A program made the translations under genes and the position numbers. A stretch of 64,000 nucleotides of DNA from Cypionkella psychrotolerans. GTDB taxonomy: Bacteria; Pseudomonadota; Alphaproteobacteria; Rhodobacterales; Rhodobacteraceae. Below, piece after piece: positions 1 to 64,000 of this stretch. The stretch covers positions 1-64,000 of the forward strand of contig NZ_LGIC01000088.1 of assembly GCF_001294535.1 (NCBI RefSeq), in the 5' to 3' direction. The notes under the pieces are model-generated. The model was not told the origin of the DNA and made no database searches. It saw only the letters and a program-made list of their open reading frames with translations. The first letter of the stretch is position 1. Every line of letters begins with the position of its first letter.

Positions 1-280
1 CCCTTATCCCTGCTAGACGCGCCAAACGCCAAGCCCTGTTGGGGCTGATGTCTTCGCCCATGTCGCACAGATCATCATGCAACTTGCGGTATCCATAGAC
101 CTCGCCGCTGTCATCCCAAGCCTGCTTCAACAGCACCGTTTGGCGCTGATCCTCCAGCGCACGCTGACAAAAAGGTTCACGCAGCCATGCATAGAAGCCG
201 CTCGGATGAACGGCCAGCATCCGGCACATAGCCCTGACGGCAAAGATTGGCCGGTGTTCGGCGATAAACGCATACCTCAC
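1..280 (-). CDS. IS3-family transposase OrfB, N-terminal part (cut by window edge)
   Basis: The reading frame one base behind orfA continues to the window edge and encodes the HTH_21 part of an IS3 OrfB, with the landmarks FIAEHRPIFAVRAMCRML, HPSGFYAWL and SGEVYGYRKLH. The DDE catalytic core would lie further left and cannot be checked. The frame can begin at a GTG overlapping the orfA stop (278-280) or be entered by frameshift from orfA. No stop or frameshift is seen in the visible part. Confidence 0.85.
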   Translation of the reverse strand, partial: MRYAFIAEHRPIFAVRAMCRMLAVHPSGFYAWLREPFCQRALEDQRQTVLLKQAWDDSGEVYGYRKLHDDLCDMGEDISPNRAWRLARLAGIR

Positions 281-555
281 CGGGATTCCCTGGCGAAGTA
301 TGCGGTCGCCTTTTTTAGGATGTCCCGTTCCTCCGTGACCCGCAGCAGATCTCGCTTCAACCGGCGGATCTCATCAGCTTGCGCATCGACCTCTTGGATC
401 ACCTTTGCGGGCCGCGAAAACTGCTTCTGCCATGTGTAGATCGACTTGGTGCTGACCCCCAATCGCTCGGCCACCTCGCGCACCGGGTAGCCCCGATCCT
501 CGACCTGTGCGACCGCATCGCGCTTGAACTCATCTGTGAATTTGTTCGTGGACAT
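277..555 (-). CDS. IS3-family transposase OrfA
   Basis: A 92-residue DNA-binding subunit of an IS3-type transposase. It opens with a homeodomain-like HTH_Tnp_1 region (FTDEFKRDAVAQV, then VREVAERLGVSTKSIYTWQKQF at about residues 24-45) and ends with a charged coiled-coil segment (EIRRLKRDLLRVTEERDILKKA), the usual layout for OrfA. The start at 555 follows an AAGGAGG ribosome-binding site; an upstream in-frame ATG at 588 lacks one. Its stop overlaps the beginning of orfB, so OrfAB would be made by -1 frameshifting. It appears intact. Confidence 0.92.
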   Translation of the reverse strand: MSTNKFTDEFKRDAVAQVEDRGYPVREVAERLGVSTKSIYTWQKQFSRPAKVIQEVDAQADEIRRLKRDLLRVTEERDILKKATAYFARESR

Positions 556-608
556 ATCGTCCTCCTTGCTTCCAAAATTACCAAGCAAGGCGTCTACAAA
601 TCTAGGGG

Positions 609-809
609 CTATTCAAATTGGCTTGCGCGAATCTTGCCGCTACAATCCAGACCGGCCCCCGAAAGTCGGTATTCTTCCATGTAACCGGCACCCAAAATTC
701 GCTCAACAGTGGCACCGGAAGGATCAACGGCTTGGTGTTGCTGCGTAACGCAGGCAGCAAGAAGTGGAAAAAGCAGGGCGACCGGGCAGAGGTAAAGTTT
801 CGGCTTCAT
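609..809 (-). pseudogene. Small lipoprotein gene truncated by the IS insertion
   Basis: The remaining 66 codons start at 809 and encode a lipoprotein signal peptide (MKPKLYLCPVALLFPLLAAC, lipobox LAAC with Cys20) followed by a short polar segment. The final codons and the TAG stop (609-611) lie inside the IS terminus, so the original C-terminus is lost or displaced beyond the element. The protein family is not recognised. It would have been lipidated and anchored in a membrane. Whether the remnant is still expressed cannot be told. Confidence 0.75.
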
Positions 810-1026
810 GGTATCTCCAACGTGCATGTTCTTCACTCTGTCACCAAAAGCCTTGCACCGAAAGTGGCTAGATAGCTGTTTCCGGCCCATCCCGTTCAAG
901 TGGTAAGTAAGTGCTTATTCACTATAAGTATTTGATATAATTGAAAAATTTATGAAGAATGACTCTTGCGCACAGATTCCCGGTCTGTTTAGATTCAGGC
1001 ATCGAACAGCACAAGGAACCGAACCG

Positions 1027-1197
1027 ATGCCGAACTTCATTCCCGACGCCACCTATGACCGCCTTCTGCCTGATCTGCGCGAAGCCGCCTTGTCAGGCGA
1101 CTGGCGCAGCGCCCTAGCCGAAGTGCTTGGGGCCGCCGACGTGCTGCCCGAGGTTTGCCGGGGTGATTTTGTGGAGGGTGTGCGGCTGGTGGCTTAG
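1027..1197 (+). CDS. Small hypothetical protein (56 aa)
   Basis: An unrecognised 56-residue acidic protein (begins MPNFIPDATYDRL) with a helical segment LREAALSGDWRSALAEVLGAADVL. The start at 1027 is chosen over an in-frame ATG at 952 because the upstream codons read like non-coding sequence, and an AAGGAA stretch lies about 10 bases before 1027. It sits alone between the truncated lipoprotein gene and the element's small-gene cluster. Coding status is moderately supported by GC-rich third positions only. Confidence 0.5.
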   Translation: MPNFIPDATYDRLLPDLREAALSGDWRSALAEVLGAADVLPEVCRGDFVEGVRLVA

Positions 1198-1297
1198 TTG
1201 ACGTAACGTCATATGCTGTCCGGTGCATTTGATCCTTGCATATGGTAACTAAACGTGTTACCAATTAAGTGACCGATACCAAAGCAAGGCGAACCAA

Positions 1298-1843
1298 ATG
1301 GCACTTACCCCGGCTGACAAGCAACGTCGTTACAGGGAGCGCGTGCGCAAACAAGAGACGCAAGAAAGTCTGAACACTACTGAACCCTTCAAAGAGCCTT
1401 TCTTTGAGTTCTGGGGTTATGGTGCAGATTGGAGTGCGTTTGAACTTCCACTTGCCTTGGCTGGCATCGTCGCGCCGGATTTTAAGGATGATCGTGGACC
1501 GAAGGACTTTGTGCTGCCTCACGCTACCGATGGCCTGACCGCCCCATTTGATCCCAACGATCCCTTTGATCGTCGGTCTGTTGTTTCCGGGCAGGGTTCG
1601 CTTGGCCGGGCGGAAGTCATGATTGATTGCCTTTTGGACGCGGCGGTTGCGCTATCCGGGGCTGTCCAGAGCTACAAGACGCGCGAGATCATGAAGCGCC
1701 TTGCAGAAATCGAGGCTTCCGACCTGTCGGATACCGAAGCGAAGAAGTCCGCGCTTAAAGAGGCTGCAAGGCTGCAAAAGATGCTGGACCAGCTTGAAAA
1801 GCAGGTTCGCTGGACCTTCCCGCAATGGAAGGTGACGGGCTGA
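1298..1843 (+). CDS. Hypothetical element-borne protein (181 aa)
   Basis: A 181-residue protein with a basic start (ALTPADKQRRYRERVRKQ), a pattern often seen at the N-terminus of small proteins carried on proteobacterial prophages and islands. The C-terminal third (about 125-175) is strongly helical and charged, with EIMKRLAEIEASDLSDTEAKK and KMLDQLEKQV, suggesting a coiled coil. No enzyme motif was seen. It is the first of three consecutive same-strand genes ending at a terminator at about 2765, and probably belongs to the integrated element. Confidence 0.7.
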   Translation: MALTPADKQRRYRERVRKQETQESLNTTEPFKEPFFEFWGYGADWSAFELPLALAGIVAPDFKDDRGPKDFVLPHATDGLTAPFDPNDPFDRRSVVSGQGSLGRAEVMIDCLLDAAVALSGAVQSYKTREIMKRLAEIEASDLSDTEAKKSALKEAARLQKMLDQLEKQVRWTFPQWKVTG

Positions 1844-1934
1844 AAAACGCCTAAAGAGAAGGACAGTGGCGGCGGCGCTCAAACTCATCCGCCACTGTCC
1901 AAAAACTACCGTCATCCACAGAAGGATTAAAAAG

Positions 1935-2471
1935 ATGACCGCACTTGTTGATGTTACCACGACCACTACCCCGGCGGCAACCTTGTCGCTTGTTGAGCGT
2001 ATCAAGGGCTATCTTGACACCTATAATCAGGCTGCCGCTGACGCTGATGCTGAGTATCGGCGCGAAGATCCCGACGCCCCCCCTGCACCTGTTTACGGCA
2101 TCGCAGATGTGGTAAAGGGTGTGTCCGCCTCTGACATCCGCAACGGCTTGGGCTTGGATGGGCATGATGCGATGGAGTGCATTGTGGATGAAATCATGCG
2201 CGAGATCGCAGGTGACGAATATGACCCGTGGCCCGAGTTGACGAAGCAAGAATTGCGCTTCCTCATTGGTGAGAGGAGGAGCAGTTTACAGTGTCCCTAT
2301 CGCCTCTTCACCGCAGCTTGGTTTGATGAACAAAAGCCTCTGACCTTTGCAGAGAGGGTTCTGGCGGATCGCCACCGCGCATGGCTGGAAAAGGATAGCT
2401 ACGATAAGCGCAAGCGGCTGGCAAAGGCGCAAGCTGAGGTTGCCAAGCTGACCGGAACGGCCGCGTCATGA
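1935..2471 (+). CDS. Hypothetical element-borne protein (178 aa)
   Basis: A 178-residue unrecognised protein. After a Thr-rich start it carries an acidic helical middle (IKGYLDTYNQAAADADAEYRRED) and a basic C-terminal helix (RKRLAKAQAEVAKL). Translation is taken from 1935, which has a GAAGGA ribosome-binding site; the in-frame ATG at 1866 has none and would add 23 atypical residues. It overlaps the next gene by four bases, so the two are probably translationally coupled. No signal peptide or membrane segment. Confidence 0.7.
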   Translation: MTALVDVTTTTTPAATLSLVERIKGYLDTYNQAAADADAEYRREDPDAPPAPVYGIADVVKGVSASDIRNGLGLDGHDAMECIVDEIMREIAGDEYDPWPELTKQELRFLIGERRSSLQCPYRLFTAAWFDEQKPLTFAERVLADRHRAWLEKDSYDKRKRLAKAQAEVAKLTGTAAS

Positions 2472-2749
2472 GCAGCACCAGCAGCCAGACCGTTGCCGCA
2501 GCGGATACCTTCGCGTTTTTCCTCTATGATGGCAGGCCGCGCGCACAACCCAACAGTGGCGGGATTATTTTCAGGCACCCCATCGTCCGTATCGGCTTCG
2601 AGGGCAAATTTACCATCAAGCGCGACACCATCACCGTTACTTTCGGTTCAAAGAAGAAGACGACCCAGCTTGGTGGAATGGACCCGCTCAACCTTGCTGA
2701 AATGCTGATGTCTGAACTGATGCGCGAAGTTCACGCAGACGCTGCCTAA
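2468..2749 (+). CDS. Hypothetical element-borne protein (93 aa)
   Basis: An unrecognised 93-residue protein. The middle looks beta-rich (IVRIGFEGKFTIKRDTITVTFGSKKKTTQL) and the end is an amphipathic helix (LAEMLMSELMREVHADAA). Its ATG overlaps the preceding gene by four bases. A stem-loop terminator begins about 15 bases after the stop, marking the end of the three-gene unit. Confidence 0.65.
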   Translation: MSSTSSQTVAAADTFAFFLYDGRPRAQPNSGGIIFRHPIVRIGFEGKFTIKRDTITVTFGSKKKTTQLGGMDPLNLAEMLMSELMREVHADAA

Positions 2750-2762
2750 CCCTTACCACGAC

Positions 2763-2791
2763 AAGCGGGCATCTTCGGATGCCCGTTTTTC
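2763..2791 (+). terminator. Rho-independent terminator
   Basis: GCGGGCATC-TTCG-GATGCCCG followed by TTTTTCTTT. The stem is a near-perfect 8 bp with a stable tetraloop and a T-run, placed just after the last gene of the + strand trio. Confidence 0.9.
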
Positions 2792-2860
2792 TTTCCCATC
2801 CCAACAAACAGATTCAGCCAGCGACACTAAAGACTTAGGGTAACAACCCTGAGTATCAAA

Positions 2861-3058
2861 ATGCCTGCAACCGCCACCCCGTCCGATCTGCAAAGACTAC
2901 GCGCAGCACTCGCTAAAGTCGCCAAGCTGGTGATCGTGGACCCGGCTTTCTCGCCAATCTTCGCGCGTCTGGAACAAGAGATTGCACTCGCTGAGGCCGA
3001 GGGTGATCTGATCAGCCGCGCCCGAGCCGTGGCAGCGCGTCACAGCGCTATGGCTTGA
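2861..3058 (+). CDS. Small hypothetical protein (65 aa)
   Basis: A 65-residue, Ala-rich, mostly helical protein (begins MPATATPSDLQRLRAAL) of unknown function. It runs tail-to-tail into the recombinase gene, with the two 3' ends overlapping by about 19 bases. It lies beyond the terminator of the preceding unit, so it would need its own promoter. No convincing ribosome-binding site was seen, and the call rests on codon use and length. Confidence 0.5.
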   Translation: MPATATPSDLQRLRAALAKVAKLVIVDPAFSPIFARLEQEIALAEAEGDLISRARAVAARHSAMA

Positions 3059-4308
3059 ATTAGCGTGTGGAGGTGTTCCAGATCAGCGCCTTCACCATAG
3101 CGTTCGCGGGTGAGCCGGTGGCCCATAAGGTCGCGCCGTATCCGTTCATCTACACCGACTTTCAACATGCGATCTTCAAACGAGTGCCGAAGTGAATAGA
3201 GGCTATGCGCTGCTGTTTCGCGCAGACCGTTCGCGGTCAGATAGTCACTGATCGCTTTTGATAGCCCTTCGCTTTCCCGGTAACGCGGAAAGCCATCGGG
3301 GAAGGCGCGCAACGCCTCTAGGCTGACACCGACAAGCGGTATCTTGCGCCGCGCATGTTTGGTTTTCAGTTTCCGACCATCCGGCTCAATGCTGATATAC
3401 GGCACGTTGGAACTGAGATTGATCGTGCTTGCGGTCAGGGCGCAAATTTCCGAAGGCCGCGCGCCGGTGTTCACCATGACAAGCAAGACTGCGCGCGCTT
3501 CGGCGTCTAGCCCATCTAGCGCGCCACGTTTCAACAGCTTGTTTTTGATCCAGTCCAGAGAGAAGGGCGGGCGGGTGTTCTTTTCGCCTTCCTCTAAGCG
3601 CAACCCGCCAAGAGGTAGCGTAAGCCCGAGGCGCTTTTCTTCGTTGACCAGTTTCAGCACCTTGCCGAAGTGATCCATATTCTTGTTGACGGTGGTAGGG
3701 TTCAAATCTTCGGTTTCGATCCGTTCAAGCCACCAGTCGCGAAACGCGCGGACATCATCGCGGCTGATCTCGCCAATCGCCTTATCACCGACAACGGCAA
3801 TGAAGTCGCGGATGGCCTGCTTGATCGGGCTTTTCCATTTTTTGACCTGCGCTTCTGACTTCCCGAGCGTTTTGGCCTTCGCCAGCGTCCAAAACAGTTC
3901 CAGCGCACGGGAAACCTTGATCGGCGGTTCTGCTATGGTGCCTAAGACCGCCGCCGCTTCGATCAGGTGAAGTTCATTGCCAAGAGTCTGCACGGCTTCA
4001 ACCCGCTGCAAAAGTTCATGGCGTTCCAGCTTGGCAACGCGGGCCGCTGGCATGTAGCGAAAGCCACGCACGGCAGCGAGTTCCTTAGCCGCCTCAAACC
4101 GAGATTCGGCATCGGTGCTGTCACCAGCCAATCGCGCTTCCCAAGCCTCGATCATCTGCGCCCAAGCCATTGGCGCTTTTGCCTTGGCAACTGACTCGCT
4201 GTCGGTGTGAAGGCTTATCCAAACGGTTTCGCGCGCCTCTACCGGCTGGTAGCGCCGGGGAACACGTTTCACGAGTTGGTATATCTTGCCGCGTTGTTTG
4301 ATGTTCAT
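3040..4308 (-). CDS. Tyrosine recombinase / site-specific integrase (DUF6538 N-terminus)
   Basis: A 422-residue integrase. The N-terminal ~60 residues (IYQLVKRVPRRYQPVEARETVWISL) match the DUF6538 arm of this integrase group, followed by a helical core-binding region (about 130-225) and a catalytic domain. Visible catalytic residues are Arg284 (TGARPSEI), a Lys near 314-316, Arg374-His375 (YSLRH, where the usual first His is Tyr371), His397 (MGHRL) and nucleophile Tyr404. The start at 4308 is preferred because the frame extends upstream only through the tRNA. Its 3'-of-tRNA-Tyr position is classic for an island integrase using the tRNA 3' end as attB. Confidence 0.93.
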   Translation of the reverse strand: MNIKQRGKIYQLVKRVPRRYQPVEARETVWISLHTDSESVAKAKAPMAWAQMIEAWEARLAGDSTDAESRFEAAKELAAVRGFRYMPAARVAKLERHELLQRVEAVQTLGNELHLIEAAAVLGTIAEPPIKVSRALELFWTLAKAKTLGKSEAQVKKWKSPIKQAIRDFIAVVGDKAIGEISRDDVRAFRDWWLERIETEDLNPTTVNKNMDHFGKVLKLVNEEKRLGLTLPLGGLRLEEGEKNTRPPFSLDWIKNKLLKRGALDGLDAEARAVLLVMVNTGARPSEICALTASTINLSSNVPYISIEPDGRKLKTKHARRKIPLVGVSLEALRAFPDGFPRYRESEGLSKAISDYLTANGLRETAAHSLYSLRHSFEDRMLKVGVDERIRRDLMGHRLTRERYGEGADLEHLHTLIQAIAL

Positions 4309-4441
4309 GCTGGAATGATGCACCGGAATCGCTTCAAAGCCAAGCTGAGCGCATAGCATTTTGTGTAGTAAAATGTGCAGCACTTTTGAACAAAACAAAA
4401 GGCAGTTTTTTGCAAAACTGCCGTAAGTCCTTGAAATCATT

Positions 4442-4525
4442 TGGTGGGCGATCTTGGAATCGAACCAAGCATGAGTCGCCTCGGCGGAGTTACAGTCCGC
4501 TGCCGCACCTTGCAGCATATCGCCC
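4442..4525 (-). tRNA. tRNA-Tyr (anticodon GTA)
   Basis: Minus strand, about 84 nt. The T arm is CTTGG-TTCGATT-CCAAG, the 3' end is ATCGCCC-A-CCA pairing with GGGCGAT at the 5' end, the D stem is GCTGC/GCAGC, and the anticodon loop is CTGTAAC with anticodon GTA. A long variable arm makes it a class II tRNA, as expected for bacterial tRNA-Tyr. The encoded CCA at 4442-4444 borders the integrase region, so the tRNA 3' end is the likely attachment site. The exact 5' end may be off by a base or two. Confidence 0.93.
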
Positions 4526-4656
4526 ACTGCGGCGGTGATTACCGAAGCCCCAAGCGGGCGTCAAGGGCGGAAAGCGGGATTTCTGAAAGCTTTCGCCTTG
4601 CGCCCAAACCGCGCAACCCGCATTGTCGCGACCGCATGATATGGGGCTGATACGCG

Positions 4657-5442
4657 ATGTCGGGTGATAAAAAACCAACTTGGGTTGTGGACAAAGAACG
4701 CAACCGCCGGGCTGAGGCGCGCGAAACCGTCTGGCTGTTCGGCCTGCACGCGGTGCGTGACGCGCTGATGAACCCCGCGCGCGAGAAAATCCGTCTGGTT
4801 GTCACCAAGAACGCGCTCGACAAGTTGGAGGAAGCGGTGGCTTTCGCCAAGATGGAGCCTGAACTTTCCGATCCGCGCAGTTTCTCGGTGCCGATCGACG
4901 AAGGCTCGGTGCACCAAGGCGCGGCACTTGAAGTCAAAGCGCTGAACTGGGGCAAACTGGCCGATGTGGCGATTTCGGGGGCAGGTGAGCCGCTGATCGT
5001 GCTTCTGGACCGCGTCACCGATCCGCATAACGTCGGCGCGATCCTGCGCTCGGCCGAGGTGTTTGGCGCGCGTGCCGTCGTCGCCCCCCGCCACCATTCC
5101 GCCCCGGAAACCGGTGCTTTGGCCAAAACCGCCAGCGGCGCTTTGGAGCGTCAGCCTTACCTAAAAGTCACCAACTTGGCCGAAGCGATGGTTGAGCTGA
5201 AAGCCATGGGTTACACTCTGGTCGGCCTTGATGGTGATGGCACGGTGGAGTTGTCCGAAGCGATGGCCTCCGTCGGCAAGCGCCCCGTCGCCTTGGTCTT
5301 GGGTGCCGAAGGCCCCGGCCTGCGTGAGAAAACCCGCGAAACCTGCGATATGATCGCCCGCATTCCGTTCGTGGGGGAATTTGGCAGCCTCAACGTCTCG
5401 AACGCAGCAGCGGTGGGCCTCTACGCTGCCGCCACTCGCTAA
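4657..5442 (+). CDS. rlmB: 23S rRNA (guanosine-2'-O-)-methyltransferase RlmB / TrmH family
   Basis: A 261-residue SPOUT methyltransferase that would 2'-O-methylate a guanosine of 23S rRNA with S-adenosylmethionine. An N-terminal substrate-binding domain (about 25-95, ending HQGAA) precedes the knotted SpoU domain with its three motifs: NVGAILRSAEVFG (125-137), LVLGAEGPGLR (213-223) and IPFVGEFGSLNVSNAAAV (236-253). Length is normal for the family. It is divergent from tRNA-Tyr. The E. coli target, G2251, is assumed by family and not shown here. Confidence 0.93.
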   Translation: MSGDKKPTWVVDKERNRRAEARETVWLFGLHAVRDALMNPAREKIRLVVTKNALDKLEEAVAFAKMEPELSDPRSFSVPIDEGSVHQGAALEVKALNWGKLADVAISGAGEPLIVLLDRVTDPHNVGAILRSAEVFGARAVVAPRHHSAPETGALAKTASGALERQPYLKVTNLAEAMVELKAMGYTLVGLDGDGTVELSEAMASVGKRPVALVLGAEGPGLREKTRETCDMIARIPFVGEFGSLNVSNAAAVGLYAAATR

Positions 5443-5460
5443 ACTTTATCTAAATTGTTA

Positions 5461-5480
5461 TCCTCTGCGCGTAAATATCC
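5461..5480 (-). repeat. Dispersed intergenic repeat, copy 1
   Basis: Read on the minus strand, GGATATTTACGCGCAGAGGA matches the family core GGATATTTG.GC..AGAGGATGA, 18 bases after the rlmB stop. Confidence 0.7.
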
Positions 5481-5673
5481 TTGGGTGCGTAGAAGTTTGC
5501 TCCGAAGGAGCGAAGAAACGTCGTAGCGGCGGGCTAGCCGCTCAGGCTTTGCCGCAGCTGCATCATCACAAATGCGCGACCGCCTCTTAAATCCGGCGCT
5601 GTGGTATCCATATCATCATGACGCGAGCCGGAACTCTCGCGGTGCCTGTTTACTGTCCCTCGTTCCACACCTT

Positions 5674-5717
5674 GACGTCCGGCCCACGGGTTGATCCTGT
5701 GCCCCGGACGTCTTTTT
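5674..5717 (+). terminator. Strong stem-loop terminator, not adjacent to a CDS
   Basis: The outer stem GACGTCCGG / CCGGACGTC is perfect, the loop contains a further imperfect pairing (CCCACGGG with CCTGTGCC), and TTTTT follows. It lies 231 bases after rlmB and about 30 before the next start codon. Confidence 0.8.
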
Positions 5718-5745
5718 ATTCACAGCCTACACTCTGGAGCCTGCC

Positions 5746-6180
5746 ATGCTGCACAGCACCGATGCCGAAATCCGCGATATCTTAAGCACAGTGCAGACCA
5801 TCGCCGTCGTTGGCTGGTCGCCGAACCCCGACCGCCCGAGCCATGGCGTGGCGCGGTTTTTGGCGCAGCAGGGCTATCGGGTGATCCCGGTCAATCCGGG
5901 GCAGGCGGGACAGGTGGCCTTGGGTGAAGTGGTCCGTGCCAGCCTGTCCGAGATCGAAGGCGGTGTGGATATGGTCGATATCTTCCGCCGCTCGGAAGAA
6001 GCGGGTGCGGTGGTGGATCAGGCTTTGGCAGCTTTTCCCAACCTCAAAGCCGTCTGGATGCAGCTAGGCGTGACAGATGCCGAGGCCGCCAAGCGCGCCG
6101 AAGCCCGCGGGGTAACAGCGATCATGAACCGCTGCCCCGCCATCGAAATTCCCCGCCTCGGCATCGCGCGAAAATCTTAA
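5746..6180 (+). CDS. CoA-binding domain protein (YccU-like)
   Basis: A 144-residue single-domain Rossmann-fold protein of the CoA_binding_2 family. The N-terminal nucleotide-binding strand is IAVVGWSPNPDRPSHGVARFL (19-39), followed by GYRVIPVNPG and, at the C-terminal side, VWMQLGV and a family-typical Cys in MNRCPAIE. The family is known to bind CoA, but the biological role is unsettled; it may be regulatory or a CoA-dependent deacylase-like scaffold. It is a stand-alone gene preceded by a terminator, with a 46-bp repeat beginning 22 bases after the stop. Confidence 0.85.
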   Translation: MLHSTDAEIRDILSTVQTIAVVGWSPNPDRPSHGVARFLAQQGYRVIPVNPGQAGQVALGEVVRASLSEIEGGVDMVDIFRRSEEAGAVVDQALAAFPNLKAVWMQLGVTDAEAAKRAEARGVTAIMNRCPAIEIPRLGIARKS

Positions 6181-6202
6181 CAAGCGGTAAACGCCCGACC
6201 GT

Positions 6203-6248
6203 AACCTATTGATTTTATATAGGAGCAGCCTCTGTCCACGCGTGGACA
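6203..6248 (+). repeat. 46-bp repeat with 16-bp palindrome, copy A
   Basis: AACCTATTGATTT, 17 non-conserved bases, then the perfect palindrome TGTCCACGCGTGGACA. The same arrangement with identical spacing is found inverted at 21281-21326. The palindrome overlaps the extreme 3' end of the Ada-domain gene on the other strand. Confidence 0.85.
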
Positions 6249-6469
6249 TCCCGTGCCGCACAGCGCTTGCACCGCCGATAGCCGCCGGCCTCAGCCTGCT
6301 CTGCGGCTGCAAAAACCCGCAAATTCTTCCGCAGCGGCGGGCGCGAGGGGCAGCCGAAATCACAATAAATCCCGGTGCTCGCCACCCCATAAAACCCCGC
6401 CCGCGCGACCTTGCCCAGCAAATCCTGCCAGTCCTGATCCAAAGCCTCGCATCCGCCCGTCAAAGCCAT
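6215..6469 (-). CDS. Stand-alone Ada-type metal-binding domain protein (84 aa)
   Basis: An 84-residue protein consisting almost only of the N-terminal zinc domain of Ada, the methylation sensor. The signature is FYGVASTGIYCDFGC followed by RPPLRKNLRVF and RRCKRC. The four zinc-ligand cysteines are Cys36, Cys40, Cys67 and Cys70; in Ada the first acts as phosphotriester methyl acceptor. There is no AraC or methyltransferase domain after it, and the frame ends shortly after RRCKRC. It overlaps the end of the upstream transporter gene by 10 bases, so it is probably co-translated. It may be a minimal alkylation-repair or sensing module, or simply a metal-binding protein. Confidence 0.8.
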   Translation of the reverse strand: MALTGGCEALDQDWQDLLGKVARAGFYGVASTGIYCDFGCPSRPPLRKNLRVFAAAEQAEAGGYRRCKRCAARDVHAWTEAAPI

Positions 6470-7332
6470 TTCAAAACCCGCCCATCCAATGCCACCAATC
6501 CCGCCGCGATCAATCCAAACCCGGCCAACTGCCGCCCCGAGATCGCATCCCCTAGAAACACCGCCCCCAGCAGGCAAGCCGACACCGGCACCAAAAACGT
6601 CACCAGCATCAGATTGGTCGGCCCGGCTGACGCCAGCAGACGGAAATAAATCAGATAGGCCAGCGCCGTGGAAAACGCCGCAATCGCCAGCACAGCCGCG
6701 ATGACGGGAAGCCCCGGCACCGGCAGGCTCCACGGTCGATCCACCACCAGCCAGATCGGCAGCAACAGCACCGCCGCCGAAATCACCTGCCCGAAAGCCG
6801 TCGCCAGTGGCGGCACCCCTAAGCTTCGAAACCGCCGCCCCCAAATCCCCGCCAGCCCATAAGAAAACGCCGCCCCCAGACAAGCAAGACTGGCCCAGAG
6901 ATCGCCCACAGCCGCCCCGCCCATCATCACCACCACGCCGGCAAAGCCGCAAGCCAGCCCTGCGGCCTTCGGAACAGTGATCTTCTCATCGGTCAACAGA
7001 TGCGCCAACAGGACGCCCCAGAGCGGCGTGGTGGCGTTCAGGATCGAGGCCATCCCGCCACTGATCCGCCCCTGTGCCAGCACAAACAGCGTGAACGGGA
7101 TCGCATTGTTCAGCAGCCCCATCACTGCAAGCGCCCGCCACACCGGAACGCCTTTCGGAAACGCTGTGCCACTGACCCACAAAGCCAGCGCGAGAAAGCC
7201 GGTGCCAAGCCCAACCCGCCCCCACACGACACTCAACGTCGGCAGGCCGTGCAGTGCGATCGCCACAAAGAAAAACGACCCGCCCCACAGCAGGGACAGG
7301 ATCGCCAGACGAAACCAATCTTTAGCGGACAT
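6460..7332 (-). CDS. DMT-superfamily (EamA) inner-membrane transporter
   Basis: A 290-residue protein with about ten hydrophobic segments arranged as two EamA repeats (about 5-135 and 145-285), for example LAILSLLWGGSFFFVAIAL at the start and ATAFGQVISAAVLLLPIWLV in the second half. Family members export amino acids, other metabolites or drugs. The substrate cannot be told. It is transcribed leftward and overlaps the Ada-domain gene. The first-repeat motif FILNATTPLWGVLLAHLL-like region is well kept, so the protein looks intact. Confidence 0.88.
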   Translation of the reverse strand: MSAKDWFRLAILSLLWGGSFFFVAIALHGLPTLSVVWGRVGLGTGFLALALWVSGTAFPKGVPVWRALAVMGLLNNAIPFTLFVLAQGRISGGMASILNATTPLWGVLLAHLLTDEKITVPKAAGLACGFAGVVVMMGGAAVGDLWASLACLGAAFSYGLAGIWGRRFRSLGVPPLATAFGQVISAAVLLLPIWLVVDRPWSLPVPGLPVIAAVLAIAAFSTALAYLIYFRLLASAGPTNLMLVTFLVPVSACLLGAVFLGDAISGRQLAGFGLIAAGLVALDGRVLKWL

Positions 7333-7411
7333 TGCAGGCTCCCTTCACAGGTCGCCAGATAAACCGGACCGCCCCAGAAAAGCGACCCGCTTTATGCTAT
7401 TTCTTCCGCAG

Positions 7412-7804
7412 CTACTTCACCCGGGTCCAAGTGCCGCCATCGCGGCAAATCCCGAACACGCAACCCCGCACCGCCAGCTTGTTACCCGCCAGCATCATGT
7501 CCGAATTATAGGTCTTGTCGCGGTCCGGCGACCAGATCTGGCCATCGTCGTAAAGCCCGTCCGAGTAGGCGACCATATCCCAGACGATCTTCTTGCCGAC
7601 GTTCTCACTGGCTTTTTCTTTGCCATCCGCGCCAAACGCCTTGATCAACGTGCCACAAAACGTCGCGCCACAGGGCTTGATCTGCACATAACCGAAATTG
7701 CCATTGTCATCGGGCTTGGTTTTCCAAATCCCCTCCACCGGGTCGGCGAAAGCCGCGCTTGCGCCAAAGGTCAGCGTGGCGGCGAGTATCAGTTTCTTCA
7801 GCAT
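7412..7804 (-). CDS. DUF2147 periplasmic protein
   Basis: A 130-residue secreted protein with a signal peptide (MLKKLILAATLTFGASAAFA, cleavage after AFA) and a DUF2147 domain: GIWKTKPDDNGNFGYVQIKPCG, FCGTLI and GCVFGICRDGGTWTRV. The start at 7804 has the ribosome-binding site AGGGAGG. Its function is unknown; the domain forms a lipocalin-like small beta barrel in related proteins. I recall it as a frequent passenger of rhodobacteral his clusters. Here it lies divergent to hisA, with 132 bases between the starts. Confidence 0.88.
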   Translation of the reverse strand: MLKKLILAATLTFGASAAFADPVEGIWKTKPDDNGNFGYVQIKPCGATFCGTLIKAFGADGKEKASENVGKKIVWDMVAYSDGLYDDGQIWSPDRDKTYNSDMMLAGNKLAVRGCVFGICRDGGTWTRVK

Positions 7805-7936
7805 GGTTTCCTCCCTCAAGGTCTTTCACAGGTTTGCGCGCAATCTTGGGCAAATCAACACTGACGTGGGGTCGCGCGGGTCTTGGCAATCGCGTCCGAG
7901 CACCCTAAAGCCTGCGGCAGAGATACGGAGGCTGTG

Positions 7937-8656
7937 ATGATCCTATACCCGGCGATTGATCTGAAAGACGGCCAATGCGTGCGGCTGCTGCGCGGTGAGA
8001 TGTCAGAGGCCACGGTGTTTGGCGATGACCCGGCGGCGCAGGCGCTGAAGTTTCAGGACGCGGGCTGCGCATGGCTGCATCTGGTCGATCTGAACGGCGC
8101 GTTTGCCGGGGCTCCGGTCAATGCGGCGGCGGTTGAGGCGATCTTGGCCCGCGTGCGCGTGCCTGCGCAGTTGGGCGGCGGTATCCGCGACATGGCGACG
8201 ATTGCGATGTGGCTGGAAAAGGGCCTGTCGAGGGTGATTTTGGGCACGGTGGCGGTGGAAAATCCGGCGCTGGTGCGTGTGGCGGCAAAGGCGTTCCCCG
8301 GTCAGGTTGCGGTGGGGATCGACGCCCGCAAAGGCTTCGTGGCGACCAAAGGCTGGGCGGTCGAAACCACAGTGAAAGTCACTGACCTCGCCCGCAGTTT
8401 TGAAGATGCTGGCGTCGCTGCGATCATCTACACCGACATCGACCGTGACGGCGCGATGCAGGGCCCGAACATCGAGGCGACCGAGGCTTTAGCACGGGCC
8501 GTCAGCATCCCGGTGATCGCGAGCGGGGGCGTCAGCCGGATGGAGGACTTGATCGCTTTGCGTGATACGGGTGTTATCGCGGGTGCGATCTCGGGGCGGG
8601 CGCTGTATGACGGGGCGATTGATCTGACCGCCGCGCTGAAGGTTCTGAGCCACTAG
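7937..8656 (+). CDS. hisA: HisA, ProFAR isomerase
   Basis: A 239-residue (beta/alpha)8 barrel that isomerises ProFAR to PRFAR, step four of histidine biosynthesis, in the cytosol. It begins [19 protein letters not shown], with the catalytic Asp8, and the second half repeats the pattern in [16 protein letters not shown] with the second catalytic Asp. The C-terminal phosphate site is [13 protein letters not shown]. The start at 7937 has GGAGG upstream, and the longer frame is rejected. It is followed by hisF and hisE on the same strand. Confidence 0.97.
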
Positions 8657-8660
8657 GTCA

Positions 8661-8680
8661 TCCTCTGTGCTCAAATATCC
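8661..8680 (-). repeat. Dispersed intergenic repeat, copy 2
   Basis: On the minus strand, GGATATTTGAGCACAGAGGA, an exact family core. It lies between hisA and hisF, inside the operon. Confidence 0.75.
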
Positions 8681-8749
8681 TCAGGGTGAGGCGAAGCCGA
8701 GGGAGCGAGCCCCCTTTCGCCGCGCCGTCGCAAGCGATAAGGTCAAATC

Positions 8750-9511
8750 ATGCTGAAAACCCGCCTGATCCCCTGCCTTGATGTCGCCGATGGCCGCGTG
8801 GTCAAGGGGGTGAATTTTGTCTCCCTGCGCGACGCGGGCGATCCGGTGGAAGCCGCGCGCGCCTATGATGCGGCGGGGGCGGATGAGCTGTGTTTTCTCG
8901 ACATCCACGCGACGCACGAAAATCGCGGCACCATGTTTGATCTGGTGACGCGGACGGCTGAGGCTTGCTTCATGCCGCTGACCGTGGGCGGCGGGGTGCG
9001 CACGCATGAAGACGTGCGGGCGTTGCTGTTGGCGGGGGCGGATAAGGTGTCGTTCAACTCGGCAGCGGTGGCGAACCCGGATGTGGTGGCCGAGGCGGCG
9101 GATCGGTTTGGGTCGCAGTGCATCGTGGTGGCGATTGATGCCAAGACCGTCAGCCCCGGCAAATGGGAGATTTTCACCCATGGCGGGCGTAACGCCACCG
9201 GGATTGATGCGGTGGAATTTGCGCGGTTGGTGGTGGCGAAGGGGGCGGGGGAAATCCTGCTGACCTCGATGGACCGCGATGGCACGCGGGCGGGGTTCAA
9301 TCTGGGCCTGACGCGGGCGGTGTCGGATGCGGTCACGGTGCCGGTGATTGCCTCGGGCGGAGTGGGGACATTGGAGCATCTGGTGGAGGGTGTCACCAAG
9401 GGCGGTGCTTCGGCAGTGCTGGCGGCGTCGATCTTTCATTTCGGCGAGTTTTCGATTGGCGAGGCGAAGCAGTACATGGCTGCGGCGGGTATTCCGATGA
9501 GGTTGGCATGA
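8750..9511 (+). CDS. hisF: HisF, cyclase subunit of imidazole glycerol phosphate synthase
   Basis: A 253-residue barrel that, with HisH, converts PRFAR plus ammonia to imidazole glycerol phosphate and AICAR. The diagnostic start is [22 protein letters not shown] with catalytic Asp11; the second catalytic Asp lies in [15 protein letters not shown]. Phosphate-binding elements [13 protein letters not shown] and [13 protein letters not shown] are intact. It overlaps hisE by four bases, so the two are translationally coupled. Confidence 0.97.
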
Positions 9512-9816
9512 GCGCGCTGGAGCGGTTGAGCGAGACGATTTTAACCCGCAGATCGGCGGACCCGGAGAGTTCTTGGACAGCGAAATTGCTGGCCAAGGGA
9601 CCGGAGAAATGCGCTGAGAAGTTCGGGGAAGAAGCCATTGAGGCGATTATTGAGGCGGTGAAGGGGGACCGCGTCAAGCTGACCTCGGAGGCGGCGGATG
9701 TGGTCTATCATTTGCTGGTGATGTTGGCGGCGCGGGACGTTTCGTTGGGGGATGTTCTGGCGGAATTGGAGCGGCGCGAGGGGGTTTCGGGGATTGTGGA
9801 GAAGGCGGCTCGGTAG
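9508..9816 (+). CDS. hisE: HisE, phosphoribosyl-ATP pyrophosphatase
   Basis: A 102-residue MazG-like all-alpha hydrolase that cleaves phosphoribosyl-ATP to phosphoribosyl-AMP and pyrophosphate, step two of histidine synthesis. Metal-binding glutamates are in [14 protein letters not shown] and the downstream helix has [16 protein letters not shown]. It is a stand-alone HisE with no HisI domain, as usual in alphaproteobacteria. It is the last gene of the + strand his unit; a hairpin and conserved module follow immediately. Confidence 0.96.
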
Positions 9817-9818
9817 GT

Positions 9819-9835
9819 GGTCCCGAGTTGGGACC
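9819..9835 (+). terminator. Short hairpin after hisE (module landmark)
   Basis: GGTCCC-GAGTT-GGGACC, a perfect 6-bp stem three bases after the hisE stop. Its exact reverse complement occurs after iorB at 41915-41931. No strong T-run follows, so terminator function is uncertain. Confidence 0.6.
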
Positions 9836-9947
9836 GTGAGGGGTATTGAACAATATCAATGCGTTGTATTTTCGATTTAGAGATTTTTAACGATTGCGCT
9901 GGGTGAGGTGGTGGAGCCTCCGGCGGGGATATTTAGGCCAAGATGAA
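9819..9947 (+). repeat. Composite downstream module, copy 1 (after hisE)
   Basis: Landmarks in order are the GGTCCC hairpin (+0), CAATGCGTTG (+38), GATTTTTAAC (+63), GGAGCCTCCGGCGGG (+94) and a GGATATTT..GGCCAAGATGAA repeat end. The same series lies after iorB with +63 and +94 kept exactly. Confidence 0.75.
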
Positions 9948-9968
9948 ATTGTTAAGGGGGTTGCGGGT

Positions 9969-10877
9969 TTAGCCGAATACCGACCAACCCATGCCGCGCG
10001 CCAGTTTTTCCACCGCGATGGAGCCGAGTTTGGAGTTGCCATAGTCGTTCAGACCCGGCGACCAGACCGCGATTGAGGCTTTGCCGGGGGCGATCGCCAG
10101 AATACCGCCGCCGACCCCGGATTTGCCGGGAAGGCCGACGCGATAGGCGAATTCGCCCGAGGCGTCGTAGTGGCCGCAGGTCATCATCAACGCGTTGATG
10201 CGGCGGATGCGGGCGATTGAGACGAGGCGAGGGCAACCGGGCGCACCGAGCAGGAAGCGGCCCGCGCGGGCGAGTTGGGCGGTGGTCATCTCAACCGCGC
10301 ATTGGTGGACATAGGTGCCGATGGCAAGCGCGGTTGGATTGCGCAGATTGCCCATCGCGGCCATGAACGAGGCGAGGGCGATGTTGCGATGCGCGGTGGC
10401 TTGTTCGGAGGCCGCCACCGCTTTGTTGATGCTGATCGTTTCATCCTCGGCGGCGGCTTGGATGAAACGGAGGAGTTCAGCCAGAACTTCGCGCGGTTGG
10501 CGACCTTGCAGAATAGCATCGGTGACGGCGATGGCCCCGGCGTTGACGAACGGATTGCGCGGGATGCCGTTTTCTTGCTCCAACTGCAGGATCGAGTTGA
10601 AGGCGAGGCCAGATGGCTCGCGGCCAACCCGCGTCCAGATTTGATCGCCCAAGCGCCCCAAGGCGATGGCGAGGGTGAAGACCTTGGAGATTGACTGGAT
10701 CGAGAACGGTGTCGCGGCGTCGCCTGCGGTGAGGGTTTCGCCTGAAGGCAATGCCACCGCGATGCCAAATTGCTGCGGGTCGATTTTCGCCAGTTCGGGG
10801 ATGTAGTTGGCGACTGTGCCGCGATCTGTGGCATCGTGCATCTCGGCGGCGATCTGGTCGAGCAGAGCCTGCATCAC
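9969..10877 (-). CDS. glsA: Glutaminase A family
   Basis: A 302-residue serine-dependent beta-lactamase-like glutaminase converting glutamine to glutamate and ammonia in the cytosol. The catalytic pair is Ser62/Lys65 in [17 protein letters not shown]. Other family blocks are [46 protein letters not shown] and [15 protein letters not shown]. Length is normal. It starts directly after the hisH stop with no gap, which ties it to histidine or glutamine nitrogen use. Such a his-operon placement is unusual in my experience but plausible, since HisH itself consumes glutamine. Confidence 0.95.
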
Positions 10878-11516
10878 TTACGGCTTCCAGCGCAGGAAAT
10901 TGCCGATCAGGCGCAGGCCAGTGGCTTGGCTTTTCTCGGGGTGGAACTGCATCCCCAGCATGGTGTCGCGGCCGATGATCGCGGTGATGTCGCCCGCGTA
11001 ATCAACATGGGCGAGTCGTTCGCCGGGGTTTTCAACGCGGAAATGGTAGGAGTGGACGAAATAGGCGTGGTCGCCGGTTTTGATTCCTTCGAGCACCGGG
11101 TGCGGGTGGTCGATGATCAGGTCGTTCCAGCCCATATGCGGGACCTTTAGGCTCGGATCGCTGGGGGTGATTTTCACCACTTCGCCCGGAATCCACGCGA
11201 AGCCCTTGGTGTCTTCGTATTCGCGGCCCCATGTGGCCATCATCTGCATGCCGACACAGATGCCCAAGAACGGACGGGCGCGGCGTGTGACGGCTTCCTC
11301 AATGGCCTCAAACAGCCCGCCGTAAGTGCCCAAGGCGCGGCGGCAGGCGGGGAAGGCGCCGTCACCAGGCAGCACGATCCGGTCGGCGCGGGCGACATCC
11401 TCGGGGCGGGAGGAGACCAGCACTTCGCCCGCATCGGTTTCCAGCGCCATGCGTTGGAACGCCTTTTCAGCCGAGTGCAGGTTGCCGGAATCGTAGTCTA
11501 CGAGGACGGTGAGCAT
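10878..11516 (-). CDS. hisH: HisH, glutamine amidotransferase subunit of IGP synthase
   Basis: A 212-residue class I amidotransferase that supplies ammonia to HisF. The nucleophile is Cys87 in FLGICVGMQMMA, and the His192/Glu194 dyad is in GMQFHPEKSQ. It starts LTVLVDYDSGNLHSAEKA, typical for HisH. It lies between hisB and glsA on the minus strand, convergent with the hisA-hisF-hisE unit. Confidence 0.97.
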   Translation of the reverse strand: MLTVLVDYDSGNLHSAEKAFQRMALETDAGEVLVSSRPEDVARADRIVLPGDGAFPACRRALGTYGGLFEAIEEAVTRRARPFLGICVGMQMMATWGREYEDTKGFAWIPGEVVKITPSDPSLKVPHMGWNDLIIDHPHPVLEGIKTGDHAYFVHSYHFRVENPGERLAHVDYAGDITAIIGRDTMLGMQFHPEKSQATGLRLIGNFLRWKP

Positions 11517-11549
11517 TTTGACGGGCCTTGGGTTGCTGGGGCGTCGGAT

Positions 11550-11582
11550 GCCTCCGGCGGGGATATTTGAGCGCAGAGGATG
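11550..11582 (-). repeat. Dispersed intergenic repeat, copy 4, within the hisB-hisH gap
   Basis: Plus-strand reading: GCCTCCGGCGGG, then GATATTTGAGC, GCAGAGGATG. It is the full-length form of the family and occupies much of the 89-base gap between hisB and hisH. Confidence 0.75.
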
Positions 11583-11605
11583 GGTTGAGCGGCAAAAAGC
11601 AGGGG

Positions 11606-12193
11606 CTAGAGTGCGCCTTTGGTGGAAGGCAGGACGCCTGCCATGCGGGGGTCGGGTTCGACGGCTTCGCGTAAGGCCCGCGCGACGGATTTGAAGGCGG
11701 CTTCGGCGATGTGGTGGCTGTTGATGCCGTGGATCAGATCGACATGCAGGGTGATGCCGCCGTGGGTGGCGAGGGCTTGGAAGAATTCGCGCACCAGTTC
11801 GGTGTCAAACGTGCCGATTTTGGCGGCGGTGAAGGCGATATTCCAGACGAGGAAGGGGCGTGCGGAGAGGTCTAACGCGCAGGCGACTTGGGTGTCGTCC
11901 ATCGCCAGCTGGAAATGGCCGTAGCGGCGTATGCCTTTCTTGTCGCCCAAAGCGCGGGTCAGGGCTTGGCCGAGGGCGATGCCGACGTCTTCGACGGTAT
12001 GGTGATCGTCGATGTGCAGATCGCCCGTGGCCTGAACGGTGAGGTCGATCAGCGAATGGCGGGCGAGTTGATCGAGCATGTGGTCGAAGAAGCCGACGCC
12101 GGTTTTGATCTTGGCTTGGCCGGAACCGTCGAGGTTGATGGCGACTTCGATCTTGGTCTCATTGGTGTTGCGGGTGATCTCGGCTGTGCGCAT
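11606..12193 (-). CDS. hisB: HisB, imidazoleglycerol-phosphate dehydratase
   Basis: A 195-residue monofunctional IGP dehydratase producing imidazole acetol phosphate. The metal-binding His/Glu motifs are all visible: [35 protein letters not shown], then [35 protein letters not shown] at the C-terminal side. The start at 12193 ([19 protein letters not shown]) is chosen; upstream codons are proline-rich and atypical. It is divergent from the phosphomannomutase gene with about 130 bases between starts. Confidence 0.97.
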
Positions 12194-12321
12194 CGGCGGC
12201 TCCGGTGTCAGGGTTGCGGCCTTATAGGGCGGGGGGGGCGGTTTGGAAAGGCTTTGGCTGCTGGACCTTTGGCGCAGGCCGCCTATTGTGGCGCGGATAT
12301 TTGGCGGCAATCTGGTGAGAC

Positions 12322-13695
12322 ATGACAACTTATACCTGCTTCAAGGCCTATGACATTCGCGGCAAGCTCGGCGACGAGCTAAATGCAGATATTGCGCGGC
12401 GGATCGGACGGGCGTTTGCCGAGGGCTTGGGGGCAAAGCGCGTGGTGCTGGGGCAGGATTGCCGGGCGTCCTCGGCGGAACTGGCGCAGGCTGTGGCCGA
12501 GGGGCTGGTGGCGGCGGGGGGCGAGGTGATGGATCTGGGCCTGTGCGGCACCGAGGAGATGTATTTTGCCACCACGGCGCTGGAGGCGGATGGTGGCATC
12601 GAGGTGACGGCCTCGCACAATCCGATGGATTACAATGGCATGAAGATGGTGCGGCGGGGGTCTGCGCCGTTGGATGCTGCGACTGGGCTGGCGCGGATCA
12701 AGGCTTTGGCGGAGAGCGGGGCATTTGCTGAGGCGTTGCCTGCGGGGCGTGTGGTCGATGCTAGCGGGACTCGGGCGGGGTTTGTCGAGCGCGTGTTGTC
12801 GTTTGTTGATGTGGGCGCGCTGCGACCTTTGAAGATCGTGGTGAACGCGGGCAATGGCGCGGCGGGGCCGACGTTTGATGCGATTGCTGAGGCTTTGGCG
12901 GCGGCGGGGGCTCCGCTGGAGTTTGTGCGAATGCATCATCAGCCGGACGGCAGTTTTCCGAACGGCATCCCGAACCCGTTGTTGCCGGAAAACCAACCGG
13001 TGACGGCGGCGGCGGTCGTTGCGGCGGGGGCGGATATGGGCGTGGCTTGGGATGGCGATTTCGACCGTTGCTTCTTGTTCGATGCGAGCGGTGGCTTTGT
13101 GGCCGGGGAATATCTCGTCGGGTTGTTGGCGGAAGTGTTTTTGGCGAAAGAGCCGGGGGCCGTGATCATCCATGACCCGCGGGTGATCTGGAACACGCAG
13201 GATGTGGTGGCGCGGGCGGGCGGGACCACGGTAGCGGCACCGACAGGGCACGCGTTTCTGAAGCAGGCGTTGCGCGATACCGGGGCGATTTATGGCGGCG
13301 AGATGTCGGCGCACCACTATTTCCGCGATTTCATGGCCTGCGATTCTGGGATGATCCCGTGGCTGTTGGTGGCGGAGCTGATGGGGCGGTCGGGGCTTTC
13401 GCTCGCCGATCTGCTGGCGGCGCGGCGGGCGGCGTTTCCGTCTTCGGGTGAGATCAACTTTCGGGTCAAGGACGCCAAGGCCACGGTGGCGCGGATCGAG
13501 GCGGTTTATGCGCCGCAAGCGGTCGGGCGGCAGGATATCGACGGGTTGTCGCTGGAGTTTGGCGATTGGCGGTTCAATTTGCGGTCTTCCAACACCGAGC
13601 CGTTGCTGCGGCTGAACGTGGAATCGCACGGGCGGCTGGATCTGGTAGAAAAGGCCGTGGCGGAGATTTCGGCTTTGATCGGGTCGGTGGGCTGA
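12322..13695 (+). CDS. Phosphomannomutase / phosphoglucomutase
   Basis: A 457-residue alpha-D-phosphohexomutase interconverting hexose 1- and 6-phosphates for polysaccharide precursor supply. All four domains show their loops: phosphoserine Ser98 in [11 protein letters not shown], the metal loop DGDFDR at 244-249, the sugar-specificity loop GEMSAHHYF at 326-334, and the phosphate-binding SSNTEPLLR at about 422-430. GEMSAHH is the type seen in bifunctional PMM/PGM enzymes. The gene is single, with a hairpin-bearing repeat after it. Confidence 0.95.
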
Positions 13696-13705
13696 GATGC
13701 CGGAT

Positions 13706-13808
13706 GCCTCCGGCTAGCCGGAATGCTTTAGCATTCCGGACTGGATATTTGGGCCAAGATGAAAGCCCCGAAGGGATTTTCTCTTTCTTAAATACTCCCG
13801 CCAGAGGC
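13706..13808. repeat. Dispersed repeat copy 5 with inserted hairpin, facing a partial inverted copy
   Basis: GCCTCCGG is followed by a perfect 9-bp stem CCGGAATGC-TTTA-GCATTCCGG (13718-13739), then GGATATTTGGGCCAAGATGAA. An inverted unit TCTTTCTTAAATACTCCCGC-CAGAGGC ends at 13808. It lies between the convergent phosphomutase and UxaA-like genes and could terminate both. Confidence 0.7.
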
Positions 13809-13817
13809 TCTTTCTTG

Positions 13818-15341
13818 TTACATCACCGCACCGATTTGCCATGGCACGAACTCGGCCCCACCAAAGCCGAGGTCTTCCGAGAAGGTGCGCTGTCCTGACG
13901 CCACAGCGATGACTTTCTCAAGGATTTCAGCACCTTTCGCGGCGATGCTCACACCGTTTGTGAGGATGTCGCCGCAGTTGATGTCCATATCTTCGGCCAT
14001 GCGGGCATACATTTCACTGTTGGTCGCAAGCTTGATGCAGGGGCTGGGTTTATAGCCGGAGACTGAGCCGCGTCCGGTGGTGAAGATGATCATCGTGGCC
14101 CCGGAGGCGATTTGTCCGGTGACGGAACAGGGATCATAGCCGGGGCTGTCCATATAGGTGAAGCCGGGGGTGGTGATCGGTTCGGCGAATTTATAGACGC
14201 CGACGAGGGGGGCTGTGCCGCCTTTGGCGACGGCGCCGAGGGATTTCTCCAGGATCGTGGTCAAGCCGCCCTTTTTGTTGCCGGGGGAAGGGTTGTTGTC
14301 CATCTCGCCGCCGTTGCGGGCGGTGTAATCTTCCCACCACTGGATGCGTTCCAGCAGTTTCTCGCCAACCTCTTTCGAGACGGCGCGGCGGGTCAGCAGG
14401 TGTTCGGCACCGTAAATCTCGGGGGTTTCTGACAGGATTGTAGTGCCGCCCATCTGCACCAGCAAGTCGGACATATGTCCAAGTGCCGGATTGGCGGTGA
14501 TGCCGGAATAACCGTCCGAGCCGCCGCATTGCAACCCGATGATCAGCTTGGAGACTGGCGCAGGGGCGCGGCCGGTATGGCTGGCGACCTCGGCCATCTC
14601 GCGCAGAACCTTCAGTCCCGCGGCAATCGTGGCGCGGGTGCCGCCGGTTTGCTGGATGGTCATGTAGCGGAAATTGCCATCGGGGCGCAGGCGGCCTTGG
14701 CCGACGAGGTCTGGCACCTGCATCACTTCGCAGCCCAACCCCACCAGCAGGATGCCGCCGAAATTGGCGTTGCGGGCGTAGCCTTTAAGGGTGCGCATCA
14801 GGGTGTCGTAGCCCTCATTCACGCCAGACATGCCACATCCGGTATTGTGCACGATGGGCACAAAGCCGTCGATATTCGGCATTGCCGACAGCACCGGGTC
14901 TTTCTCGGCGGCTTCGGCGATAAAGCGGGCGACCGAGCCGGAGCAGTTCACCGAGGTGAGGATGCCGATGTAATTGCGGGTGCCGACTTGGCCATCGGCG
15001 CGGTGGTAGCCCAAGAATTCACGCGGCGGCAAAGCGGGCAGCGGGTGGCTTTCGCTGCCGATGGCGTAATCGTCGGTATGTGGCCCCATGCCGAGATTGT
15101 GGCTGTGAATATGCGCGCCGGGGGGGATATCGACCAAGGCTTGACCGATGATCTGGCCGTAGCGGATCACCTGCTCGCCCGCAGCAATCGGGCGGGTGGC
15201 GATTTTGTGGCCACGGGGAATCGCTTGGGTGGTGGCAATCTCCAGCCCGCCCGGCTGCGCCCCTGCGGGCAGATCGACCAAGGCGATCACCAGATTATCG
15301 GCTGGATTTAACCGTATCACACTTTGATTGCTTTGTAACAT
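13818..15341 (-). CDS. UxaA-family altronate/galactarate-type dehydratase
   Basis: A 507-residue sugar-acid dehydratase of the UxaA/GarD family, which removes water from hexonates using iron. It has an N-terminal SAF domain (about 10-95, RLNPADNLVIALVDLPAG ... GHKIATRPI) and the two-part GD_AH region, with HNTGCGMS, LQCGGSDGYSGITANPALG, MDSPGYDPCSVTGQIASGAT and INCGDILTNG. Cys and His residues for the metal are present. UxaA from E. coli is similar in length. It is divergent from a GntR regulator with only 52 bases between them and the palindrome CTAACATGTTAG there. The actual acid (altronate, galactarate, fuconate or other) cannot be told. Confidence 0.9.
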   Translation of the reverse strand: MLQSNQSVIRLNPADNLVIALVDLPAGAQPGGLEIATTQAIPRGHKIATRPIAAGEQVIRYGQIIGQALVDIPPGAHIHSHNLGMGPHTDDYAIGSESHPLPALPPREFLGYHRADGQVGTRNYIGILTSVNCSGSVARFIAEAAEKDPVLSAMPNIDGFVPIVHNTGCGMSGVNEGYDTLMRTLKGYARNANFGGILLVGLGCEVMQVPDLVGQGRLRPDGNFRYMTIQQTGGTRATIAAGLKVLREMAEVASHTGRAPAPVSKLIIGLQCGGSDGYSGITANPALGHMSDLLVQMGGTTILSETPEIYGAEHLLTRRAVSKEVGEKLLERIQWWEDYTARNGGEMDNNPSPGNKKGGLTTILEKSLGAVAKGGTAPLVGVYKFAEPITTPGFTYMDSPGYDPCSVTGQIASGATMIIFTTGRGSVSGYKPSPCIKLATNSEMYARMAEDMDINCGDILTNGVSIAAKGAEILEKVIAVASGQRTFSEDLGFGGAEFVPWQIGAVM

Positions 15342-15380
15342 TTTGCTGTCGCCTTTGCTTGATCCCGAGGCTTGGCTCGG

Positions 15381-15400
15381 CTAACATGTTAGCATGTTAC
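15381..15400. promoter_or_regulatory. GntR operator candidate, site 1
   Basis: Perfect 12-bp palindrome CTAACATGTTAG at 15381-15392, extended by a further half site CATGTTAC that contains the regulator's own ATG (15394). It lies in the uxaA-gntR divergent promoter. Matching sites occur at 17278 and 24064. Confidence 0.75.
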
Positions 15401-16125
15401 AGCTCGATGACGCCTTCTCACAAGACCCGATCGCGGATAATCCCCGCTTGCAACCGCTTGAAGCGTTCTCTGGATCGCTGGGCGCGAAGGTCTATCAAAC
15501 GCTGCGGCAGGCGATTTTATCGCTGAGTTACCGCCCCGGTGAAATTCTGCGCAAGCCCGAGATTTGCGCGGAATTGGGGGTGTCGCGCAGCCCGGTGTCG
15601 GATGCGGTGGCGCGGCTGGCGGGGGAAGGGCTGGTCGATGTGGTGCCGCAAGCGGGCACCTATGTGGCGCGATTCTCGATGGCCGAAATCCGCGAGGGCG
15701 CGTTTCTGCGTGAGGCGATTGAGTTGCAGGCGATCGAGCTGGTGGCCGACAGCATAAGCGATGAGCAGTTGGTGACCTTGCGGCGCAATATCACCGTGCA
15801 GGCGGCGCTGCTGGCCGATGGCGATTTTCCGGGGTTTTATCAACTCGATGGCGAGATGCACGAGTTGATCCGCAGCTTTACCGGCTTTCGCAAGCTGTCG
15901 GCGGTGGCAGAAACCGCTTGGGTGCATGTCGAACGCGCGCGGCGGTTGGTGCTGCCGGTGGATGGGAGGGTGGCGGCGACTTTGGAAGAGCACCGCGCGA
16001 TTCTGTCGGCATTGGAGGCGCGTGATCCGCAGGCAGCGCGGGCGGCGATGCGGCTGCATTTGCGGAAATTGGTGACCTATCTGGAGCCATTGGAGCGCAG
16101 CCACCCGGAGTTGTTTAATCCTTAA
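15394..16125 (+). CDS. GntR-family (FadR/FCD) transcriptional regulator of the sugar locus
   Basis: A 243-residue regulator. Winged HTH at about 30-95 (LRQAILSLSYRPGEILRKPEICAELGVSRSPVSDAVARLAGEGLVDVVPQAGTYV) and a helical FCD ligand domain after it, with candidate metal-binding residues in YQLDGEMHELI, EEHRAIL and MRLHLRKLV. FCD regulators typically bind sugar acids or other organic acids. The start ATG lies inside the operator and has no good ribosome-binding site, so it may be translated from a leaderless or very short transcript, or start slightly later. It is divergent from the UxaA-type gene and probably controls it and two other promoters. Confidence 0.92.
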   Translation: MLQLDDAFSQDPIADNPRLQPLEAFSGSLGAKVYQTLRQAILSLSYRPGEILRKPEICAELGVSRSPVSDAVARLAGEGLVDVVPQAGTYVARFSMAEIREGAFLREAIELQAIELVADSISDEQLVTLRRNITVQAALLADGDFPGFYQLDGEMHELIRSFTGFRKLSAVAETAWVHVERARRLVLPVDGRVAATLEEHRAILSALEARDPQAARAAMRLHLRKLVTYLEPLERSHPELFNP

Positions 16126-16193
16126 CGCGCGATCTCGCTGCGGGCGTGGGACCGGGGGCACCCCCCCGCGTGGCGCAGGGCCGCTTTCCCCGC

Positions 16194-16217
16194 GGGATAT
16201 TTGTGCATAGAGGATGA
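16194..16217 (+). repeat. Dispersed intergenic repeat, copy 6
   Basis: GGATATTTGTGCATAGAGGATGAA between the convergent gntR and aldo-keto reductase genes, preceded by a G/C-rich stretch (GGGGGCACCCCCCC) that can form a stem. Confidence 0.7.
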
Positions 16218-16237
16218 AGTTTTTAGGTAGATTTTAG

Positions 16238-17257
16238 TCAAACCGGAGCGTCCGGGTGCAGCAGGCCTTGTGCCTTCAGATCGGCCCAGAGAGCGGGCGG
16301 AATCTCGGTCTGTGCTGCGGTGACGTTGCTGTCCATTTCGGCCACACCCTGACCGCCGGGGATGTTTGAGATCACCGCTGGATGGAGCAAAGGAAACTGA
16401 AAGGCGGCATCGACGAGGCGGACGCCATGGGTTTGGCAGGCGGCTTGCAGGGCGGTGACGCGGGCGAGAATGTGGTCTGGCGCGGGGTCGTAGTTATAGA
16501 ACGCGCCGGGTTTTGGCCCGGTGGCGAGGATGCCGGAGTTGTAGGGGCCTCCGATGATGATACCGACGCCGCGTTTTGTGGCGAGCGGCAGGAAGCTCGC
16601 GAGGGGGGCTTGTTCGAGCAGCGTATAGCGGCCCGCGAGCAGGAACAGGTCGAAATCGCCGCGCTCGAGCAGCCATTGGCAGGGTTGCCATTCGTTGACG
16701 CCCGCGCCGAAGGCTTTGATCACGCCTTGGTCACGCAATTCGATCAGGGCGCGGTAGCCGCCGGACATGAACTCGGACAGTTTGGCGTCAAGACCGGATT
16801 GCGAGCGATGGTTGGTGACGTCGAGATCATGGGCGTAGAGCACGTCGATGCGGTCCAGTCCCGTGCGTTCGAGCGAGGCGTCAAGCGAGCGCATCACGCC
16901 GTCATAGCTGTAATCGTAGACCTCATTGCGCGCGGGCACCTCGAACCATTTGCCCATACCGTCACGCTGATCGGGCGGGCAGGGGCGCAGATGGCGGCCG
17001 ATTTTGGTTGAGATAACATAGCTGTCACGGGGCTTGCTGCGCAGGAAATGGTTCAGCCGGGTCTCGGACAGGCCCAGACCGTATAGGGGTGCGGTGTCGA
17101 AGTAGCGCACGCCAGCCTCCCAAGCGCGGGTCAGCACGGCTTGGGCGTCGGCTTCGGAAATCGCGCGGTAGAGGTTGCCGATTGGCGCGGCACCAAAGCC
17201 TAGTTCGGTGAAGTTCAACCCGCCATTGCCCAAACGATCCCAGTGTCTGATCCGCAT
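16238..17257 (-). CDS. Aldo-keto reductase, D-threo-aldose 1-dehydrogenase-like
   Basis: A 339-residue NAD(P)-dependent TIM-barrel oxidoreductase. The AKR tetrad is visible as Asp and Tyr in YFDTAPLYGLGLSE, Lys in VISTKIGRHL, and His in VLYAHDLD. The sequence style (LGFGAAPIGNLYR, GKWFEVPARNEVYDYSYDGVMRSLDASLERTGLDRID) matches the AKR group that oxidises L-fucose, D-arabinose and similar aldoses at C1 to lactones, and pyridoxal. The start at 17257 has GAGGGG upstream; an in-frame ATG at 17284 lies inside the operator. It is divergent from the BtpA operon. With FucU mutarotases nearby, a sugar lactone-forming role is likely, but the substrate is inferred. Confidence 0.9.
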   Translation of the reverse strand: MRIRHWDRLGNGGLNFTELGFGAAPIGNLYRAISEADAQAVLTRAWEAGVRYFDTAPLYGLGLSETRLNHFLRSKPRDSYVISTKIGRHLRPCPPDQRDGMGKWFEVPARNEVYDYSYDGVMRSLDASLERTGLDRIDVLYAHDLDVTNHRSQSGLDAKLSEFMSGGYRALIELRDQGVIKAFGAGVNEWQPCQWLLERGDFDLFLLAGRYTLLEQAPLASFLPLATKRGVGIIIGGPYNSGILATGPKPGAFYNYDPAPDHILARVTALQAACQTHGVRLVDAAFQFPLLHPAVISNIPGGQGVAEMDSNVTAAQTEIPPALWADLKAQGLLHPDAPV

Positions 17258-17277
17258 CTTCGTCCCCTCAATTTTCA

Positions 17278-17296
17278 CTGACATGCTAGTATGTTC
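17278..17296. promoter_or_regulatory. GntR operator candidate, site 2
   Basis: CTGACATGCTAG at 17278-17289 differs from the perfect palindrome at two symmetric-ish positions and is followed by TATGTTC, similar to the extension at site 1. It is placed between the aldo-keto reductase and BtpA gene starts. Confidence 0.6.
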
Positions 17297-17350
17297 TGCC
17301 TTCCCGGCCAATGGCTTTCGCGCTAGCCTTTGCAAAACGGGAGGGTTTTT

Positions 17351-18160
17351 ATGACACGCTTTGCGCAGGTGTTTGGGGCGAAGAAGCCGGTGATTGCGAT
17401 GGTGCATCTGGGGGCAATGCCAGGAACGCCGCTGCATGATCCCGAGGCCGGGGTGGAGGGGATCATCGCCGGGGCCTTGGCGGATTTGGCGGCGCTGCAG
17501 GCGGCGGGCTTTGATGCGGTGATGTTTGGCAATGAGAATGACCGACCCTATGAATTGAAGGTCGATCAGGCCAGCACGGTGACGATGGGCTATGTGATAG
17601 GCCGCCTGCACAGCCAGATCACGGTGCCGTTTGGGGTGAATGTTTTGTGGGACCCGATGGCGACGATGGCTTTGGCGGCGGCGACGGGGGCGGCTTTCGT
17701 GCGGGAGATTTTCACCGGCACTTATGCCAGCGATATGGGGGTTTGGGCACCGGATGCCGGGGCGGCTTTGCGCTATGGTCAGCGGATTGGCGCGGGCGGT
17801 GTGGCGAAATTGTATAACGTTTCGGCAGAGTTCGCTGGATCTTTGGATCCGCGCAGCTTGCCGGATCGGGCGCGTTCGGCGGTGTTTTCTTCGATCCCCG
17901 ACGCGGTGCTGGTGTCGGGAGCGATCACTGGCGAAGCTGCGAAGATGGTCGATCTGGAGGCGGTGAAGCGGGTATTGCCCAATACGCCCGTGCTCGCGAA
18001 TACGGGCGTCAAGCATGACACCGTGGCAGAGGTGCTGCGGGTGGCGGATGGTTGCATCGTCGGCTCGGCGTTGAAGCAGGGCGGCGATACTTGGGCGGCG
18101 GTGGACCCTGCGCGGGCGCGGGATTTCATGGACCGCGTGCGCGCGGTGCGGGGGGCATGA
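17351..18160 (+). CDS. BtpA/SgcQ-family protein
   Basis: A 269-residue predicted TIM-barrel protein of the BtpA/SgcQ family. Family blocks: PVIAMVHLGAMPGTPL (15-30), AALQAAGFDAVMFGNENDRPY, VPFGVNVLWDPMATMALAAATGAAFVREIFTGTYASDMGVW and the C-terminal ANTGVKHDTVAEVLRVADGCIVGSALK. BtpA was linked to photosystem I in cyanobacteria, while SgcQ belongs to an E. coli sugar operon of unknown substrate; here the SgcQ-type role fits. The start at 17351 has GGGAGGG upstream. It overlaps the next gene by four bases. Confidence 0.9.
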   Translation: MTRFAQVFGAKKPVIAMVHLGAMPGTPLHDPEAGVEGIIAGALADLAALQAAGFDAVMFGNENDRPYELKVDQASTVTMGYVIGRLHSQITVPFGVNVLWDPMATMALAAATGAAFVREIFTGTYASDMGVWAPDAGAALRYGQRIGAGGVAKLYNVSAEFAGSLDPRSLPDRARSAVFSSIPDAVLVSGAITGEAAKMVDLEAVKRVLPNTPVLANTGVKHDTVAEVLRVADGCIVGSALKQGGDTWAAVDPARARDFMDRVRAVRGA

Positions 18161-19245
18161 TGCGGGCGCTTTTGACCGAATTGATGCTGGTCCCCGGTCT
18201 GTCGGGCTATGAGGAGCGGGTGGCGGGCTGCATCGGGCGGCATCTCGATGGCTTGGGGATCGCGCATCGCAGCGACCGTTTGGGCAATCTGATCGCGACC
18301 TTGCCGGGTGATCCGGAGGCACCCTCGGTGATGGTGTTCACCCATATGGATCAGTTGGGCTTTATTATCCGCAAGGTCGAGGAGTCTGGCCTGATCCGGC
18401 TGGAGAGATTGGGCGGAGTGCCGGAACGCGCTTTGGCCGCGCAGGCGGTGCTGATCTGCACCGAACAGGGCGATCTGCCGGGGCTGATTGCCAACAAAAG
18501 CCACCACGCCACGACACCGGACGAAAAATACCGGGTGGTGCCCTATGCGGAACTTTACGTCGATGCGGGTTTCGCCAGCCGTGCCGAAGCCGAGGCGGCA
18601 GGGGTGAAAATTGGCTGCCCGGTGGTCTATCTGCCGCGCGTGATTGACCTCGCGGGCGAGCGTTTGGCGGGCACCTCGGTCGATGATCGCGCGGGCTGTG
18701 CGGCGCTGATTGATCTGGGGCGACGTCTGGTGGGGCGGAAATCAGGCCCGACGGTGCATCTGGTCTGGTCGGTGCAAGAGGAATACAACCTGCGCGGCGT
18801 GTTGCCTGCGGCGACCGCCTGCGCGCCGGATATTGCCCTGCAGATTGATCTGCTGCTGGCCTGTGACACCCCGGATATGACCCAGCGCGGCGAAGTGACT
18901 TTGGGCGGAGGGCCGGGAATTTCGCTGTATTCTTTCCACGGACGCGGCACCTTGAACGGGGTTATTCCGCATCCAGCATTGGTGAAGCTGTTCGAGGCTG
19001 CGGCCGAGGCGCGCGGACTGCCGCTGCAACGCTCGGCCCATACCGGGGCGCTGACCGATCTGTCTTATATTCAGTTCATGGGGACCGAAGGGGTTGCCTG
19101 TTTGGATGTGGGATTTCCGATGCGTTACAGTCACTCCGCTCTGGAAGTGCTGGATATGGCTGATCTTTCGGGGATGGTCGACTTGTTGGAACAAGCTTTG
19201 TCGCAGATTGGTCCGGGCTTTGATCTGAGCCGGAGGCCGCGATGA
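18157..19245 (+). CDS. M42-family metallo-aminopeptidase-like protein (SgcX/FrvX-like)
   Basis: A 362-residue M42/M20-fold dinuclear zinc hydrolase. Metal and catalytic motifs in order: VFTHMDQLG (His, Asp), SVDDRAGCAAL (bridging Asp), VQEEYNLRG (catalytic Glu pair), LACDTPD (Asp), and a late YSHSALE (His). In E. coli the same family (SgcX, FrvX) sits in sugar operons, so the real substrate may be a modified sugar rather than a peptide. The start ATG overlaps the BtpA gene stop and the end overlaps the kinase start, so it is tightly coupled. Confidence 0.9.
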   Translation: MMRALLTELMLVPGLSGYEERVAGCIGRHLDGLGIAHRSDRLGNLIATLPGDPEAPSVMVFTHMDQLGFIIRKVEESGLIRLERLGGVPERALAAQAVLICTEQGDLPGLIANKSHHATTPDEKYRVVPYAELYVDAGFASRAEAEAAGVKIGCPVVYLPRVIDLAGERLAGTSVDDRAGCAALIDLGRRLVGRKSGPTVHLVWSVQEEYNLRGVLPAATACAPDIALQIDLLLACDTPDMTQRGEVTLGGGPGISLYSFHGRGTLNGVIPHPALVKLFEAAAEARGLPLQRSAHTGALTDLSYIQFMGTEGVACLDVGFPMRYSHSALEVLDMADLSGMVDLLEQALSQIGPGFDLSRRPR

Positions 19246-20735
19246 GCTACACCCTCGGCGTCGACATTGGCACGTTTGAGACCAAAGGCGTGCTGGTAGA
19301 TGCCTCGGGTGTCATCGTCGCACAAGCCACGCGGTCGCATAAAATGCTGGTGCCGCAGTCTGGCTGGGCGGAGCATCGCGCTGAAGAAGATTGGTGGGGT
19401 GATTTTGTTTTTGTTACCAAGGTGTTGTTGGTAGAATCTCAGGTAAAACCTGAAGACATTGTGGCGGTGGCCTGCTCGGCCATTGGCCCCTGTATGCTGC
19501 CGGTGGACGCGTCAGGCAAGCCTTTGATGAATGGCGTGCTCTACGGCGTGGACACGCGGGCGGCGGCGCAGATCACCGAGCTGACCGAAAAGATTGGTGC
19601 TGATCTGATCATGGCGCGCTGCGGCAATGCACTGACCTCGCAATCGGTGGGGCCGAAGATTTTGTGGCTGAAACAAGAGCGCCCCGAGATTTACGCCCAA
19701 ACCGCGATGGTGCTGTCGGCGACGCCATATCTGACATGGAAGCTGACCGGGGACTATGTGATCGACCATTATACGGCGGCGAATTTCTCGCCACTGTATG
19801 ATGTGAACCGCTTGGCTTGGACGGATGAACTCGCCGCCGATATCCTGCCGTTGAACCGCCTGCCGCGTCTTGCGTGGAGCACCGAAATTGCGGGCCATGT
19901 GACGGCGCAAGCGGCGGCGGAAACCGGGTTGGCCGTGGGGACGCCGGTGACAGTTGGCACGATTGATGCGGCGGCAGAGGCGGTTTCGGTGGGGGTGAAA
20001 GACCCGGGCGAAATGATGATGATGTATGGCTCGACCATCTTCATCATCCAACTCACGGCGCTTCCAGTGCGCGACCCTCGGATGTGGTACGCGCCGTGGC
20101 TTTATCCCGGCCAGCACGCGTCGATGGCGGGGTTAGCTACCTCGGGCACACTGACGCATTGGTTTCGCGATCAGTTTGCCCGCGACTTGGGTGAGAGGGC
20201 GTTTGGGATTTTGGCGCGCGAGGCGGCGGCCAGCCCGAAAGGGGCGAAGGGGCTGCTGTGCCTGCCGTATTTCTCAGGGGAACGCACGCCGATTCATGAT
20301 CCGCAGGCGGTGGGGGCGTTCTTTGGGCTAAACCTGACTCATAGCCGAGGCGATCTGTTCCGCGCGGTGTTGGAGGGGATCGCGTCGGGGACGGCGCATG
20401 TGATGGAGGTGTGTCGCGAATTGGGGGCGGAACCTGTGCGGGTGCTCGCGGTCGGCGGTGGCACCAAGAATGCGGTCTGGATGCAGGCCACCTCCGATCT
20501 GGGCGGGGTGCCGCAGATTGTGGCGGAAAAGACCATCGGCGCGAGTTATGGCGATGCGTTTTTAGCGGCGGTGGCGGTGGGGCGAGTGTTGCCGGAGGAA
20601 ATCGCTGAGTGGAACCCGGTTGCGCGGGTGGTGCAGCCTTTGGCCGAAGCGGTCTATGCGCGGCAATATCCGTTGTGGAAGCGGCTCTATCAGCAAACTC
20701 GCGATATTGCGCAGGAATTGGGGGGCGGGGCGTGA
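19242..20735 (+). CDS. FGGY-family carbohydrate kinase
   Basis: A 497-residue sugar kinase of the xylulokinase/gluconokinase group, phosphorylating a sugar with ATP in the cytosol. N-terminal FGGY_N: LGVDIGTFETKGVLVDASG (5-23), substrate region GVLYGVDTRAAAQ and LKQERPEIYAQ. C-terminal FGGY_C: TVGTIDAAAEAVSVG, GLLCLPYFSGERTPIHDP, and the signature ending VRVLAVGGGTKNAVWMQATSDLGG. Typical length. It overlaps both neighbours by four bases. Substrate is not known; the SIS and BtpA partners suggest a ketose phosphate route. Confidence 0.93.
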   Translation: MSYTLGVDIGTFETKGVLVDASGVIVAQATRSHKMLVPQSGWAEHRAEEDWWGDFVFVTKVLLVESQVKPEDIVAVACSAIGPCMLPVDASGKPLMNGVLYGVDTRAAAQITELTEKIGADLIMARCGNALTSQSVGPKILWLKQERPEIYAQTAMVLSATPYLTWKLTGDYVIDHYTAANFSPLYDVNRLAWTDELAADILPLNRLPRLAWSTEIAGHVTAQAAAETGLAVGTPVTVGTIDAAAEAVSVGVKDPGEMMMMYGSTIFIIQLTALPVRDPRMWYAPWLYPGQHASMAGLATSGTLTHWFRDQFARDLGERAFGILAREAAASPKGAKGLLCLPYFSGERTPIHDPQAVGAFFGLNLTHSRGDLFRAVLEGIASGTAHVMEVCRELGAEPVRVLAVGGGTKNAVWMQATSDLGGVPQIVAEKTIGASYGDAFLAAVAVGRVLPEEIAEWNPVARVVQPLAEAVYARQYPLWKRLYQQTRDIAQELGGGA

Positions 20736-21280
20736 AGGACTTGATGCGGGGGGCGCTGGCGGAATTGGCGGCGGTGGCGGATCGGGTGAATCAGGTGGCG
20801 GTGGAGGCGGCTTGCGCGCGGATTTTGGGCGCGCGCCGGGTGATGCTCTATGGCTGCGGGCGTGAGGGGCTGATGATGCGGGCGCTGGCGATGCGGCTGT
20901 ATCATCTCGGGGTGGCGGTCTCGATGCAGGGCGACCTGACCGCGCCGCCTTTGGGGGTGGGGGATTTGTTTTTCGCCGCTTGTGGGCCGGGGGAGCTATC
21001 GACTGTCACGGCTTTGGCGGGAGTGGCGCGGGCGGCTGGGGCGGGGGTTTTGATGGTGACAGCGGAGGCTTCGGGGGCCTCGCTCGCGCTGGCGGATCAG
21101 GTTTTGGTGATTCCGGCGCAGACGATGGCGCGGGATGTAGGCGGGGATTCGGTGCTGCCGATGGGGTCGCTGTTTGAGGGGGCGATGTTTTTGGTGTTTG
21201 AAATTATGGTGCTGCGGCTGCGGCAGATGAAAGGTGAGGCTGCGGAAGCGATGCGGGCGCGGCATACCAATATGGAGTGA
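20732..21280 (+). CDS. SIS-domain sugar phosphate isomerase-like protein
   Basis: A 182-residue single SIS domain, closest in style to 6-phospho-3-hexuloisomerase (HxlB). Motifs: RVMLYGCGREGLMMRALAMRLYHLG (phosphosugar-binding loop), DLFFAACGPGELSTVTALAGVARAAGA, VLMVTAEASGASLALADQVLVIPAQTM and a C-terminal SLFEGAMFLVFEIMVL helix. Start is GTG at 20732, overlapping the kinase stop. Product of the upstream kinase may be its substrate. It is the last gene of the four-gene unit and is followed within one base by the 46-bp repeat. Confidence 0.85.
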   Translation: MKDLMRGALAELAAVADRVNQVAVEAACARILGARRVMLYGCGREGLMMRALAMRLYHLGVAVSMQGDLTAPPLGVGDLFFAACGPGELSTVTALAGVARAAGAGVLMVTAEASGASLALADQVLVIPAQTMARDVGGDSVLPMGSLFEGAMFLVFEIMVLRLRQMKGEAAEAMRARHTNME

Positions 21281-21326
21281 TGTCCACGCGTGGACAGTGT
21301 CGGCATCTTAGGGAAATCAATAGGTT
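21281..21326 (-). repeat. 46-bp repeat with 16-bp palindrome, copy B
   Basis: On the minus strand: AACCTATTGATTT, 17 different bases, TGTCCACGCGTGGACA. The conserved 29 bases and the spacing are identical to 6203-6248. It begins directly after the SIS gene stop. Confidence 0.85.
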
Positions 21327-21415
21327 AGAGTGGTGTTATTCACCCTTCGTTAACCTGTGCTCCGGGGGGCAGATTTCAAGTCGGATCGGCTTTGATAGGT
21401 GGTGGACCCTCCGGG

Positions 21416-21475
21416 GGGAGTATTTCAAAAAGAGCAAATATGGGTTCTTTGCATTGCTCTTTTTGAAATACTCCC
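21416..21475. terminator. Perfect 22-bp inverted repeat, AGTATTT variant of the dispersed repeat
   Basis: Arms at 21416-21437 and 21454-21475 (GGGAGTATTTC ... AAGAGCAA and its exact complement) around a 16-base loop, preceded by CCTCCGG. It lies between convergent transcripts (SIS and ribokinase genes) and can act as a bidirectional terminator. Confidence 0.8.
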
Positions 21476-21505
21476 GCGCGGCGCGCTCCTGCGCCAGCCA
21501 AAGGA

Positions 21506-22441
21506 TCAGGCGTTTTTCGCCAGCAGTGCGTCGATCTCGGCGCGGGACGGCATCGAAGGGGCTGTGCCTGCGCGGGTGACCGAAATCCCTGCCGTGGCGC
21601 AGCCGAAACGCACCGCTTCCACCATGTCGCGGCCTTCTGACAGGGCGACTGCAAAGCCGCCGTTGAAGGCGTCGCCTGCGCCGGTGGTTTCCACGACTTT
21701 GCCTGCCGACATCACGGGGACGTGGACGGAGCGGGTGCGGTCGCGGTAGAGCGCGCCTTTGTCACCGAGAGTCATCACCACGGCACCGACGCCGCGGCCC
21801 AGCAAAGCGTCGGCCGCGATTTCCGCTTCGGAAATCGTTGTCACAGGGAGCCCCGTCAGGGCCTCGGTCTCGGTTTCATTCGGGGTGACGTAATCGCAGA
21901 GGGCCAGAATGTCATCGCCCAAGGTCGCTGCGGGGGCGGGGTTGAGGATGGTGGTGACGCCAGCGGCACGGGCGATTTCCAGCGCGCGTTTGGCGGCGGG
22001 GATCGGTTGTTCCAACTGCGTCACGAAGATCGCGGCAGAGCGGATCAGATCGGCTTTTTCTTCAACGTCTTGCACCGAGACGCGGCCAGCGGCACCGGGG
22101 GATACGATGATGGCGTTGTTGCCAGTGGCTTCTTCGATGAAGATATAGGCCGCCCCGGTGTAGCTTTCGGCGTCGATTTTTACTTCCGGGATCACGCCCG
22201 CCTTCGCCCAGGTGGAGCGCGCGATTTCGGCGAAGGCGTCATCGCCGAGGCGGGTGATGAAATGGGTTTTACCGCCCGCCATCGCGGCAGCGACGGCTTG
22301 GTTGGAGCCTTTTCCGCCCGGCCCCAAGACGAAGGAATTGCCCAAGATCGTCTCGCCCATTTTGGGCTGACGGGCGGCGCGATAGGCGGTGTCGGCAACG
22401 AAAATGCCAAGGATAACAATCGGTTTTGCGGCTTTATTCAT
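21506..22441 (-). CDS. rbsK: Ribokinase-like PfkB-family carbohydrate kinase
   Basis: A 311-residue PfkB kinase. Substrate-binding start IVILGIFVADTAYRAARQPKMGETILG, the GGKGSNQAVAAAMAGG glycine motif at about 42-57, and the ATP-site signature VVETTGAGDAFNGGFAVAL with catalytic Asp near 252. Ribokinases phosphorylate ribose C5-OH, but PfkB specificity cannot be fixed by sequence reading alone. The gene follows FucU-like and ATPase genes on the minus strand with only one base between it and the FucU-like gene, so it belongs to the sugar uptake operon. Ribokinase by similarity; actual sugar uncertain. Confidence 0.88.
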   Translation of the reverse strand: MNKAAKPIVILGIFVADTAYRAARQPKMGETILGNSFVLGPGGKGSNQAVAAAMAGGKTHFITRLGDDAFAEIARSTWAKAGVIPEVKIDAESYTGAAYIFIEEATGNNAIIVSPGAAGRVSVQDVEEKADLIRSAAIFVTQLEQPIPAAKRALEIARAAGVTTILNPAPAATLGDDILALCDYVTPNETETEALTGLPVTTISEAEIAADALLGRGVGAVVMTLGDKGALYRDRTRSVHVPVMSAGKVVETTGAGDAFNGGFAVALSEGRDMVEAVRFGCATAGISVTRAGTAPSMPSRAEIDALLAKNA

Positions 22442-22442
22442 C

Positions 22443-22898
22443 TCATTTGACCTCTGGCGGGATCACGCCTTTACGGAACATGAAGCAGCCGTAGAAGCGG
22501 CGCTCTCCGGTTTGGATCACCGCATAGGCCTCGCGGGCGATGTCGTAGAAGGCGAAACGCTCGATGGAGATCATCGGGCGATCAGAGCCTTCGGCGGCGT
22601 TGATTTCGGCTTGGACCTCGGCTTGCACCGCGGGGATTTCATCGGGGCTGCCTACGACTTCCATGCGGCCCGCGAAATCGGCCACGAAAGTGTCGAGCGG
22701 ATAGACCGAGAGGATCGCTTGGGCCGCTTCGGCGCAGGTAAGGTTTTCCATCCTGAGCAGTTTGCCCGTGACCGTGGCGCGGGCCACCGAATCCGACGGG
22801 AAATTGGTATCAGCCAAGATCAGCACATCGCCGTGGCCCATCGCGCGCAGGCAATGCAGCACTTCCGCGTTCAAGCGCGGGTCAATTCCTTTGAGCAT
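22443..22898 (-). CDS. RbsD/FucU-family sugar mutarotase (first of two)
   Basis: A 151-residue mutarotase that speeds interconversion of sugar anomers or pyranose/furanose forms. FucU-type features: MLKGIDPRLNAEVLHCLRAMGHGDVLILADTNFP with the catalytic His, Asp region GHGD..ADTNFP, and the C-terminal ERFAFYDIAREAYAVIQTGERRFYGCFMFRKGVI with substrate-binding Tyr/Arg. A second 151-residue paralog lies at 28079. Co-transcribed between the ABC ATPase gene and ribokinase-like gene. Confidence 0.92.
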   Translation of the reverse strand: MLKGIDPRLNAEVLHCLRAMGHGDVLILADTNFPSDSVARATVTGKLLRMENLTCAEAAQAILSVYPLDTFVADFAGRMEVVGSPDEIPAVQAEVQAEINAAEGSDRPMISIERFAFYDIAREAYAVIQTGERRFYGCFMFRKGVIPPEVK

Positions 22899-22943
22899 GG
22901 TGCCCTCCCTTTTGCGGCTAATGTGCTGGATTTCCGCGAAGGG

Positions 22944-23996
22944 TCAAGCCAGCCTTTGCCCGCTGGCTTTGTCGAAGATATGCGATTGGGTGGCGTCGGG
23001 GGCGAGGGTGATGCTTTCGCCGGGGCGGAAGCTGACACGCTCGCGGAATACGGCGGTGACTTCGCGGCTTGGGGTTCGCACGACGACATGGGTTTCTGAG
23101 CCTGTGGGTTCCACCACGGCGATGGTGCCTTTCAGACCTTCACTGCCTGCGGTGAAGGTCTCGGGACGCACACCGTAGACGATCTTTTGGCCCTCGGTCG
23201 CGGTCGATCCGGGCGGCAAAGCCAGTCGCGCGCCGTCCACATCAACCATGCCGCCTTTCACCACACCGTCGATCAGGTTCATCGAGGGTGAGCCGATGAA
23301 AGAGGCGACGAAGATATTGGCGGGACGGTCGTAAAGTTCCAAGGGTGCGCCGACTTGTTCGATGCGGCCGCCCTGCATGACGACGATTTTATCGGCCATG
23401 GTCATCGCTTCGATCTGATCGTGGGTCACATAGACAGTGGTGGTTTTCAGGCGCTGGTGCAGTTCTTTGATCTCGGTCCGCATTTGCACCCGCAGTTTGG
23501 CGTCGAGGTTGGAGAGCGGCTCGTCAAACAGGAACACTTTGGGGTCACGCACGATGGCGCGGCCCATGGCGACACGCTGGCGCTGCCCACCCGAAAGCGC
23601 GCGTGGGAAGCGGTCGAGATAGGGGGTGAGGCCAAGAATTTCGCCCGCCCGCTCGACCTTCTGGCGAATCGCACCGGCCTCCATACCGCGCATTTTCAGC
23701 GCAAAGCCCATGTTGGCGGCGACGGTTTTATGCGGGTAAAGCGCGTAGTTCTGGAACACCATGGCGATGTCGCGCTCGGACGGCGGCAGGTTGTTGACGC
23801 GGGCGGTGCCGATGCTGATATCGCCTGCCGAAATCTCCTCCAGCCCCGCTAGCATGCGTAAAAGCGTGGACTTGCCGCAGCCGGAGGGGCCGACGAGCAC
23901 CACGAACTCGCCATCCTTGATATCCAAGTTCAGGCCATGAATCACCTGCACCCCGCCATAAGCCTTGCGCAGATCGCGGATTGTGACTTCAGCCAT
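22944..23996 (-). CDS. Sugar ABC importer ATPase (MalK/UgpC type)
   Basis: A 350-residue CUT1 importer ATPase. Walker A is GPSGCGKST (about 38-46), followed by the Q-loop in MVFQNYALYPHKT, signature LSGGQRQRVAMGRAIVR, Walker B KVFLFDEPLSNLD and H-loop YVTHDQIEAMTMADKIVVM. The C-terminal third is the TOBE/OB regulatory domain (VYGVRPETF, VVEPTGSETHVVVR). Start at 23996 has GAGGGGG; the longer frame is rejected. Divergent from the binding protein gene of the same importer, with a GntR operator between. Confidence 0.94.
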   Translation of the reverse strand: MAEVTIRDLRKAYGGVQVIHGLNLDIKDGEFVVLVGPSGCGKSTLLRMLAGLEEISAGDISIGTARVNNLPPSERDIAMVFQNYALYPHKTVAANMGFALKMRGMEAGAIRQKVERAGEILGLTPYLDRFPRALSGGQRQRVAMGRAIVRDPKVFLFDEPLSNLDAKLRVQMRTEIKELHQRLKTTTVYVTHDQIEAMTMADKIVVMQGGRIEQVGAPLELYDRPANIFVASFIGSPSMNLIDGVVKGGMVDVDGARLALPPGSTATEGQKIVYGVRPETFTAGSEGLKGTIAVVEPTGSETHVVVRTPSREVTAVFRERVSFRPGESITLAPDATQSHIFDKASGQRLA

Positions 23997-24063
23997 GTGG
24001 TTCCCCCTCGTTGTTGCCGCAAGAATAGTCACGCCGGGGGGCGCTGTCTATCTGCTGATCATA

Positions 24064-24075
24064 CTAACATGTTAG
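24064..24075. promoter_or_regulatory. GntR operator candidate, site 3
   Basis: Perfect palindrome CTAACATGTTAG, identical to site 1, between the ATPase start (23996) and the binding protein start (24264). TTGACA directly follows (24080-24085) and could be a -35 element for the rightward promoter. Confidence 0.75.
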
Positions 24076-24143
24076 AATCTTGACAGGGGCATTGCCACAG
24101 GCCAAGCTAAGGCCAAGGAAGGTGTTTGCGGTGGGAGGGGAGG

Positions 24144-24205
24144 CCTGCATGCAGGGTGTGCCGGACGGGCCACCGGGTTCCAAAAGTTTAGCGGTTCCAA
24201 AGTTT
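24144..24205 (+). promoter_or_regulatory. Leader of the sugar-binding protein gene: palindrome and tandem repeat
   Basis: The leader contains the 12-bp palindrome CCTGCATGCAGG (24144-24155) and a direct repeat GGTTCCAAAAGTTT / GGTTCCAAAGTTT (24176-24189, 24193-24205) with a 17-base period. The repeats could be extra regulator sites or part of an RNA leader. Function unknown. Confidence 0.4.
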
Positions 24206-24263
24206 CGACAGATAACAGCTCGGCGGTCTTTGACCGCGCAAGGGCAAAAAGGGAGGAGACGTC

Positions 24264-25901
24264 TTGAAAGTAGAACTTTATCAGGCCGCAGTTCAGGCCA
24301 CGCTCAGCCGCCGTCGCATGTTGCAAGGGGCGACGGCGCTGACCGCACTCGCGGTGATGCCGAAGGTGATGGGCTATGGCCCCGCCATGGCACAAGATTC
24401 GGTGCGCGCACAGATTTTGCAAATTCCGGGTGTGGGCAAAGGCTCGCCCACCGATGCGGATTGGCAGAAGGTCGGCGAGATGTGTCTGGCTGAGACCAAG
24501 GCCAATGTGGCCGAGGGCGAGTTTGCAGGCGTCGAGCTGGCGTTCTTCGGCATCAATAACAACGGCTTGCACAACATCCTGTTCCGGGGCCTGTTGAAGG
24601 GCTGGGAGGCTTACACTGGCGCCAAGATCAACTGGATTGACCTTGCGCAGGCTGATTATAACCCGCGTCTGCAGCAAAGTATCGCCACCGGAACGGTCGA
24701 TTTCGACATTCTCGCGATGGGTGCGCCGCTGGAGGGCGATACCGCCAGCAAAGGCCTGCTGGATGAGATGCCGGATTGGGTCAAGACCCAGATCGACATG
24801 GATGATTATGTGAACTACCTGAAGGCTCCGGTTGGGACATGGGATGGCAAGACCTACCGGATCTCGATCGACGGTGACTGCCATACCTTCGCCTATCGGA
24901 CCGATTATTTCGGTGAGGGCGCTATTTCTGGCATGGCTGAGCCGCCGAAGACCTGGCAAGAGGTCAACGCCTATTCCAAGGCGATCGTCGGCAAGACCGA
25001 TCCGCTGACCGGGCAGCCAGCGATTGGCTATCTGGACCCGTTGAAGGGCTGGGGCGGCTTTGGCTTCTACTTCCTTGAGAACCGCGCGGCGGCTTATGTG
25101 AAGCATCCGTCCGATCCGGCTTGGCTGTTCGATCCTGAAACGATGAAACCGCGCGTCAACAATCCGGGTTGGGTGCAGGCCATTCAAGACGTGATGGACC
25201 TGATCGCAACCCCGGGTGCTTATCCGGCAGACCAGATCAACGCCGATCCGGGCACTACAGCGTTCTCGCAATTCCTTGCCGGCACCGGGTCCAGCCTGAT
25301 GTGGTGGGGCGATGTGGGGTCCAACGCGCGCACGTCGGATACTTCGGTGGTCGGTGACGTGGTGGGCTTTGGCATCAACCGCGGTTCCGACAAGGTCTAT
25401 AACGCCAAAACCTCGGCTTGGGAGGAGACCTATAACGAGTCGCCGAACATGGCCTTCCTCGGTTGGGGCGTCTATGTGACCAACCGCGTCTCGGCGGATG
25501 AGAAAAAGCGCAAGGCGGCGTGGTCGGCGGCGGCGCATCTGGGTGGCAAGGATATTTCGCTGTGGATGGCGGCCTATCCTTCGGGCTTCCAACCCTACCG
25601 CAACAGCCAGTTCCAATACGACGAATGGGTGGCCGCAGGCTATGACAAGGCGTTCATCGAGGATTACCTCGGCTCGAACCTTGACAGCTATAACCACCCC
25701 AACGCCGCGATTGAACCGCGTATCCCCGGCATCTTCCAATACTATTCGGTCGCCGAGGATGAACTCGCCAAGGGCTATTCCGGCCAATACAAATCGGCAC
25801 AGGAAACCGCTGATGCGATTGCGGCGGCTTGGGAGAAAATCACCGACCAGATCGGCCGTGACAGCCAGATTGCGCTGTATAAGGCCAGCTTGGGGATGTG
25901 A
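24264..25901 (+). CDS. Sugar ABC importer substrate-binding protein (CUT1), Tat-type signal
   Basis: A 545-residue periplasmic binding protein of the SBP_bac_1 family. It starts at TTG 24264 with GGGAGGAG upstream. The signal carries a twin-arginine motif (SRRRMLQGATALTALAVM ... AMA) and so is probably exported folded by Tat. The mature part has sugar-SBP features such as VELAFFGINNNGLHNILFRGLLKGWEAYTGAKINWIDLAQADY and FDILAMGAPLEGD, and ends with the usual helical tail. Larger than MalE-type proteins (about 400), resembling the 540-580 residue CUT1 group. Followed by a hairpin and two permease genes. Confidence 0.93.
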   Translation: MKVELYQAAVQATLSRRRMLQGATALTALAVMPKVMGYGPAMAQDSVRAQILQIPGVGKGSPTDADWQKVGEMCLAETKANVAEGEFAGVELAFFGINNNGLHNILFRGLLKGWEAYTGAKINWIDLAQADYNPRLQQSIATGTVDFDILAMGAPLEGDTASKGLLDEMPDWVKTQIDMDDYVNYLKAPVGTWDGKTYRISIDGDCHTFAYRTDYFGEGAISGMAEPPKTWQEVNAYSKAIVGKTDPLTGQPAIGYLDPLKGWGGFGFYFLENRAAAYVKHPSDPAWLFDPETMKPRVNNPGWVQAIQDVMDLIATPGAYPADQINADPGTTAFSQFLAGTGSSLMWWGDVGSNARTSDTSVVGDVVGFGINRGSDKVYNAKTSAWEETYNESPNMAFLGWGVYVTNRVSADEKKRKAAWSAAAHLGGKDISLWMAAYPSGFQPYRNSQFQYDEWVAAGYDKAFIEDYLGSNLDSYNHPNAAIEPRIPGIFQYYSVAEDELAKGYSGQYKSAQETADAIAAAWEKITDQIGRDSQIALYKASLGM

Positions 25902-25978
25902 TTTCGGCGTGGTGGTGGGGTGAAACCCTCACCCTACGATAATCGCATAGGGATTTTTAACCTTATGCTGGCATGACT

Positions 25979-26009
25979 GAGGGTGCGCATGGCTTGCGCA
26001 CCCTAATTT
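25979..26009 (+). terminator. Hairpin between binding protein and permease genes
   Basis: GGGTGCGCA-TGGCT-TGCGCACCC followed by TAATTTTCCC. A perfect 9-bp stem, likely to reduce permease expression relative to the binding protein. A GGGATTTTTAACC string, also in the iorB module, lies just before at 25950. Confidence 0.75.
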
Positions 26010-26028
26010 TCCCAAGCGGGGCGATGCG

Positions 26029-27135
26029 GTGAGCAGTTCAGGCGATCTTCTACACGTTGTCAGCAATGACAATATCTCGGATCAGCGTCGCGCGCTGGGG
26101 CGGGGCATCATCTGGGGCTCGGCGGCGTTGATGGCGCTGGTGGCTTTGGTGCAGCTTTTGCAGGTGCAGGGTCTGCATGACTTCGGCCTGACGAGTTGGC
26201 GGCCAACGCTTTACGCTTATATCTTCTGGGCGATTTGCCTCAGCTGGGGGCAGGTTTTGCTGCATGGTGAGCATGGCAAGCGTACTTTGTTCGTGCTGCC
26301 TGCGGCGTTGTTTGTGATCTCGCTGACGGTGTTTCCGTTGCTGTTCGGCTTGGTGATTGCGTTTTCCGATTGGAACCTATCGAGCCCGGATGGCCGGCAT
26401 TTTAACGGACTGACCAATGTGCGGCAGATGTGGGCCGATCCGTTCTACTGGAACGCGCTACTGAACATGGTCTGGTATGTGCTTGCGATCCTTGTGGAAT
26501 ATGCGATTGCCTTCGGGCTGGCTTTGGCTTTGAACGCCGAGATCCGGGCGCGGAAGTTCTTCCGGGTGGCGTTTCTGCTGCCGTTGATGCTGAGCCCCGT
26601 GGCGGTCAGTTGGATGATCGGCAAGTCGATGCTGGAGGCGCGGTTTGGCCCGGTCGCGCGGTTGGCGCGGTTTCTGGGCTGGGAGACGCCGTCGTTCTTT
26701 GGCACCCCCGGCGTGGCTAAGGCAACGATCATGCTGATGGATGCGTGGACCTTCATTCCGTTTATGATGATCATGATTTTGGCGGGCTTGCAGGCGATCC
26801 CGAAAGAGTTGAACGAGGCGGCCAAGGTCGATGGCGCGAATGGCTGGCGGGCGTTTTGGGAGGTCACGTTCCCGATGATGCTGCCAGTGTCGATCACCGC
26901 CATCCTGATCCGGATTATCTTCAAGCTGAAGCTGGCCGATATCGTGATTGCAGTCACGTCCGGTGGGCCGGGCGGGGCGACCGATACGGTGACTTCGTTC
27001 ATTTTCCGTGAGTATAGGGACCGCTCGAACGTCGGCTACGGCACGCTTCTGGCGATGTTCTATTTGGTGCTGATCATCATCGTGATGACGATTTTGATGA
27101 AGCTTGCGGATCGGTTTGCGAGGCCCCGGACATGA
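26029..27135 (+). CDS. Sugar ABC importer permease (MalF-like)
   Basis: A 368-residue inner-membrane permease with about seven or eight hydrophobic segments; two lie before the family core (IIWGSAALMALVALVQLLQV and LYAYIFWAICLSWGQVLL). The EAA coupling loop to the ATPase is KELNEAAKVDGANGWRAFWEVTFPMMLP. Starts at GTG 26029; no strong ribosome-binding site was seen. Overlaps the second permease gene by four bases. Confidence 0.92.
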   Translation: MSSSGDLLHVVSNDNISDQRRALGRGIIWGSAALMALVALVQLLQVQGLHDFGLTSWRPTLYAYIFWAICLSWGQVLLHGEHGKRTLFVLPAALFVISLTVFPLLFGLVIAFSDWNLSSPDGRHFNGLTNVRQMWADPFYWNALLNMVWYVLAILVEYAIAFGLALALNAEIRARKFFRVAFLLPLMLSPVAVSWMIGKSMLEARFGPVARLARFLGWETPSFFGTPGVAKATIMLMDAWTFIPFMMIMILAGLQAIPKELNEAAKVDGANGWRAFWEVTFPMMLPVSITAILIRIIFKLKLADIVIAVTSGGPGGATDTVTSFIFREYRDRSNVGYGTLLAMFYLVLIIIVMTILMKLADRFARPRT

Positions 27136-28079
27136 GTAAAGCTGGCATGAGTGAGGCCAATATGAACGGGCAGATTTTCAAGGATTCGGCCGCCGACCGC
27201 AGCTTTCGCCCAAAATGGTTCACCGGGCGGCTGTTCGTTTATGGCCTGCTGATCCTGTGGGCATTTATCTGTTTATTTCCAATCTATTGGACGCTGACCA
27301 CCAGCTTCAAAATGGCCCCCGACGTGATGAAGGGCAATCTGATACCGTGGCTTGATTTCACTCCGAAATGGCTGGGTTGGAAGTCTTTGGGTCTGTCGCC
27401 CGATACGATTGGCGCCGATAGCACGGTGCGCGATGAGTTTATGAAGCGCTTCACCAATTCGGCGATCACCTCGGTGACATCCTCGGTTCTGGCGGTGATG
27501 CTGGGGTCGCTGGCGGCTTATGGGTTGAGCCGCTTTAACTATAAATTCCTGTGGATGGGCAATAGCGACATTTCATTCTTTTTCCTAAGCCAGTTGATCC
27601 TGCCGCCGGTAGTTTTGGCGCTGCCGATGCTGGTGCTGTATAAAGAACTGGCGCTGCTGGATACGCGCATCGGCTTGATTTTGCTCTATACCCTGTCGGT
27701 GCTGCCGATCGTGATCTGGATCATGCGCGACCAGTTTTCCTCTATTCCGACCGAGTTGGAGGAGGCGGCATTGGTCGATGGCCTGTCGATCTGGGGCGCG
27801 TTTATCACCATCATTCTGCCGATTGCATTGCCGGGGATGGTGGCGGCGTTCATTCTGTCACTGGTGCTGACGTGGAACGAGTATTTCTTCGCGGCGCTGC
27901 TGACCTCAACCCATGCCAACACTTTGCCGGTGATGGTGGCCTCGCAAACCGGGTCACAGGGGATTTCGTGGTGGTCGATGGCGGCGCTGTCGTGGGCCGC
28001 GATCTTGCCGCTTATTGTGATCGGCGTGGTGCTGGAGCGCTATATTATCAAGGGCATGGCGGCTGGGGCGATTAAGTAA
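27132..28079 (+). CDS. Sugar ABC importer permease (MalG-like)
   Basis: A 315-residue permease with six predicted membrane helices, beginning after a polar 35-residue tail with LFVYGLLILWAFICLFPIYWTLTTSFK. The EAA loop is TELEEAALVDGLSIWGAFITIILPIALPG, near the C-terminal side as in MalG. It partners the upstream permease and the ATPase at 22944. Its stop overlaps the start of the second FucU-like gene by one base. Confidence 0.93.
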   Translation: MSKAGMSEANMNGQIFKDSAADRSFRPKWFTGRLFVYGLLILWAFICLFPIYWTLTTSFKMAPDVMKGNLIPWLDFTPKWLGWKSLGLSPDTIGADSTVRDEFMKRFTNSAITSVTSSVLAVMLGSLAAYGLSRFNYKFLWMGNSDISFFFLSQLILPPVVLALPMLVLYKELALLDTRIGLILLYTLSVLPIVIWIMRDQFSSIPTELEEAALVDGLSIWGAFITIILPIALPGMVAAFILSLVLTWNEYFFAALLTSTHANTLPVMVASQTGSQGISWWSMAALSWAAILPLIVIGVVLERYIIKGMAAGAIK

Positions 28080-28534
28080 TGCTCAAAGGCATTGATCGAC
28101 ATCTGTCGGCGGAACTGGTGCATGTGCTGATGCTGATGGGGCATGGTGACGCGCTGGTGATCTGCGATGTGAACCATCCGGCGGCGACGATTGCGGCGAA
28201 GACCACGCATGGCCGGGTGGTGGATATGGTCGGCTGTGATATTCCGATAGGGCTGGCCGCGATCCTGACACTGATGCCGCTGGATACATTTGTGGATACG
28301 CCTGTCGCGCGGATGCAGGTGGTCGGCGATGCGGGGGCTGAGATGCCGATATTCGGGTTGGTGCAGGGCGTGATTGACGCCGCCGAGGGGCGAGCGGTGC
28401 CGATGCAAGCGCTGGAGCGGTTTGCGTTTTATGAGGCCGCCGGGCGCGCCTTTGCCATCGTGCGCACCTCTGATCCGGGGCCCTATGGTTGCTTTATCCT
28501 GAAGAAGGGCGTGGTGGATTTGGCGCGGCTTTAG
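28079..28534 (+). CDS. RbsD/FucU-family sugar mutarotase (second of two)
   Basis: A 151-residue mutarotase, same length and layout as the one at 22443 but clearly diverged: MLKGIDRHLSAELVHVLMLMGHGDALVICDVNHP, PLDTFVD, and the C-terminal ERFAFYEAAGRAFAIVRTSDPGPYGCFILKKGVV. Translationally coupled to the permease gene. Two mutarotases flanking one importer suggest either two sugars or two ring forms of one sugar. Its 3' end overlaps the end of the convergent oligopeptide ATPase gene. Confidence 0.92.
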   Translation: MLKGIDRHLSAELVHVLMLMGHGDALVICDVNHPAATIAAKTTHGRVVDMVGCDIPIGLAAILTLMPLDTFVDTPVARMQVVGDAGAEMPIFGLVQGVIDAAEGRAVPMQALERFAFYEAAGRAFAIVRTSDPGPYGCFILKKGVVDLARL

Positions 28535-29346
28535 ACCCAGATTTGGTTAGGGTCGGGCAGTGGGATCGCGTCTAGCAGATCGCGGGTATAAGCTGCTTGC
28601 GGGTTAGCGAACAGCTCGGCGGTGGCGGCATTTTCCACGATCTGACCTTGGTGCAGCACGAGGATGCGGGTGCAGAGACGGCGGATCACGCTTAGGTCGT
28701 GGCTGATGAAAGCCAGTGTCAGGCCAAGATCTTTCACCAAGGATTCCAGCAGGTTGAGAATTTGTGCTTGGCTGGAAACATCAAGGCCAGAGACGATCTC
28801 ATCCGCCAGAATGAACTCGGGTTTCAACGCAATGGCGCGGGCGATGCCGATGCGCTGGCGTTGACCACCCGAGAGTTCATGCGGGAAGCGCGCGGCGAAA
28901 GCGCGGGGCAGGCCGACGTGATCAAGCGCCTCAAAAGCCCGCTGTTTGGGATTGTTAAAGTCGTGCAAAGACAGCGGGGCGGCGATGATTTGGCCGATAC
29001 GGTGGCGCGGATTGAGGCTGCTCATCGGGTCTTGGAAGATCATCTGAAAGCGGCGGCGCAGCGGGCGTAAGTCACGTTCGGTGAGGTGGGTGATATCTTG
29101 GCCGTCGAACTTTATCGTGCCGCCCGAGGGCTCTAGCAGGCGCACCAAAGCGCGGCCAAGCGTGGATTTGCCGGAACCGGAACCGCCGACGATGCCAAGG
29201 ATTTCGCCTTTTGGGATGCTGAAGCTGAGCCCCTTGAGGATTTCGAGCCGGGGTGCCGCCCCGACCAGCGGTTTTTGTGTCATATCGGCCAGTGACAGCC
29301 GCAAATTATCAATTTGGTAAAGGTTTGGGGGGTAGATTTCAGACAT
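28531..29346 (-). CDS. Opp/Dpp-type ABC ATPase, OppF-like
   Basis: A 271-residue ATPase: Walker A GGSGSGKSTLGRAL, Q-loop MIFQDPMSSLNPRHRIGQII, signature LSGGQRQRIGIARAIAL, Walker B FILADEIVSGLDVSSQAQIL, H-loop FISHDLSVIRRLC. Slightly shorter than the usual OppF (about 320), ending soon after PDPNQIW. Starts inside the end of the OppD-like gene (eight-base overlap). Last gene of the minus-strand import operon. Confidence 0.92.
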   Translation of the reverse strand: MSEIYPPNLYQIDNLRLSLADMTQKPLVGAAPRLEILKGLSFSIPKGEILGIVGGSGSGKSTLGRALVRLLEPSGGTIKFDGQDITHLTERDLRPLRRRFQMIFQDPMSSLNPRHRIGQIIAAPLSLHDFNNPKQRAFEALDHVGLPRAFAARFPHELSGGQRQRIGIARAIALKPEFILADEIVSGLDVSSQAQILNLLESLVKDLGLTLAFISHDLSVIRRLCTRILVLHQGQIVENAATAELFANPQAAYTRDLLDAIPLPDPNQIWV

Positions 29347-30208
29347 GCGCGCTCCGATCTGCGGCTTCGACTTCGGCGCGGGTGGCTGCGATCACGGCAT
29401 CGGACACCGGGGTCAGGCTGCCGTCGGGGTCGGTGTATTTGGGAGTCGCGGCCAGCAGAGCGCGGGAATAGGGGTGTTTGGGGGCATGAAAGAATTCAGG
29501 GATCGTGCTGTCTTCCAGCACATAGCCCGCATAAAGCACCGACAGGCTTTGGCACACCTTGGAGACCACGCCCAGATCATGGGTGACAAACAGCAAAGCG
29601 GTGCCGTGGCGGGCCTGCATCGCGGCGATCAACTTCAGGATTTGCTTTTGCACGGTGACATCAAGGGCTGTGGTCGGCTCATCGGCGATGATCAGTTTGG
29701 GTTCGGCAGCAAAGGCGGATGCGATCAGGATGCGTTGCCGCATCCCGCCGGAAAGTTCATGCGGATAGCTGCGCATCACCCGCTCGGGGTCGGGGATTTG
29801 CACCTCGGCCAAAAGATCACGGGCGCGTTTTTCGGCATCGGCGCGGCTCCAGTGCAGGATATCGACCAGACGGTTGGTGATCTGCGGCCCGATGCGGCGC
29901 GACGGGTTCAGCGCGGTCAGCGGGTCTTGCGGAATCAACGCACATTTCGCCCCGATCAAAGTGCGGCGCTGTGCGGCGGGCAGGGCGAGCAGATCGGTGC
30001 CGTCAAGGATGATTTGCCCGCCGGTGATCTCTACCGATTGCGGCAGGGTGCCAAGAATAGCTTTGCCGATCATCGACTTACCCGCGCCGGACTCGCCGAC
30101 CAGACCGCGCACCTCGCCGGCGGCCACCTCCAGCGACACCCGGCGCAGGATTTGATCGGGCCGGCCTTTCAGGCGGGCCGAGAGATTGCGGATCGAAAGG
30201 TAGCTCAT
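29339..30208 (-). CDS. Opp/Dpp-type ABC ATPase, OppD-like
   Basis: A 289-residue ATPase with Walker A GESGAGKSMIGKAIL, Q-loop LIPQDPLTALNPSRRIG, signature LSGGMRQRILIASAFA, Walker B LIIADEPTTALDVTVQKQIL and H-loop FVTHDLGVVSKVC, followed by the FFHAPKHPYSRALLAATPKY tail typical of OppD. Start at 30208 (MSYLSIRNLSARL) overlaps the permease gene by four bases. Confidence 0.93.
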   Translation of the reverse strand: MSYLSIRNLSARLKGRPDQILRRVSLEVAAGEVRGLVGESGAGKSMIGKAILGTLPQSVEITGGQIILDGTDLLALPAAQRRTLIGAKCALIPQDPLTALNPSRRIGPQITNRLVDILHWSRADAEKRARDLLAEVQIPDPERVMRSYPHELSGGMRQRILIASAFAAEPKLIIADEPTTALDVTVQKQILKLIAAMQARHGTALLFVTHDLGVVSKVCQSLSVLYAGYVLEDSTIPEFFHAPKHPYSRALLAATPKYTDPDGSLTPVSDAVIAATRAEVEAADRSAHV

Positions 30209-31056
30209 CGCAGCACCGGATCGAAGCGGTCTTTCAGCCCTTCGCCCAGTTGCGAAAAGCTTAATACGGTCAGGAACAACGTGATCAGCGGGAACACCAG
30301 AACCCACCAGGCCTGGTGGATGCTGGCGCGACCTTCGGCGATCATGCCGCCCCAGGTGGGGTCATCGGTGGAGATGGACAGGTTGACGAACGACAGGATG
30401 GCTTCGACGATGATGGAAATCCCCATTTCAAGCGTAAGCAGAACGACGATGGTGGGCAGCACGTTGGGCAGAATCTCGGTGACCATGGTCGACAGCCGGG
30501 TGCGGCCCGCGACTTGGGCGGAGGCGACGTAATCCATCGCACCTTGGGTCATCGCTTCGGCCCGGATCACGCGGGCGAAGCGGGTCCAATCGATCACCAC
30601 GATGGCGATGATGATCGAGGTCAGGCTGGGGCCAAGTACAGCGATGAGCAGGATCGAGAACAGAACCGGCGGGAAGGCCATCCAGATATCAATCGCGCGG
30701 CTGATCAGGATATCGACCCAACCGCGCAGAAATCCGGCGAGCAGGCCCATGGTGGCGCCGATGATGCAGGTGATTGTTCCGGCTGTCAGAGCCACGGTCA
30801 GGGCCAGTCGCGCGCCATAGAGGATGCGGCTGAGCACGTCGCGGCCTAGGGAGTCAGTGCCGAGAAGATAGCCAGGCTCGTGCCCCTGCAGCCAGAACGG
30901 CGGCAACTGACCTAGGAACAGGTCTTGGGCGAGCGGGTCTTTCGGCGCGATCAGCGGCGCGCAGATGGCGGCAAGCGTCAGCAGGGTTAGCCATGTGGCT
31001 GACAAAACCAGCCGCGCGGGCAGTTTGCGCCTGATCGCGCTGCGTCCGTCAAGCAT
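30205..31056 (-). CDS. Opp/Dpp-type ABC permease, OppC-like
   Basis: A 283-residue permease with an N-terminal helix (LVLSATWLTLLTLAAICAPLIAP), the DppC-type GTDSLGRDVLSRILYGARLALTVAL block and five further membrane segments. The EAA loop is YVASAQVAGRTRLSTMVTEILPNVLPTIVV. It overlaps both neighbours, in the conserved B-C-D-F order. Confidence 0.94.
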   Translation of the reverse strand: MLDGRSAIRRKLPARLVLSATWLTLLTLAAICAPLIAPKDPLAQDLFLGQLPPFWLQGHEPGYLLGTDSLGRDVLSRILYGARLALTVALTAGTITCIIGATMGLLAGFLRGWVDILISRAIDIWMAFPPVLFSILLIAVLGPSLTSIIIAIVVIDWTRFARVIRAEAMTQGAMDYVASAQVAGRTRLSTMVTEILPNVLPTIVVLLTLEMGISIIVEAILSFVNLSISTDDPTWGGMIAEGRASIHQAWWVLVFPLITLFLTVLSFSQLGEGLKDRFDPVLR

Positions 31057-32059
31057 GGCGCAACCTCGGGTTCAAAGCGGCATAAGTCAGGTCTACCAAT
31101 AGGTTAACTCCGGTGAAGATCACCGCGAACAGGATGACGATGCCTTGGATCAGCGGCAGATCGCGGTTGATCACCGCATCAATCGCCATATTGCCGAGGC
31201 CCTCGTAGGAAAACAGCCGCTCGATGATAACCGTGCCACCGATCAAGAAGGTGAACTGCACGCCGACCAGCGTCAGGGTCGGCAGGATGGCATTCGGCAG
31301 CGCCTCGCGCAGGATGACATGGGTTTCTGAATAGCCCTTGGTGCGGGCAAGGGTGACGTAATCCAAATGCATGGTCTCTTTAAGCGATTGTTTAAGAAGT
31401 TGGCTGATGATGGCCGCAAGGGGAATCGCAAGGGCCAGGGCCGGCATGAACATATGGGCTGCGATATCCAGCCATAGATCGAAGCGCAGGCGCAGTAGGG
31501 ATTCGGTCAGGTAGAAATTTGTGCTGAACGGCAGGGGGAGTGAGGGGGTGACGCGGCCCGAGATGTGAAAGATCGGGATCAGCACGCCGAAGGCAAGGAT
31601 CAGGATCAGCCCCCAAAGGAAATCGGGCACCGACAGCGCCATGCCATTGCCGATGTCTATCGCGGCTTCGGTTTTGCTGCCGCGCAGGCGGGTGCCTGTC
31701 AGCGCCATGAAACCGCCGATGATGATGGCGATGATCAGCGCCATCACCGAAAGCTCTAAAGTCGCGGGGAGGCGGCTGAGCACCAGCTGCAACACCGGTT
31801 GTTTGGTGGTGATCGAGGTGCCAAAATCACCTTGCACCACACCGGACAACCAGATCAGAAATTGCTGCGGGATGGATTTATCCAGCCCGTAAAGCGCTGT
31901 CAGCCGGGCGACATCTGCCTCGGTCGCGCCGGGGGGAAGCATCATGGCGATCGGGTTGCCGGGCACCACGCGGATGACGAAAAACACGATCACTGCCACG
32001 CCTGCCAGCGTGATCAGGGTGGTGCATAATCGCAGAAGCACCGATTGGAGAAATTGCAT
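31049..32059 (-). CDS. Opp/Dpp-type ABC permease, OppB-like
   Basis: A 336-residue permease starting MQFLQSVLLRLCTTLITLAGVAVIVFFVIRVVPGNP, the classic OppB/DppB N-terminus. Six membrane segments, an EAA loop YVTLARTKGYSETHVILREALPNAILP, and a C-terminal LLVDLTYAALNPRLRHA end. A TTG-started longer frame (from 32095) is less likely. It follows the binding protein gene by about 134 bases. Confidence 0.94.
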   Translation of the reverse strand: MQFLQSVLLRLCTTLITLAGVAVIVFFVIRVVPGNPIAMMLPPGATEADVARLTALYGLDKSIPQQFLIWLSGVVQGDFGTSITTKQPVLQLVLSRLPATLELSVMALIIAIIIGGFMALTGTRLRGSKTEAAIDIGNGMALSVPDFLWGLILILAFGVLIPIFHISGRVTPSLPLPFSTNFYLTESLLRLRFDLWLDIAAHMFMPALALAIPLAAIISQLLKQSLKETMHLDYVTLARTKGYSETHVILREALPNAILPTLTLVGVQFTFLIGGTVIIERLFSYEGLGNMAIDAVINRDLPLIQGIVILFAVIFTGVNLLVDLTYAALNPRLRHA

Positions 32060-32193
32060 AGGCGGGGGCTTCCTAGGTGGTCGTGCAGGGATCAAACGGT
32101 TTCGACTGCTTTTTCAGGAACGGAACTATCCCGTAGGGGGACTGGGGGACGCGAAGTCCCCCAGCCGTTGACAGGAAAGTTAAGCGAAATCAG

Positions 32194-33714
32194 CTACGCC
32201 CGCTTCATCAGATAGGGCAGCAGCGCCCCAGAGGCATGTGGCGTCACGACAACGCCCTTGGCCGACAGGATCGGCTGCACATATTGCAGCAGCGGGATCA
32301 CCAGCGCGTTCTCGGCGATGAAAGCGTCGACCTTTTTCCAGCCGTCGATGCGCTTTGCCTCATCCTTTTCGCCCCAGAGCGGGCCGATCATGTCGATCAG
32401 ATCCTTGCCATCCCAGACCGAATGTGGGCTTGGGCCGAACATCGCAAACCCGGTTGAAGTGGTCGGATCGCCTACCGAATTGCCCCAGTTGTAGAAGGCG
32501 GCGGGGGCGAGTTGGTCTGCGGCGCGCAGTTCATAGTGCTTGGCGATCTCGTAGACCTCGATCTCGGCCTCAATGCCAACCTTGCGCCACAACCCGACGA
32601 TGGCTTGGATCATCTCATAGTCTTTGGGTTTGAAGCCCTTGGTGGTTTGAATTTTGAATTTCACCGGATTATCAATGGAATAACCCGAGTCCGCCAACAG
32701 TTTCACCGCCAGATCAGGATCGTAGGGTACCTTGATGCTGGCATCATAGGCGTCGTATTGCGGGGTTTCCAGCGTATCAATCGCCACGCCGTAACCCTTG
32801 AGCAGACGGTCGATGATGGTCTGTTTGTCGATGGCATGGGCGGCGGCTTTGCGCACATTCGGGTCCAGCATCACCTCGATATCGTTGAGGAAAATCATGC
32901 CGATGTCGGAAATTGGTGTTGCGGTTCCGGTCAGCGTGGCCTTCAGGCGGTCATATTCCTCGTATGGCACCTCCAAAGTGACATGGGAATTGCCGGATTC
33001 GACCTCGGCCACGCGGGCGGCGGCGTCGGTGACGAATTTGATCGTAACGGTTTCAAACTCCGGCTTGCCGCCCCAGTAATTCGCGTTGGCTTTCAGCCGC
33101 ACGAAGGCGTCGCGCTCAAATTTCTCCACCATATAGGGGCCAGAGCCGATCGGGGCAGCCTCAAAGCCTTCGGCGCCAACCTTGGTGTAATAGGCTTTCG
33201 GCAGCACATAACCGGTCAGGAAATACATCCATTTGAAGATGGTGGGGTCGAATTGCGCGACATCGGCCAGCACTTTGTTGCCCTCAACGCGGTGATTGGT
33301 CAGCGTGCCCCAGACAAACTGGATCGGGCTGCCAGTGGCCGGATCGGCGACACGGGCAAGGCTCCACGCCACATCTTCCGCGGTGAGGGGCGAGCCATCA
33401 TGCCATGTCACGCCGTCGCGGACGGTCATCCAGACTTGGGTTTTGTCGTCATTCCAGCCCCATTCAGTCAGAATGCCGGGGGCTGGTTTCAGATCGGGTT
33501 GTTGCAGAATGTATTGGTCAAACACCGACTGATAGATGCCCTGAATCGTCGGATTAACCGCCGAAGGCCCGGTCGTCGGATCCCAGGCGGGCAGGTTGAC
33601 GTTATAGGCGATCACCAGTTCTGCGATGGCCTGCGCACGAAGCGGCAGGCTGAAGGCCGCAAGCGCGACACTCGCGGCGGAGAGTTGTAAAAGCGCACGA
33701 CGGTTGAGTTTCAT
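32194..33714 (-). CDS. Opp/Dpp-type ABC substrate-binding protein
   Basis: A 506-residue SBP_bac_5 protein with a twin-arginine-like signal (NRRALLQLSAASVALAAFSLPLRAQA). Mature landmarks: WMTVRDGVTWHDGSPLTAEDVAWSLAR, GSGPYMVEKFERDAFVRLKANANYWGG, and FNDIEVMLDP-like region VRKAAAHAIDKQTIIDRLL. Family members bind oligopeptides but also nickel, opines, sugars and various small organics, so the ligand is open. Located directly downstream of an FAD oxidoreductase gene and upstream of the permease genes. Confidence 0.94.
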   Translation of the reverse strand: MKLNRRALLQLSAASVALAAFSLPLRAQAIAELVIAYNVNLPAWDPTTGPSAVNPTIQGIYQSVFDQYILQQPDLKPAPGILTEWGWNDDKTQVWMTVRDGVTWHDGSPLTAEDVAWSLARVADPATGSPIQFVWGTLTNHRVEGNKVLADVAQFDPTIFKWMYFLTGYVLPKAYYTKVGAEGFEAAPIGSGPYMVEKFERDAFVRLKANANYWGGKPEFETVTIKFVTDAAARVAEVESGNSHVTLEVPYEEYDRLKATLTGTATPISDIGMIFLNDIEVMLDPNVRKAAAHAIDKQTIIDRLLKGYGVAIDTLETPQYDAYDASIKVPYDPDLAVKLLADSGYSIDNPVKFKIQTTKGFKPKDYEMIQAIVGLWRKVGIEAEIEVYEIAKHYELRAADQLAPAAFYNWGNSVGDPTTSTGFAMFGPSPHSVWDGKDLIDMIGPLWGEKDEAKRIDGWKKVDAFIAENALVIPLLQYVQPILSAKGVVVTPHASGALLPYLMKRA

Positions 33715-33747
33715 AGCAATTCCCTGAGGTTATGGATGAAGCCGGGG

Positions 33748-35313
33748 TTATTTCCCGGTCAGTTTTTGGGCGAGAAGATAGCCAGATCCGGCCCCCAGAC
33801 CCGCACCGGGCCAAACGGCGGCTCCGGTCAGGTGCAGGTTTCGGATCGGAGTGGAGCCGTCCGCAAACCCACGCACCGGGCGGAACAGAAAGTTCTGCGC
33901 AAGGTGGTGGCTGCCGCAAATCTGATCGCCGCCGACCAGATTGGGGTTGTCGGATTCAAGTTCGGTCGGCGGCACGACGCGCAGACCGAGGATTTTGGCC
34001 CGGGTGCCTGGGGCGTAGGTCTCCAGAATATCCAGCGCGCGTTGGGCGAAGGGTTCGGCGGCCTGCGGCCAATCCGTAGCGCTGATTTCGCCTTTGGCGT
34101 CACCTTTGATTGCGCCCGGTGCCATGCGGATTTGCAACCAAAGCGTGTGCTTGCCCTCAGGCGCGCGGCTTGGGTCAACGCTGGTGGGTTGGCCGACAAC
34201 GATAATCGGCTCGTCCGGCAACAGGCCCGCTTTGGCCTGCTGATAGGTGCGCGCCATTTGATCAAGGCTGGGGGAAAGATGCACATAAGCGAATGATTTC
34301 AGATCATTGCCAGATTTCCAATCGGGTAAATCGGACAAAGCCAGATGGATCATCATCGTGCCGGGGGCGTGGGTGAAGGCGGTCAGGTTGGCGTCAAAAT
34401 CGCTGGTGGTCCCGGTCAGACGTGGCAGGGCACGCGGCGCAACATTGGCGATCACGGCGCGGCGGGCGGTGATTTCGCGGCCATCCGCCAGCACGATTCC
34501 GGTGGCTTTGCCGTTGGTGTGCAGGATGCGGTTGACGGTTTGGTTGGTTTCAATATGCCCGCCGCGCGCGGTGATCGCGGCAACCAGCGCGCGGATGATC
34601 GTATCCGAGCCACCCTTGCCCAAAACCATGCCAAAAGCTTGGCCCGCCATGCCCTCCAAATAGGGAAACAGCGCGCCGCCCGCGACATCGGGGGCGAAAT
34701 CGAGATGCATGCCCCATGCGCCGAGCATCGCCTGGACTTTGGGCGACTCAAAGGTCTGCGTCAGCCATTGGCGGGGCGATTGCAGCAGGAACCTGGTCAC
34801 GTCCAGTGTGCCACCAAGGCCTTTGGTGCGGAGTGTTTTGAACACGAAATATGCAAGCGCATGTAATTTCATCCGTGCGCCAAGAAGGCCAAACAGATGT
34901 GGGGCTTCAGACGCGAAACCTTCCGTCAGCCGCGTCCAAGTGGCAGCATCCGCTTGCGACAGCTTTGCAATGCGGGCGCGGGTGGCGGCGGCATCGGTGG
35001 AGACGCCGCACCATGTGCCGTCGGGGAATACAGAGGAGAAGGGGCTGGCAACAGGCGCAAATTCCAACCCATGTTGTGCCAATTCCGCGCCATAGACCTT
35101 CATAAAGGGTGATCCGGCAAACAGAGACAGGTTCATCGCCGCCCAGTCATGCTGAAATCCCGGCAGCGTATAGGCGCCGGATTTCACCGCTCCGCCTGCA
35201 ACTGCAGCCTGTTCAAACACGGCCACTTTCCAGCCGGAAGCGGACAGATGCAGGGCAGAGGCAAGGCTATTATGGCCCGCGCCGATGAAGACCGCGTCGT
35301 AGCGTTCGGACAT
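33748..35313 (-). CDS. COG1233-type FAD-dependent oxidoreductase (phytoene desaturase-like), first copy
   Basis: A 521-residue flavoprotein. N-terminal FAD-binding Rossmann motif YDAVFIGAGHNSLASALHLSASGWKVAVFE (4-33; GxGxxS rather than the common GxGxxG) followed by AGGAVKSG. C-terminal flavin contact NLHLTGAAVWPGAGLGAGSGYLLAQ. Such proteins desaturate or oxidise carotenoids, amines and other substrates. Start at 35313 has GGAG upstream. First gene of the minus-strand operon, divergent from a second enzyme of the same family on +. Not a carotenoid gene by context. Confidence 0.88.
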   Translation of the reverse strand: MSERYDAVFIGAGHNSLASALHLSASGWKVAVFEQAAVAGGAVKSGAYTLPGFQHDWAAMNLSLFAGSPFMKVYGAELAQHGLEFAPVASPFSSVFPDGTWCGVSTDAAATRARIAKLSQADAATWTRLTEGFASEAPHLFGLLGARMKLHALAYFVFKTLRTKGLGGTLDVTRFLLQSPRQWLTQTFESPKVQAMLGAWGMHLDFAPDVAGGALFPYLEGMAGQAFGMVLGKGGSDTIIRALVAAITARGGHIETNQTVNRILHTNGKATGIVLADGREITARRAVIANVAPRALPRLTGTTSDFDANLTAFTHAPGTMMIHLALSDLPDWKSGNDLKSFAYVHLSPSLDQMARTYQQAKAGLLPDEPIIVVGQPTSVDPSRAPEGKHTLWLQIRMAPGAIKGDAKGEISATDWPQAAEPFAQRALDILETYAPGTRAKILGLRVVPPTELESDNPNLVGGDQICGSHHLAQNFLFRPVRGFADGSTPIRNLHLTGAAVWPGAGLGAGSGYLLAQKLTGK

Positions 35314-35338
35314 ATTTCGCTCCGGTTGACTTAAGGAT

Positions 35339-35354
35339 ATTTGCAAATGCATTT
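35339..35354. promoter_or_regulatory. Candidate MarR operator in the divergent promoter
   Basis: Two overlapping palindromes, ATTTGCAAAT (35339-35348) and AAATGCATTT (35345-35354), in the 99-base gap between the divergent operons. MarR proteins often bind AT-rich palindromes of this size; the local marR gene at 37773 is the obvious partner. Confidence 0.45.
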
Positions 35355-35412
35355 AATTCTGTCTAGTCTTATTCCGTAAGGCGGGACAGCCGCCGCAATC
35401 AGGGAGATAGCG

Positions 35413-36201
35413 ATGAGTTCAGCTGATGTGTTGGCCGGTCTGGCCGGAATGCTCGCCTCGGGCGGGGTGGAAGTGGTCGATTGCACTGGGGTGCTGGGGC
35501 CGAACACGCCGCTGTTGAAGCTGCCGCCCGATTTCGCCAAGGACACGCCCGCGATCGAGATTCACCGGATTTCGGAATACGACGCCGATGGCCCGTTCTG
35601 GGCGTGGAACTGGTTGAAGGTTGGTGAACATTCCGGCACGCATTTTGATGCGCCGCACCATTGGATCACTGGCAAGGATTATGCTGACGGTTATACCGAC
35701 ACGTTGCCAGTGCAGCGCTTGGTTGCTCCCGTTAACGTTTTGGATTTTGCGGCGGAATGTGGGGCGAACCCGGATTTCCTGCTGACGATTGAACATGTGA
35801 AGGCGTGGGAAGCCAAGCATGGCGCGATTGGCGCGGGCGAATGGGTGGTTTTGCGCTCGGATTGGGACAAGCGCAGCCATGACGAAGCGCTGTTCCTGAA
35901 CGCCAATGAAACCGGACCACACACGCCGGGGCCAACCGCTGAAGTGATTGAGTATCTGATTTCAAAGGGAATTGTCGGCTGGGGCAGCCAGTGCATCGGC
36001 ACCGATGCGGGGCAGGCAGGCGGGATGACTCCACCGTTCCCGGCGCATAATCTGCTGCACAAGAACAACTGCTATGGTCTGGCGTCCTTGGCCAATCTGG
36101 ACCGGCTGCCTGCCAAGGGGGCGATCCTGATTGCGGCACCGCTGAAGATTGAGAACGGCACTGGCTCGCCCATTCGGGCCTTGGCGCTGGTGGCGCGTTA
36201 A
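35413..36201 (+). CDS. Cyclase/kynurenine formamidase-family hydrolase
   Basis: A 262-residue metal-dependent hydrolase of the Cyclase family (PF04199 type). The signature HxGTHxDxPxH is present as EHSGTHFDAPHHW at about residues 75-87, with a further metal-side His/Glu near the C-terminal half (GWGSQCIGTDAG, FPAHNLLHKNNCYGLASLANLDRLPAKGA). Relatives hydrolyse N-formylkynurenine, isatin or act in polyketide chemistry. The gene opens the + strand operon with GGGAGA upstream. Substrate inferred to be the same unknown compound handled by the neighbours. Confidence 0.9.
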   Translation: MSSADVLAGLAGMLASGGVEVVDCTGVLGPNTPLLKLPPDFAKDTPAIEIHRISEYDADGPFWAWNWLKVGEHSGTHFDAPHHWITGKDYADGYTDTLPVQRLVAPVNVLDFAAECGANPDFLLTIEHVKAWEAKHGAIGAGEWVVLRSDWDKRSHDEALFLNANETGPHTPGPTAEVIEYLISKGIVGWGSQCIGTDAGQAGGMTPPFPAHNLLHKNNCYGLASLANLDRLPAKGAILIAAPLKIENGTGSPIRALALVAR

Positions 36202-36204
36202 GCA

Positions 36205-37776
36205 ATGGCCGCCGATCTGGGGAAATTCGATCACGTCATCATCGGCTCGGGCATCAACGGGCTGGTGGCGGCCAGCATGCTGGCGCTGAAGGGCGCGCGC
36301 GTGCTGGTGTTGGAGCGGGAAGACCGGATCGGCGGCTGTCTTTTGACCGAGGAAGTGACCCTGCTGGGGTTCCGCCACGACGTGATGGCGGCGACCTTTG
36401 TGTTGTTCATGACCTCGTCTGCGGGGGCTGCTTTGGGACCGCATCTGGCGCGGCATGGCTTTGAATATTGCCATTCGCCGCATCCAACGGCGGTGCTGCG
36501 ACCGGATGGGACAGCGCTGGTTTTGACGATGGATGCGGCGAAGAATGTGCGTTCTTTCAATGCCTTGTCGGCGGGAGATGGCGATCAGCATGCGCGGGAT
36601 GTTGGTGGCATTGCAGCCGATGCGCCGTTCCTGTTCGCGCTGTTGGGTGGGAATCTATGGTCTTGGGCCACAGCGAAACTGCTGTTTGGGCAGGTGAGAA
36701 AGCGCGGATTGCGCGGCCTTGCGGCCTGGATGGGGAGTGCTTTGACCCCGGCGCGGGGTTGGTTGCAGAGCAATTATCAAAGCCCGCTGGTGCAGGCGTT
36801 GTGGGCGCCTTGGGTGTTGCATTGTGGGTTAACGCCAGAGTCCACCTATTCGGCGCAGATGGGCAAAGTGATTGCTTTCGCGCTGGAAGCGGCGGGCGCG
36901 CCGATCTCGAAAGGCGGGGCGGGGCAGGCCGCTTTGGCGTTTCGGCGGTTGATTGAGGCGCATGGTGGGGTGATCCGTACGGGCACTGACGTTGAGAAAA
37001 TCACCACGCACGATGGTCGGGTGACGGGGGTGCGGCTGGCAGGCGGCGAGGCGATTGCTTGCGCGTCTGTGCTGGCTTCGGTCGCGCCGGATCAGCTTTA
37101 CGGGCGGTTTCTGGATGTGAACCTGCCGGAAGAACAGGCGGCGGTGCGGCAGTTCCGGCATGGGCGTGGCAACTTCCAGTTGCATTATGCACTGGATCGG
37201 CATCCTGAATGGTTAACGGCTGGCTTGGATGATGTGGCGCTGATCCATCTGGCGGATGGTGTGGATTCGGTGTCGAAATCCGCCAATGAGGCCGAGCGCG
37301 GGATGCTGCCCGCCACCCCCACGATCTGCGTAGGGCAACCGCATCGGTTGGATCCAAGCCGCTGTCCTGAAGGCAAGGCAATCTTGTGGTTGCAGATCCC
37401 CGATGCGCCACGCGTGATCAAGGGTGACGCAAGCGGTGAGATTGCAACGCAGGATTGGGAGGGCGCGCGGGAAGCGTTTGCGGACAGGATTGAAGTGATT
37501 TTATCACGCCATATCAAAGATTTCGACAAGATCAAACTGGCGCGGAAAGCCTATTCCCCCGCTGATTTGGAGAGGATGAATTGCAACCTTGTCGGCGGCG
37601 ACCCCTATGGCGGGGCGTGCAGCATTGATCAGTTTTTCATCTGGCGGCCGTTTGCCCATTCGACGAATGGCACAGGCCCGGTGCGCGGGTTGATCCATAT
37701 TGGTGCCTCGACCCATCCGGGGCCGGGCTTGGGTGGTGGCTCGGGATTTAACGCGGCAAAGAGGTTGGGCGCATGA
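36205..37776 (+). CDS. COG1233-type FAD-dependent oxidoreductase, second copy
   Basis: A 523-residue relative of the enzyme at 33748. FAD motif HVIIGSGINGLVAASMLALKGARVLVLERED (about 11-41) with GGCLLTEE, and the C-terminal flavin loop LIHIGASTHPGPGLGGGSGFNAAKRLG. The two copies share scattered blocks, such as GQPxxxDPSRxPEGKxxLWLQI and NLVGGDxxxGxxxxxQxFxxRP, so they probably descend from one gene. They may form a heteromeric enzyme or act in series. Overlaps marR by four bases. Confidence 0.88.
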   Translation: MAADLGKFDHVIIGSGINGLVAASMLALKGARVLVLEREDRIGGCLLTEEVTLLGFRHDVMAATFVLFMTSSAGAALGPHLARHGFEYCHSPHPTAVLRPDGTALVLTMDAAKNVRSFNALSAGDGDQHARDVGGIAADAPFLFALLGGNLWSWATAKLLFGQVRKRGLRGLAAWMGSALTPARGWLQSNYQSPLVQALWAPWVLHCGLTPESTYSAQMGKVIAFALEAAGAPISKGGAGQAALAFRRLIEAHGGVIRTGTDVEKITTHDGRVTGVRLAGGEAIACASVLASVAPDQLYGRFLDVNLPEEQAAVRQFRHGRGNFQLHYALDRHPEWLTAGLDDVALIHLADGVDSVSKSANEAERGMLPATPTICVGQPHRLDPSRCPEGKAILWLQIPDAPRVIKGDASGEIATQDWEGAREAFADRIEVILSRHIKDFDKIKLARKAYSPADLERMNCNLVGGDPYGGACSIDQFFIWRPFAHSTNGTGPVRGLIHIGASTHPGPGLGGGSGFNAAKRLGA

Positions 37777-38243
37777 ACGATGAAACCCCCGCAGTGCCGC
37801 GTTTGGGTGAGATTGGCTTAACTAATTTCGCCCCCTATCTGATGAACCGCATCATGGGGCGCTACAACGCCAGCTTGCGCGATGAGATGGCCGATCTGGG
37901 GCTTTCCACGCCGAAGATGCGCGCGCTGGCGGTGCTTTCGGTGGTTGAAGGCCCGCTGATCCGGGAGCTCGCGATCTATACGGTGGTGGATCCCTCCACC
38001 CTCAGCCGCAGTTTGGACCAGTTGCAGGCGGATGGGCTGATCCGGCGGGAGATCGACAGTGCGGACAGCCGCGCGGTGCGGGTGTTCGTCACCGAGACAG
38101 GGCGCAGCACGTTTGAGTCGCTCTGGCCGCATATGGCGAAGGCGCAGGCGCGGATGTTCAGGGGAATCCCCGAGGCTGAACGGCAGGCCTTCACCGCTAC
38201 CCTTCAGAAAATGCTGACAAATATCAGAAAGCACGAGATTTAG
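37773..38243 (+). CDS. MarR-family transcriptional regulator
   Basis: A 156-residue winged-HTH regulator. The MarR core is KMRALAVLSVVEGPLIRELAIYTVVDPSTLSRSLDQLQADGLIRREIDSADSRAVRVFVTETG (about 45-108), with a dimerisation helix at each end. Encoded inside the operon it most likely controls, between the FAD oxidoreductase and iorA, with no spare bases. A ligand derived from the pathway would be the expected inducer. Confidence 0.92.
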   Translation: MNDETPAVPRLGEIGLTNFAPYLMNRIMGRYNASLRDEMADLGLSTPKMRALAVLSVVEGPLIRELAIYTVVDPSTLSRSLDQLQADGLIRREIDSADSRAVRVFVTETGRSTFESLWPHMAKAQARMFRGIPEAERQAFTATLQKMLTNIRKHEI

Positions 38244-40388
38244 ATGGCAGAGCGTTCGTTCAAAGCCGAAGTCGAAGACCTGCGTTTGGGCGCGGGCGAA
38301 ACCTTCACCGGCGAGGGGATTTTGGCGCTGACCAAGGCGCTTTTGGAAAACGGCGTCGCCTATGTCGGCGGCTATCAGGGCGCGCCGATCTCGCATCTGA
38401 TGGATGTTTTGGCCGATGCGCAGGATTTGTTGGGTGAACTCGGCGTGCGGTTTGAAGCCAATGCCAATGAAGCGGCGGCGGCGGCGATGCTGGCGGCGTC
38501 GGTGCATTATCCGATGCGCGGCGCGGTGACGTTCAAGGGTTCGGTCGGGGTGAATGTGGCCTCGGATGCTTTGGCGAATTTGGCGTCATCGGGGGTGACC
38601 GGCGGCGCTTTGGTGATTGTCGGCGAGGATTACGGCGAGGGTTCCAGCATTATGCAGGAGCGCACCCATGCTTTTGCGATGAAATCACAGTTTTGGCTGC
38701 TGGATCCGCGCCCGAACCTGCCCAGCATAGTGCAGGCGGTTTCCGACGGGTTTGAGCTGTCGGAAGTCAGCAATACGCCTGTCATGTTGATGGTCCGTAT
38801 CCGGTCGTGCCACGTCACCGGATCGTTTCAAACCCGCGACAACCAGCGCCCGAAGCTGACGGTAAAAGACGCCTTGTCGAACCCACGCAGCGATTTCGCG
38901 CGGGTGGTTTTGCCGCCGATGTCTTTCGCGCATGAGCAGGATAAGGTGAAAAGCCGCTGGCCTGCGGCGGAGAAATTCATCCGTGAGCGGGGGCTGAATG
39001 AGGTGTTTGGTCCGAAATCCGACTTTGGCATCGTGGTGCAGGGCGGGATGTATAACGGGCTGATTCGGGCGTTGCAGCGGCTTGGCTTGGCGGATATTTA
39101 CGGCGACAGCCAAGTGCCGATCTATGTGCTGAACGTGACTTACCCATTGATTTCCGGGGAGTTTCTGGAATTCTGTGCTGGCAAGGATAATGTGTTGGTG
39201 ATCGAGGAGGGCCAGCCGGAGTTTATCGAAACCCAGCTGGGAAGCTTCCTCTATCGGGCGGAATCGGCGGTGAAATTGCACGGTAAAGGGCTGTTTCCTC
39301 TGGCCGGGGAATACACGGGCGCTGTGATGCTGGAGGCGGTGACGGGCTTTCTGAAAACTGCCGCCCCCGCGATGCTGGCAGCAGTCGTGCGCGCCCCAAA
39401 TATCGACCGTCCCGCGATTCCTGACCTGTCAAAAACCGTGCCGATCCGTCCGCCGGGGTTCTGCACCGGTTGCCCGGAACGCCCGATCTTCTCGGCGATG
39501 AAGCTGGTGGAAAAGGAACTCGGCAAGCACCAGATTGCTGCCGATATTGGCTGCCATTTGTTCGCGAGCCTGCCACCGTTTGAGATTGGCGGGGCGACGA
39601 TGGGCTATGGTCTTGGCCCTGCGGCGAATGCGGCCTTTGATGGCGGTGGCGAGCGGCGTCCGATTGCGATCATCGGCGACGGCGGGTTTTGGCACAACGG
39701 ATTGAGCTCGTCGTTTACCAATATGGCGTTCAATAAATCCGATGGCGTGGCGATTGTGGTCGACAATTTCTACTCGGCGGCGACGGGCGGGCAGGATGTT
39801 ATGTCCAGCCGCGCGGACAATGCGACCAAGGCGACGAAGAACCCGATTTCCAAGGCTTTGGCCGGCATCGGGATTGAGTGGGTCCGCCAGATTGACCACA
39901 CTTATGACGTCAAAAAGATGCGCGATACGATCCGCGAGGCGCTGACCACAGATGCGCCGGGGCCGAAGGTGATCGTGGCCTCAAGCGAGTGTATGCTGAA
40001 CAAACAGCGCCGCGAAAAGCCGCTGCGGGCGGCGGCGATCAAATCAGGCCGACGGGTGGAAAGCCCACGTTTTGGCATTGATGAGGCGGTGTGTACTGGC
40101 GATCACGCCTGTATCCGGCTGTCGGGCTGCCCGTCTTTGTCGTTGAAAAAGCTTGATGATCCGCTGCGTGATGATCCGGTGGCCTCGATTGACCAATCCT
40201 GCGTCGGCTGTGGCAACTGCGGTGAAGTGGCCGATGCGGCGGTACTGTGCCCCAGCTTTTATCGCGCCGATGTGGTGCATAATCCAAGCGCGTTTGAGCG
40301 GCGTTTGGCCGGATTTCGCGGCAGGATGATCGGCTGGCTGCAACGGCGACGCGATGCGAAACGCTTGGTATTCGGGGGGGCGGCATGA
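38244..40388 (+). CDS. iorA: Indolepyruvate:ferredoxin oxidoreductase alpha-like subunit (IorA)
   Basis: A 714-residue thiamine-diphosphate enzyme that oxidatively decarboxylates aryl-2-oxo acids to arylacetyl-CoA with ferredoxin. The N-terminal pyrimidine-binding domain begins EGILALTKALLENGVAYVGGYQGAP; the TPP motif is GDGGFWHNGLSSS ... VVDNFYS at about 478-507. A ferredoxin-like C-terminus holds two Cys clusters, CTGDHACIRLSGCPSLS and CVGCGNCGEVADAAVLCP (about 615-668). Length is normal or slightly long for IorA. Overlaps iorB by four bases. Specificity for indole or other aryl pyruvates is by family only. Confidence 0.92.
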   Translation: MAERSFKAEVEDLRLGAGETFTGEGILALTKALLENGVAYVGGYQGAPISHLMDVLADAQDLLGELGVRFEANANEAAAAAMLAASVHYPMRGAVTFKGSVGVNVASDALANLASSGVTGGALVIVGEDYGEGSSIMQERTHAFAMKSQFWLLDPRPNLPSIVQAVSDGFELSEVSNTPVMLMVRIRSCHVTGSFQTRDNQRPKLTVKDALSNPRSDFARVVLPPMSFAHEQDKVKSRWPAAEKFIRERGLNEVFGPKSDFGIVVQGGMYNGLIRALQRLGLADIYGDSQVPIYVLNVTYPLISGEFLEFCAGKDNVLVIEEGQPEFIETQLGSFLYRAESAVKLHGKGLFPLAGEYTGAVMLEAVTGFLKTAAPAMLAAVVRAPNIDRPAIPDLSKTVPIRPPGFCTGCPERPIFSAMKLVEKELGKHQIAADIGCHLFASLPPFEIGGATMGYGLGPAANAAFDGGGERRPIAIIGDGGFWHNGLSSSFTNMAFNKSDGVAIVVDNFYSAATGGQDVMSSRADNATKATKNPISKALAGIGIEWVRQIDHTYDVKKMRDTIREALTTDAPGPKVIVASSECMLNKQRREKPLRAAAIKSGRRVESPRFGIDEAVCTGDHACIRLSGCPSLSLKKLDDPLRDDPVASIDQSCVGCGNCGEVADAAVLCPSFYRADVVHNPSAFERRLAGFRGRMIGWLQRRRDAKRLVFGGAA

Positions 40389-41911
40389 GTTTGCATCAGG
40401 CGATTCCAGCGGGCGGCAAGGGTATGGACGGCGTTATCAAACTTGCCCTTTTGGCGGTGGGCGGGCAGGGCGGCGGCGTACTGACGGGCTGGATCGAGGC
40501 GGTGGCGCGGGCAAATGGCTATGTCTGTCAGGCGACTTCGGTGGCTGGGGTGGCGCAGCGGACGGGCGCTACGGTTTACTATGTTGAGATGGCCCCCACT
40601 GGCCCGCGTGCGCCAGTGTTCTCGCTGATGCCAGCGGCGGGCGATGTCGATATCATGGTGACGGCCGAGATGATGGAGGCTGGCCGCTCGATCATGCGCG
40701 GCTTTGTGACCCCGGATCGCACGACTCTGATCACCTCGACGCATCGGGCCTTGGCGGTCTCGGAAAAGATGGTGCCGGGGGATGGCATTGCGTCGTCTGA
40801 AGAGGTGATTGCGGCGGCGGAAGTGGCAGCGCGCAGGTTTATCGCTGCGGATTTCGATGCATTGGCGATCGCGCAGGGCTCGGTGATTTCGGCGAGCCTG
40901 TTTGGCGCGCTGGCAGGGGCCGAGGTGCTGCCGTTCGCGCGTGAAGCGTTTGAGGCGGCGATCAAATCGGGGGGTAAGGGGGCCGAGGCGTCTTTGCGGG
41001 CGTTTGCGGCCGGCTATGCGGCGGCGCAGGGGCCGATTGCGATGCCGGTTGTTGCGGTGGCGATTGCGGCGGCTCCGATTGGGTCGGCGCGGTTGCTGGC
41101 GGCCTGGCAGGCACTGGTGGATCGGGCGGGGCGGATGCCAGAAGCGGTTGCCGAGATGGCGGTTTTGGGCCTGCGCAAAGTCGTGGAGTTTCAGGATCTC
41201 CCCTATGGCGCGGTCTACTTGGATCGGGTGGAGGCGGTACTGGCGCGGGACAGAAGCCCGTTTGAACTCTCAAAGCAGGCGGCGAAGTATATCGCCAATG
41301 CAATGGCCTATGATGATGTGATCCGGGTGGCTGACCTCAAAACTCGCGCCGGGCGGGCGGAGCGGATTGCGCTTGAGATGGGGGCGAAGGCTGGCAATGT
41401 GGTGCAGCTGACCGAGTTTCTGCATCCTCGGGCCGAGGAGATTGTCGGGCTGTTTCCTTCGAGACTTGGGGCGAAACTGGAGGCCAGTCCGGTTTGGATG
41501 GCGCGGCTGGATCGTTGGTTCAACAAGGGGCGCCGGATGCGGACGGATAGTCTGCGGGCCTATCTGATGCTGTATGTTTTGGGCGGGATGAAACGGCGGC
41601 GGTTGGGGTCGCTGCGGCACGCGCAGGAAGTGGCGCATCTGGAGCACTGGTTGGCGGTGGCTTTGGGGTATTTGCCTGTGAATTATGATCTCGCGGTCGA
41701 GGTGATCCGGTGTCGGCGGCTGGTGAAGGGCTATTCGGACACCCATGCGCGTGGGCTTTCCAAGTTTGATCGGGTTCTGGATGGTATCGCTTTGGTGGCG
41801 GGCAGACCCGATGCGGCGGATTGGGCGCGGCGGTTGCGGGAGGCGGCTTTGATGGATGAAGAGGGCAAGGCTTTGGATGGGGCTTTGGAGACGGTTCGGA
41901 GCTTTGTTTAA
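40385..41911 (+). CDS. iorB: IorB-like beta subunit fused to a DUF6537 domain
   Basis: A 508-residue protein. The first ~200 residues are the gamma/beta subunit of 2-oxoacid:ferredoxin oxidoreductases (KLALLAVGGQGGGVLTGWIEAVARANG, TSVAGVAQRTGATVYYVEM). The remaining part (about 245-490) is a DUF6537-like helical domain with LPYGAVYLDRVEAVLARD and KFDRVLDGIALVAGRPDAADWARRLREAAL. This extended architecture is common in proteobacterial aerobic IOR enzymes. Last gene of the operon; a conserved hairpin module follows. Confidence 0.9.
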   Translation: MSLHQAIPAGGKGMDGVIKLALLAVGGQGGGVLTGWIEAVARANGYVCQATSVAGVAQRTGATVYYVEMAPTGPRAPVFSLMPAAGDVDIMVTAEMMEAGRSIMRGFVTPDRTTLITSTHRALAVSEKMVPGDGIASSEEVIAAAEVAARRFIAADFDALAIAQGSVISASLFGALAGAEVLPFAREAFEAAIKSGGKGAEASLRAFAAGYAAAQGPIAMPVVAVAIAAAPIGSARLLAAWQALVDRAGRMPEAVAEMAVLGLRKVVEFQDLPYGAVYLDRVEAVLARDRSPFELSKQAAKYIANAMAYDDVIRVADLKTRAGRAERIALEMGAKAGNVVQLTEFLHPRAEEIVGLFPSRLGAKLEASPVWMARLDRWFNKGRRMRTDSLRAYLMLYVLGGMKRRRLGSLRHAQEVAHLEHWLAVALGYLPVNYDLAVEVIRCRRLVKGYSDTHARGLSKFDRVLDGIALVAGRPDAADWARRLREAALMDEEGKALDGALETVRSFV

Positions 41912-41914
41912 GGC

Positions 41915-42042
41915 GGTCCCAACTCGGGACCCTATTTAATTTATTAATTACAATGTGTTGATGGTGCGCGGTAAAGGGATTTTTAACCTTTGGGCGGCTG
42001 AAAGCTAGGGAGCCTCCGGCGGGAGTATTTTGAAAAGAGCAA
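41915..42042 (+). repeat. Composite downstream module, copy 2 (after iorB)
   Basis: GGTCCC-AACTC-GGGACC (+0, reverse complement of the hisE copy), CAATGTGTTG (+36), GATTTTTAAC (+63), GGAGCCTCCGGCGGG (+94), then the AGTATTTT variant repeat. The two main spacings equal those after hisE. Confidence 0.75.
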
Positions 42043-42095
42043 CTGATGGGGCAGTCCCTTGGAATTGCTCTTTCCTAAATACTCCCGCCGGAGGC
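42012..42095. terminator. 31-bp near-perfect inverted repeat
   Basis: Arms 42012-42042 and 42065-42095 begin and end with GCCTCCGGCGGGAGTATTT and its complement, with two mismatches in the middle and a 22-base loop. Same family as the structure at 21416. It probably terminates the iorAB transcript. Confidence 0.75.
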
Positions 42096-42337
42096 TTCTG
42101 ATTTTAAGGCGGCCAAGCACGCTCTCAGAATGAAATCATTTTTCAGAATGAAGGAATCTCGTGGCTTTCGGTGATTCTCTTGCTTGACTCCGGCATGGCA
42201 TATGCGGAGCTCGCTGCGCTGCGGCTGGAAAATGCTGCGGATGCGCCCGCTGTCGCCGCGTTTAAGCTTCTGTGATTTCGCAACAGGTTAGCTTCACGGA
42301 TCGCCCAAAATATCGGCAAAAACATCCCTCAAACTTC

Positions 42338-42358
42338 GTATTTTACATATAGTAATAC
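42338..42358. promoter_or_regulatory. Possible ytfQ operator/promoter element
   Basis: GTATT-N11-AATAC in an AT-rich stretch about 65 bases before ytfQ. A candidate site for the FadR/GntR regulator encoded at 46998, but seen only once in the window. Confidence 0.3.
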
Positions 42359-42422
42359 TTTTGCTAGCCTTGTCTCAGGCCGGTGAGGGAAGACACCTGC
42401 CACAAAATCCTAGGGAGGGATC

Positions 42423-43391
42423 ATGTCCATTATCAAAAAACTCGCGCTGGCCGCGGGTGTCAGCGCCCTATTGTCTTCGGCGGCCTATGCCGACCTGTCG
42501 GGCAAAGTGATCGGCTTTTCGCAGATTGGCTCGGAATCGGGCTGGCGGGCGGCGGAGACGTCGGTGACCAAATCCGAGGCTGAAAAGCTGGGGATTGATC
42601 TGAAATTCGCCGATGCGCAGCAGAAACAAGAGAACCAAATCAAGGCGATCCGGGGCTTTATCGCGCAGGGCGTTGCGGCGATTCTGGTGGCTCCGGTGGT
42701 CTCAACCGGCTGGGAAGAAGTGCTGACCGAGGCGAAGGAAGCCAATATTCCGGTCATCCTGCTCGACCGTGGTATTGATGCGCCGCAGGATCTGTATCTG
42801 ACCTCGGTGGCGTCGGATCAGGTTAAGGAAGGTCATGTGGCGGGCGATTGGCTGGTGAAAACCGTCGCCGACAAAGACTGTAAAATCGTGGAACTTCAAG
42901 GCACTGTCGGCTCATCGCCTGCGATCAACCGCAAAAAAGGCTTCGAAGATGCGCTGGCGGGCCATGCGAACCTTTCGATCATCCGCAGCCAAACTGGCGA
43001 TTTCACCCGCGCCAAAGGCAAGGAAGTGATGGAAGGTTTCCTGAAAGCCGAAGACGGCGGAAAGGGCATCTGCGCGGTTTATGCGCATAACGACGATATG
43101 GCAGTTGGGGCGATTCAGGCGATCAAAGACGCGGGCCTGAAGCCGGGGACCGATATTCTGGTGGTGTCGATCGACGGCGTGCCGGATATTTTCCAAGCGT
43201 TTGTGGCGGGCGAAGCCAATGCGACGGTCGAGCTGACGCCGAACATGGCGGGCCCGGCGTTTGCGGCGCTGGACGCTTATCTGACTGCGGGCACAGTGCC
43301 CGAGAAGTTCATCATCACCGAGTCGAAGCTGTATACGCCTGCGGATGATGCGCAGGGCGAATACGACCGCCGCAAAGGTCTGGGCTATTAA
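42423..43391 (+). CDS. ytfQ: Galactofuranose-type ABC importer binding protein (YtfQ)
   Basis: A 322-residue periplasmic binding protein with a Sec signal (MSIIKKLALAAGVSALLSSAAYA). The mature start GKVIGFSQIGSESGWRAAET and the middle VAPVVSTGWEEVLTEAKEANIPVILLDRGID are characteristic of YtfQ, which in E. coli binds galactofuranose and galactose. GGGAGGG precedes the start. Followed by ATPase and two permease genes in the ytfQRT-yjfF order, so the assignment is firm by family and context; ligand by homology. Confidence 0.94.
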   Translation: MSIIKKLALAAGVSALLSSAAYADLSGKVIGFSQIGSESGWRAAETSVTKSEAEKLGIDLKFADAQQKQENQIKAIRGFIAQGVAAILVAPVVSTGWEEVLTEAKEANIPVILLDRGIDAPQDLYLTSVASDQVKEGHVAGDWLVKTVADKDCKIVELQGTVGSSPAINRKKGFEDALAGHANLSIIRSQTGDFTRAKGKEVMEGFLKAEDGGKGICAVYAHNDDMAVGAIQAIKDAGLKPGTDILVVSIDGVPDIFQAFVAGEANATVELTPNMAGPAFAALDAYLTAGTVPEKFIITESKLYTPADDAQGEYDRRKGLGY

Positions 43392-43405
43392 GCTGAGGTA
43401 AGCTG

Positions 43406-43443
43406 ACAGCGTCGGCCGGAGCGATCTGGCCGGCGTTGCTTTA
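43406..43443 (+). terminator. Hairpin between ytfQ and ytfR
   Basis: CAGCGTCGGCC / GGCCGGCGTTG, 11 pairs with two G-T, loop about 9 bases, followed by CTTTAT. It probably stabilises the ytfQ message or attenuates the downstream genes. Confidence 0.6.
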
Positions 43444-43491
43444 TCTGGGCTTTCGCGCAGAGTGGGGGGCAGGGTTTTGAGGAGCAGGTCT

Positions 43492-45027
43492 ATGGTGGAG
43501 GGCGCAGAGCCAGTCGTGCAAGCGCGCGGCATTGTGAAGATTTTCGGCCAGCATCGGGCTTTGGACGGCGTTGATTTTGAAGTGCGCCCCGGTGAGGTTC
43601 ATGCACTGCTGGGTGAGAATGGCGCCGGAAAGTCTACACTTATCAAGATCTTGACCGGAGCCTATCAGCCGGATGGCGGCGAGGTTTTGCTGGAAGGCGC
43701 GCCTGTGCGGTTCTCGGACCCGCTGGATGCGCAGCGCCATGGCATCGGTACAGTATACCAAGAAGTGAACCTGTTGCCGAACCGGTCGGTGGCTGAAAAT
43801 CTTTTTCTCGGCCATCAGCCGACGCGGTTTGGCATCGTGCAGCGTAAGGTGATTGAGGCGCGGGCGCGGGATTTGCTAGCGGGTTACGGTTTGGAAATCG
43901 ACGTGAAGGCGGAACTCGGCAGCTATTCGGTGGCGGTGCAGCAAATCGTGGCGATTGCGCGGGCGGTGGAATTGTCGGGCAAGGTTCTGGTGCTGGATGA
44001 GCCGACCGCGAGCCTAGACCGCAATGAAGTGGCGAAAATGTTTGAGGTGGTCGGGCGTCTGAAGGCGCGCGGGCTTGGCATTATCTTCATCACGCATTTT
44101 CTCGATCAGGTGTTTGAGATTGCCGACCGGGTGACGATCCTGCGCAATGGCCGTCTGATCGGCACCAAAGTGCTGTCGGAGGTGACGGCGACGGATGTGG
44201 TGCGGATGATGCTGGGCAAGGATCTGGCGTTTGATCATGGCGGTGTCGGCGTGGCGGAAGCTATGCAAGGTCCGGTGCGGGTGGAGTTTAAGTCTTTGGG
44301 GCGGCAGGGAAAAGTGGCTCCTTTTAGCCTGGCTTTGCATGAGGGCGAGGTTGTTGGGGTGGCGGGATTGTTGGGGTCTGGCCGTACTGAGATGGCGCGG
44401 TTGATGTTTGGGGTGGACCCGGCGGATTGCGGCGAGATTTCGGTGGGCGGGCGGGTTGTGAATATCCGCAACCCGGCGCAAGCGGTGGCGGCGGGGTTCG
44501 GGTTTTGCCCGGAGGACCGCAAGCTGGATGGAATTTTCGGCGATTTGTCGGTGCGCGAGAATATCATTATCGCGTTGCAGGCGAAATTGGGCTGGTTCCG
44601 GGCGCTGAACCGCGATGAGCAGATCGAGATTGCCGGCAATTATGCCGAGGCGTTGGATATTCGGGCGGCAAACCATGAGATGCCGGTGAAGCTTTTGTCG
44701 GGAGGCAATCAGCAGAAAGTGATCCTTGCGCGCTGGCTGGCGATTGACCCGAATTTCCTGATATTGGACGAACCGACGCGGGGGATCGACGTGGGAGCCC
44801 ATGCCGAAATTGTGCGCACAATCAATCGGTTGCGCGAAGAAGGGTTGGCTTTGCTGGTGATCTCATCCGAGTTGGACGAGGTGGTGGCCTATTCCAACCG
44901 CATCGTGGTGATGCGGGACCGCGAGATGGTGGCGGAACTCAGCGGCGCCGATATTGCGCCCTCGGTGATTGTGGCGGCGATTGCGGATAATCCTGGAGCC
45001 AAAGTTACGGCGGAGGTGGGGGCATGA
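43492..45027 (+). CDS. ytfR: Galactofuranose-type ABC importer ATPase (YtfR)
   Basis: A 511-residue tandem ATPase of the CUT2 class. First domain: Walker [15 protein letters not shown], a Q-loop region IGTVYQEVNLLPNRSVAENL, Walker B VLVLDEPTASLD. Second domain is degenerate in Walker A (GLLGSGRTEMARLMFG) but keeps LLSGGNQQKVILARWLAIDPNFLILDEPTRGIDVGAH. Start at 43492 is chosen from context; an upstream ATG at 43462 would add ten basic residues. Overlaps ytfT by four bases. Confidence 0.94.
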   Translation: MVEGAEPVVQARGIVKIFGQHRALDGVDFEVRPGEVHALLGENGAGKSTLIKILTGAYQPDGGEVLLEGAPVRFSDPLDAQRHGIGTVYQEVNLLPNRSVAENLFLGHQPTRFGIVQRKVIEARARDLLAGYGLEIDVKAELGSYSVAVQQIVAIARAVELSGKVLVLDEPTASLDRNEVAKMFEVVGRLKARGLGIIFITHFLDQVFEIADRVTILRNGRLIGTKVLSEVTATDVVRMMLGKDLAFDHGGVGVAEAMQGPVRVEFKSLGRQGKVAPFSLALHEGEVVGVAGLLGSGRTEMARLMFGVDPADCGEISVGGRVVNIRNPAQAVAAGFGFCPEDRKLDGIFGDLSVRENIIIALQAKLGWFRALNRDEQIEIAGNYAEALDIRAANHEMPVKLLSGGNQQKVILARWLAIDPNFLILDEPTRGIDVGAHAEIVRTINRLREEGLALLVISSELDEVVAYSNRIVVMRDREMVAELSGADIAPSVIVAAIADNPGAKVTAEVGA

Positions 45028-46022
45028 GGCGGATCGACTGGCGGGGCGCGCTGCTGCGGCCGCAATTTATGGCGCTGGCGGCGGTGTTGGGGATCAACTG
45101 GCTGCTGTTTCCGGGGTTTTTCGACATCACTTTGCAGGATGGCCGGCTGTTTGGCAGCGTGATTGACGTGCTGAACCGCGGCGCTCCGGTGGCGATTTTG
45201 GCGATTGGCATGACGGCGGTGATCGCGACCAAGGGCGTTGATCTGTCGGTCGGTGCGGTGATGGCGATTGCAGGCGCAGTTGCGGCGGTGCTGGTGACGG
45301 GCGGGTCGTCGGCGATTGTGGCGGTGGGTGCTGCGCTATTGGTGGGGCTTTTGTGTGGGCTCTGGAACGGGATATTGGTGACCTATCTCGAAATCCAACC
45401 AATCATCGCGACGCTGGTGTTGATGGTGGCGGGGCGCGGATTGGCGCAGCTGGTGACGGAAGGGTCGATCGTGACATTCTCCGACCCCGTGCTGATTTTC
45501 ATCGGCACGGGGTCGCTGTTCGGGATGCCGATGCCGATTGTGATCGCTGCGGTTTTGGCGATTGGGGCGACGCTGATCGTGCGCAAAACCGCGTTGGGAT
45601 TGTTGATTGAGGCGGTGGGGGTGAACCGCTCGGCTGCCAGATTTTCGGGCATTTCCAGTGGCTTGCTGCTGGTGGTGGTCTATACGTTTGCCGGGTTTTG
45701 TGCGGCCACTTCGGGGCTGATCGTGGCGGGGGATATTCGCGGCGCGGATGCCAATAACGCCGGGTTGTGGCTGGAGTTGGATGCTATTTTGGCTGTGGTG
45801 ATCGGCGGCACCTCGCTGCTGGGGGGGCGGTTTTCGATCCCGATGTCGGTGGTGGGGGCCTTGATCATTCAGGCGATGAACACCGGGATTTTGATTTCGG
45901 GCTTCTCGCCAGAGTTCAATCTGGTGGTGAAATCCGGCGTGATCATTCTGATTTTGGTGTTGCAAGCGCCGATGACCAGCCAATGGCTGCGCAAGCGCAT
46001 GTCGGAAGGGAAAGCCCAATGA
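45024..46022 (+). CDS. ytfT: Galactofuranose-type ABC importer permease (YtfT)
   Basis: A 332-residue CUT2 permease with eight to ten hydrophobic segments. Family blocks: TKGVDLSVGAVMAIAGAVAA (about 70-90), LVLMVAGRGLAQLVTEG and VGVNRSAARFSGI, ending with VIGGTSLLGGRFSIPMSVVGALIIQAMNTGI. It pairs with YjfF to form the membrane channel. Overlaps yjfF by four bases. Confidence 0.94.
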   Translation: MRRIDWRGALLRPQFMALAAVLGINWLLFPGFFDITLQDGRLFGSVIDVLNRGAPVAILAIGMTAVIATKGVDLSVGAVMAIAGAVAAVLVTGGSSAIVAVGAALLVGLLCGLWNGILVTYLEIQPIIATLVLMVAGRGLAQLVTEGSIVTFSDPVLIFIGTGSLFGMPMPIVIAAVLAIGATLIVRKTALGLLIEAVGVNRSAARFSGISSGLLLVVVYTFAGFCAATSGLIVAGDIRGADANNAGLWLELDAILAVVIGGTSLLGGRFSIPMSVVGALIIQAMNTGILISGFSPEFNLVVKSGVIILILVLQAPMTSQWLRKRMSEGKAQ

Positions 46023-46996
46023 ACCGCGCTTTACGGCCTTTGGTGGCCACAACGGCGATCTTTGCGCTGGCCTATCTTGCCGCCGTTATCCAGTTTCCGG
46101 CGATGCTGTCGACGCGGGTGCTGGGCAATTTCCTGACCGATAATGCCTTTCTGGGCATCGCGGCGGTGGGGATGACCTTTGTGATCATCTCGGGGGGGAT
46201 TGACCTTTCTGTGGGTGCGGTGATTGGCTTCACCACGGTGCTGAATGCGGTGTTGATCATGTGGCTGGGGCTGCATCCGCTGTTGGCTTTTGCGATTTCG
46301 CTGATGGTGGCGGCGGCGTTTGGCGCGGTGATGGGGGCGGCTATTCACTATCTGAAGGTGCCGTCGTTTATCGTAACATTGGCGGGGATGTTTCTGGCGC
46401 GCGGCGGCGCATCCGTGCTTTCCTCCGACAGCATTGGCATCAAGCATGAGCTTTATACTACGATATCAAAAAGCTACATCCTGTTGCCCGGTGGCGGGCG
46501 GCTGACGGTGATCGGGATGATCATGCTGTTGGTGTTCGTATTCGGCATCATCTTGGCACATCGCACGCGGTTTGGCTCGTATGTCTACGCGCTTGGTGGG
46601 TCGGAGGTTTCGGCAGGATTGATGGGCGTTCCGGTCGCGCGCACTACGATTTTGATCTACACGTTGTCGGCAACTTTGGCGGGGCTCGCGGGGATTGTGT
46701 TCTCGCTCTACACCTCGGCGGGCTATTCGCTGTCGGCTTTGGGGGTGGAGTTGGACGCCATCGCGGCGGTGGTGATTGGGGGTACCTTGCTGACCGGGGG
46801 CTACGGGTTCATTGCGGGCACGTTTATAGGGGTGATGTTGCAGGGGTTGGTGCAAACCTACATTGTGTTCGACGGCAGCCTGTCGAGTTGGTGGACTAAA
46901 ATCGTGATCGGCGGCTTGCTTTTCCTGTTCATTTTGTTGCAAAGGCTGGTGTTCTCGGCGGCATCTCCGCGCAGGAAAGTGTTTTGGAAAACCTAG
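46019..46996 (+). CDS. yjfF: Galactofuranose-type ABC importer permease (YjfF)
   Basis: A 325-residue CUT2 permease. It starts at the ATG overlapping the ytfT stop; a longer frame beginning at 45767 lies within ytfT and is rejected. Features: TFVIISGGIDLSVGAVIGFTTV, FIVTLAGMFLARGGASVLSS, YALGGSEVSAGLMGVPV and VVIGGTLLTGGYGFIAGTFIG. Completes the ytfQRT-yjfF importer. Confidence 0.94.
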   Translation: MNRALRPLVATTAIFALAYLAAVIQFPAMLSTRVLGNFLTDNAFLGIAAVGMTFVIISGGIDLSVGAVIGFTTVLNAVLIMWLGLHPLLAFAISLMVAAAFGAVMGAAIHYLKVPSFIVTLAGMFLARGGASVLSSDSIGIKHELYTTISKSYILLPGGGRLTVIGMIMLLVFVFGIILAHRTRFGSYVYALGGSEVSAGLMGVPVARTTILIYTLSATLAGLAGIVFSLYTSAGYSLSALGVELDAIAAVVIGGTLLTGGYGFIAGTFIGVMLQGLVQTYIVFDGSLSSWWTKIVIGGLLFLFILLQRLVFSAASPRRKVFWKT

Positions 46997-46997
46997 C

Positions 46998-47732
46998 ATG
47001 AGCGAACCCGGCAGCCTTGTCCGCGCGCTGTCTGGGCGGCAGGTGGCACGCAATTTTCATTCCTATGTGATCAGCGAAGTCGGCATCGGCATCGCTTCGG
47101 GGCGGCTTGCGGTGGGCTCGATCCTGCCGAATGATGCCGAAATGATGGACACCTACAACGTCTCGCGCACGGTTTTGCGTGAGGCGCTCAAGACGCTGGA
47201 GGCCAAGGGATTGGTCGAGGCGCGCGCCAAGGTCGGCACGCGGGTGCTGCCCCGCAGCCGGTGGAATCTTTATGATCGTCAAGTGCTTGGCTGGATTCAA
47301 GAGGCGGGGCCGGGGTTGGTTTTTCTGCAATCCTATGTCGAGTTGCGCGAGATGATTGAGATGCAAACCGCGCGATTGGCGGCGCAGAGGCGCTCTGCCG
47401 AGCAGGTGCGGATGCTTTTGTACTGGCTGAACCAGCGCAGCATGACGGCGGCCTTGGCCGAGCCTTTCGCGCTGGCGGAGTTTGAATTTCACCGGATGCT
47501 TTGTGAGGCGAGCCAGAATCCGTTTCTGCGCGCGGCCTCGGCTTTGGTGGAATTCGGCGTGGTGCAGGCGATTGCGCCGCAACTGCGGGCGGGGCTGGCA
47601 GATTTTGCTGTGGCAAAAGCGGCGATGTATCAGGCTTTGGCCGATGCGGTGGGGCTTGGCGCGGCCGACGCGGCAGGCGCGGCGATGGCGGATATTCTGG
47701 CGGTAGATCGGGTTTGGATTTTGGGGGCTTGA
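46998..47732 (+). CDS. FadR/GntR-family regulator of the galactose operon
   Basis: A 244-residue regulator with a GntR winged HTH (about 25-80: IASGRLAVGSILPNDAEMMDTYNVSRTVLREALKTLEAKGLVEARAKVGTRVLPRSRWN) and an FCD domain (FEFHRMLCEASQN ...). One base after yjfF and three before the epimerase gene, so it is part of the operon. Sequence SRTVLREALKTLEAKGL is typical of the galactonate/galactose-responsive DgoR-like group, but the effector is not proven. Confidence 0.9.
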   Translation: MSEPGSLVRALSGRQVARNFHSYVISEVGIGIASGRLAVGSILPNDAEMMDTYNVSRTVLREALKTLEAKGLVEARAKVGTRVLPRSRWNLYDRQVLGWIQEAGPGLVFLQSYVELREMIEMQTARLAAQRRSAEQVRMLLYWLNQRSMTAALAEPFALAEFEFHRMLCEASQNPFLRAASALVEFGVVQAIAPQLRAGLADFAVAKAAMYQALADAVGLGAADAAGAAMADILAVDRVWILGA

Positions 47733-47735
47733 AGA

Positions 47736-48716
47736 ATGGATGCGGAGGTTTTCATAATCAGCGATGGGGCGGATTGTTCAGCGGTTTTAAGCTCTTATGG
47801 GGCAAGGCTGATGCAGTTGTGGGTTCCTGGGCGGGGCGGCGCTTTGGCTGACATTGTGCTGGGGCATGATGATGTGCAGGGCTATCTCGACCATCCGGGG
47901 ACGTATTTTGGCGCGACCTGCGGGCGCTATGCCAACCGGATTGCGGGCGGGCGGTTTGCGTGGGCGGGCGGCGTGGTGCAGCTCGACTGCAACGAGGGCG
48001 TTAACCATTTGCACGGCGGCGCGCTTGGGTTTGATAAGCGGGCGTGGGAGGTGCTGCGGGCGGATGCGCGGGGCGTGACGTTTGGACTACATTCGCCTGA
48101 TGGTGAGATGGGGTTTCCGGGCGCTTTGGAGGTTGAGGTGCGGTACGAGTTTACCGCGCCGGGGCGGTTGCAGATTGTGATGCTGGCGTGGGCGGCGGCG
48201 GATACCGTGGTTAATCTGGTCAACCACGCCTATTTCAACATGGCGGGGCAGGGCAGTGGGGCGGCGGATGGCCAGCTGTTGCAGATCGGCGCGGATTGGT
48301 ATTTGCCCGTCGATGCTGCGTTGCTGCCGTTGGGTGCGCCTGTCGACGTGGCGGGAACACCGTTTGATTTCAGAGAGTTACGAGCGATTGGCGCGGATGT
48401 GCCTGCGGGTGGGTTTGATCACAACTTTTGTCTGAAGGACGGGGCGGGGCCCGCGGTGGTGGCGGTTGATCCGGTGTCGGGGCGGGGGATGCGGCTGTTT
48501 ACCAATCAGCCGGGCGTGCAGCTTTACACTGGATCTTATCTGCCGGAGGGGCTGCCGGGCAAAGTGGGTGCTGCTTATGGCGCGCGGGCCGGGTTTACGC
48601 TGGAGACGCAAGTTTGGCCGGATAGCCCGAACCATGCCGCGTATCCCTCGGCCGTGGTGAAGGCCGGAGGGGTTGATCGGCATGAGATGGCGTTTGAATT
48701 CTTCGTGGCCGATTAG
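47736..48716 (+). CDS. galM: Aldose 1-epimerase
   Basis: A 326-residue galactose mutarotase-like beta-sandwich enzyme. Landmarks: GRYANRIAGGRF, the catalytic His region NHLHGGALGFDKRAWEV, LVNHAYFNMAGQGS with the second His, DHNFCLKD and the C-terminal substrate-pocket stretch LETQVWPDSPNHAAYPSAVV with a catalytic Glu. Interconverts sugar anomers after uptake by YtfQRT-YjfF. Last gene of its operon; its end overlaps the convergent CRTAC1 gene by four bases. Confidence 0.93.
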   Translation: MDAEVFIISDGADCSAVLSSYGARLMQLWVPGRGGALADIVLGHDDVQGYLDHPGTYFGATCGRYANRIAGGRFAWAGGVVQLDCNEGVNHLHGGALGFDKRAWEVLRADARGVTFGLHSPDGEMGFPGALEVEVRYEFTAPGRLQIVMLAWAAADTVVNLVNHAYFNMAGQGSGAADGQLLQIGADWYLPVDAALLPLGAPVDVAGTPFDFRELRAIGADVPAGGFDHNFCLKDGAGPAVVAVDPVSGRGMRLFTNQPGVQLYTGSYLPEGLPGKVGAAYGARAGFTLETQVWPDSPNHAAYPSAVVKAGGVDRHEMAFEFFVAD

Positions 48717-50284
48717 GGCTTTTGCAAGTGATACGCTGCGTTGGCGTTAAGCATTTCCCACGCGCCTGTCGTGCCATCCGGCCAGATCACCCGGACCTCG
48801 GCCTGCGCCAGATCGCCTAGACCGAAATGGCGGGGGCCGAGATTGCCGCCGGCTTGACCGCCACCGATGGTGATTTCACGGCGCTGGATATGGTCGGGCA
48901 TCTTCACCTCGACCCAAGCGCCGATGGCATCGGTGTTGGGGGCAGTTTGAGTGAGCGTCAAATCAAGCCAGTGGTTGGGGGATTTGGTGGTGTTGCGCCA
49001 GATTTGCGCAGGCTCGCGGCGGTTAACCACGACCAGATCGACCAGGCCATCGGCGTTCAGATCGGCGAGGGCGGCACCGCGCGACAGGCCGGTTGCAGCA
49101 ACGCCCGCGCGGTCACCGGATTCTTCAAACGTGCCATCGGCGCGTTGTAGCAGCAGGTTGTTGGGATCCTTTAGAGCGAAATCCGGCATCGCATCGACGT
49201 TGCCTTTGGCGATAAACAGGTCGGCGAGGCCGTCATTGTTGACGTCTTCAAACTGGGCGTGCCAGCCAGTTGAGGGGTTGAGATCGTCTCCGGTATAGGG
49301 GCGTTGCGCGATGGCGTGTTTGGGATAGGCCACGTCTTTAAAGGTGGCTTTGGGGGCGCCGTCGGATGGGATTTCTGTCAATGTTTGCAGCTTGTTATCG
49401 GCCATTGAGGTGACGAAATACTCTGGGTATCCGTCGAAGTTCAGATCGTAGCTGGCGAGCCCCATGCCCCAGATGCGCAGGCGTTTCCAACCTTCTTTCT
49501 CGGTGTAAAGCACGGGTTCCTTGCCGGGGTCGATGTGCCAGAGTTGCTCTTGCCCGCCTTTGTAATATTCGCGGTCGTTGGCGACGCGCAAGCTGGGGGT
49601 GCCGGAGCGGTTCCAGTCGGAGAACAGCATCGACAGCGCGCAGAAGCTGCGTTTGAGCGGGGTGGGCGGGGCGAATTTTTGGCCGTCGGGGCGGTGTAGC
49701 CAGTTGTCGGTGCAGGAGCCCCAAGGGAACATGTCTTGGGTGACGTCGATGTAGTTACCGATGGCCAAGGTGGGCCAGGATTGGTCTTTTTCCCAAGTGG
49801 CGGCGAAGGCGGCGGACCAGGCTTTGCCGCCATCGAAGCCCCAAGCCTCATTCGCGCGTTCAAATTTGCAGTTGCCGAGGCCCTTCATCACTTCGTTTTC
49901 GCCTTGGCGCAGCAGGACGATGTCGGGGATGGTGTCGCTGTCGATGTCGATGGGATAGGCACCGAGGACGTCCGTGCGCTCTAAACCGCTTGGGGTTTCG
50001 GTAAAGCTAAGATCGCCGCCGTTTTCGCTTTGGTTGACGAACAGTTTCGCCGGATTGGCGCCGCCTGCGATGATCAGATCGGGGCGGGAGTCGGCGTTGC
50101 AGTCGAAGGTTGAGACGCCGCCGCCGACCATATATTCCCAATCGCCTGCGTAGATATGATTGACGCCTGCGGTGGCGGTTTGTTCGGTGAAGCTGGGGAC
50201 CAAGGGTGCGGGTGGTGGCGGTGGGGTGGTTTCGGCGTAAGCCGCGAGGGGCAGCAGCGTGAGGGCGAGGCTTGCGATTTTCAT
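48713..50284 (-). CDS. CRTAC1-family protein (FG-GAP/VCBS repeats, ASPIC/UnbV C-terminus)
   Basis: A 523-residue exported protein with a signal (MKIASLALTLLPLAAYA) and a Pro-rich linker. The body has beta-propeller calcium-type repeats, e.g. DCNADSRPDLIIAGG, DIDSDTIPDIVLL, DLNFDGYPEYFV, DVNNDGLADLFIAKG, DLNADGLVDLVVVN. The last ~100 residues are an ASPIC/UnbV domain (IGAWVEVKMPDHIQRREITIGGGQAGGNLGPRHFGLGDLAQAEVRVIWPDG). Location periplasmic or outer surface. It lies three bases after the haloperoxidase gene, a pairing I recall in other marine bacteria. Partner or scaffold role is inferred. Confidence 0.9.
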   Translation of the reverse strand: MKIASLALTLLPLAAYAETTPPPPPAPLVPSFTEQTATAGVNHIYAGDWEYMVGGGVSTFDCNADSRPDLIIAGGANPAKLFVNQSENGGDLSFTETPSGLERTDVLGAYPIDIDSDTIPDIVLLRQGENEVMKGLGNCKFERANEAWGFDGGKAWSAAFAATWEKDQSWPTLAIGNYIDVTQDMFPWGSCTDNWLHRPDGQKFAPPTPLKRSFCALSMLFSDWNRSGTPSLRVANDREYYKGGQEQLWHIDPGKEPVLYTEKEGWKRLRIWGMGLASYDLNFDGYPEYFVTSMADNKLQTLTEIPSDGAPKATFKDVAYPKHAIAQRPYTGDDLNPSTGWHAQFEDVNNDGLADLFIAKGNVDAMPDFALKDPNNLLLQRADGTFEESGDRAGVAATGLSRGAALADLNADGLVDLVVVNRREPAQIWRNTTKSPNHWLDLTLTQTAPNTDAIGAWVEVKMPDHIQRREITIGGGQAGGNLGPRHFGLGDLAQAEVRVIWPDGTTGAWEMLNANAAYHLQKP

Positions 50285-50287
50285 GGA

Positions 50288-51586
50288 TCAGGCCAGTGTT
50301 TTCAAGGCGTTGATGAAACCGCCGACTTCGACGCCCTGGCGCAGACCGTTCTCGTTTGCAGCGCGGAAATGGATGCCGCCGTAGAGGCGGGAGATTGCGG
50401 CCTCGGCGGCAGCGCTTTGGAAATCGGCGAAATGGCGCGGTTTGATGCCGTCATCGGCGTGGGTGGCATCGTCAAACGCGAAGTTCTCACTGAACACCGC
50501 TGTCAGCACCTCGGCGGCGGCACCCGATTGGGTGGAATGGCCCGAGGGATATTCGGCGAAGGGCGGGGTAATCAGCAAAGGCTCCCAGGTTTTATCAATC
50601 ACCCGCTTGATATAGGTGACCGGGCGGATGCGGTTATAGTGGATTTTGTCGGCCCAGCAGGCGATGAAAGCGTCGTTCACCACCATGCCGACACGGGCCA
50701 AAGCGTCGGCGGCGTGCAGGGCATCGGGGCTGTCGCGGTGCAGGATTTGCAGGGTGATCGAGATCCAATGGCCGGGCGGGGTGGGCGACAGCATCGGGTC
50801 ATCCGACCAGAACCGCGCGATGGCTTTCTGCTCATCCGTCAGGGTTTTCGAGGTGTCGTAGACCTCCATCGCCTGTTTGTAGAACTCGGAAGTGTGGTCT
50901 TCGGAATAGGCGGGTGGATCACCTGCGGTGCAGGGTTTATCCACCGGCATCGCGAAGGGGCGGTTTTTGCCCCATTCGGGCAATAAGGGGGCTTGTTGTT
51001 GGACGATCAGGCTGGTGGGCACCCAGAACTCGGGGCCTTTTTGCAGGGTCCATTGCATCGGGAATCCCATGTTTTTCACATCATGGCCGCCGTCTGATTT
51101 ACTATATTCCTCAATATGTTGTGCTACGGCGAGGCCATAGGCGGCAGAGCGGGCGGCGACATCCTCGGCGACGCCTTCGTGCAATTTTGCGCCCAGTTTG
51201 TCGCGCATCGCGGCCATGGCGCGTTGGCCGGTGGGGCCGGTGTTGCCGAAGAAGGTCTCGACGGCTTCGGACATCACAGCGTGCAGAACGAAGGATTCGT
51301 CGTAAGTGCCTTCGGGACGGGCTGGCAGGGCGGTGAGGCCGTTGATCTGGCCGGCAAGGCTGGTGGCCCCGGTGGCCGAGGCGAGGGATTCGTAGGCAGC
51401 GACACCTAGATAACCGAAGGCGCGGGCGGCGACTGGGGGGGTGTAGGTGGCGGTATGGCGGACCAGTTCCAGCACCAGTTTGTACCATGTCAGCAGGGTA
51501 TCGCTGGGACTGGTGGCCGCGTTCAAGGGCAAAGCCGGAAGGGCGAAAGCGGCCCCGGTCAGGGCGAGGAAATGACGGCGCTGCAT
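50288..51586 (-). CDS. Vanadium-dependent haloperoxidase / PAP2-superfamily protein
   Basis: A 432-residue exported enzyme with a twin-arginine-like start (MQRRHFLALTGAAFALPALPLNA). The vanadate/phosphate-binding set is visible: Lys and Arg in DKIHYNRIRPV (about 316-326), SGH in EYPSGHSTQSGA (about 346), and Arg/His in SRLYGGIHFRAANENG (about 402-410). Family members oxidise halides with hydrogen peroxide or hydrolyse phosphate esters; halide specificity cannot be judged here. Separated from xylG by a terminator-like stem. Confidence 0.9.
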   Translation of the reverse strand: MQRRHFLALTGAAFALPALPLNAATSPSDTLLTWYKLVLELVRHTATYTPPVAARAFGYLGVAAYESLASATGATSLAGQINGLTALPARPEGTYDESFVLHAVMSEAVETFFGNTGPTGQRAMAAMRDKLGAKLHEGVAEDVAARSAAYGLAVAQHIEEYSKSDGGHDVKNMGFPMQWTLQKGPEFWVPTSLIVQQQAPLLPEWGKNRPFAMPVDKPCTAGDPPAYSEDHTSEFYKQAMEVYDTSKTLTDEQKAIARFWSDDPMLSPTPPGHWISITLQILHRDSPDALHAADALARVGMVVNDAFIACWADKIHYNRIRPVTYIKRVIDKTWEPLLITPPFAEYPSGHSTQSGAAAEVLTAVFSENFAFDDATHADDGIKPRHFADFQSAAAEAAISRLYGGIHFRAANENGLRQGVEVGGFINALKTLA

Positions 51587-51619
51587 GGGGGCTCCTGATC
51601 GGGGATCGTGATAGAGAAA

Positions 51620-51643
51620 GGGCGCGAGGTTGCCCCCGCGCCC
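51620..51643 (-). terminator. Stem-loop after xylG
   Basis: On the minus strand GGGCGCG-N10-CGCGCCC followed by TTTCTC. A perfect 7-bp GC stem between xylG and the haloperoxidase gene, likely ending the xylFHG transcript. Confidence 0.6.
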
Positions 51644-51649
51644 GAAGTT

Positions 51650-52408
51650 TCAGACAGCTTGCGGCGGTTTTTTGCCCATGATGATCATGCCAAGGATGTC
51701 TTCGTCGGTGACTTCATTGACGTTCACCGTGCCGACGCGATGGCCGTTTTTCATCACCACGGCGCGGTCGCACAGATCCATCACGGCGTGAATGTCGTGT
51801 TCGATCAAGAAGATACCGAGGCCTTGCTTCTTCAGTTCTTGGATCAACTCGGCCACCATCTGGGTTTCTTGCGGGCCCAAAGCGGCGGTGGGTTCATCCA
51901 TGATCAGGATTTTGGCGTTGAAATACACCGCGCGGGCGATGGCGACGGATTGGCGTTGGCCACCCGACAGGGCGCTGACTGGCACGTTGAACTTGCGGAA
52001 GTTCGGGTTGAGGCGTGCCATGATCTTGCGGGTTTCAGCCTCCATCGCGCTGTCGTCGAGAAAGCCGCCAGCGCCAACAATTTCGCGACCCAGAAACAAG
52101 TTCGAGGCAGCGTTGAGGTTATCGGCCAGCGCGAGGGTCTGGTAGATCGTCTCGATATTATACTCACGGGCGTCGCGGGGGTTGTTGATGTCAACCTTCG
52201 CGCCGTTGATGTAAATCTCGCCCGCGTCGGCTTTATACGCGCCCGAGAGACACTTGATCAGCGTCGATTTTCCCGCGCCATTGTGGCCCAAGAGCCCTAC
52301 GACTTCGCCGGGATGCAGATCAATCGAGACATGATCAACGGCCTTGATGCCGCCGAACGCGATGGAAATGTCGCGCATCTCGACCAGAGGAGTGCCTGTG
52401 TTTGCCAT
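51650..52408 (-). CDS. xylG: Xylose-type ABC importer ATPase, single-domain XylG
   Basis: A 252-residue ATPase with one nucleotide-binding domain: Walker [33 protein letters not shown] signature, Walker [17 protein letters not shown]-loop [19 protein letters not shown]. coli XylG is about twice this size with two domains; the half-size form is typical of FrcA-like importers and would work as a homodimer. The start at 52408 is chosen from context. Eleven bases after xylH. Confidence 0.92.
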
Positions 52409-52419
52409 GGTGTCACCCC

Positions 52420-53775
52420 TCACTTGGTTTTCTTGCGATACAGATTGTCGAGATAGACGGCCAGAACCAGCGCCACGCCGACGGCGATCATCCGGTACGA
52501 TCCATCGCCGTAACCGATCAGCACCATGCCGGTTTGCAAGCTTTGCATCACCAAAGCGCCGATGATCGCGCCGTAGATGGTGCCGACACCGCCCGCAAGC
52601 GAGGTGCCGCCGACGACCGCCGAGGCGATGACGTACAATTCATCCAGCGTTCCCAAGGCGTTGGTGGCGGCGTTGAGACGGGCCGAAGCCACGACGGCGG
52701 CGAGGCCCGAGAGCAGGCCCATCAGCGAGAAGATCTTCAGCGTCATCCATTTGGTGTTGATGCCAGACAAAGCTGCGGCCTCGGGGTTGCCACCGATGGC
52801 GAAGACGTAGCGGCCAAAGCGGGTGCGGGTCATCAGGATGGTCATCAGGATGCCGACGACGATCAGGATCAGCACCGGGATCGCAAAGCCGGTCGAGATT
52901 TGCAGACCACCCTCGGGGACGACCACGTCGGGGTTGGCTTTGACATAGGCGTCGACAATGCCTTTCGGCCAAGTGTAGGCGTTAACCACCAGAACAGCGC
53001 CGATCAGCACGCCGCAGCCGAGCAGCGCCAAGACGCCTTCGGCCCACATCGGGCGCTGTGGGAAGCCGTGTTTGGTGCGGGTTTTGCGGCCGGCTTGGAT
53101 GATCCAGAGTACGGCGATGCAGCCGAGGATACCGACGATCCAGCTGCCAACCGCGCCGACGGAGCCACTCGGGCCACCGCCGAGCAGGGCGAAGGTGGTG
53201 TCGACCGGTGCGATGGTTTTGCCGTCAGCAGTCAGGAAGGCAGCACCACGCCAGACCAACATGCCACCCAAGGTGACGATGAACGAGGGGATCGCGCGGT
53301 AGGCGATCAGCCAGCCGTGGAATGCGCCGATCAGCGCGCCCAGAACGATGCCGATCAGGGCGGTGATGATCCAGATCACCGGGCTGCCAAGCCCGAGCAT
53401 CGGCGGCAGAATGTTGACCTGCACGATGCCCATGACCATGCCGGTGACACCGACAATGGAACCGACCGAGAGGTCAATGTTGCGGGTGATGATCACCAGC
53501 ACCATCCCCGTCGCCATGATCCCGGTCATCGAGGTTTGCACCGACAGGTTCCACAGGTTGCGCGGGGTGATGAACAGGCCCGCGCCCATGTTCAGGCCGT
53601 TGCCGCTGAAAAGGCCCGCAATAATCGGATAAAAGTGAAACGCCGACCAGATCAGCAGCAGTGCGCCGACCATGCCAAGCATCCGGGTGTCAAGTTCGGT
53701 GTCGCGGATAAAACGCGCGATGGGGCCAAGTTTGGCATCGCTGCCCTGAGGGGCGTGGGTGGGGGTGTCTGTCAT
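52420..53775 (-). CDS. xylH: Xylose-type ABC importer permease (XylH)
   Basis: A 451-residue CUT2 permease with ten or more membrane segments, longer than E. coli XylH (393). Blocks: [59 protein letters not shown] and [34 protein letters not shown]. The start at 53775 has GAGGAT upstream; the longer basic frame is rejected. Confidence 0.93.
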
Positions 53776-53883
53776 ATCCTCGTCCGGCTTGTGAGAGGGG
53801 GGGCGACGCGGGCTGCCAAATCTGGCTTTGACCCTTTGCAAATAGCCCTTGATCAGGCTGCGGCTTTGCGTCTTGGGAAAAGC

Positions 53884-53911
53884 CCGGCGTCAGCACAAAG
53901 TCTGACGCCGG
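53884..53911 (-). terminator. Hairpin between xylF and xylH
   Basis: Perfect 10-bp stem CCGGCGTCAG / CTGACGCCGG with an 8-base loop; on the minus strand CTTTTCCC follows. It should lower xylHG expression relative to xylF. Confidence 0.75.
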
Positions 53912-53968
53912 ACCGTTAGTTTCGTGCGTTGGCAGACCCGCATTGCGCAGATCTGCCTGTTGCGCCGC

Positions 53969-54994
53969 TTATTGGCAGGCAGCAACGCCTTCCATAGCGC
54001 CTTCGCAGGCTTCGGCTTTCGAGATATGGCCGCCGTCGATTGCGAGGTTCAGCGTGTCTTTGGTGATCGCGGTCGGGGTCAGCAGGATCGCGTTCATCTC
54101 GACATGCTTCTCGCCGTCGCTGAACTTGGTAGCACCAGCAATCGCGTCAATCGCGGTGCCGCCAGCCAGTTGAGCCGCGATTTCGCCAGCCGCTTTGCCG
54201 AGTTGACGCGAGTCTTTCCAAACCGAAACGGTCTGGGTGCCACGTGCCACACGATTGATTGCTGCCAAATCGCCGTCTTGGCCGCCCAACGGAACCACAA
54301 GACCCTGTGCCGCCAAAGCAGCAGATGCGCCGCCCGCCATACCGTCGTTTTCAGCCAGAACGGCATCAACGGCGTTGTTGTTGGCGGTCAGGATTTGCTC
54401 CATATTCTTCTGAGCATTCTCTGGCTTCCAGCCATCGGTGTAGACTTCGCCGACGATCTTGATGGTGCCAGCTTTCACAGCCTCACCAATGACTTGCTCC
54501 ATGCCGGAACGCAGGAAGTCCGCGTTCGGATCACCGGGATCGCCCTTGATGATGGCGTAGTTGCCATCGGGTTTGGCCTTCATGACTTCTTCGGCGATGA
54601 TTTTGCCGACGCCGACGTTGTCGAAGGTCAGATAGAAGGCGCGGGCGTCTTCTATCAGACGGTCGTAGCCGACAACCGGGATACCTTCGGCAGCGGCTTT
54701 CTCAATGGCTGGGCCAATGGCGTCTTTGTCCCATGCATTGATGATCAGAACATTGGCGCCCTGAGCGATCAGCGCGTCAACATCGGACAGTTGTTTCTCT
54801 GATGACGACTGCGCGTCAGCCGAGATATATTCGTCGCCAGCGGCTTCGATCGCGGCCTTCATTGCGGCTTCGTCGATCTTCCAACGCTCTTCTTGGAACT
54901 GCGCCCAAGACACGCCAATTTTCTTGCCTTCTGCCAAAGCAGCCGACGAAAAACCCGCTGCGGCGATGACCGCAAGCATAATGACCTTACGCAT
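53969..54994 (-). CDS. xylF: Xylose-type ABC importer binding protein (XylF)
   Basis: A 341-residue periplasmic binding protein with a Sec signal (MRKVIMLAVIAAAGFSSAALA). XylF-type features: KIGVSWAQFQEERWKIDEAAMKAAIEAAGDEYISADAQSSSEKQLSDVDALIAQGANVLIINAWD, YDRLIEDARAFYLTFDNVGVG and ILTANNNAVDAVLAENDGMAGGASAAL. Binds D-xylose by family. Start has AGGGAGGAT upstream. First gene of xylFHG, divergent from the ROK regulator. Confidence 0.95.
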   Translation of the reverse strand: MRKVIMLAVIAAAGFSSAALAEGKKIGVSWAQFQEERWKIDEAAMKAAIEAAGDEYISADAQSSSEKQLSDVDALIAQGANVLIINAWDKDAIGPAIEKAAAEGIPVVGYDRLIEDARAFYLTFDNVGVGKIIAEEVMKAKPDGNYAIIKGDPGDPNADFLRSGMEQVIGEAVKAGTIKIVGEVYTDGWKPENAQKNMEQILTANNNAVDAVLAENDGMAGGASAALAAQGLVVPLGGQDGDLAAINRVARGTQTVSVWKDSRQLGKAAGEIAAQLAGGTAIDAIAGATKFSDGEKHVEMNAILLTPTAITKDTLNLAIDGGHISKAEACEGAMEGVAACQ

Positions 54995-55040
54995 TTTTAT
55001 CCTCCCTATGGATTCGGCCAGCGTATGACCTGTTCCGCAG

Positions 55041-55099
55041 ATTCGCTAGAACTGTGCGAAAATTGCCGCGAATAAATTCAGTTGTCAAAATAAAACTGA
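55041..55099. promoter_or_regulatory. xylF-xylR divergent promoter with inverted repeats
   Basis: TCAGTT-N10-AACTGA (55078-55099) and ATTCGC-N21-GCGAAT (55041-55073) are inverted repeats in the 213-base gap. Either could bind the ROK regulator next door; no second copy in the window to compare. Confidence 0.4.
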
Positions 55100-55207
55100 T
55101 AGGCGAGAACAGAAGCGCCGGAATATCTCGCAAATCTGCGCTGCATTGCAGCAATAATAGATCGTGTGAGAACAATTTCGCCTTGTTTTTGTTCGGAGAT
55201 CAAATAA

Positions 55208-56485
55208 ATGGCGGGTTTTGGCGGCGCAGAAACGGCAAAAGCGGGGGGCTTGGGTTGTGGCCCACTGATTGCTCCGTTGTCCGAATCAATGCGACCCTTG
55301 CGCCAGCAGGTGTTTGAGCGGGTGCGCGCTGCAGGGCTGATTGCAAGGGTGCAGGTGGCGAAAGATTTGGGCGTCTCGCCGGCCTCGGTGACGACGATTA
55401 CCTCGGAATTGATTGAGGCCGGGTTGATCGAGGAGGTCAGCGCGCCGCGGGACCCTGAACTGGGGCGGGGGCGGCCAGCGGTGGCTTTGGGGGTACGCGC
55501 ACAGGCGCATCTGGTGGCGGGCATGAAGATGTCCGACCGCGAACATTCTGCCGTGATCGTCGATTTCGCGGGCAATCTGCTGGCGAATGAGGTGGTGCCG
55601 CGCAGGCCCGGCCCGATGCCCGTGGCGGAAATGCTGGACGCGATGGAGGCTTTGCTGAACCGGGTGTGTGAGAACGCCGGGATCGCGCGGGCGGCTTTGT
55701 CGGGGGTGGGGGTCGGCCTGCCGGGGTTTGTCGATCAGGCGGAGGGTGTGGTGCTCTGGTCCTCGACCCTGACCGAGCGCGCGGTGCCTTTGGCACTGGC
55801 TGCGCAAGAGCGGCTGGGTCTGCCTGTGAGCATCGACAACGACGCCAATCTGGTGGCTTTGGCGGAATTATGGTTCGGGGCAGGGCGGAGTTTGGCGGAT
55901 TTCGCTGTGGTGACGTTTGAGCATGGCGTGGGCATGGGCTTTGTGATGAACCACCGGATTTATCGCGGCGCGCAACGCCTGGGGTTGGAGTTGGGCCATA
56001 CCAAGGTGCAGCTCGATGGCGCTTTGTGTCGCTGTGGGCAAAGGGGCTGTCTGGAGGCTTATGTCGCCGATTACGCCTTGGCGCGCGAGGCGACCACGGC
56101 GCTGAATTGGGGGCATCGCGATGGTCAGTCGATTTCGGTGCTTTTGGAGAGTCTTTATGATCACGCGCAGGCGGGCGATGCCACGGCGCGCAGCATTTTT
56201 CGACGGGCTGGGCGGTATCTGGCGGTGGGGTTGGCGAATGTGGTCAATCTATTTGATCCGGCGCTGATCATTCTGTCGGGTGAGCGGCTGAAGTTTGACT
56301 ACCTTTATGCGGCGGAGACTTTGGCTGAGATGGACAATCTGGTGATCAACACCGGGCGTCCGCGGCCGCCGATTGAGATCCACGCTTGGGGCGATCTGCT
56401 CTGGGCGCATGGCGCGGCGGCTTTGGCTTTGTCTGCGGTGACCGAGCGGATTTTGACCGCCCCGCGCGAGTTGGCGGCGCAGTAG
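55208..56485 (+). CDS. xylR: ROK-family transcriptional regulator (xylose repressor-like)
   Basis: A 425-residue repressor. N-terminal winged HTH (about 30-80, RQQVFERVRAAGLIARVQVAKDLGVSPASVTTITSELIEAGLIEEV), then a ROK sugar-kinase-like domain with SIDNDANLVALAELWFGAG, GHTKVQLDGALCRCGQRGCLEAY (zinc cysteines) and NVVNLFDPALIILSGE. GGAG precedes the start. Divergent from xylF, hence the likely regulator of xylFHG. Ligand inferred to be xylose. Confidence 0.9.
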   Translation: MAGFGGAETAKAGGLGCGPLIAPLSESMRPLRQQVFERVRAAGLIARVQVAKDLGVSPASVTTITSELIEAGLIEEVSAPRDPELGRGRPAVALGVRAQAHLVAGMKMSDREHSAVIVDFAGNLLANEVVPRRPGPMPVAEMLDAMEALLNRVCENAGIARAALSGVGVGLPGFVDQAEGVVLWSSTLTERAVPLALAAQERLGLPVSIDNDANLVALAELWFGAGRSLADFAVVTFEHGVGMGFVMNHRIYRGAQRLGLELGHTKVQLDGALCRCGQRGCLEAYVADYALAREATTALNWGHRDGQSISVLLESLYDHAQAGDATARSIFRRAGRYLAVGLANVVNLFDPALIILSGERLKFDYLYAAETLAEMDNLVINTGRPRPPIEIHAWGDLLWAHGAAALALSAVTERILTAPRELAAQ

Positions 56486-56502
56486 GTTTGCGGGGTTGAA
56501 CT

Positions 56503-56553
56503 GGGGGTTTCACACCCCCAGACCCCCGTGGGATATTTGAGCACAGAGGATGA
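56503..56553 (+). repeat. Dispersed intergenic repeat, long form, copy 9
   Basis: GGGGGTTTCACACCCCC, AGACCCCCGTG, GGATATTTGAGCACAGAGGATGA. The same 50-base arrangement recurs at 62389. It follows the ROK gene and precedes the convergent dehydrogenase gene. Confidence 0.75.
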
Positions 56554-56569
56554 TAATTTTAGTCAAAGT

Positions 56570-57457
56570 TTAGGGAATGCCGTTCAGCTTGGCGGTGAAA
56601 TCGGCGAGATGCGGGACATAATCTGCTGGGCCATCGCCGCCATTGGCCATCGCATAGGTGAAGGCGTTTTTCGCGGCAGAGGCCATGCTGGTGACCACTT
56701 TGGCATCGTTCGCCATTGATTCCAGATAGCGCAAGTCTTTGTAAGCATTGCTGATGGTGAAGCGATGCGACTCGCGGTTGCCCTCCAAAGCACAGGCCAT
56801 AAAGGTTTGATAAAAGCCGCAGTCCATCCGACCGCCGCGAATAACGCTGTCAAGCGCCGCAATCGGGATGCCGACCTTTTCCGACAGCGCAATCGCCTCG
56901 GCATAGATCGCGGCATAGCCGAGTGAGATGAAATTGTTCAGAAGTTTCATGCGGTGGCCATCGCCGACCCCTCCAATATGCACGATCTTGCCCGCCCAAG
57001 TTGCGATGATCGGCTGGATGCGGGCGAACACCTCAGGCGTGGCCCCCACCATGCAATCGAGCGTGCCCGCCCAAGCCTCTTTCGGGGTGCGGCTGAGCGG
57101 GGCGTCGGCGAAATTAACGCCGATGGCTGCCAGATCGCGGGCCAAACTTTCGGTCACCACCGGGTCTGAGGTGGAGCAGTCGACCAGCACCGCACCGGGG
57201 GCAAGGCCGGGTTTAAGGGCGGCCACCACCTCGGTCACCTGCGGCGAGCCGGACAGGCAGAGGAAGATCACATCGCAAGCACGAGCGAGGTCGGCCAAGG
57301 ATGTGGCCTCGGCCGCACCACGGGCGATCAGATCCTCGACGGGCGCGCGGTTGCGATGGGCGTGGACAACCAGCGGATAGCCCTTAGCCACGATATTCGC
57401 GGCCATGCCCTGACCCATCAGGCCCAAACCGACAAATCCCACCCGCACCTGTGCCAT
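56570..57457 (-). CDS. Beta-hydroxyacid dehydrogenase family oxidoreductase
   Basis: A 295-residue NAD(P)-dependent enzyme of the 3-hydroxyisobutyrate dehydrogenase/tartronate semialdehyde reductase family. Rossmann motif VGFVGLGLMGQGMAANIVAKGYPLVVHAHR (about 5-34), the substrate motif FADAPLSRTPKEAWAGTLDCMVGA (usually DAPVSGG, here LSRT, which may alter specificity) and catalytic Lys in GHRMKLLNNF. Start at 57457 chosen from similarity. Isolated gene; substrate unknown. Confidence 0.88.
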   Translation of the reverse strand: MAQVRVGFVGLGLMGQGMAANIVAKGYPLVVHAHRNRAPVEDLIARGAAEATSLADLARACDVIFLCLSGSPQVTEVVAALKPGLAPGAVLVDCSTSDPVVTESLARDLAAIGVNFADAPLSRTPKEAWAGTLDCMVGATPEVFARIQPIIATWAGKIVHIGGVGDGHRMKLLNNFISLGYAAIYAEAIALSEKVGIPIAALDSVIRGGRMDCGFYQTFMACALEGNRESHRFTISNAYKDLRYLESMANDAKVVTSMASAAKNAFTYAMANGGDGPADYVPHLADFTAKLNGIP

Positions 57458-57553
57458 GATCGCCCCCAATGTTTGGGGCAGAGTTACATCGCGGCGGCGG
57501 AGTTTCAAGCTGGGTGTTGTTTGACGCAGCGCGTCAAGCGGGGCCTGAACGCA

Positions 57554-57583
57554 AAAGGCAGGCCGCGCTGGCCTGCCTTTCGT
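57554..57583. terminator. Bidirectional stem-loop terminator
   Basis: AAGGCAGGCC-GCGCT-GGCCTGCCTT, a perfect 10-bp stem with T-rich flanks, about a dozen bases after the stop of the small membrane protein gene. Confidence 0.85.
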
Positions 57584-57594
57584 GATGGATCAAG

Positions 57595-57753
57595 TTATTC
57601 GGTCTGCTCTGCCGACATCAGCGGGTTGCGGCTGGAAAGGCTGCCTTCGGGGGCGAAAATGATCACCATCACGCCGATATAGGCCAAACCAAACACAACC
57701 AGAGCAAGATACGTTGCGCGCCGCGACGGGCGCTGAGACATGGTCTGAGTCAT
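57595..57753 (-). CDS. Small single-span membrane protein (52 aa)
   Basis: A 52-residue frame reading MTQTMSQRPSRRATYLALVV, then a hydrophobic stretch (LALVVFGLAYIGVMVIIFA, about 16-34) and a polar tail PEGSLSSRNPLMSAEQTE. One membrane helix with a positive N-terminal side, so the C-terminus would be periplasmic. It has its own terminator. Not a recognised family. An overlapping 66-codon frame in another phase is Cys/Arg-rich and less plausible. Confidence 0.6.
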   Translation of the reverse strand: MTQTMSQRPSRRATYLALVVFGLAYIGVMVIIFAPEGSLSSRNPLMSAEQTE

Positions 57754-58053
57754 TTGAACATCCTGTGCAGCTTTGGATGGATCGTGCCACTACATTATCA
57801 AGCTTTTGTGAGTCGCGAAAGCATTATTAATCTATCAAATATATCGTGATTGATTCGGGTGACGCGGATGGGCGGTTTTCGCAGTGATTTCTGGGGTTTC
57901 AGGGCTGCTGATCCATCGGCGATTGTTGGCTTGCGGCGGGCTCAGGCGGCCATCTCCCGCAAAACCGTCACGCAGGGGCTTTCGTGTCAAGTTTTTTTAC
58001 AATCCCGCCTCGCGCGGATTGATTCCTTTTTCCACGCCAGTTAGGTCTTGGAG
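57754..58053. other. Intergenic region before the Rrf2 gene
   Basis: 300 bases with an AT-rich stretch (57790-57850, AAGCATTATTAATCTATC) that may hold promoters for both divergent genes. No further gene or clear repeat was seen; a short + frame at 57850-58044 has no ribosome-binding site. Confidence 0.5.
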
Positions 58054-58518
58054 ATGATTACACAAAAGATGAAATATGCGTTGAAGGCGCTGTTGGTGTT
58101 GGCGGATGCGGCAGCGATGCCCGCGCCCGAGGCCTTGACGATCGAAGCGATCGCCAAGCGCTCTGGCACGCCGAAACGGTTTTTGGAGCATATTCTGCTG
58201 GAAGTGCGCAACGCGGGTATTATCGCGTCAACCCGCGGGCGCTCGGGCGGCTATCAGCTGATCAAACCACCTGCGGAGATTTCGATTTCCGAGCTGCTGC
58301 GGCTGATCGACGGCCCGATTGCGCCGTTGCCGTGCCTGTCGCGCCGCGCTTATCAGCGTTGCGAGGATTGTGTTGACGAGGAAAGCTGCCGCATCCGCAA
58401 GGTATTTGCCGATATTTTCTGGTCATACCTGCTGCTGATTGAATCGCTGACCTTGGCGGATATGCTGCGCTCGGGTGCGGTGGCTGCCCAAGTGCTAAGC
58501 GAGCCGTTGGCGTCTTAA
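58054..58518 (+). CDS. Rrf2-family transcriptional regulator
   Basis: A 154-residue regulator. Winged HTH: QKMKYALKALLVLADAAA, LTIEAIAKRSGTPKRFLEHILLEVRNAGIIASTRGRSGGYQLIKPPAEISI (about 30-80). A Cys-rich stretch LPCLSRRAYQRCEDCVDEESCRIRK (about 93-118) could bind an Fe-S cluster as in IscR/NsrR/RirA-type members. Start at ATG 58054; an in-frame TTG lies two codons before. Targets unknown. Confidence 0.9.
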   Translation: MITQKMKYALKALLVLADAAAMPAPEALTIEAIAKRSGTPKRFLEHILLEVRNAGIIASTRGRSGGYQLIKPPAEISISELLRLIDGPIAPLPCLSRRAYQRCEDCVDEESCRIRKVFADIFWSYLLLIESLTLADMLRSGAVAAQVLSEPLAS

Positions 58519-58530
58519 GCGTCGCTGGGT

Positions 58531-60594
58531 TTAGTCTTGCAACGCCGTGACTTCGCGGCGGAACGGCAGGGCGTCGCCGAGATCGGGCATATCCAATTCG
58601 CGGGCATAGCGATGACCGGCATAGGTTGCCCAAGCAATCGGGCCGGGGGCGCAGGCATCGCCGATCAGCTTGACCGACAGGATGCCCGCATCGGCCCAAT
58701 CCGCCGCGCGGGCTTGCAGATCGCGGTAAAGCTGGTCTTGTGCGATGCGGCTGGCAACCATCACGACGGCTTCCGCGTCGATATGGCCTTCACTGCCGGT
58801 GTAGACGCAGGCGGTGGTAACGCCTTGATCATTCAGCGCAATCACCCCGGTGTTCAGCACGATCTTGACGCCAGCCGCTGCCAGTTTGCGATGGATCGAA
58901 GCTTGTTCGAGGGTGTTCAGCGTCCAATCCGATACATAGGCCGAGGGGGTGATCAGTGTCACCTCGCAGCCGTTTTGTGCCAGAAGTTCCGCCAAAACCC
59001 CGCCCATATAGTAGTGATCGTCATCAAACACCGTGACGCGTCCGGTGGGCAGGCGACCCGCCATCAGATCATCCGGGGTATAGACGGGCAGGCCTTGGCT
59101 CGGGATTGGTTCGACATGCATCCGCGCGACGCCATCTGCCCGCCAGAGCGCACCTGTGGCGATGGCGATATGCTGGAAGCCAAAGCCGAGGATGTCTTCG
59201 GCACTCAGGCGGCTTTCGAAATAGGTCTGCACATTCGGGCGCTGGCTGATCTGATAGGCGCGATAATCGGCAACACGACCCCAAGCCGACAGCCCCGGTA
59301 GCAGGCGTTCCTTGGCGACGCGGCCGCCGAGGGTTGTGCCTGCTTCGGCCAAAGCCACATCATAGCCGCGCAGTGACAGGGCGCGGGCGGCTTCCAGACC
59401 CGCCGGACCAGCGCCGACGATCAGCACGTTTTGGCTGGGACCTTTGGCGTTCATCGTCTCGGGATGCCAGCCTTTGCGCCATTCTTCCATGAAGGTCGGG
59501 TTCTGCGTGCAGCGGCTGATGCTTTGGGTCATGTCGCCGGCGACGCAAATATTGCAGCCGATGCATTCGCGGATATCTTCGATGCGGCCTTCCTCGATCT
59601 TTTTTGGCAGGAACGGATCGGCGATCGAGGGCCGCGCACAGCCGATGAAATCGAGCGTGCCTTGGCGGATCATTTTCGCCATCACATCAGGGCTGGTGAA
59701 GCGACCGACGCCCACGACCGGGCGGCTGGTCAGCTCGCGAATGCCTTTGACAAGGGTTTCTTGCGCGGCTTCCTCTCTGAAACGACTTGGGCCAGAGCAA
59801 TCCTCCCAAGTGCCTTGTGCCAGATCCCAAAGGTCGGGCAGATCGCCATTCATTGCGATGAAATCACGCAGTTCGGCATTGGAAAAGCCAAGCTTTCCAA
59901 TTTGTTCATCGAGGCTGACCCGCATGGTCAAAGCCATCGTATCGCCCACGGCGTCGCGCATATCGGACAGCACTTCGCGGGCGAAGCGCGAACGGTTCTC
60001 CAGGCTGCCACCATATTCATCGCTGCGCTGGTTGGTGGCGCGGGATAGGAAATGTTGAAAGATGCCAAAGCCATGCGCGCCGTAAAGACAGATCAGATCG
60101 AAGCCCGCCAGTTTGGAGCGTTTCGCCGCATTCACGAACCAACGCCGCAGGTTTTTGATGTCGGTCTTGTCCAGGCCGCGCGCCTGCACCGGATCATTGG
60201 TGAAGGTGCGGATCGGGCCGGGCGAGACCGCCATCGGCACCTCTTTGGTGTAGAAATTCGGGCCGTTGATGCCCGAATATGCGAGTTGAATCCCCGCTAG
60301 ACCGCCGTGGGTTTTCATCGCGGCTGCCATCTTGGCGATGGCCGGAATGTCCTGATCCTCCCATAGCCGCAGCTCAATAAACGGTGTGATTTCAGAGGTA
60401 TGGTGCATTTCGGTCTGTTCGGTAAAGATCACCCCCCAGCCGCCCTCGGCCTTGATGCCGCGCATCGCCGCTGCGGCAGAGGGGTCGCGGTAGCCAGCAC
60501 CATTGCAATGCGGTACCTGATAGAAGCGGTTTTTTGCGATCAACGGACCAATGGCTTGTGGCTGAAACAGAATGTCATAACGAGGGTCGCGCAT
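58531..60594 (-). CDS. Trimethylamine dehydrogenase-like flavoprotein (OYE + FeS + FAD/NAD domains)
   Basis: A 687-residue multi-domain oxidoreductase. N-terminal FMN barrel (about 5-335: PLIAKNRFYQVPHCNGAGYRD, ICLYGAHGFGIFQHFLSRATNQRSDEYGGSLENRSRF), a 4Fe-4S motif CIGCNICVAGDMTQSISRC (about 344-362), then an FAD/NAD-type domain (VLIVGAGPAGLEAARALSLRGYDVALAEAG). This layout is shared by trimethylamine/dimethylamine dehydrogenases, N-methylproline demethylase and dienoyl-CoA reductase. Clustered with a Rieske oxygenase and RidA, so secondary/tertiary amine demethylation is the best guess. Start at 60594 chosen; the upstream extension is basic and atypical. Confidence 0.9.
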   Translation of the reverse strand: MRDPRYDILFQPQAIGPLIAKNRFYQVPHCNGAGYRDPSAAAAMRGIKAEGGWGVIFTEQTEMHHTSEITPFIELRLWEDQDIPAIAKMAAAMKTHGGLAGIQLAYSGINGPNFYTKEVPMAVSPGPIRTFTNDPVQARGLDKTDIKNLRRWFVNAAKRSKLAGFDLICLYGAHGFGIFQHFLSRATNQRSDEYGGSLENRSRFAREVLSDMRDAVGDTMALTMRVSLDEQIGKLGFSNAELRDFIAMNGDLPDLWDLAQGTWEDCSGPSRFREEAAQETLVKGIRELTSRPVVGVGRFTSPDVMAKMIRQGTLDFIGCARPSIADPFLPKKIEEGRIEDIRECIGCNICVAGDMTQSISRCTQNPTFMEEWRKGWHPETMNAKGPSQNVLIVGAGPAGLEAARALSLRGYDVALAEAGTTLGGRVAKERLLPGLSAWGRVADYRAYQISQRPNVQTYFESRLSAEDILGFGFQHIAIATGALWRADGVARMHVEPIPSQGLPVYTPDDLMAGRLPTGRVTVFDDDHYYMGGVLAELLAQNGCEVTLITPSAYVSDWTLNTLEQASIHRKLAAAGVKIVLNTGVIALNDQGVTTACVYTGSEGHIDAEAVVMVASRIAQDQLYRDLQARAADWADAGILSVKLIGDACAPGPIAWATYAGHRYARELDMPDLGDALPFRREVTALQD

Positions 60595-60684
60595 GGTCCG
60601 GCCTTTCGGGTGGGGTCGCAGCACTTTGGCCAGCTTGGATCTGGCATAAAGCACGCGTTGGTGAAGCGTGACTTAGGCTACGCC

Positions 60685-61629
60685 TTATCTGCTGCGCGGC
60701 ACTTTCAGATGCAGGCCGGGGGTGGAATCCAGCGTGATCTCGGCGCGGGCGTGGTCGATAAAGGCTTGCACGGTTAACGAAATCCCGGCGCCTTCGGCCA
60801 AAGCGAGGCCAAGTTTCATCGGACGCACCGCCCCTGTGAGCGGCACATAGCGCAGGCGGCGGCCATCGGGGGCGGCGTCGGTCAAGGGGCGGATATTGGC
60901 GATGGAATAGCCAAAACCATTGGCGACCATCGACTGCATCACGCCCATGTCACGCGTGCGCTCGACGATATTGGGGCGCAGGTTGTTGGCGCTGAAATGT
61001 GACAGAAAATAGTCGGACGACAGCGGCAGATCGAGCAGGATCATCGGATATTCCGCCAGATCGCGCGGGGTGACGTGATCGCGCTGTGCAAGCGGGTGAT
61101 GCAGGGGCATCACCGCGTAGGGCGGCAGCGTGACAAGCGGGACGAAGCTGAGATCAGAGGGAATATCAAGATCATAGGTCAGCGCGATGTCGAGATTGGC
61201 CGAGCGCAGGGCGGCGAAGATTTCGACTTGGTTCAGCTCGACTTGGGTGAAATCCACCTCGGGGAAGGCCTGCACAAAGCTGTGGCGCAGTTGCGGCAGA
61301 ACCATCTGCGCGAAGGTGACGAGGCAGCCGACGGAAAGTGGGCCGCGCACTTTGCCAGTGATCTGATTGGCAAGTTCGTTCAGCTTTCCGGCCTCGGTCA
61401 GCACCTGCTTGGCCTGGGCGACGAATTGCTTGCCGCCTTGGGTCAAGGATAGGCCGTGCGCGTGTTTGCGCACGAACAGGGCGAGGCCAAATTCCGCCTC
61501 CAGCTGTGAGATCGCGGCGGAGATCGAGGGGCTGGAGACGTTAACCTTTTCCGCCGCAAGCGCGATCGAACCGCTATCGCCGACGGCGACGAGGTATTCC
61601 AACTGACGAAGCGTGAAGCGAAGCGGCAT
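60685..61629 (-). CDS. LysR-family transcriptional regulator
   Basis: A 314-residue LTTR. HTH at about 5-65 (FTLRQLEYLVAVGDSGSIALAAEKVNVSSPSISAAISQLEAEFGLALFVRKHAHGLSLTQGG), followed by a two-lobed effector domain starting RGPLSVGCLVTFAQMVLPQL. Located between the DUF1028 and TMADH-like genes on the same strand, so probably the cluster's regulator. Start at 61629 chosen from LysR alignment. Confidence 0.93.
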   Translation of the reverse strand: MPLRFTLRQLEYLVAVGDSGSIALAAEKVNVSSPSISAAISQLEAEFGLALFVRKHAHGLSLTQGGKQFVAQAKQVLTEAGKLNELANQITGKVRGPLSVGCLVTFAQMVLPQLRHSFVQAFPEVDFTQVELNQVEIFAALRSANLDIALTYDLDIPSDLSFVPLVTLPPYAVMPLHHPLAQRDHVTPRDLAEYPMILLDLPLSSDYFLSHFSANNLRPNIVERTRDMGVMQSMVANGFGYSIANIRPLTDAAPDGRRLRYVPLTGAVRPMKLGLALAEGAGISLTVQAFIDHARAEITLDSTPGLHLKVPRSR

Positions 61630-61692
61630 CTGGGGCTGTTCCCGGTTTTGGATTAGGGACAGCCTAAGCATATTGCGATACCCGCGGCAAAT

Positions 61693-62364
61693 CTATTCGT
61701 CGCCGGGCACACCGTAAGACGGGGCTTGAGTAGGATCTTGCGCGCGCTGAACATAGGCTGCCATCTGCGGGCGGTAAATTTTCCAAGCAATTTCAAGGTC
61801 TTGGATCGGGGTGCCGGACCAATCAATCCGCAGATCGACCAAGGGCCAATCGAGTGTGTCGGCGATTTTCATCCCCGCCGAATGAACCGGGCCAGCCTCG
61901 CCGCCCGCCGCCTGACCTGCGGTCAGTGCGGCCATCAGGCGGCCGCCGAGATGGCCTTTAGCGGTTTCAAAGGCGGTAATCATCGCGGCCGGGATAGTCG
62001 CGTTTGCCAGCAGATTGCCGCCTGCGGCGCAGTCTTTGCCTTGGGCTTCACCCCAGATGCCGAGGACTTGAGTGCCGGAATGGATGGCGGTATTCCCTGC
62101 GGCATCAATGACCAGAAGTTGTCTGTAATCAATATGTTGACGGTCTTTTGTGATGTGGATCAGTGCCTGATCTGCGGACTTGCCCTTCGCCAGTGCGTCC
62201 AGCAACAACGGGCCCAAAGCCGGGTCGGTGATGTTCTGGCTGGCGACCGCGCCAACCCCCGCCCGCACATGCGCGCAGCGGGCGGCGACGGCGGGCGAGG
62301 ACGACGAGATCACCATGCCGAATTGTCCGGTTTTGGCGCAGCGGGCGATGAGGGAGAAGGTCAT
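61693..62364 (-). CDS. DUF1028 (Ntn-hydrolase-like) protein
   Basis: A 223-residue DUF1028 protein. It starts MTFSLIARCAKTGQFGMVISSSSPAVAARCAHVRAGVGAVASQ and contains ADQALIHITKDRQHIDYRQLLVID and HSGTQVLGIWGEAQGKDCAAGGNLL, the family blocks. DUF1028 proteins have an Ntn-hydrolase-like fold and frequently accompany RidA and amine or amino acid catabolic genes; activity is not established. Co-directional with RidA and LysR genes. Confidence 0.9.
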   Translation of the reverse strand: MTFSLIARCAKTGQFGMVISSSSPAVAARCAHVRAGVGAVASQNITDPALGPLLLDALAKGKSADQALIHITKDRQHIDYRQLLVIDAAGNTAIHSGTQVLGIWGEAQGKDCAAGGNLLANATIPAAMITAFETAKGHLGGRLMAALTAGQAAGGEAGPVHSAGMKIADTLDWPLVDLRIDWSGTPIQDLEIAWKIYRPQMAAYVQRAQDPTQAPSYGVPGDE

Positions 62365-62388
62365 ATGTCGTCCTTTTGGCCAAGCGCC

Positions 62389-62440
62389 GGGGGTTTCACA
62401 CCCCCCGGACCCCTGTGGGATATTTGGGCAGAGAGGGTGA
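62389..62440 (+). repeat. Dispersed intergenic repeat, long form, copy 10
   Basis: GGGGGTTTCACACCCCCC, GGACCCCTGTG, GGATATTTGGGCAGAGAGGGTGA, matching the copy at 56503. It sits in the 90-base gap between the RidA and DUF1028 genes, apparently inside one transcription unit. Confidence 0.75.
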
Positions 62441-62454
62441 ACCTTTGCAATGGC

Positions 62455-62871
62455 TTAGTCTGGAATCACAGCGGTCGCGTCAATTTCGACCAGCCAATCC
62501 GGGCGGGCCAAAGCCACCACGGTTAACCCCGTGCAAACCGGATGCACGCCTTTGATGTATTCGCCCATCACGCGGTAGACGGGTTCGCGGTGGCGCACGT
62601 CGGTAAGGTAGACGACAAGCTTGACCAGATGCTCCATCCGCCCGCCAGCTTCTTCGATCATCTGTTTGATATTGCTCATGACTTTATGGGCTTGCTCGGC
62701 GGGGTCATGGCTGCCGAGGTTCTCGGCGGTATCCAAGTCTTGCGGGCAGGCGCCGCGAAAATACAGCGTGGTGCCGCCACGGGTGGCGACAAGATGGCAG
62801 AGATCGTTGTCGAGGTTTTGCTCGGGGTAGGTGACTTTGGTGTTGAATTTACGGTAGCGGGTGATGGTCAT
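62455..62871 (-). CDS. RidA-family enamine/imine deaminase
   Basis: A 138-residue RidA/YjgF-type protein that hydrolyses reactive enamines and imines to keto acids and ammonia. Landmarks: LYFRGACPQDLD, NIKQMIEEAGGRMEHLVKLVVYLTD, and the active-site VVALARPDWLVEIDATAV with the conserved Arg and Glu. In an amine-oxidising cluster it would clear imine products. 30 bases after the Rieske gene. Confidence 0.92.
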   Translation of the reverse strand: MTITRYRKFNTKVTYPEQNLDNDLCHLVATRGGTTLYFRGACPQDLDTAENLGSHDPAEQAHKVMSNIKQMIEEAGGRMEHLVKLVVYLTDVRHREPVYRVMGEYIKGVHPVCTGLTVVALARPDWLVEIDATAVIPD

Positions 62872-62901
62872 TTTGTCCTGCTGGGTTGGGGCGTTTTCGG
62901 G

Positions 62902-64000
62902 TCAGGCCGGTATGCGGCTGGCGAGGTATTGCGCGAATTCGTAGTTTGGCCGCTCGAGATGCGACAGCGGACCGGGGGTTCCCATACCGGACAACAGGCC
63001 GCGATAGACTTTCTCGGTGCAGCCTTTGTCCTCGATATTCACATCATCAAGCAGGGCTTTGACCTTTGCCAGATGCGCCGGGGCTTCGGGGTCGGCCAGC
63101 CAATCGGCGCTCATCCCCATGCCGAACAGCACGTTGACGCGACCGGGGCCATCGGGGGTTAGCGACAAATACCAGAAATAGCCCGGCGTGAGGGTGATCA
63201 GCAGCGAGGGGTAAATCGCCAGCAGCCAGGTCTTGCGCCGATCATCGCCTTGCAACGTGGTGTTGGCGGGATGGGCGAGGGCGAGGGGAACGGAATCGTT
63301 TTTCAGAATCCAGTGATAGTTGAAGGCTTCGGTGCCTTCGGGGCAGGTCATTTCATCCAGCTTTGTCGCGCCGCCAATGGTGCCCGCGTGGCACATCGGC
63401 AGGTGGTAGGATTCCATGAAATTTTCGGCCAGAACCTTCCAGTTCGTCGCCCAGTTAAAGCTTTCCTGATACGTCTCGGTATAGGTGGACATATCCAGAT
63501 TGGGGATCAGATCGCGCACCCCGGCGAGGGCGATTTCGGGATCGGGCGCATCGGGGTTCAGGCTGACCATGATCCAGCCTTGCCAGACTTGGCAGCGGAT
63601 CTGTGGCAGCGACAGCTGGTCTTTGCAGAAGCCCTCGTTCAACGTCATCGCCGCGGCCCCGCGCAGAGTGCCGTCGAGATTATAGGTCCAGGCGTGATAG
63701 GGGCAGACGATGGCGCGGGTCGTGCCACGGCCTTGCAGCAGCGTGGACATCCGGTGGCGGCAGACGTTGGACATCGCGCGGATTTCACCGTCACGGTCGC
63801 GCAGCACGATCACCGGCTCGCCTGCGATCTGCATGGTCAGGTAATCGCCGGGGTTGGCAAGGGTTTCGGCGCGGCCGGCGCAAAGCCATTCCTGCGCGAA
63901 GATGTATTTCTGCTCCTGCGCGAGGAAGGCGTCGCTGGTGTAAAGCGATTTTGGCATCGCATGGGCCTGATTGAACGGCACCGAGACATTGGCGTGCAAC
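62902..64000 (-). CDS. Rieske-type aromatic-ring-hydroxylating/N-demethylating oxygenase alpha subunit (partial at right edge)
   Basis: At least 365 residues are present. The Rieske [2Fe-2S] ligands are CRH (Cys80-x-His82) and CPYH (Cys99-x2-His102), counting from the first codon in view. The mononuclear iron site is NWKVLAENFMESYHLPMCHAG with His199 and His204 and a downstream acid. The style is that of glycine betaine (GbcA), stachydrine (Stc2) and carnitine (CntA) monooxygenases more than of benzoate or naphthalene dioxygenases. A TTG codon at 63999 could be the start, but the gene more likely begins beyond the window. Needs an FAD/2Fe-2S reductase not seen here. Confidence 0.9.
   Translation of the reverse strand, partial: LHANVSVPFNQAHAMPKSLYTSDAFLAQEQKYIFAQEWLCAGRAETLANPGDYLTMQIAGEPVIVLRDRDGEIRAMSNVCRHRMSTLLQGRGTTRAIVCPYHAWTYNLDGTLRGAAAMTLNEGFCKDQLSLPQIRCQVWQGWIMVSLNPDAPDPEIALAGVRDLIPNLDMSTYTETYQESFNWATNWKVLAENFMESYHLPMCHAGTIGGATKLDEMTCPEGTEAFNYHWILKNDSVPLALAHPANTTLQGDDRRKTWLLAIYPSLLITLTPGYFWYLSLTPDGPGRVNVLFGMGMSADWLADPEAPAHLAKVKALLDDVNIEDKGCTEKVYRGLLSGMGTPGPLSHLERPNYEFAQYLASRIPA

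Follow-up and report, generated by a model that had tools for sequence, protein, structure and literature searches.

In the E. coli sgc operon (sgcX-B-C-Q-A-E-R), as in the locus described here, a BtpA/SgcQ-family protein and an SgcX-type M42 metallohydrolase are encoded in one gene row. Between sgcX and sgcR, the operon includes PTS genes and lacks a kinase gene. In the accessible part of one report, it is induced on nitrogen-containing carbon sources and its mutants show no growth defect on Biolog panels (PMC13343008). In the literature searched, neither SgcQ and SgcX nor the BtpA family has an established biochemical role in the use of sugars. Another described system that concerns us is Route III, the non-phosphorylative L-fucose/D-arabinose pathway, as outlined in the accessible part of its source (PMC6336799).

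We analyzed 64,000 nucleotides of a Cypionkella psychrotolerans contig (the window). Where sgc has PTS uptake genes and the SgcE epimerase, the window has an ABC importer, an FGGY kinase, a SIS isomerase, an aldo-keto reductase (AKR) and a UxaA-type dehydratase, and SgcA, B, C, E and R had no match in it at an E value of 1e-4. Route III resembles the locus in the UxaA/GarD-type dehydratase of the window and in the lactonase, SDR and FAH genes of part of its relatives but, as far as the accessible part of that source goes, offers no evident place for the kinase, BtpA or M42. From the Route III gene set, AKR and UxaA were matched in the window, and lactonase, SDR and FAH were not; tblastn with the lactonase, SDR, FAH and xylose-isomerase-like genes of relatives gave no match there. 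In the same genome, a cluster about 80 kb away holds an FAH gene (68% identical) and a lactonase-like gene (26% identical), and an isomerase-like gene (52% identical) lies elsewhere. The literature searched held no described pathway with the window's gene set, in agreement with the first-pass annotation; no enzyme of exactly this set is known to have been characterized.

Gene row, neighbors and protein families

Table 1. Features of the locus, by position in the window (scores in bits).
Feature	Coordinates	Strand	Basis
UxaA/GarD-superfamily sugar-acid dehydratase	13818..15341	-	PF20629, PF04295, PF08666
GntR/FCD regulator	15394..16125	+	PF00392, PF07729
AKR, divergent from BtpA	about 16238..17257	-	PF00248; start codon picked by eye
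BtpA/SgcQ-family TIM-barrel protein, SgcQ-type, 269 aa	17351..18160	+	PF03437 241.3 (cut-off 30); TIGR00259 244.1 (cut-off 153.4)
SgcX-type M42 metallohydrolase, 362 aa	18157..19245	+	PF05343 232.5 (cut-off 23.2); HGRGTLx insert; M42 metal-ligand motifs
FGGY sugar kinase, 497 aa, xylulokinase-like	19242..20735	+	PF00370/PF02782; xylulokinase equivalog TIGR01312 287, below cut-off of 380.25
SIS isomerase, 6-phospho-3-hexuloisomerase (HxlB)-like	20732..21280	+	TIGR03127 147.3, slightly under equivalog cut-off of 160; PF01380 20.7, under Pfam's 25
Ribokinase-type PfkB kinase	21506..22441	-	TIGR02152 299.7 (cut-off 299.65)
FucU/RbsD-type mutarotase	22443..22898	-	PF05025; NF011949 83.6 of 141
UgpC/MsmK-type ABC ATPase of CUT1 importer	22944..24032	-	sequence, by eye
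CUT1 solute-binding protein, 527 aa	24318..25901	+	PF01547; AF2 model matches CUT1-type binding proteins
CUT1 permease	26029..27135	+	sequence, by eye
CUT1 permease	27132..28079	+	sequence, by eye
Second FucU-type mutarotase	28079..28534	+	NF011949 69 of 141

The first-pass annotation had described four genes each overlapping by four bases, and the ORF coordinates and junctions bear this out: BtpA-M42, M42-FGGY and FGGY-SIS read ATGA, ATGA and GTGA, the GTG start codon of SIS overlapping the FGGY stop codon. Such overlaps suggest that the products are translated jointly. The photosystem I biogenesis BtpA model (NF045918) gave 155.5 bits, below its cut-off of 400, and the M42 protein fell below the characterized aminopeptidase equivalogs (NF007421, 143.6 of 412 bits; NF040822, 147.3 of 700; TIGR03107, 105 of 469.7). 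Its HxD, DDR, EE, D and H motifs, which we take to be the metal ligands, are conserved in M42 alignments.

The proposed kinship to SgcQ and SgcX is genuine. The window BtpA is 47% identical to SgcQ, and the window M42, 35% identical to SgcX, falls in a clade with it (support 100/98, with a program warning of long branches) and shares with it a 7-residue insert (HGRGTLx) that was found in 16 of 16 SgcX-type M42s and 0 of 6 others, this type being defined in the present analysis, outside the curated families. By eye, neither the window M42 nor SgcX has an evident secretion signal.

Family matches and coordinates also upheld the earlier list of an AKR, UxaA, PfkB, two mutarotases and a CUT1 importer; the span then given, 16238-22898, omits UxaA, GntR, the importer and the second mutarotase. 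The nearest solved relatives of the AKR are L-galactose dehydrogenases (8scc, E 8.5e-32). The importer genes span 22944-28079. Its binding protein had no PDB sequence match at an E value of 0.001, and the fold matches of its modest AF2 model (pLDDT 71.2) are CUT1 proteins in general, so that we claim no ligand. A polyol ligand, taken from the top fold rows (4rya and 5iai), was rejected because identity was just 18 to 20%.

The predicted BtpA model is a TIM barrel (pLDDT 86.8), and most of its close PDB fold matches, which include TrpF, HisF and TrpA, are phosphate- or diphosphate-binding barrels. These matches single out no one barrel family (Z from 18.9 down to 17.4 in the 50 rows listed); a few rows, CutC and DUF1341, are not known phosphate enzymes. 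A single-sequence search revealed no solved BtpA-family structure, and a profile search gave partial matches only, to TrpA, GGGPS and the like. The match to a reconstructed TrpA covers positions 181-263 (E 2.9e-6; natural TrpA, E 2.3e-5), the strand 6-8 part, which holds the phosphate site. By predicted fold and by this TrpA-like part, BtpA belongs with the phosphate-binding TIM barrels, with binding itself putative. Many of its polar residues are invariant. Among its lysines, just two are nearly invariant, K12 preceding strand 1 and K242 following strand 8, and this argues against a Schiff-base aldolase of the classic type. The ribulose monophosphate enzymes HxlA-HxlB likewise combine a TIM barrel with an HxlB-like SIS, and 9lj9, which bears on this comparison, was top, but tied, in one BtpA fold table; they differ in that the window SIS is under the HxlB cut-off and BtpA belongs to another family.

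Conservation among relatives and in wider samples

We retrieved loci by BtpA similarity and made tblastn-based gene counts in the best 80 of at least 587 confirmed loci, mostly from Rhodobacterales and other alphaproteobacteria. In these 80 best loci, M42 lay within 1.5 kb downstream of BtpA in 79 and FGGY within 3.5 kb downstream in 77; all three genes occurred together in 76, at BtpA identities down to 69%, a count that describes close BtpA relatives rather than the whole family. Because it is kept in 76 of these 80 best loci, the BtpA-M42-FGGY grouping is more than chance, and the idea of a single conserved sugar locus holds. The SIS gene, found in 16 of the 80 best loci, is accessory in the relatives, so that the predicted conserved neighborhood extends to three genes but not to the fourth. 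Among the exceptions, L129 has no FGGY match, L136 has no M42 despite room for one, and L085 and L115 run up to a contig end. By a simple start-codon rule, the 4-base overlap was exact at 41 of 79 BtpA-M42 and 30 of 76 M42-FGGY junctions in the 80 best loci.

The same 80 best loci contained CUT1 permeases (60 loci), the UgpC/MsmK-type ATPase (44), a xylose-isomerase-like gene (46), a lactonase-like gene (33), a creatininase-family gene (31, of which 26 have it no more than 2.5 kb past FGGY), SDR (11), FAH (8) and RbsK (25, or 23 at 45% identity; under looser clustering, 46 of 114 loci). AKR, UxaA or lactonase lay close to the BtpA-M42-FGGY triad in 60 of the 80. The sole NCBIfam match of the lactonase, L-fucono-1,5-lactonase, is below cut-off (185 of 400 bits), as is that of FAH (431 of 500), whose model is an L-rhamnonate one. 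L137, L149 and L180 have BtpA, M42 and FGGY with an RbsA/RbsC-type importer and DhaK, and no oxidative gene was seen in them. A pooled scan took in 40 of 57 further cluster ORFs (one per cluster, at least 110 aa). Just two families, MFS and a periplasmic binding domain, had two members each, and the matches listed (first 25 of 51 families) included no glycosidase or other polysaccharide-degrading gene. A BtpA/FGGY coevolution signal (distance correlation of 0.73, 31 loci) was dropped as mostly a two-group split plus shared ancestry.

BtpA was found in 17 of 385 genomes of a class sample (E 1e-15) and 18 of 398 of a phylum sample (E 1e-25), and none was confirmed in viral contigs. M42 adjoining BtpA is the exception in these wider samples: in the class sample it was seen in just two cases, the window and G308, and the contig of G260 stops right after BtpA. 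G199 contig C69 carries M42, FGGY and an importer, and the approximately 150 bases upstream of its M42 show no BtpA end. In the phylum survey, all 5 M42 matches below E 1e-70, the window included, sit in a BtpA locus, and none of 20 weaker ones lies near BtpA (at E 1e-25 or better); this first look took no more than 5 or 6 candidates per genome into account and may have missed some. The phylum sample is not independent of these 80: contig C19 of G656 equals L082 in length, and the two probably come from a single genome. By the same criterion, the genus genomes G001, G005 and G006 correspond to L071, L070 and L074. A kinase-family or PTS match lay within about 10 kb of BtpA in 17 of 17 further loci, representing at least 5 settings; the weakest, in L196, had 24% identity.

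Two other kinds of BtpA operon resemble the window. Alphaproteobacterial and Thermus BtpA-FGGY-SDR-DeoR-HAD operons (group B) have a 50 to 73% identical BtpA near FGGY and, in most cases, a CUT1 importer, but SDR and often HAD replace M42, and their FGGY is only 31 to 35% identical. PTE-amidotransferase-PfkB-BtpA-M20 operons (group C) also have a sugar kinase, BtpA and a metal hydrolase in a row, but their BtpA is distant (about 30%), with PfkB for FGGY and M20 for M42. In the loci of groups B and C that we viewed, no M42 adjoined BtpA. Shinella, Labrenzia and Thermus combine a window-like BtpA with a different kinase; the Shinella and Labrenzia BtpAs belong to the window-type group, together with those of L137, L149 and L180 (98/96), and their partners are an FGGY only 32 to 33% identical and SDR instead of M42.

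A possible pathway and its alternatives

We consider it an even chance that the locus serves import and breakdown of an L-fuco-, L-galacto- or D-arabino-configured sugar through oxidative and phosphorylative arms, with BtpA and M42 acting after the kinase. The importer would take up such a sugar or a close derivative. A mutarotase, the AKR and the UxaA-type dehydratase would form the oxidative arm, joined in part of the relatives by lactonase, SDR and FAH hydrolase. In the phosphorylative arm, FGGY would phosphorylate a ketose, which in many relatives may come from the xylose-isomerase-like enzyme; BtpA would then convert the phosphoketose by C-C cleavage, epimerization or rearrangement, and the M42 hydrolase would act on a phosphorylated intermediate or on BtpA's product. 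We infer the step order and also the sugar class, for which the pointers are the FucU-type mutarotases, the L-galactose-dehydrogenase-like AKR and the lactonase, SDR, FAH and isomerase-like genes of relatives. The pairing of the Shinella and Labrenzia BtpAs with a divergent FGGY would fit a BtpA that works downstream of the kinase, at a point where different supply routes meet.

The fuconolactonase-like, SDR, FAH, isomerase-like and creatininase-family genes of relatives make the oxidative arm resemble non-phosphorylative L-fucose/D-arabinose/L-galactose oxidation. The earlier reading of the whole set as an undescribed pathway can be kept for the kinase, BtpA and M42 but not for AKR, UxaA and the relatives' lactonase, SDR and FAH; because much of the set resembles a known kind of route, less of it is left unexplained. 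Against a two-arm reading, it would be redundant for one sugar to have two complete routes. It is possible, although somewhat unlikely, that two separate pathways, an oxidative one for fucose/arabinose and a kinase route for another sugar, merely share an importer and a neighborhood, as the retention of the triad in L137, L149 and L180 might suggest; the proximity of AKR, UxaA or lactonase to the triad in three-quarters of the 80 best loci argues against it. Such a separation is compatible with a post-kinase role of BtpA.

The first-pass annotation had placed hydrolysis of an unusual sugar derivative by M42 first, with the product then phosphorylated and isomerized by SIS. M42 is a hydrolase family and precedes FGGY in the operon, but genes need not stand in the order of the reactions, sgc combines this type of M42 with a PTS, and SIS is accessory. 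Since the sgc sugar should arrive phosphorylated by the PTS and SgcX, like the window M42, has no evident signal, phosphorylation more likely precedes the action of the shared M42, and we regard initial hydrolysis as improbable. A nitrogen-bearing substrate (an N-glycoside, amino-sugar or ureido conjugate) is unlikely but less readily dismissed: the kinase would phosphorylate it, BtpA would cleave or rearrange the glycosyl part, and metal hydrolases would open the C-N part. TrpF, HisF and TrpA among the fold matches and the induction of sgc described above fit this, as do C-N hydrolase families recurring by BtpA, namely, M42 and the creatininase family in the 80 best loci and a hydantoinase/carbamoylase-type M20 adjoining PfkB-BtpA in other operons; TenA occurs in a Klebsiella record, and gamma-glutamyltransferase follows FGGY in three loci. 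Set against it are the recurrent group B genes (SDR, FGGY, HAD and DeoR), which include no C-N hydrolase, the AKR, UxaA, FucU and fuconolactonase-like genes, which point to plain sugars, and the Biolog result for sgc mutants. Some group B operons have amidase, asparaginase or glutamyltransferase genes nearby. That BtpA is a stabilizer or chaperone rather than an enzyme seems very improbable; work cited in the accessible part of PMC11449065 has cyanobacterial BtpA interacting with and stabilizing glutamyl-tRNA reductase, but the window BtpA matches the phosphate-site half of TrpA, has many invariant polar residues and scores far below the photosystem model's cut-off.

Implications for SgcQ and SgcX

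Tentatively, and with the chances somewhat against it, we suggest that BtpA carries out a reaction so far assigned to no protein family on the phosphorylated product of its kinase or PTS, and that the SgcX-type M42s are a repurposed peptidase branch that may hydrolyze a sugar-phosphate intermediate, with the insert serving in substrate binding, the two forming a portable catabolic module. If so, alphaproteobacteria would use the module alongside ABC importers and FGGY kinases, and enterobacteria alongside a PTS. The core of the cluster is widely kept, and its two oddest proteins are common to the E. coli sgc operon, so that the same SgcQ/SgcX pair is present in alphaproteobacteria, including several named strains. 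There, the accompanying kinase, importer, mutarotases and oxidative enzymes narrow the substrate of the pair, which makes the old question of SgcQ and SgcX function directly testable.

A conserved BtpA-M42-FGGY core with occasional SIS

The first-pass annotation had described genes for BtpA, M42, FGGY and SIS proteins that overlap by four bases each, and the sequence bears out both their coordinates (see the table) and the overlaps. Family scans placed the products in the BtpA/SgcQ, M42, FGGY and SIS families; for the SIS protein, the nearest model was 6-phospho-3-hexuloisomerase, with a score slightly below the cut-off. The neighboring genes encode a divergent aldo-keto reductase (AKR), a UxaA/GarD dehydratase, a regulator of the GntR type, two FucU-type mutarotases, a ribokinase and a CUT1 importer. 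The host assembly (5.08 Mb, with the window on contig C88) has a single BtpA gene above the family cut-off. Elsewhere in the window, histidine biosynthesis genes were recognized by eye, and what we take to be a glutaminase-like gene adjoins HisH.

At E 0.001, BtpA was matched in 13 of 61 genomes and in 8 of the 15 genomes of the genus, the window's own being counted in each case. M42 and FGGY matches followed BtpA in all seven genus loci fetched, and SIS was matched in three. A scan of named genomes confirmed at least 587 BtpA relatives, and we counted partner genes by tblastn in the best 80 loci of these. M42 lay within 1.5 kb after BtpA in 79/80, FGGY lay within 3.5 kb in 77/80, and both were found in 76/80; of the four loci missing the full triad, two stop at the end of a contig, one has no FGGY and one has no M42. 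Under a simple start-codon rule, the exact 4-base overlap was present at 41 of 79 BtpA-M42 junctions and 30 of 76 M42-FGGY junctions. Importer permeases (60/80), AKR (61/80), GntR (40/80) and UxaA (32/80) were also found, and SIS was present in 16/80, lying within 1.5 kb after FGGY in 15 of those 16. Thus, the idea that the four genes share a neighborhood holds more strongly than had been claimed for BtpA, M42 and FGGY but fails for SIS: the core is BtpA-M42-FGGY, and SIS is an occasional addition.

Coordinates of features, and gene settings of the 17 BtpA loci fetched from the phylum sample (L numbers, fetched loci; G000, the window's own genome)
Feature or setting	Location or loci	Strand
BtpA	window 17351-18160	+
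M42	window 18157-19245	+
FGGY	window 19242-20735	+
SIS	window 20732-21280	+
HisA, HisF, HisH, HisB (by eye)	window 7883-12328	
Glutaminase-like gene (presumed)	window 9969-10877	
Creatininase-family gene (example)	L079:13564-14295	
Second cluster, possibly for sugar acids (L203)	G000 contig C88, 88000-107000	
Fucose-like with M42 and FGGY	L181, L182	
DeoR-BtpA-permease-M42-FGGY-RbsA-RbsC-DhaK	L180	
SDR-DeoR-FGGY-HAD, whole or partial	L183, L185, L186	
sgc	L192	
PTE-amidotransferase-PfkB-BtpA-M20, whole or partial	L184, L187-L191, L193, L195	
Two looser settings	L194, L196	

Additional genes and the class of sugar

Relatives among the 80 loci carry xylose-isomerase-like (46/80), lactonase-like amidohydrolase (33/80), creatininase-family (31/80), SDR (11/80) and FAH-family hydrolase (8/80) genes, none of which is found in the window. 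Among NCBIfam models, the lactonase-like protein scored best against L-fucono-1,5-lactonase and the FAH protein against 2,4-didehydro-3-deoxy-L-rhamnonate hydrolase; each score is below its cut-off. The solved structures closest to the AKR are L-galactose dehydrogenases, and that closest to the lactonase-like protein is 4dlf. Passages of PMC6336799 describe a UxaA/GarD-type D-arabinonate dehydratase, mention an L-galactonate dehydratase of this superfamily as the authors' unpublished data and present Route III as ending with SDR and FAH enzymes that yield pyruvate plus glycolate or lactate. The added lactonase, SDR and FAH genes, the kinship of the AKR and the likeness to Route III together point to a sugar with an L-fuco, L-galacto or D-arabino configuration.

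The creatininase-family gene lies mostly after FGGY, and its product is weakly related to IolN, a model for inosose hydrolase (38 of 245 bits). In the window's own genome, ~80 kb away in another cluster, there are matches to FAH (68%) and the lactonase (26%). In L203, the second cluster of this genome, SDRs, a CUT2-like importer and a dehydratase resembling the enolase superfamily were recognized by eye; the cluster also holds FAH and a lactonase-like gene, and perhaps represents a further non-phosphorylative sugar-acid route.

Kinship with E. coli sgc

The window BtpA shares 47% identity with E. coli SgcQ, and the window M42 shares 35% with SgcX across 345 residues. The M42 clusters with SgcX (support 100/98), away from YpdE, FrvX and four others, a placement that drew a long-branch warning from the program. 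A 7-residue insert, HGRGTLx, occurs in 16/16 members of this SgcX-type clade and in 0/6 other M42s. In a phylum sample of 398 Pseudomonadota genomes, partly overlapping the 80 loci, all five M42 matches below E 1e-70 (window counted) have the insert and belong to BtpA loci; none of the 20 weaker matches lies near a BtpA of E 1e-25 or better, and the insert is absent from all five of those fetched as loci. These observations bind SgcX-type M42 to SgcQ-type BtpA more firmly than did their common E. coli operon. The converse fails, many BtpA loci being without M42. Passages of PMC13343008 give the function of sgc as not established and report its induction on slow-growth sources containing nitrogen, with no growth defect in mutants. 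A search of one paper collection for SgcQ, SgcX, BtpA and BtpA with sugar kinases found no described pathway among the papers listed.

BtpA partners and candidate steps

At E 1e-25, BtpA was found in 18 of the 398 genomes, and 17 loci were fetched and sorted by gene context. A sugar kinase match or PTS gene is the constant companion in every setting (17/17, at 24% identity in L196 and in opposite orientation in L190, L191 and L193), and the remaining partners vary. Plasmid records, too, carry the BtpA-FGGY-SDR-DeoR-HAD and PTE-amidotransferase-PfkB-BtpA-M20 operons.

In three loci (L180, L137 and L149), window-type BtpA, M42 and FGGY occur alongside an importer of the RbsA/RbsC type, a DeoR-type regulator and the dihydroxyacetone kinase subunit DhaK, a combination that could fit a dihydroxyacetone-releasing aldolase. 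In L152, L153, L184 and L187-L189, a distant BtpA shares an operon with PTE-family, amidotransferase-like and PfkB genes, together with a CUT2-like importer and, in most, M20; rhizobial plasmids are among the carriers of this operon. On plasmids of Shinella, Labrenzia and Thermus (L036, L037 and L038), the kinase and SDR of the BtpA-FGGY-SDR-DeoR-HAD operons accompany a BtpA that resembles the window's (67-73% identical), which suggests exchange of BtpA partners.

The Shinella and Labrenzia BtpAs group with those of L137, L149 and L180 (98/96), within the window-type group, and their partners are an SDR and an FGGY of another subfamily, 32-33% identical to that of the window; the Thermus BtpA (67%) falls inside the same larger group (89/82). 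Cyanobacterial BtpA stabilizes glutamyl-tRNA reductase, according to earlier work cited in a passage of PMC11449065. The AF2 model of the window BtpA is a TIM barrel (pLDDT 86.8) whose closest PDB fold matches, all tied, are mostly phosphate or diphosphate binders, including KDPG aldolase, GGGPS, HisF, TrpF, thiamin phosphate synthase and hexulose-phosphate synthase; the BtpA profile also matches tryptophan synthase alpha over positions 181-263. The constant kinase or PTS, the kinase swap with a window-type BtpA and the phosphate-binder-like barrel suggest that BtpA may act on a phosphorylated ketose. Near-invariant lysines are confined to K12, which precedes strand 1, and K242, which follows strand 8, and this makes a Schiff-base aldolase of the classic type less likely.

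The metal-ligand motifs of M42 are intact in alignments. It had been proposed that M42 carries out an initial hydrolysis of an unusual sugar derivative ahead of the kinase. The sgc operon encodes IIA, IIB and IIC but no kinase, so that its sugar should be phosphorylated by the PTS during entry; no signal peptide is evident by eye in SgcX, whose substrate would then be either the phosphorylated sugar or an intermediate further along. If the common insert means common chemistry, the same would apply to the window M42, which argues against initial hydrolysis. Families of C-N hydrolases recur next to BtpA, and we therefore retain the alternative that nitrogen is involved in the substrate, although we consider it rather unlikely. 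Known families make up this conserved, uncharacterized catabolic cluster, and its core is a protein pair that is known but has yet to be explained.
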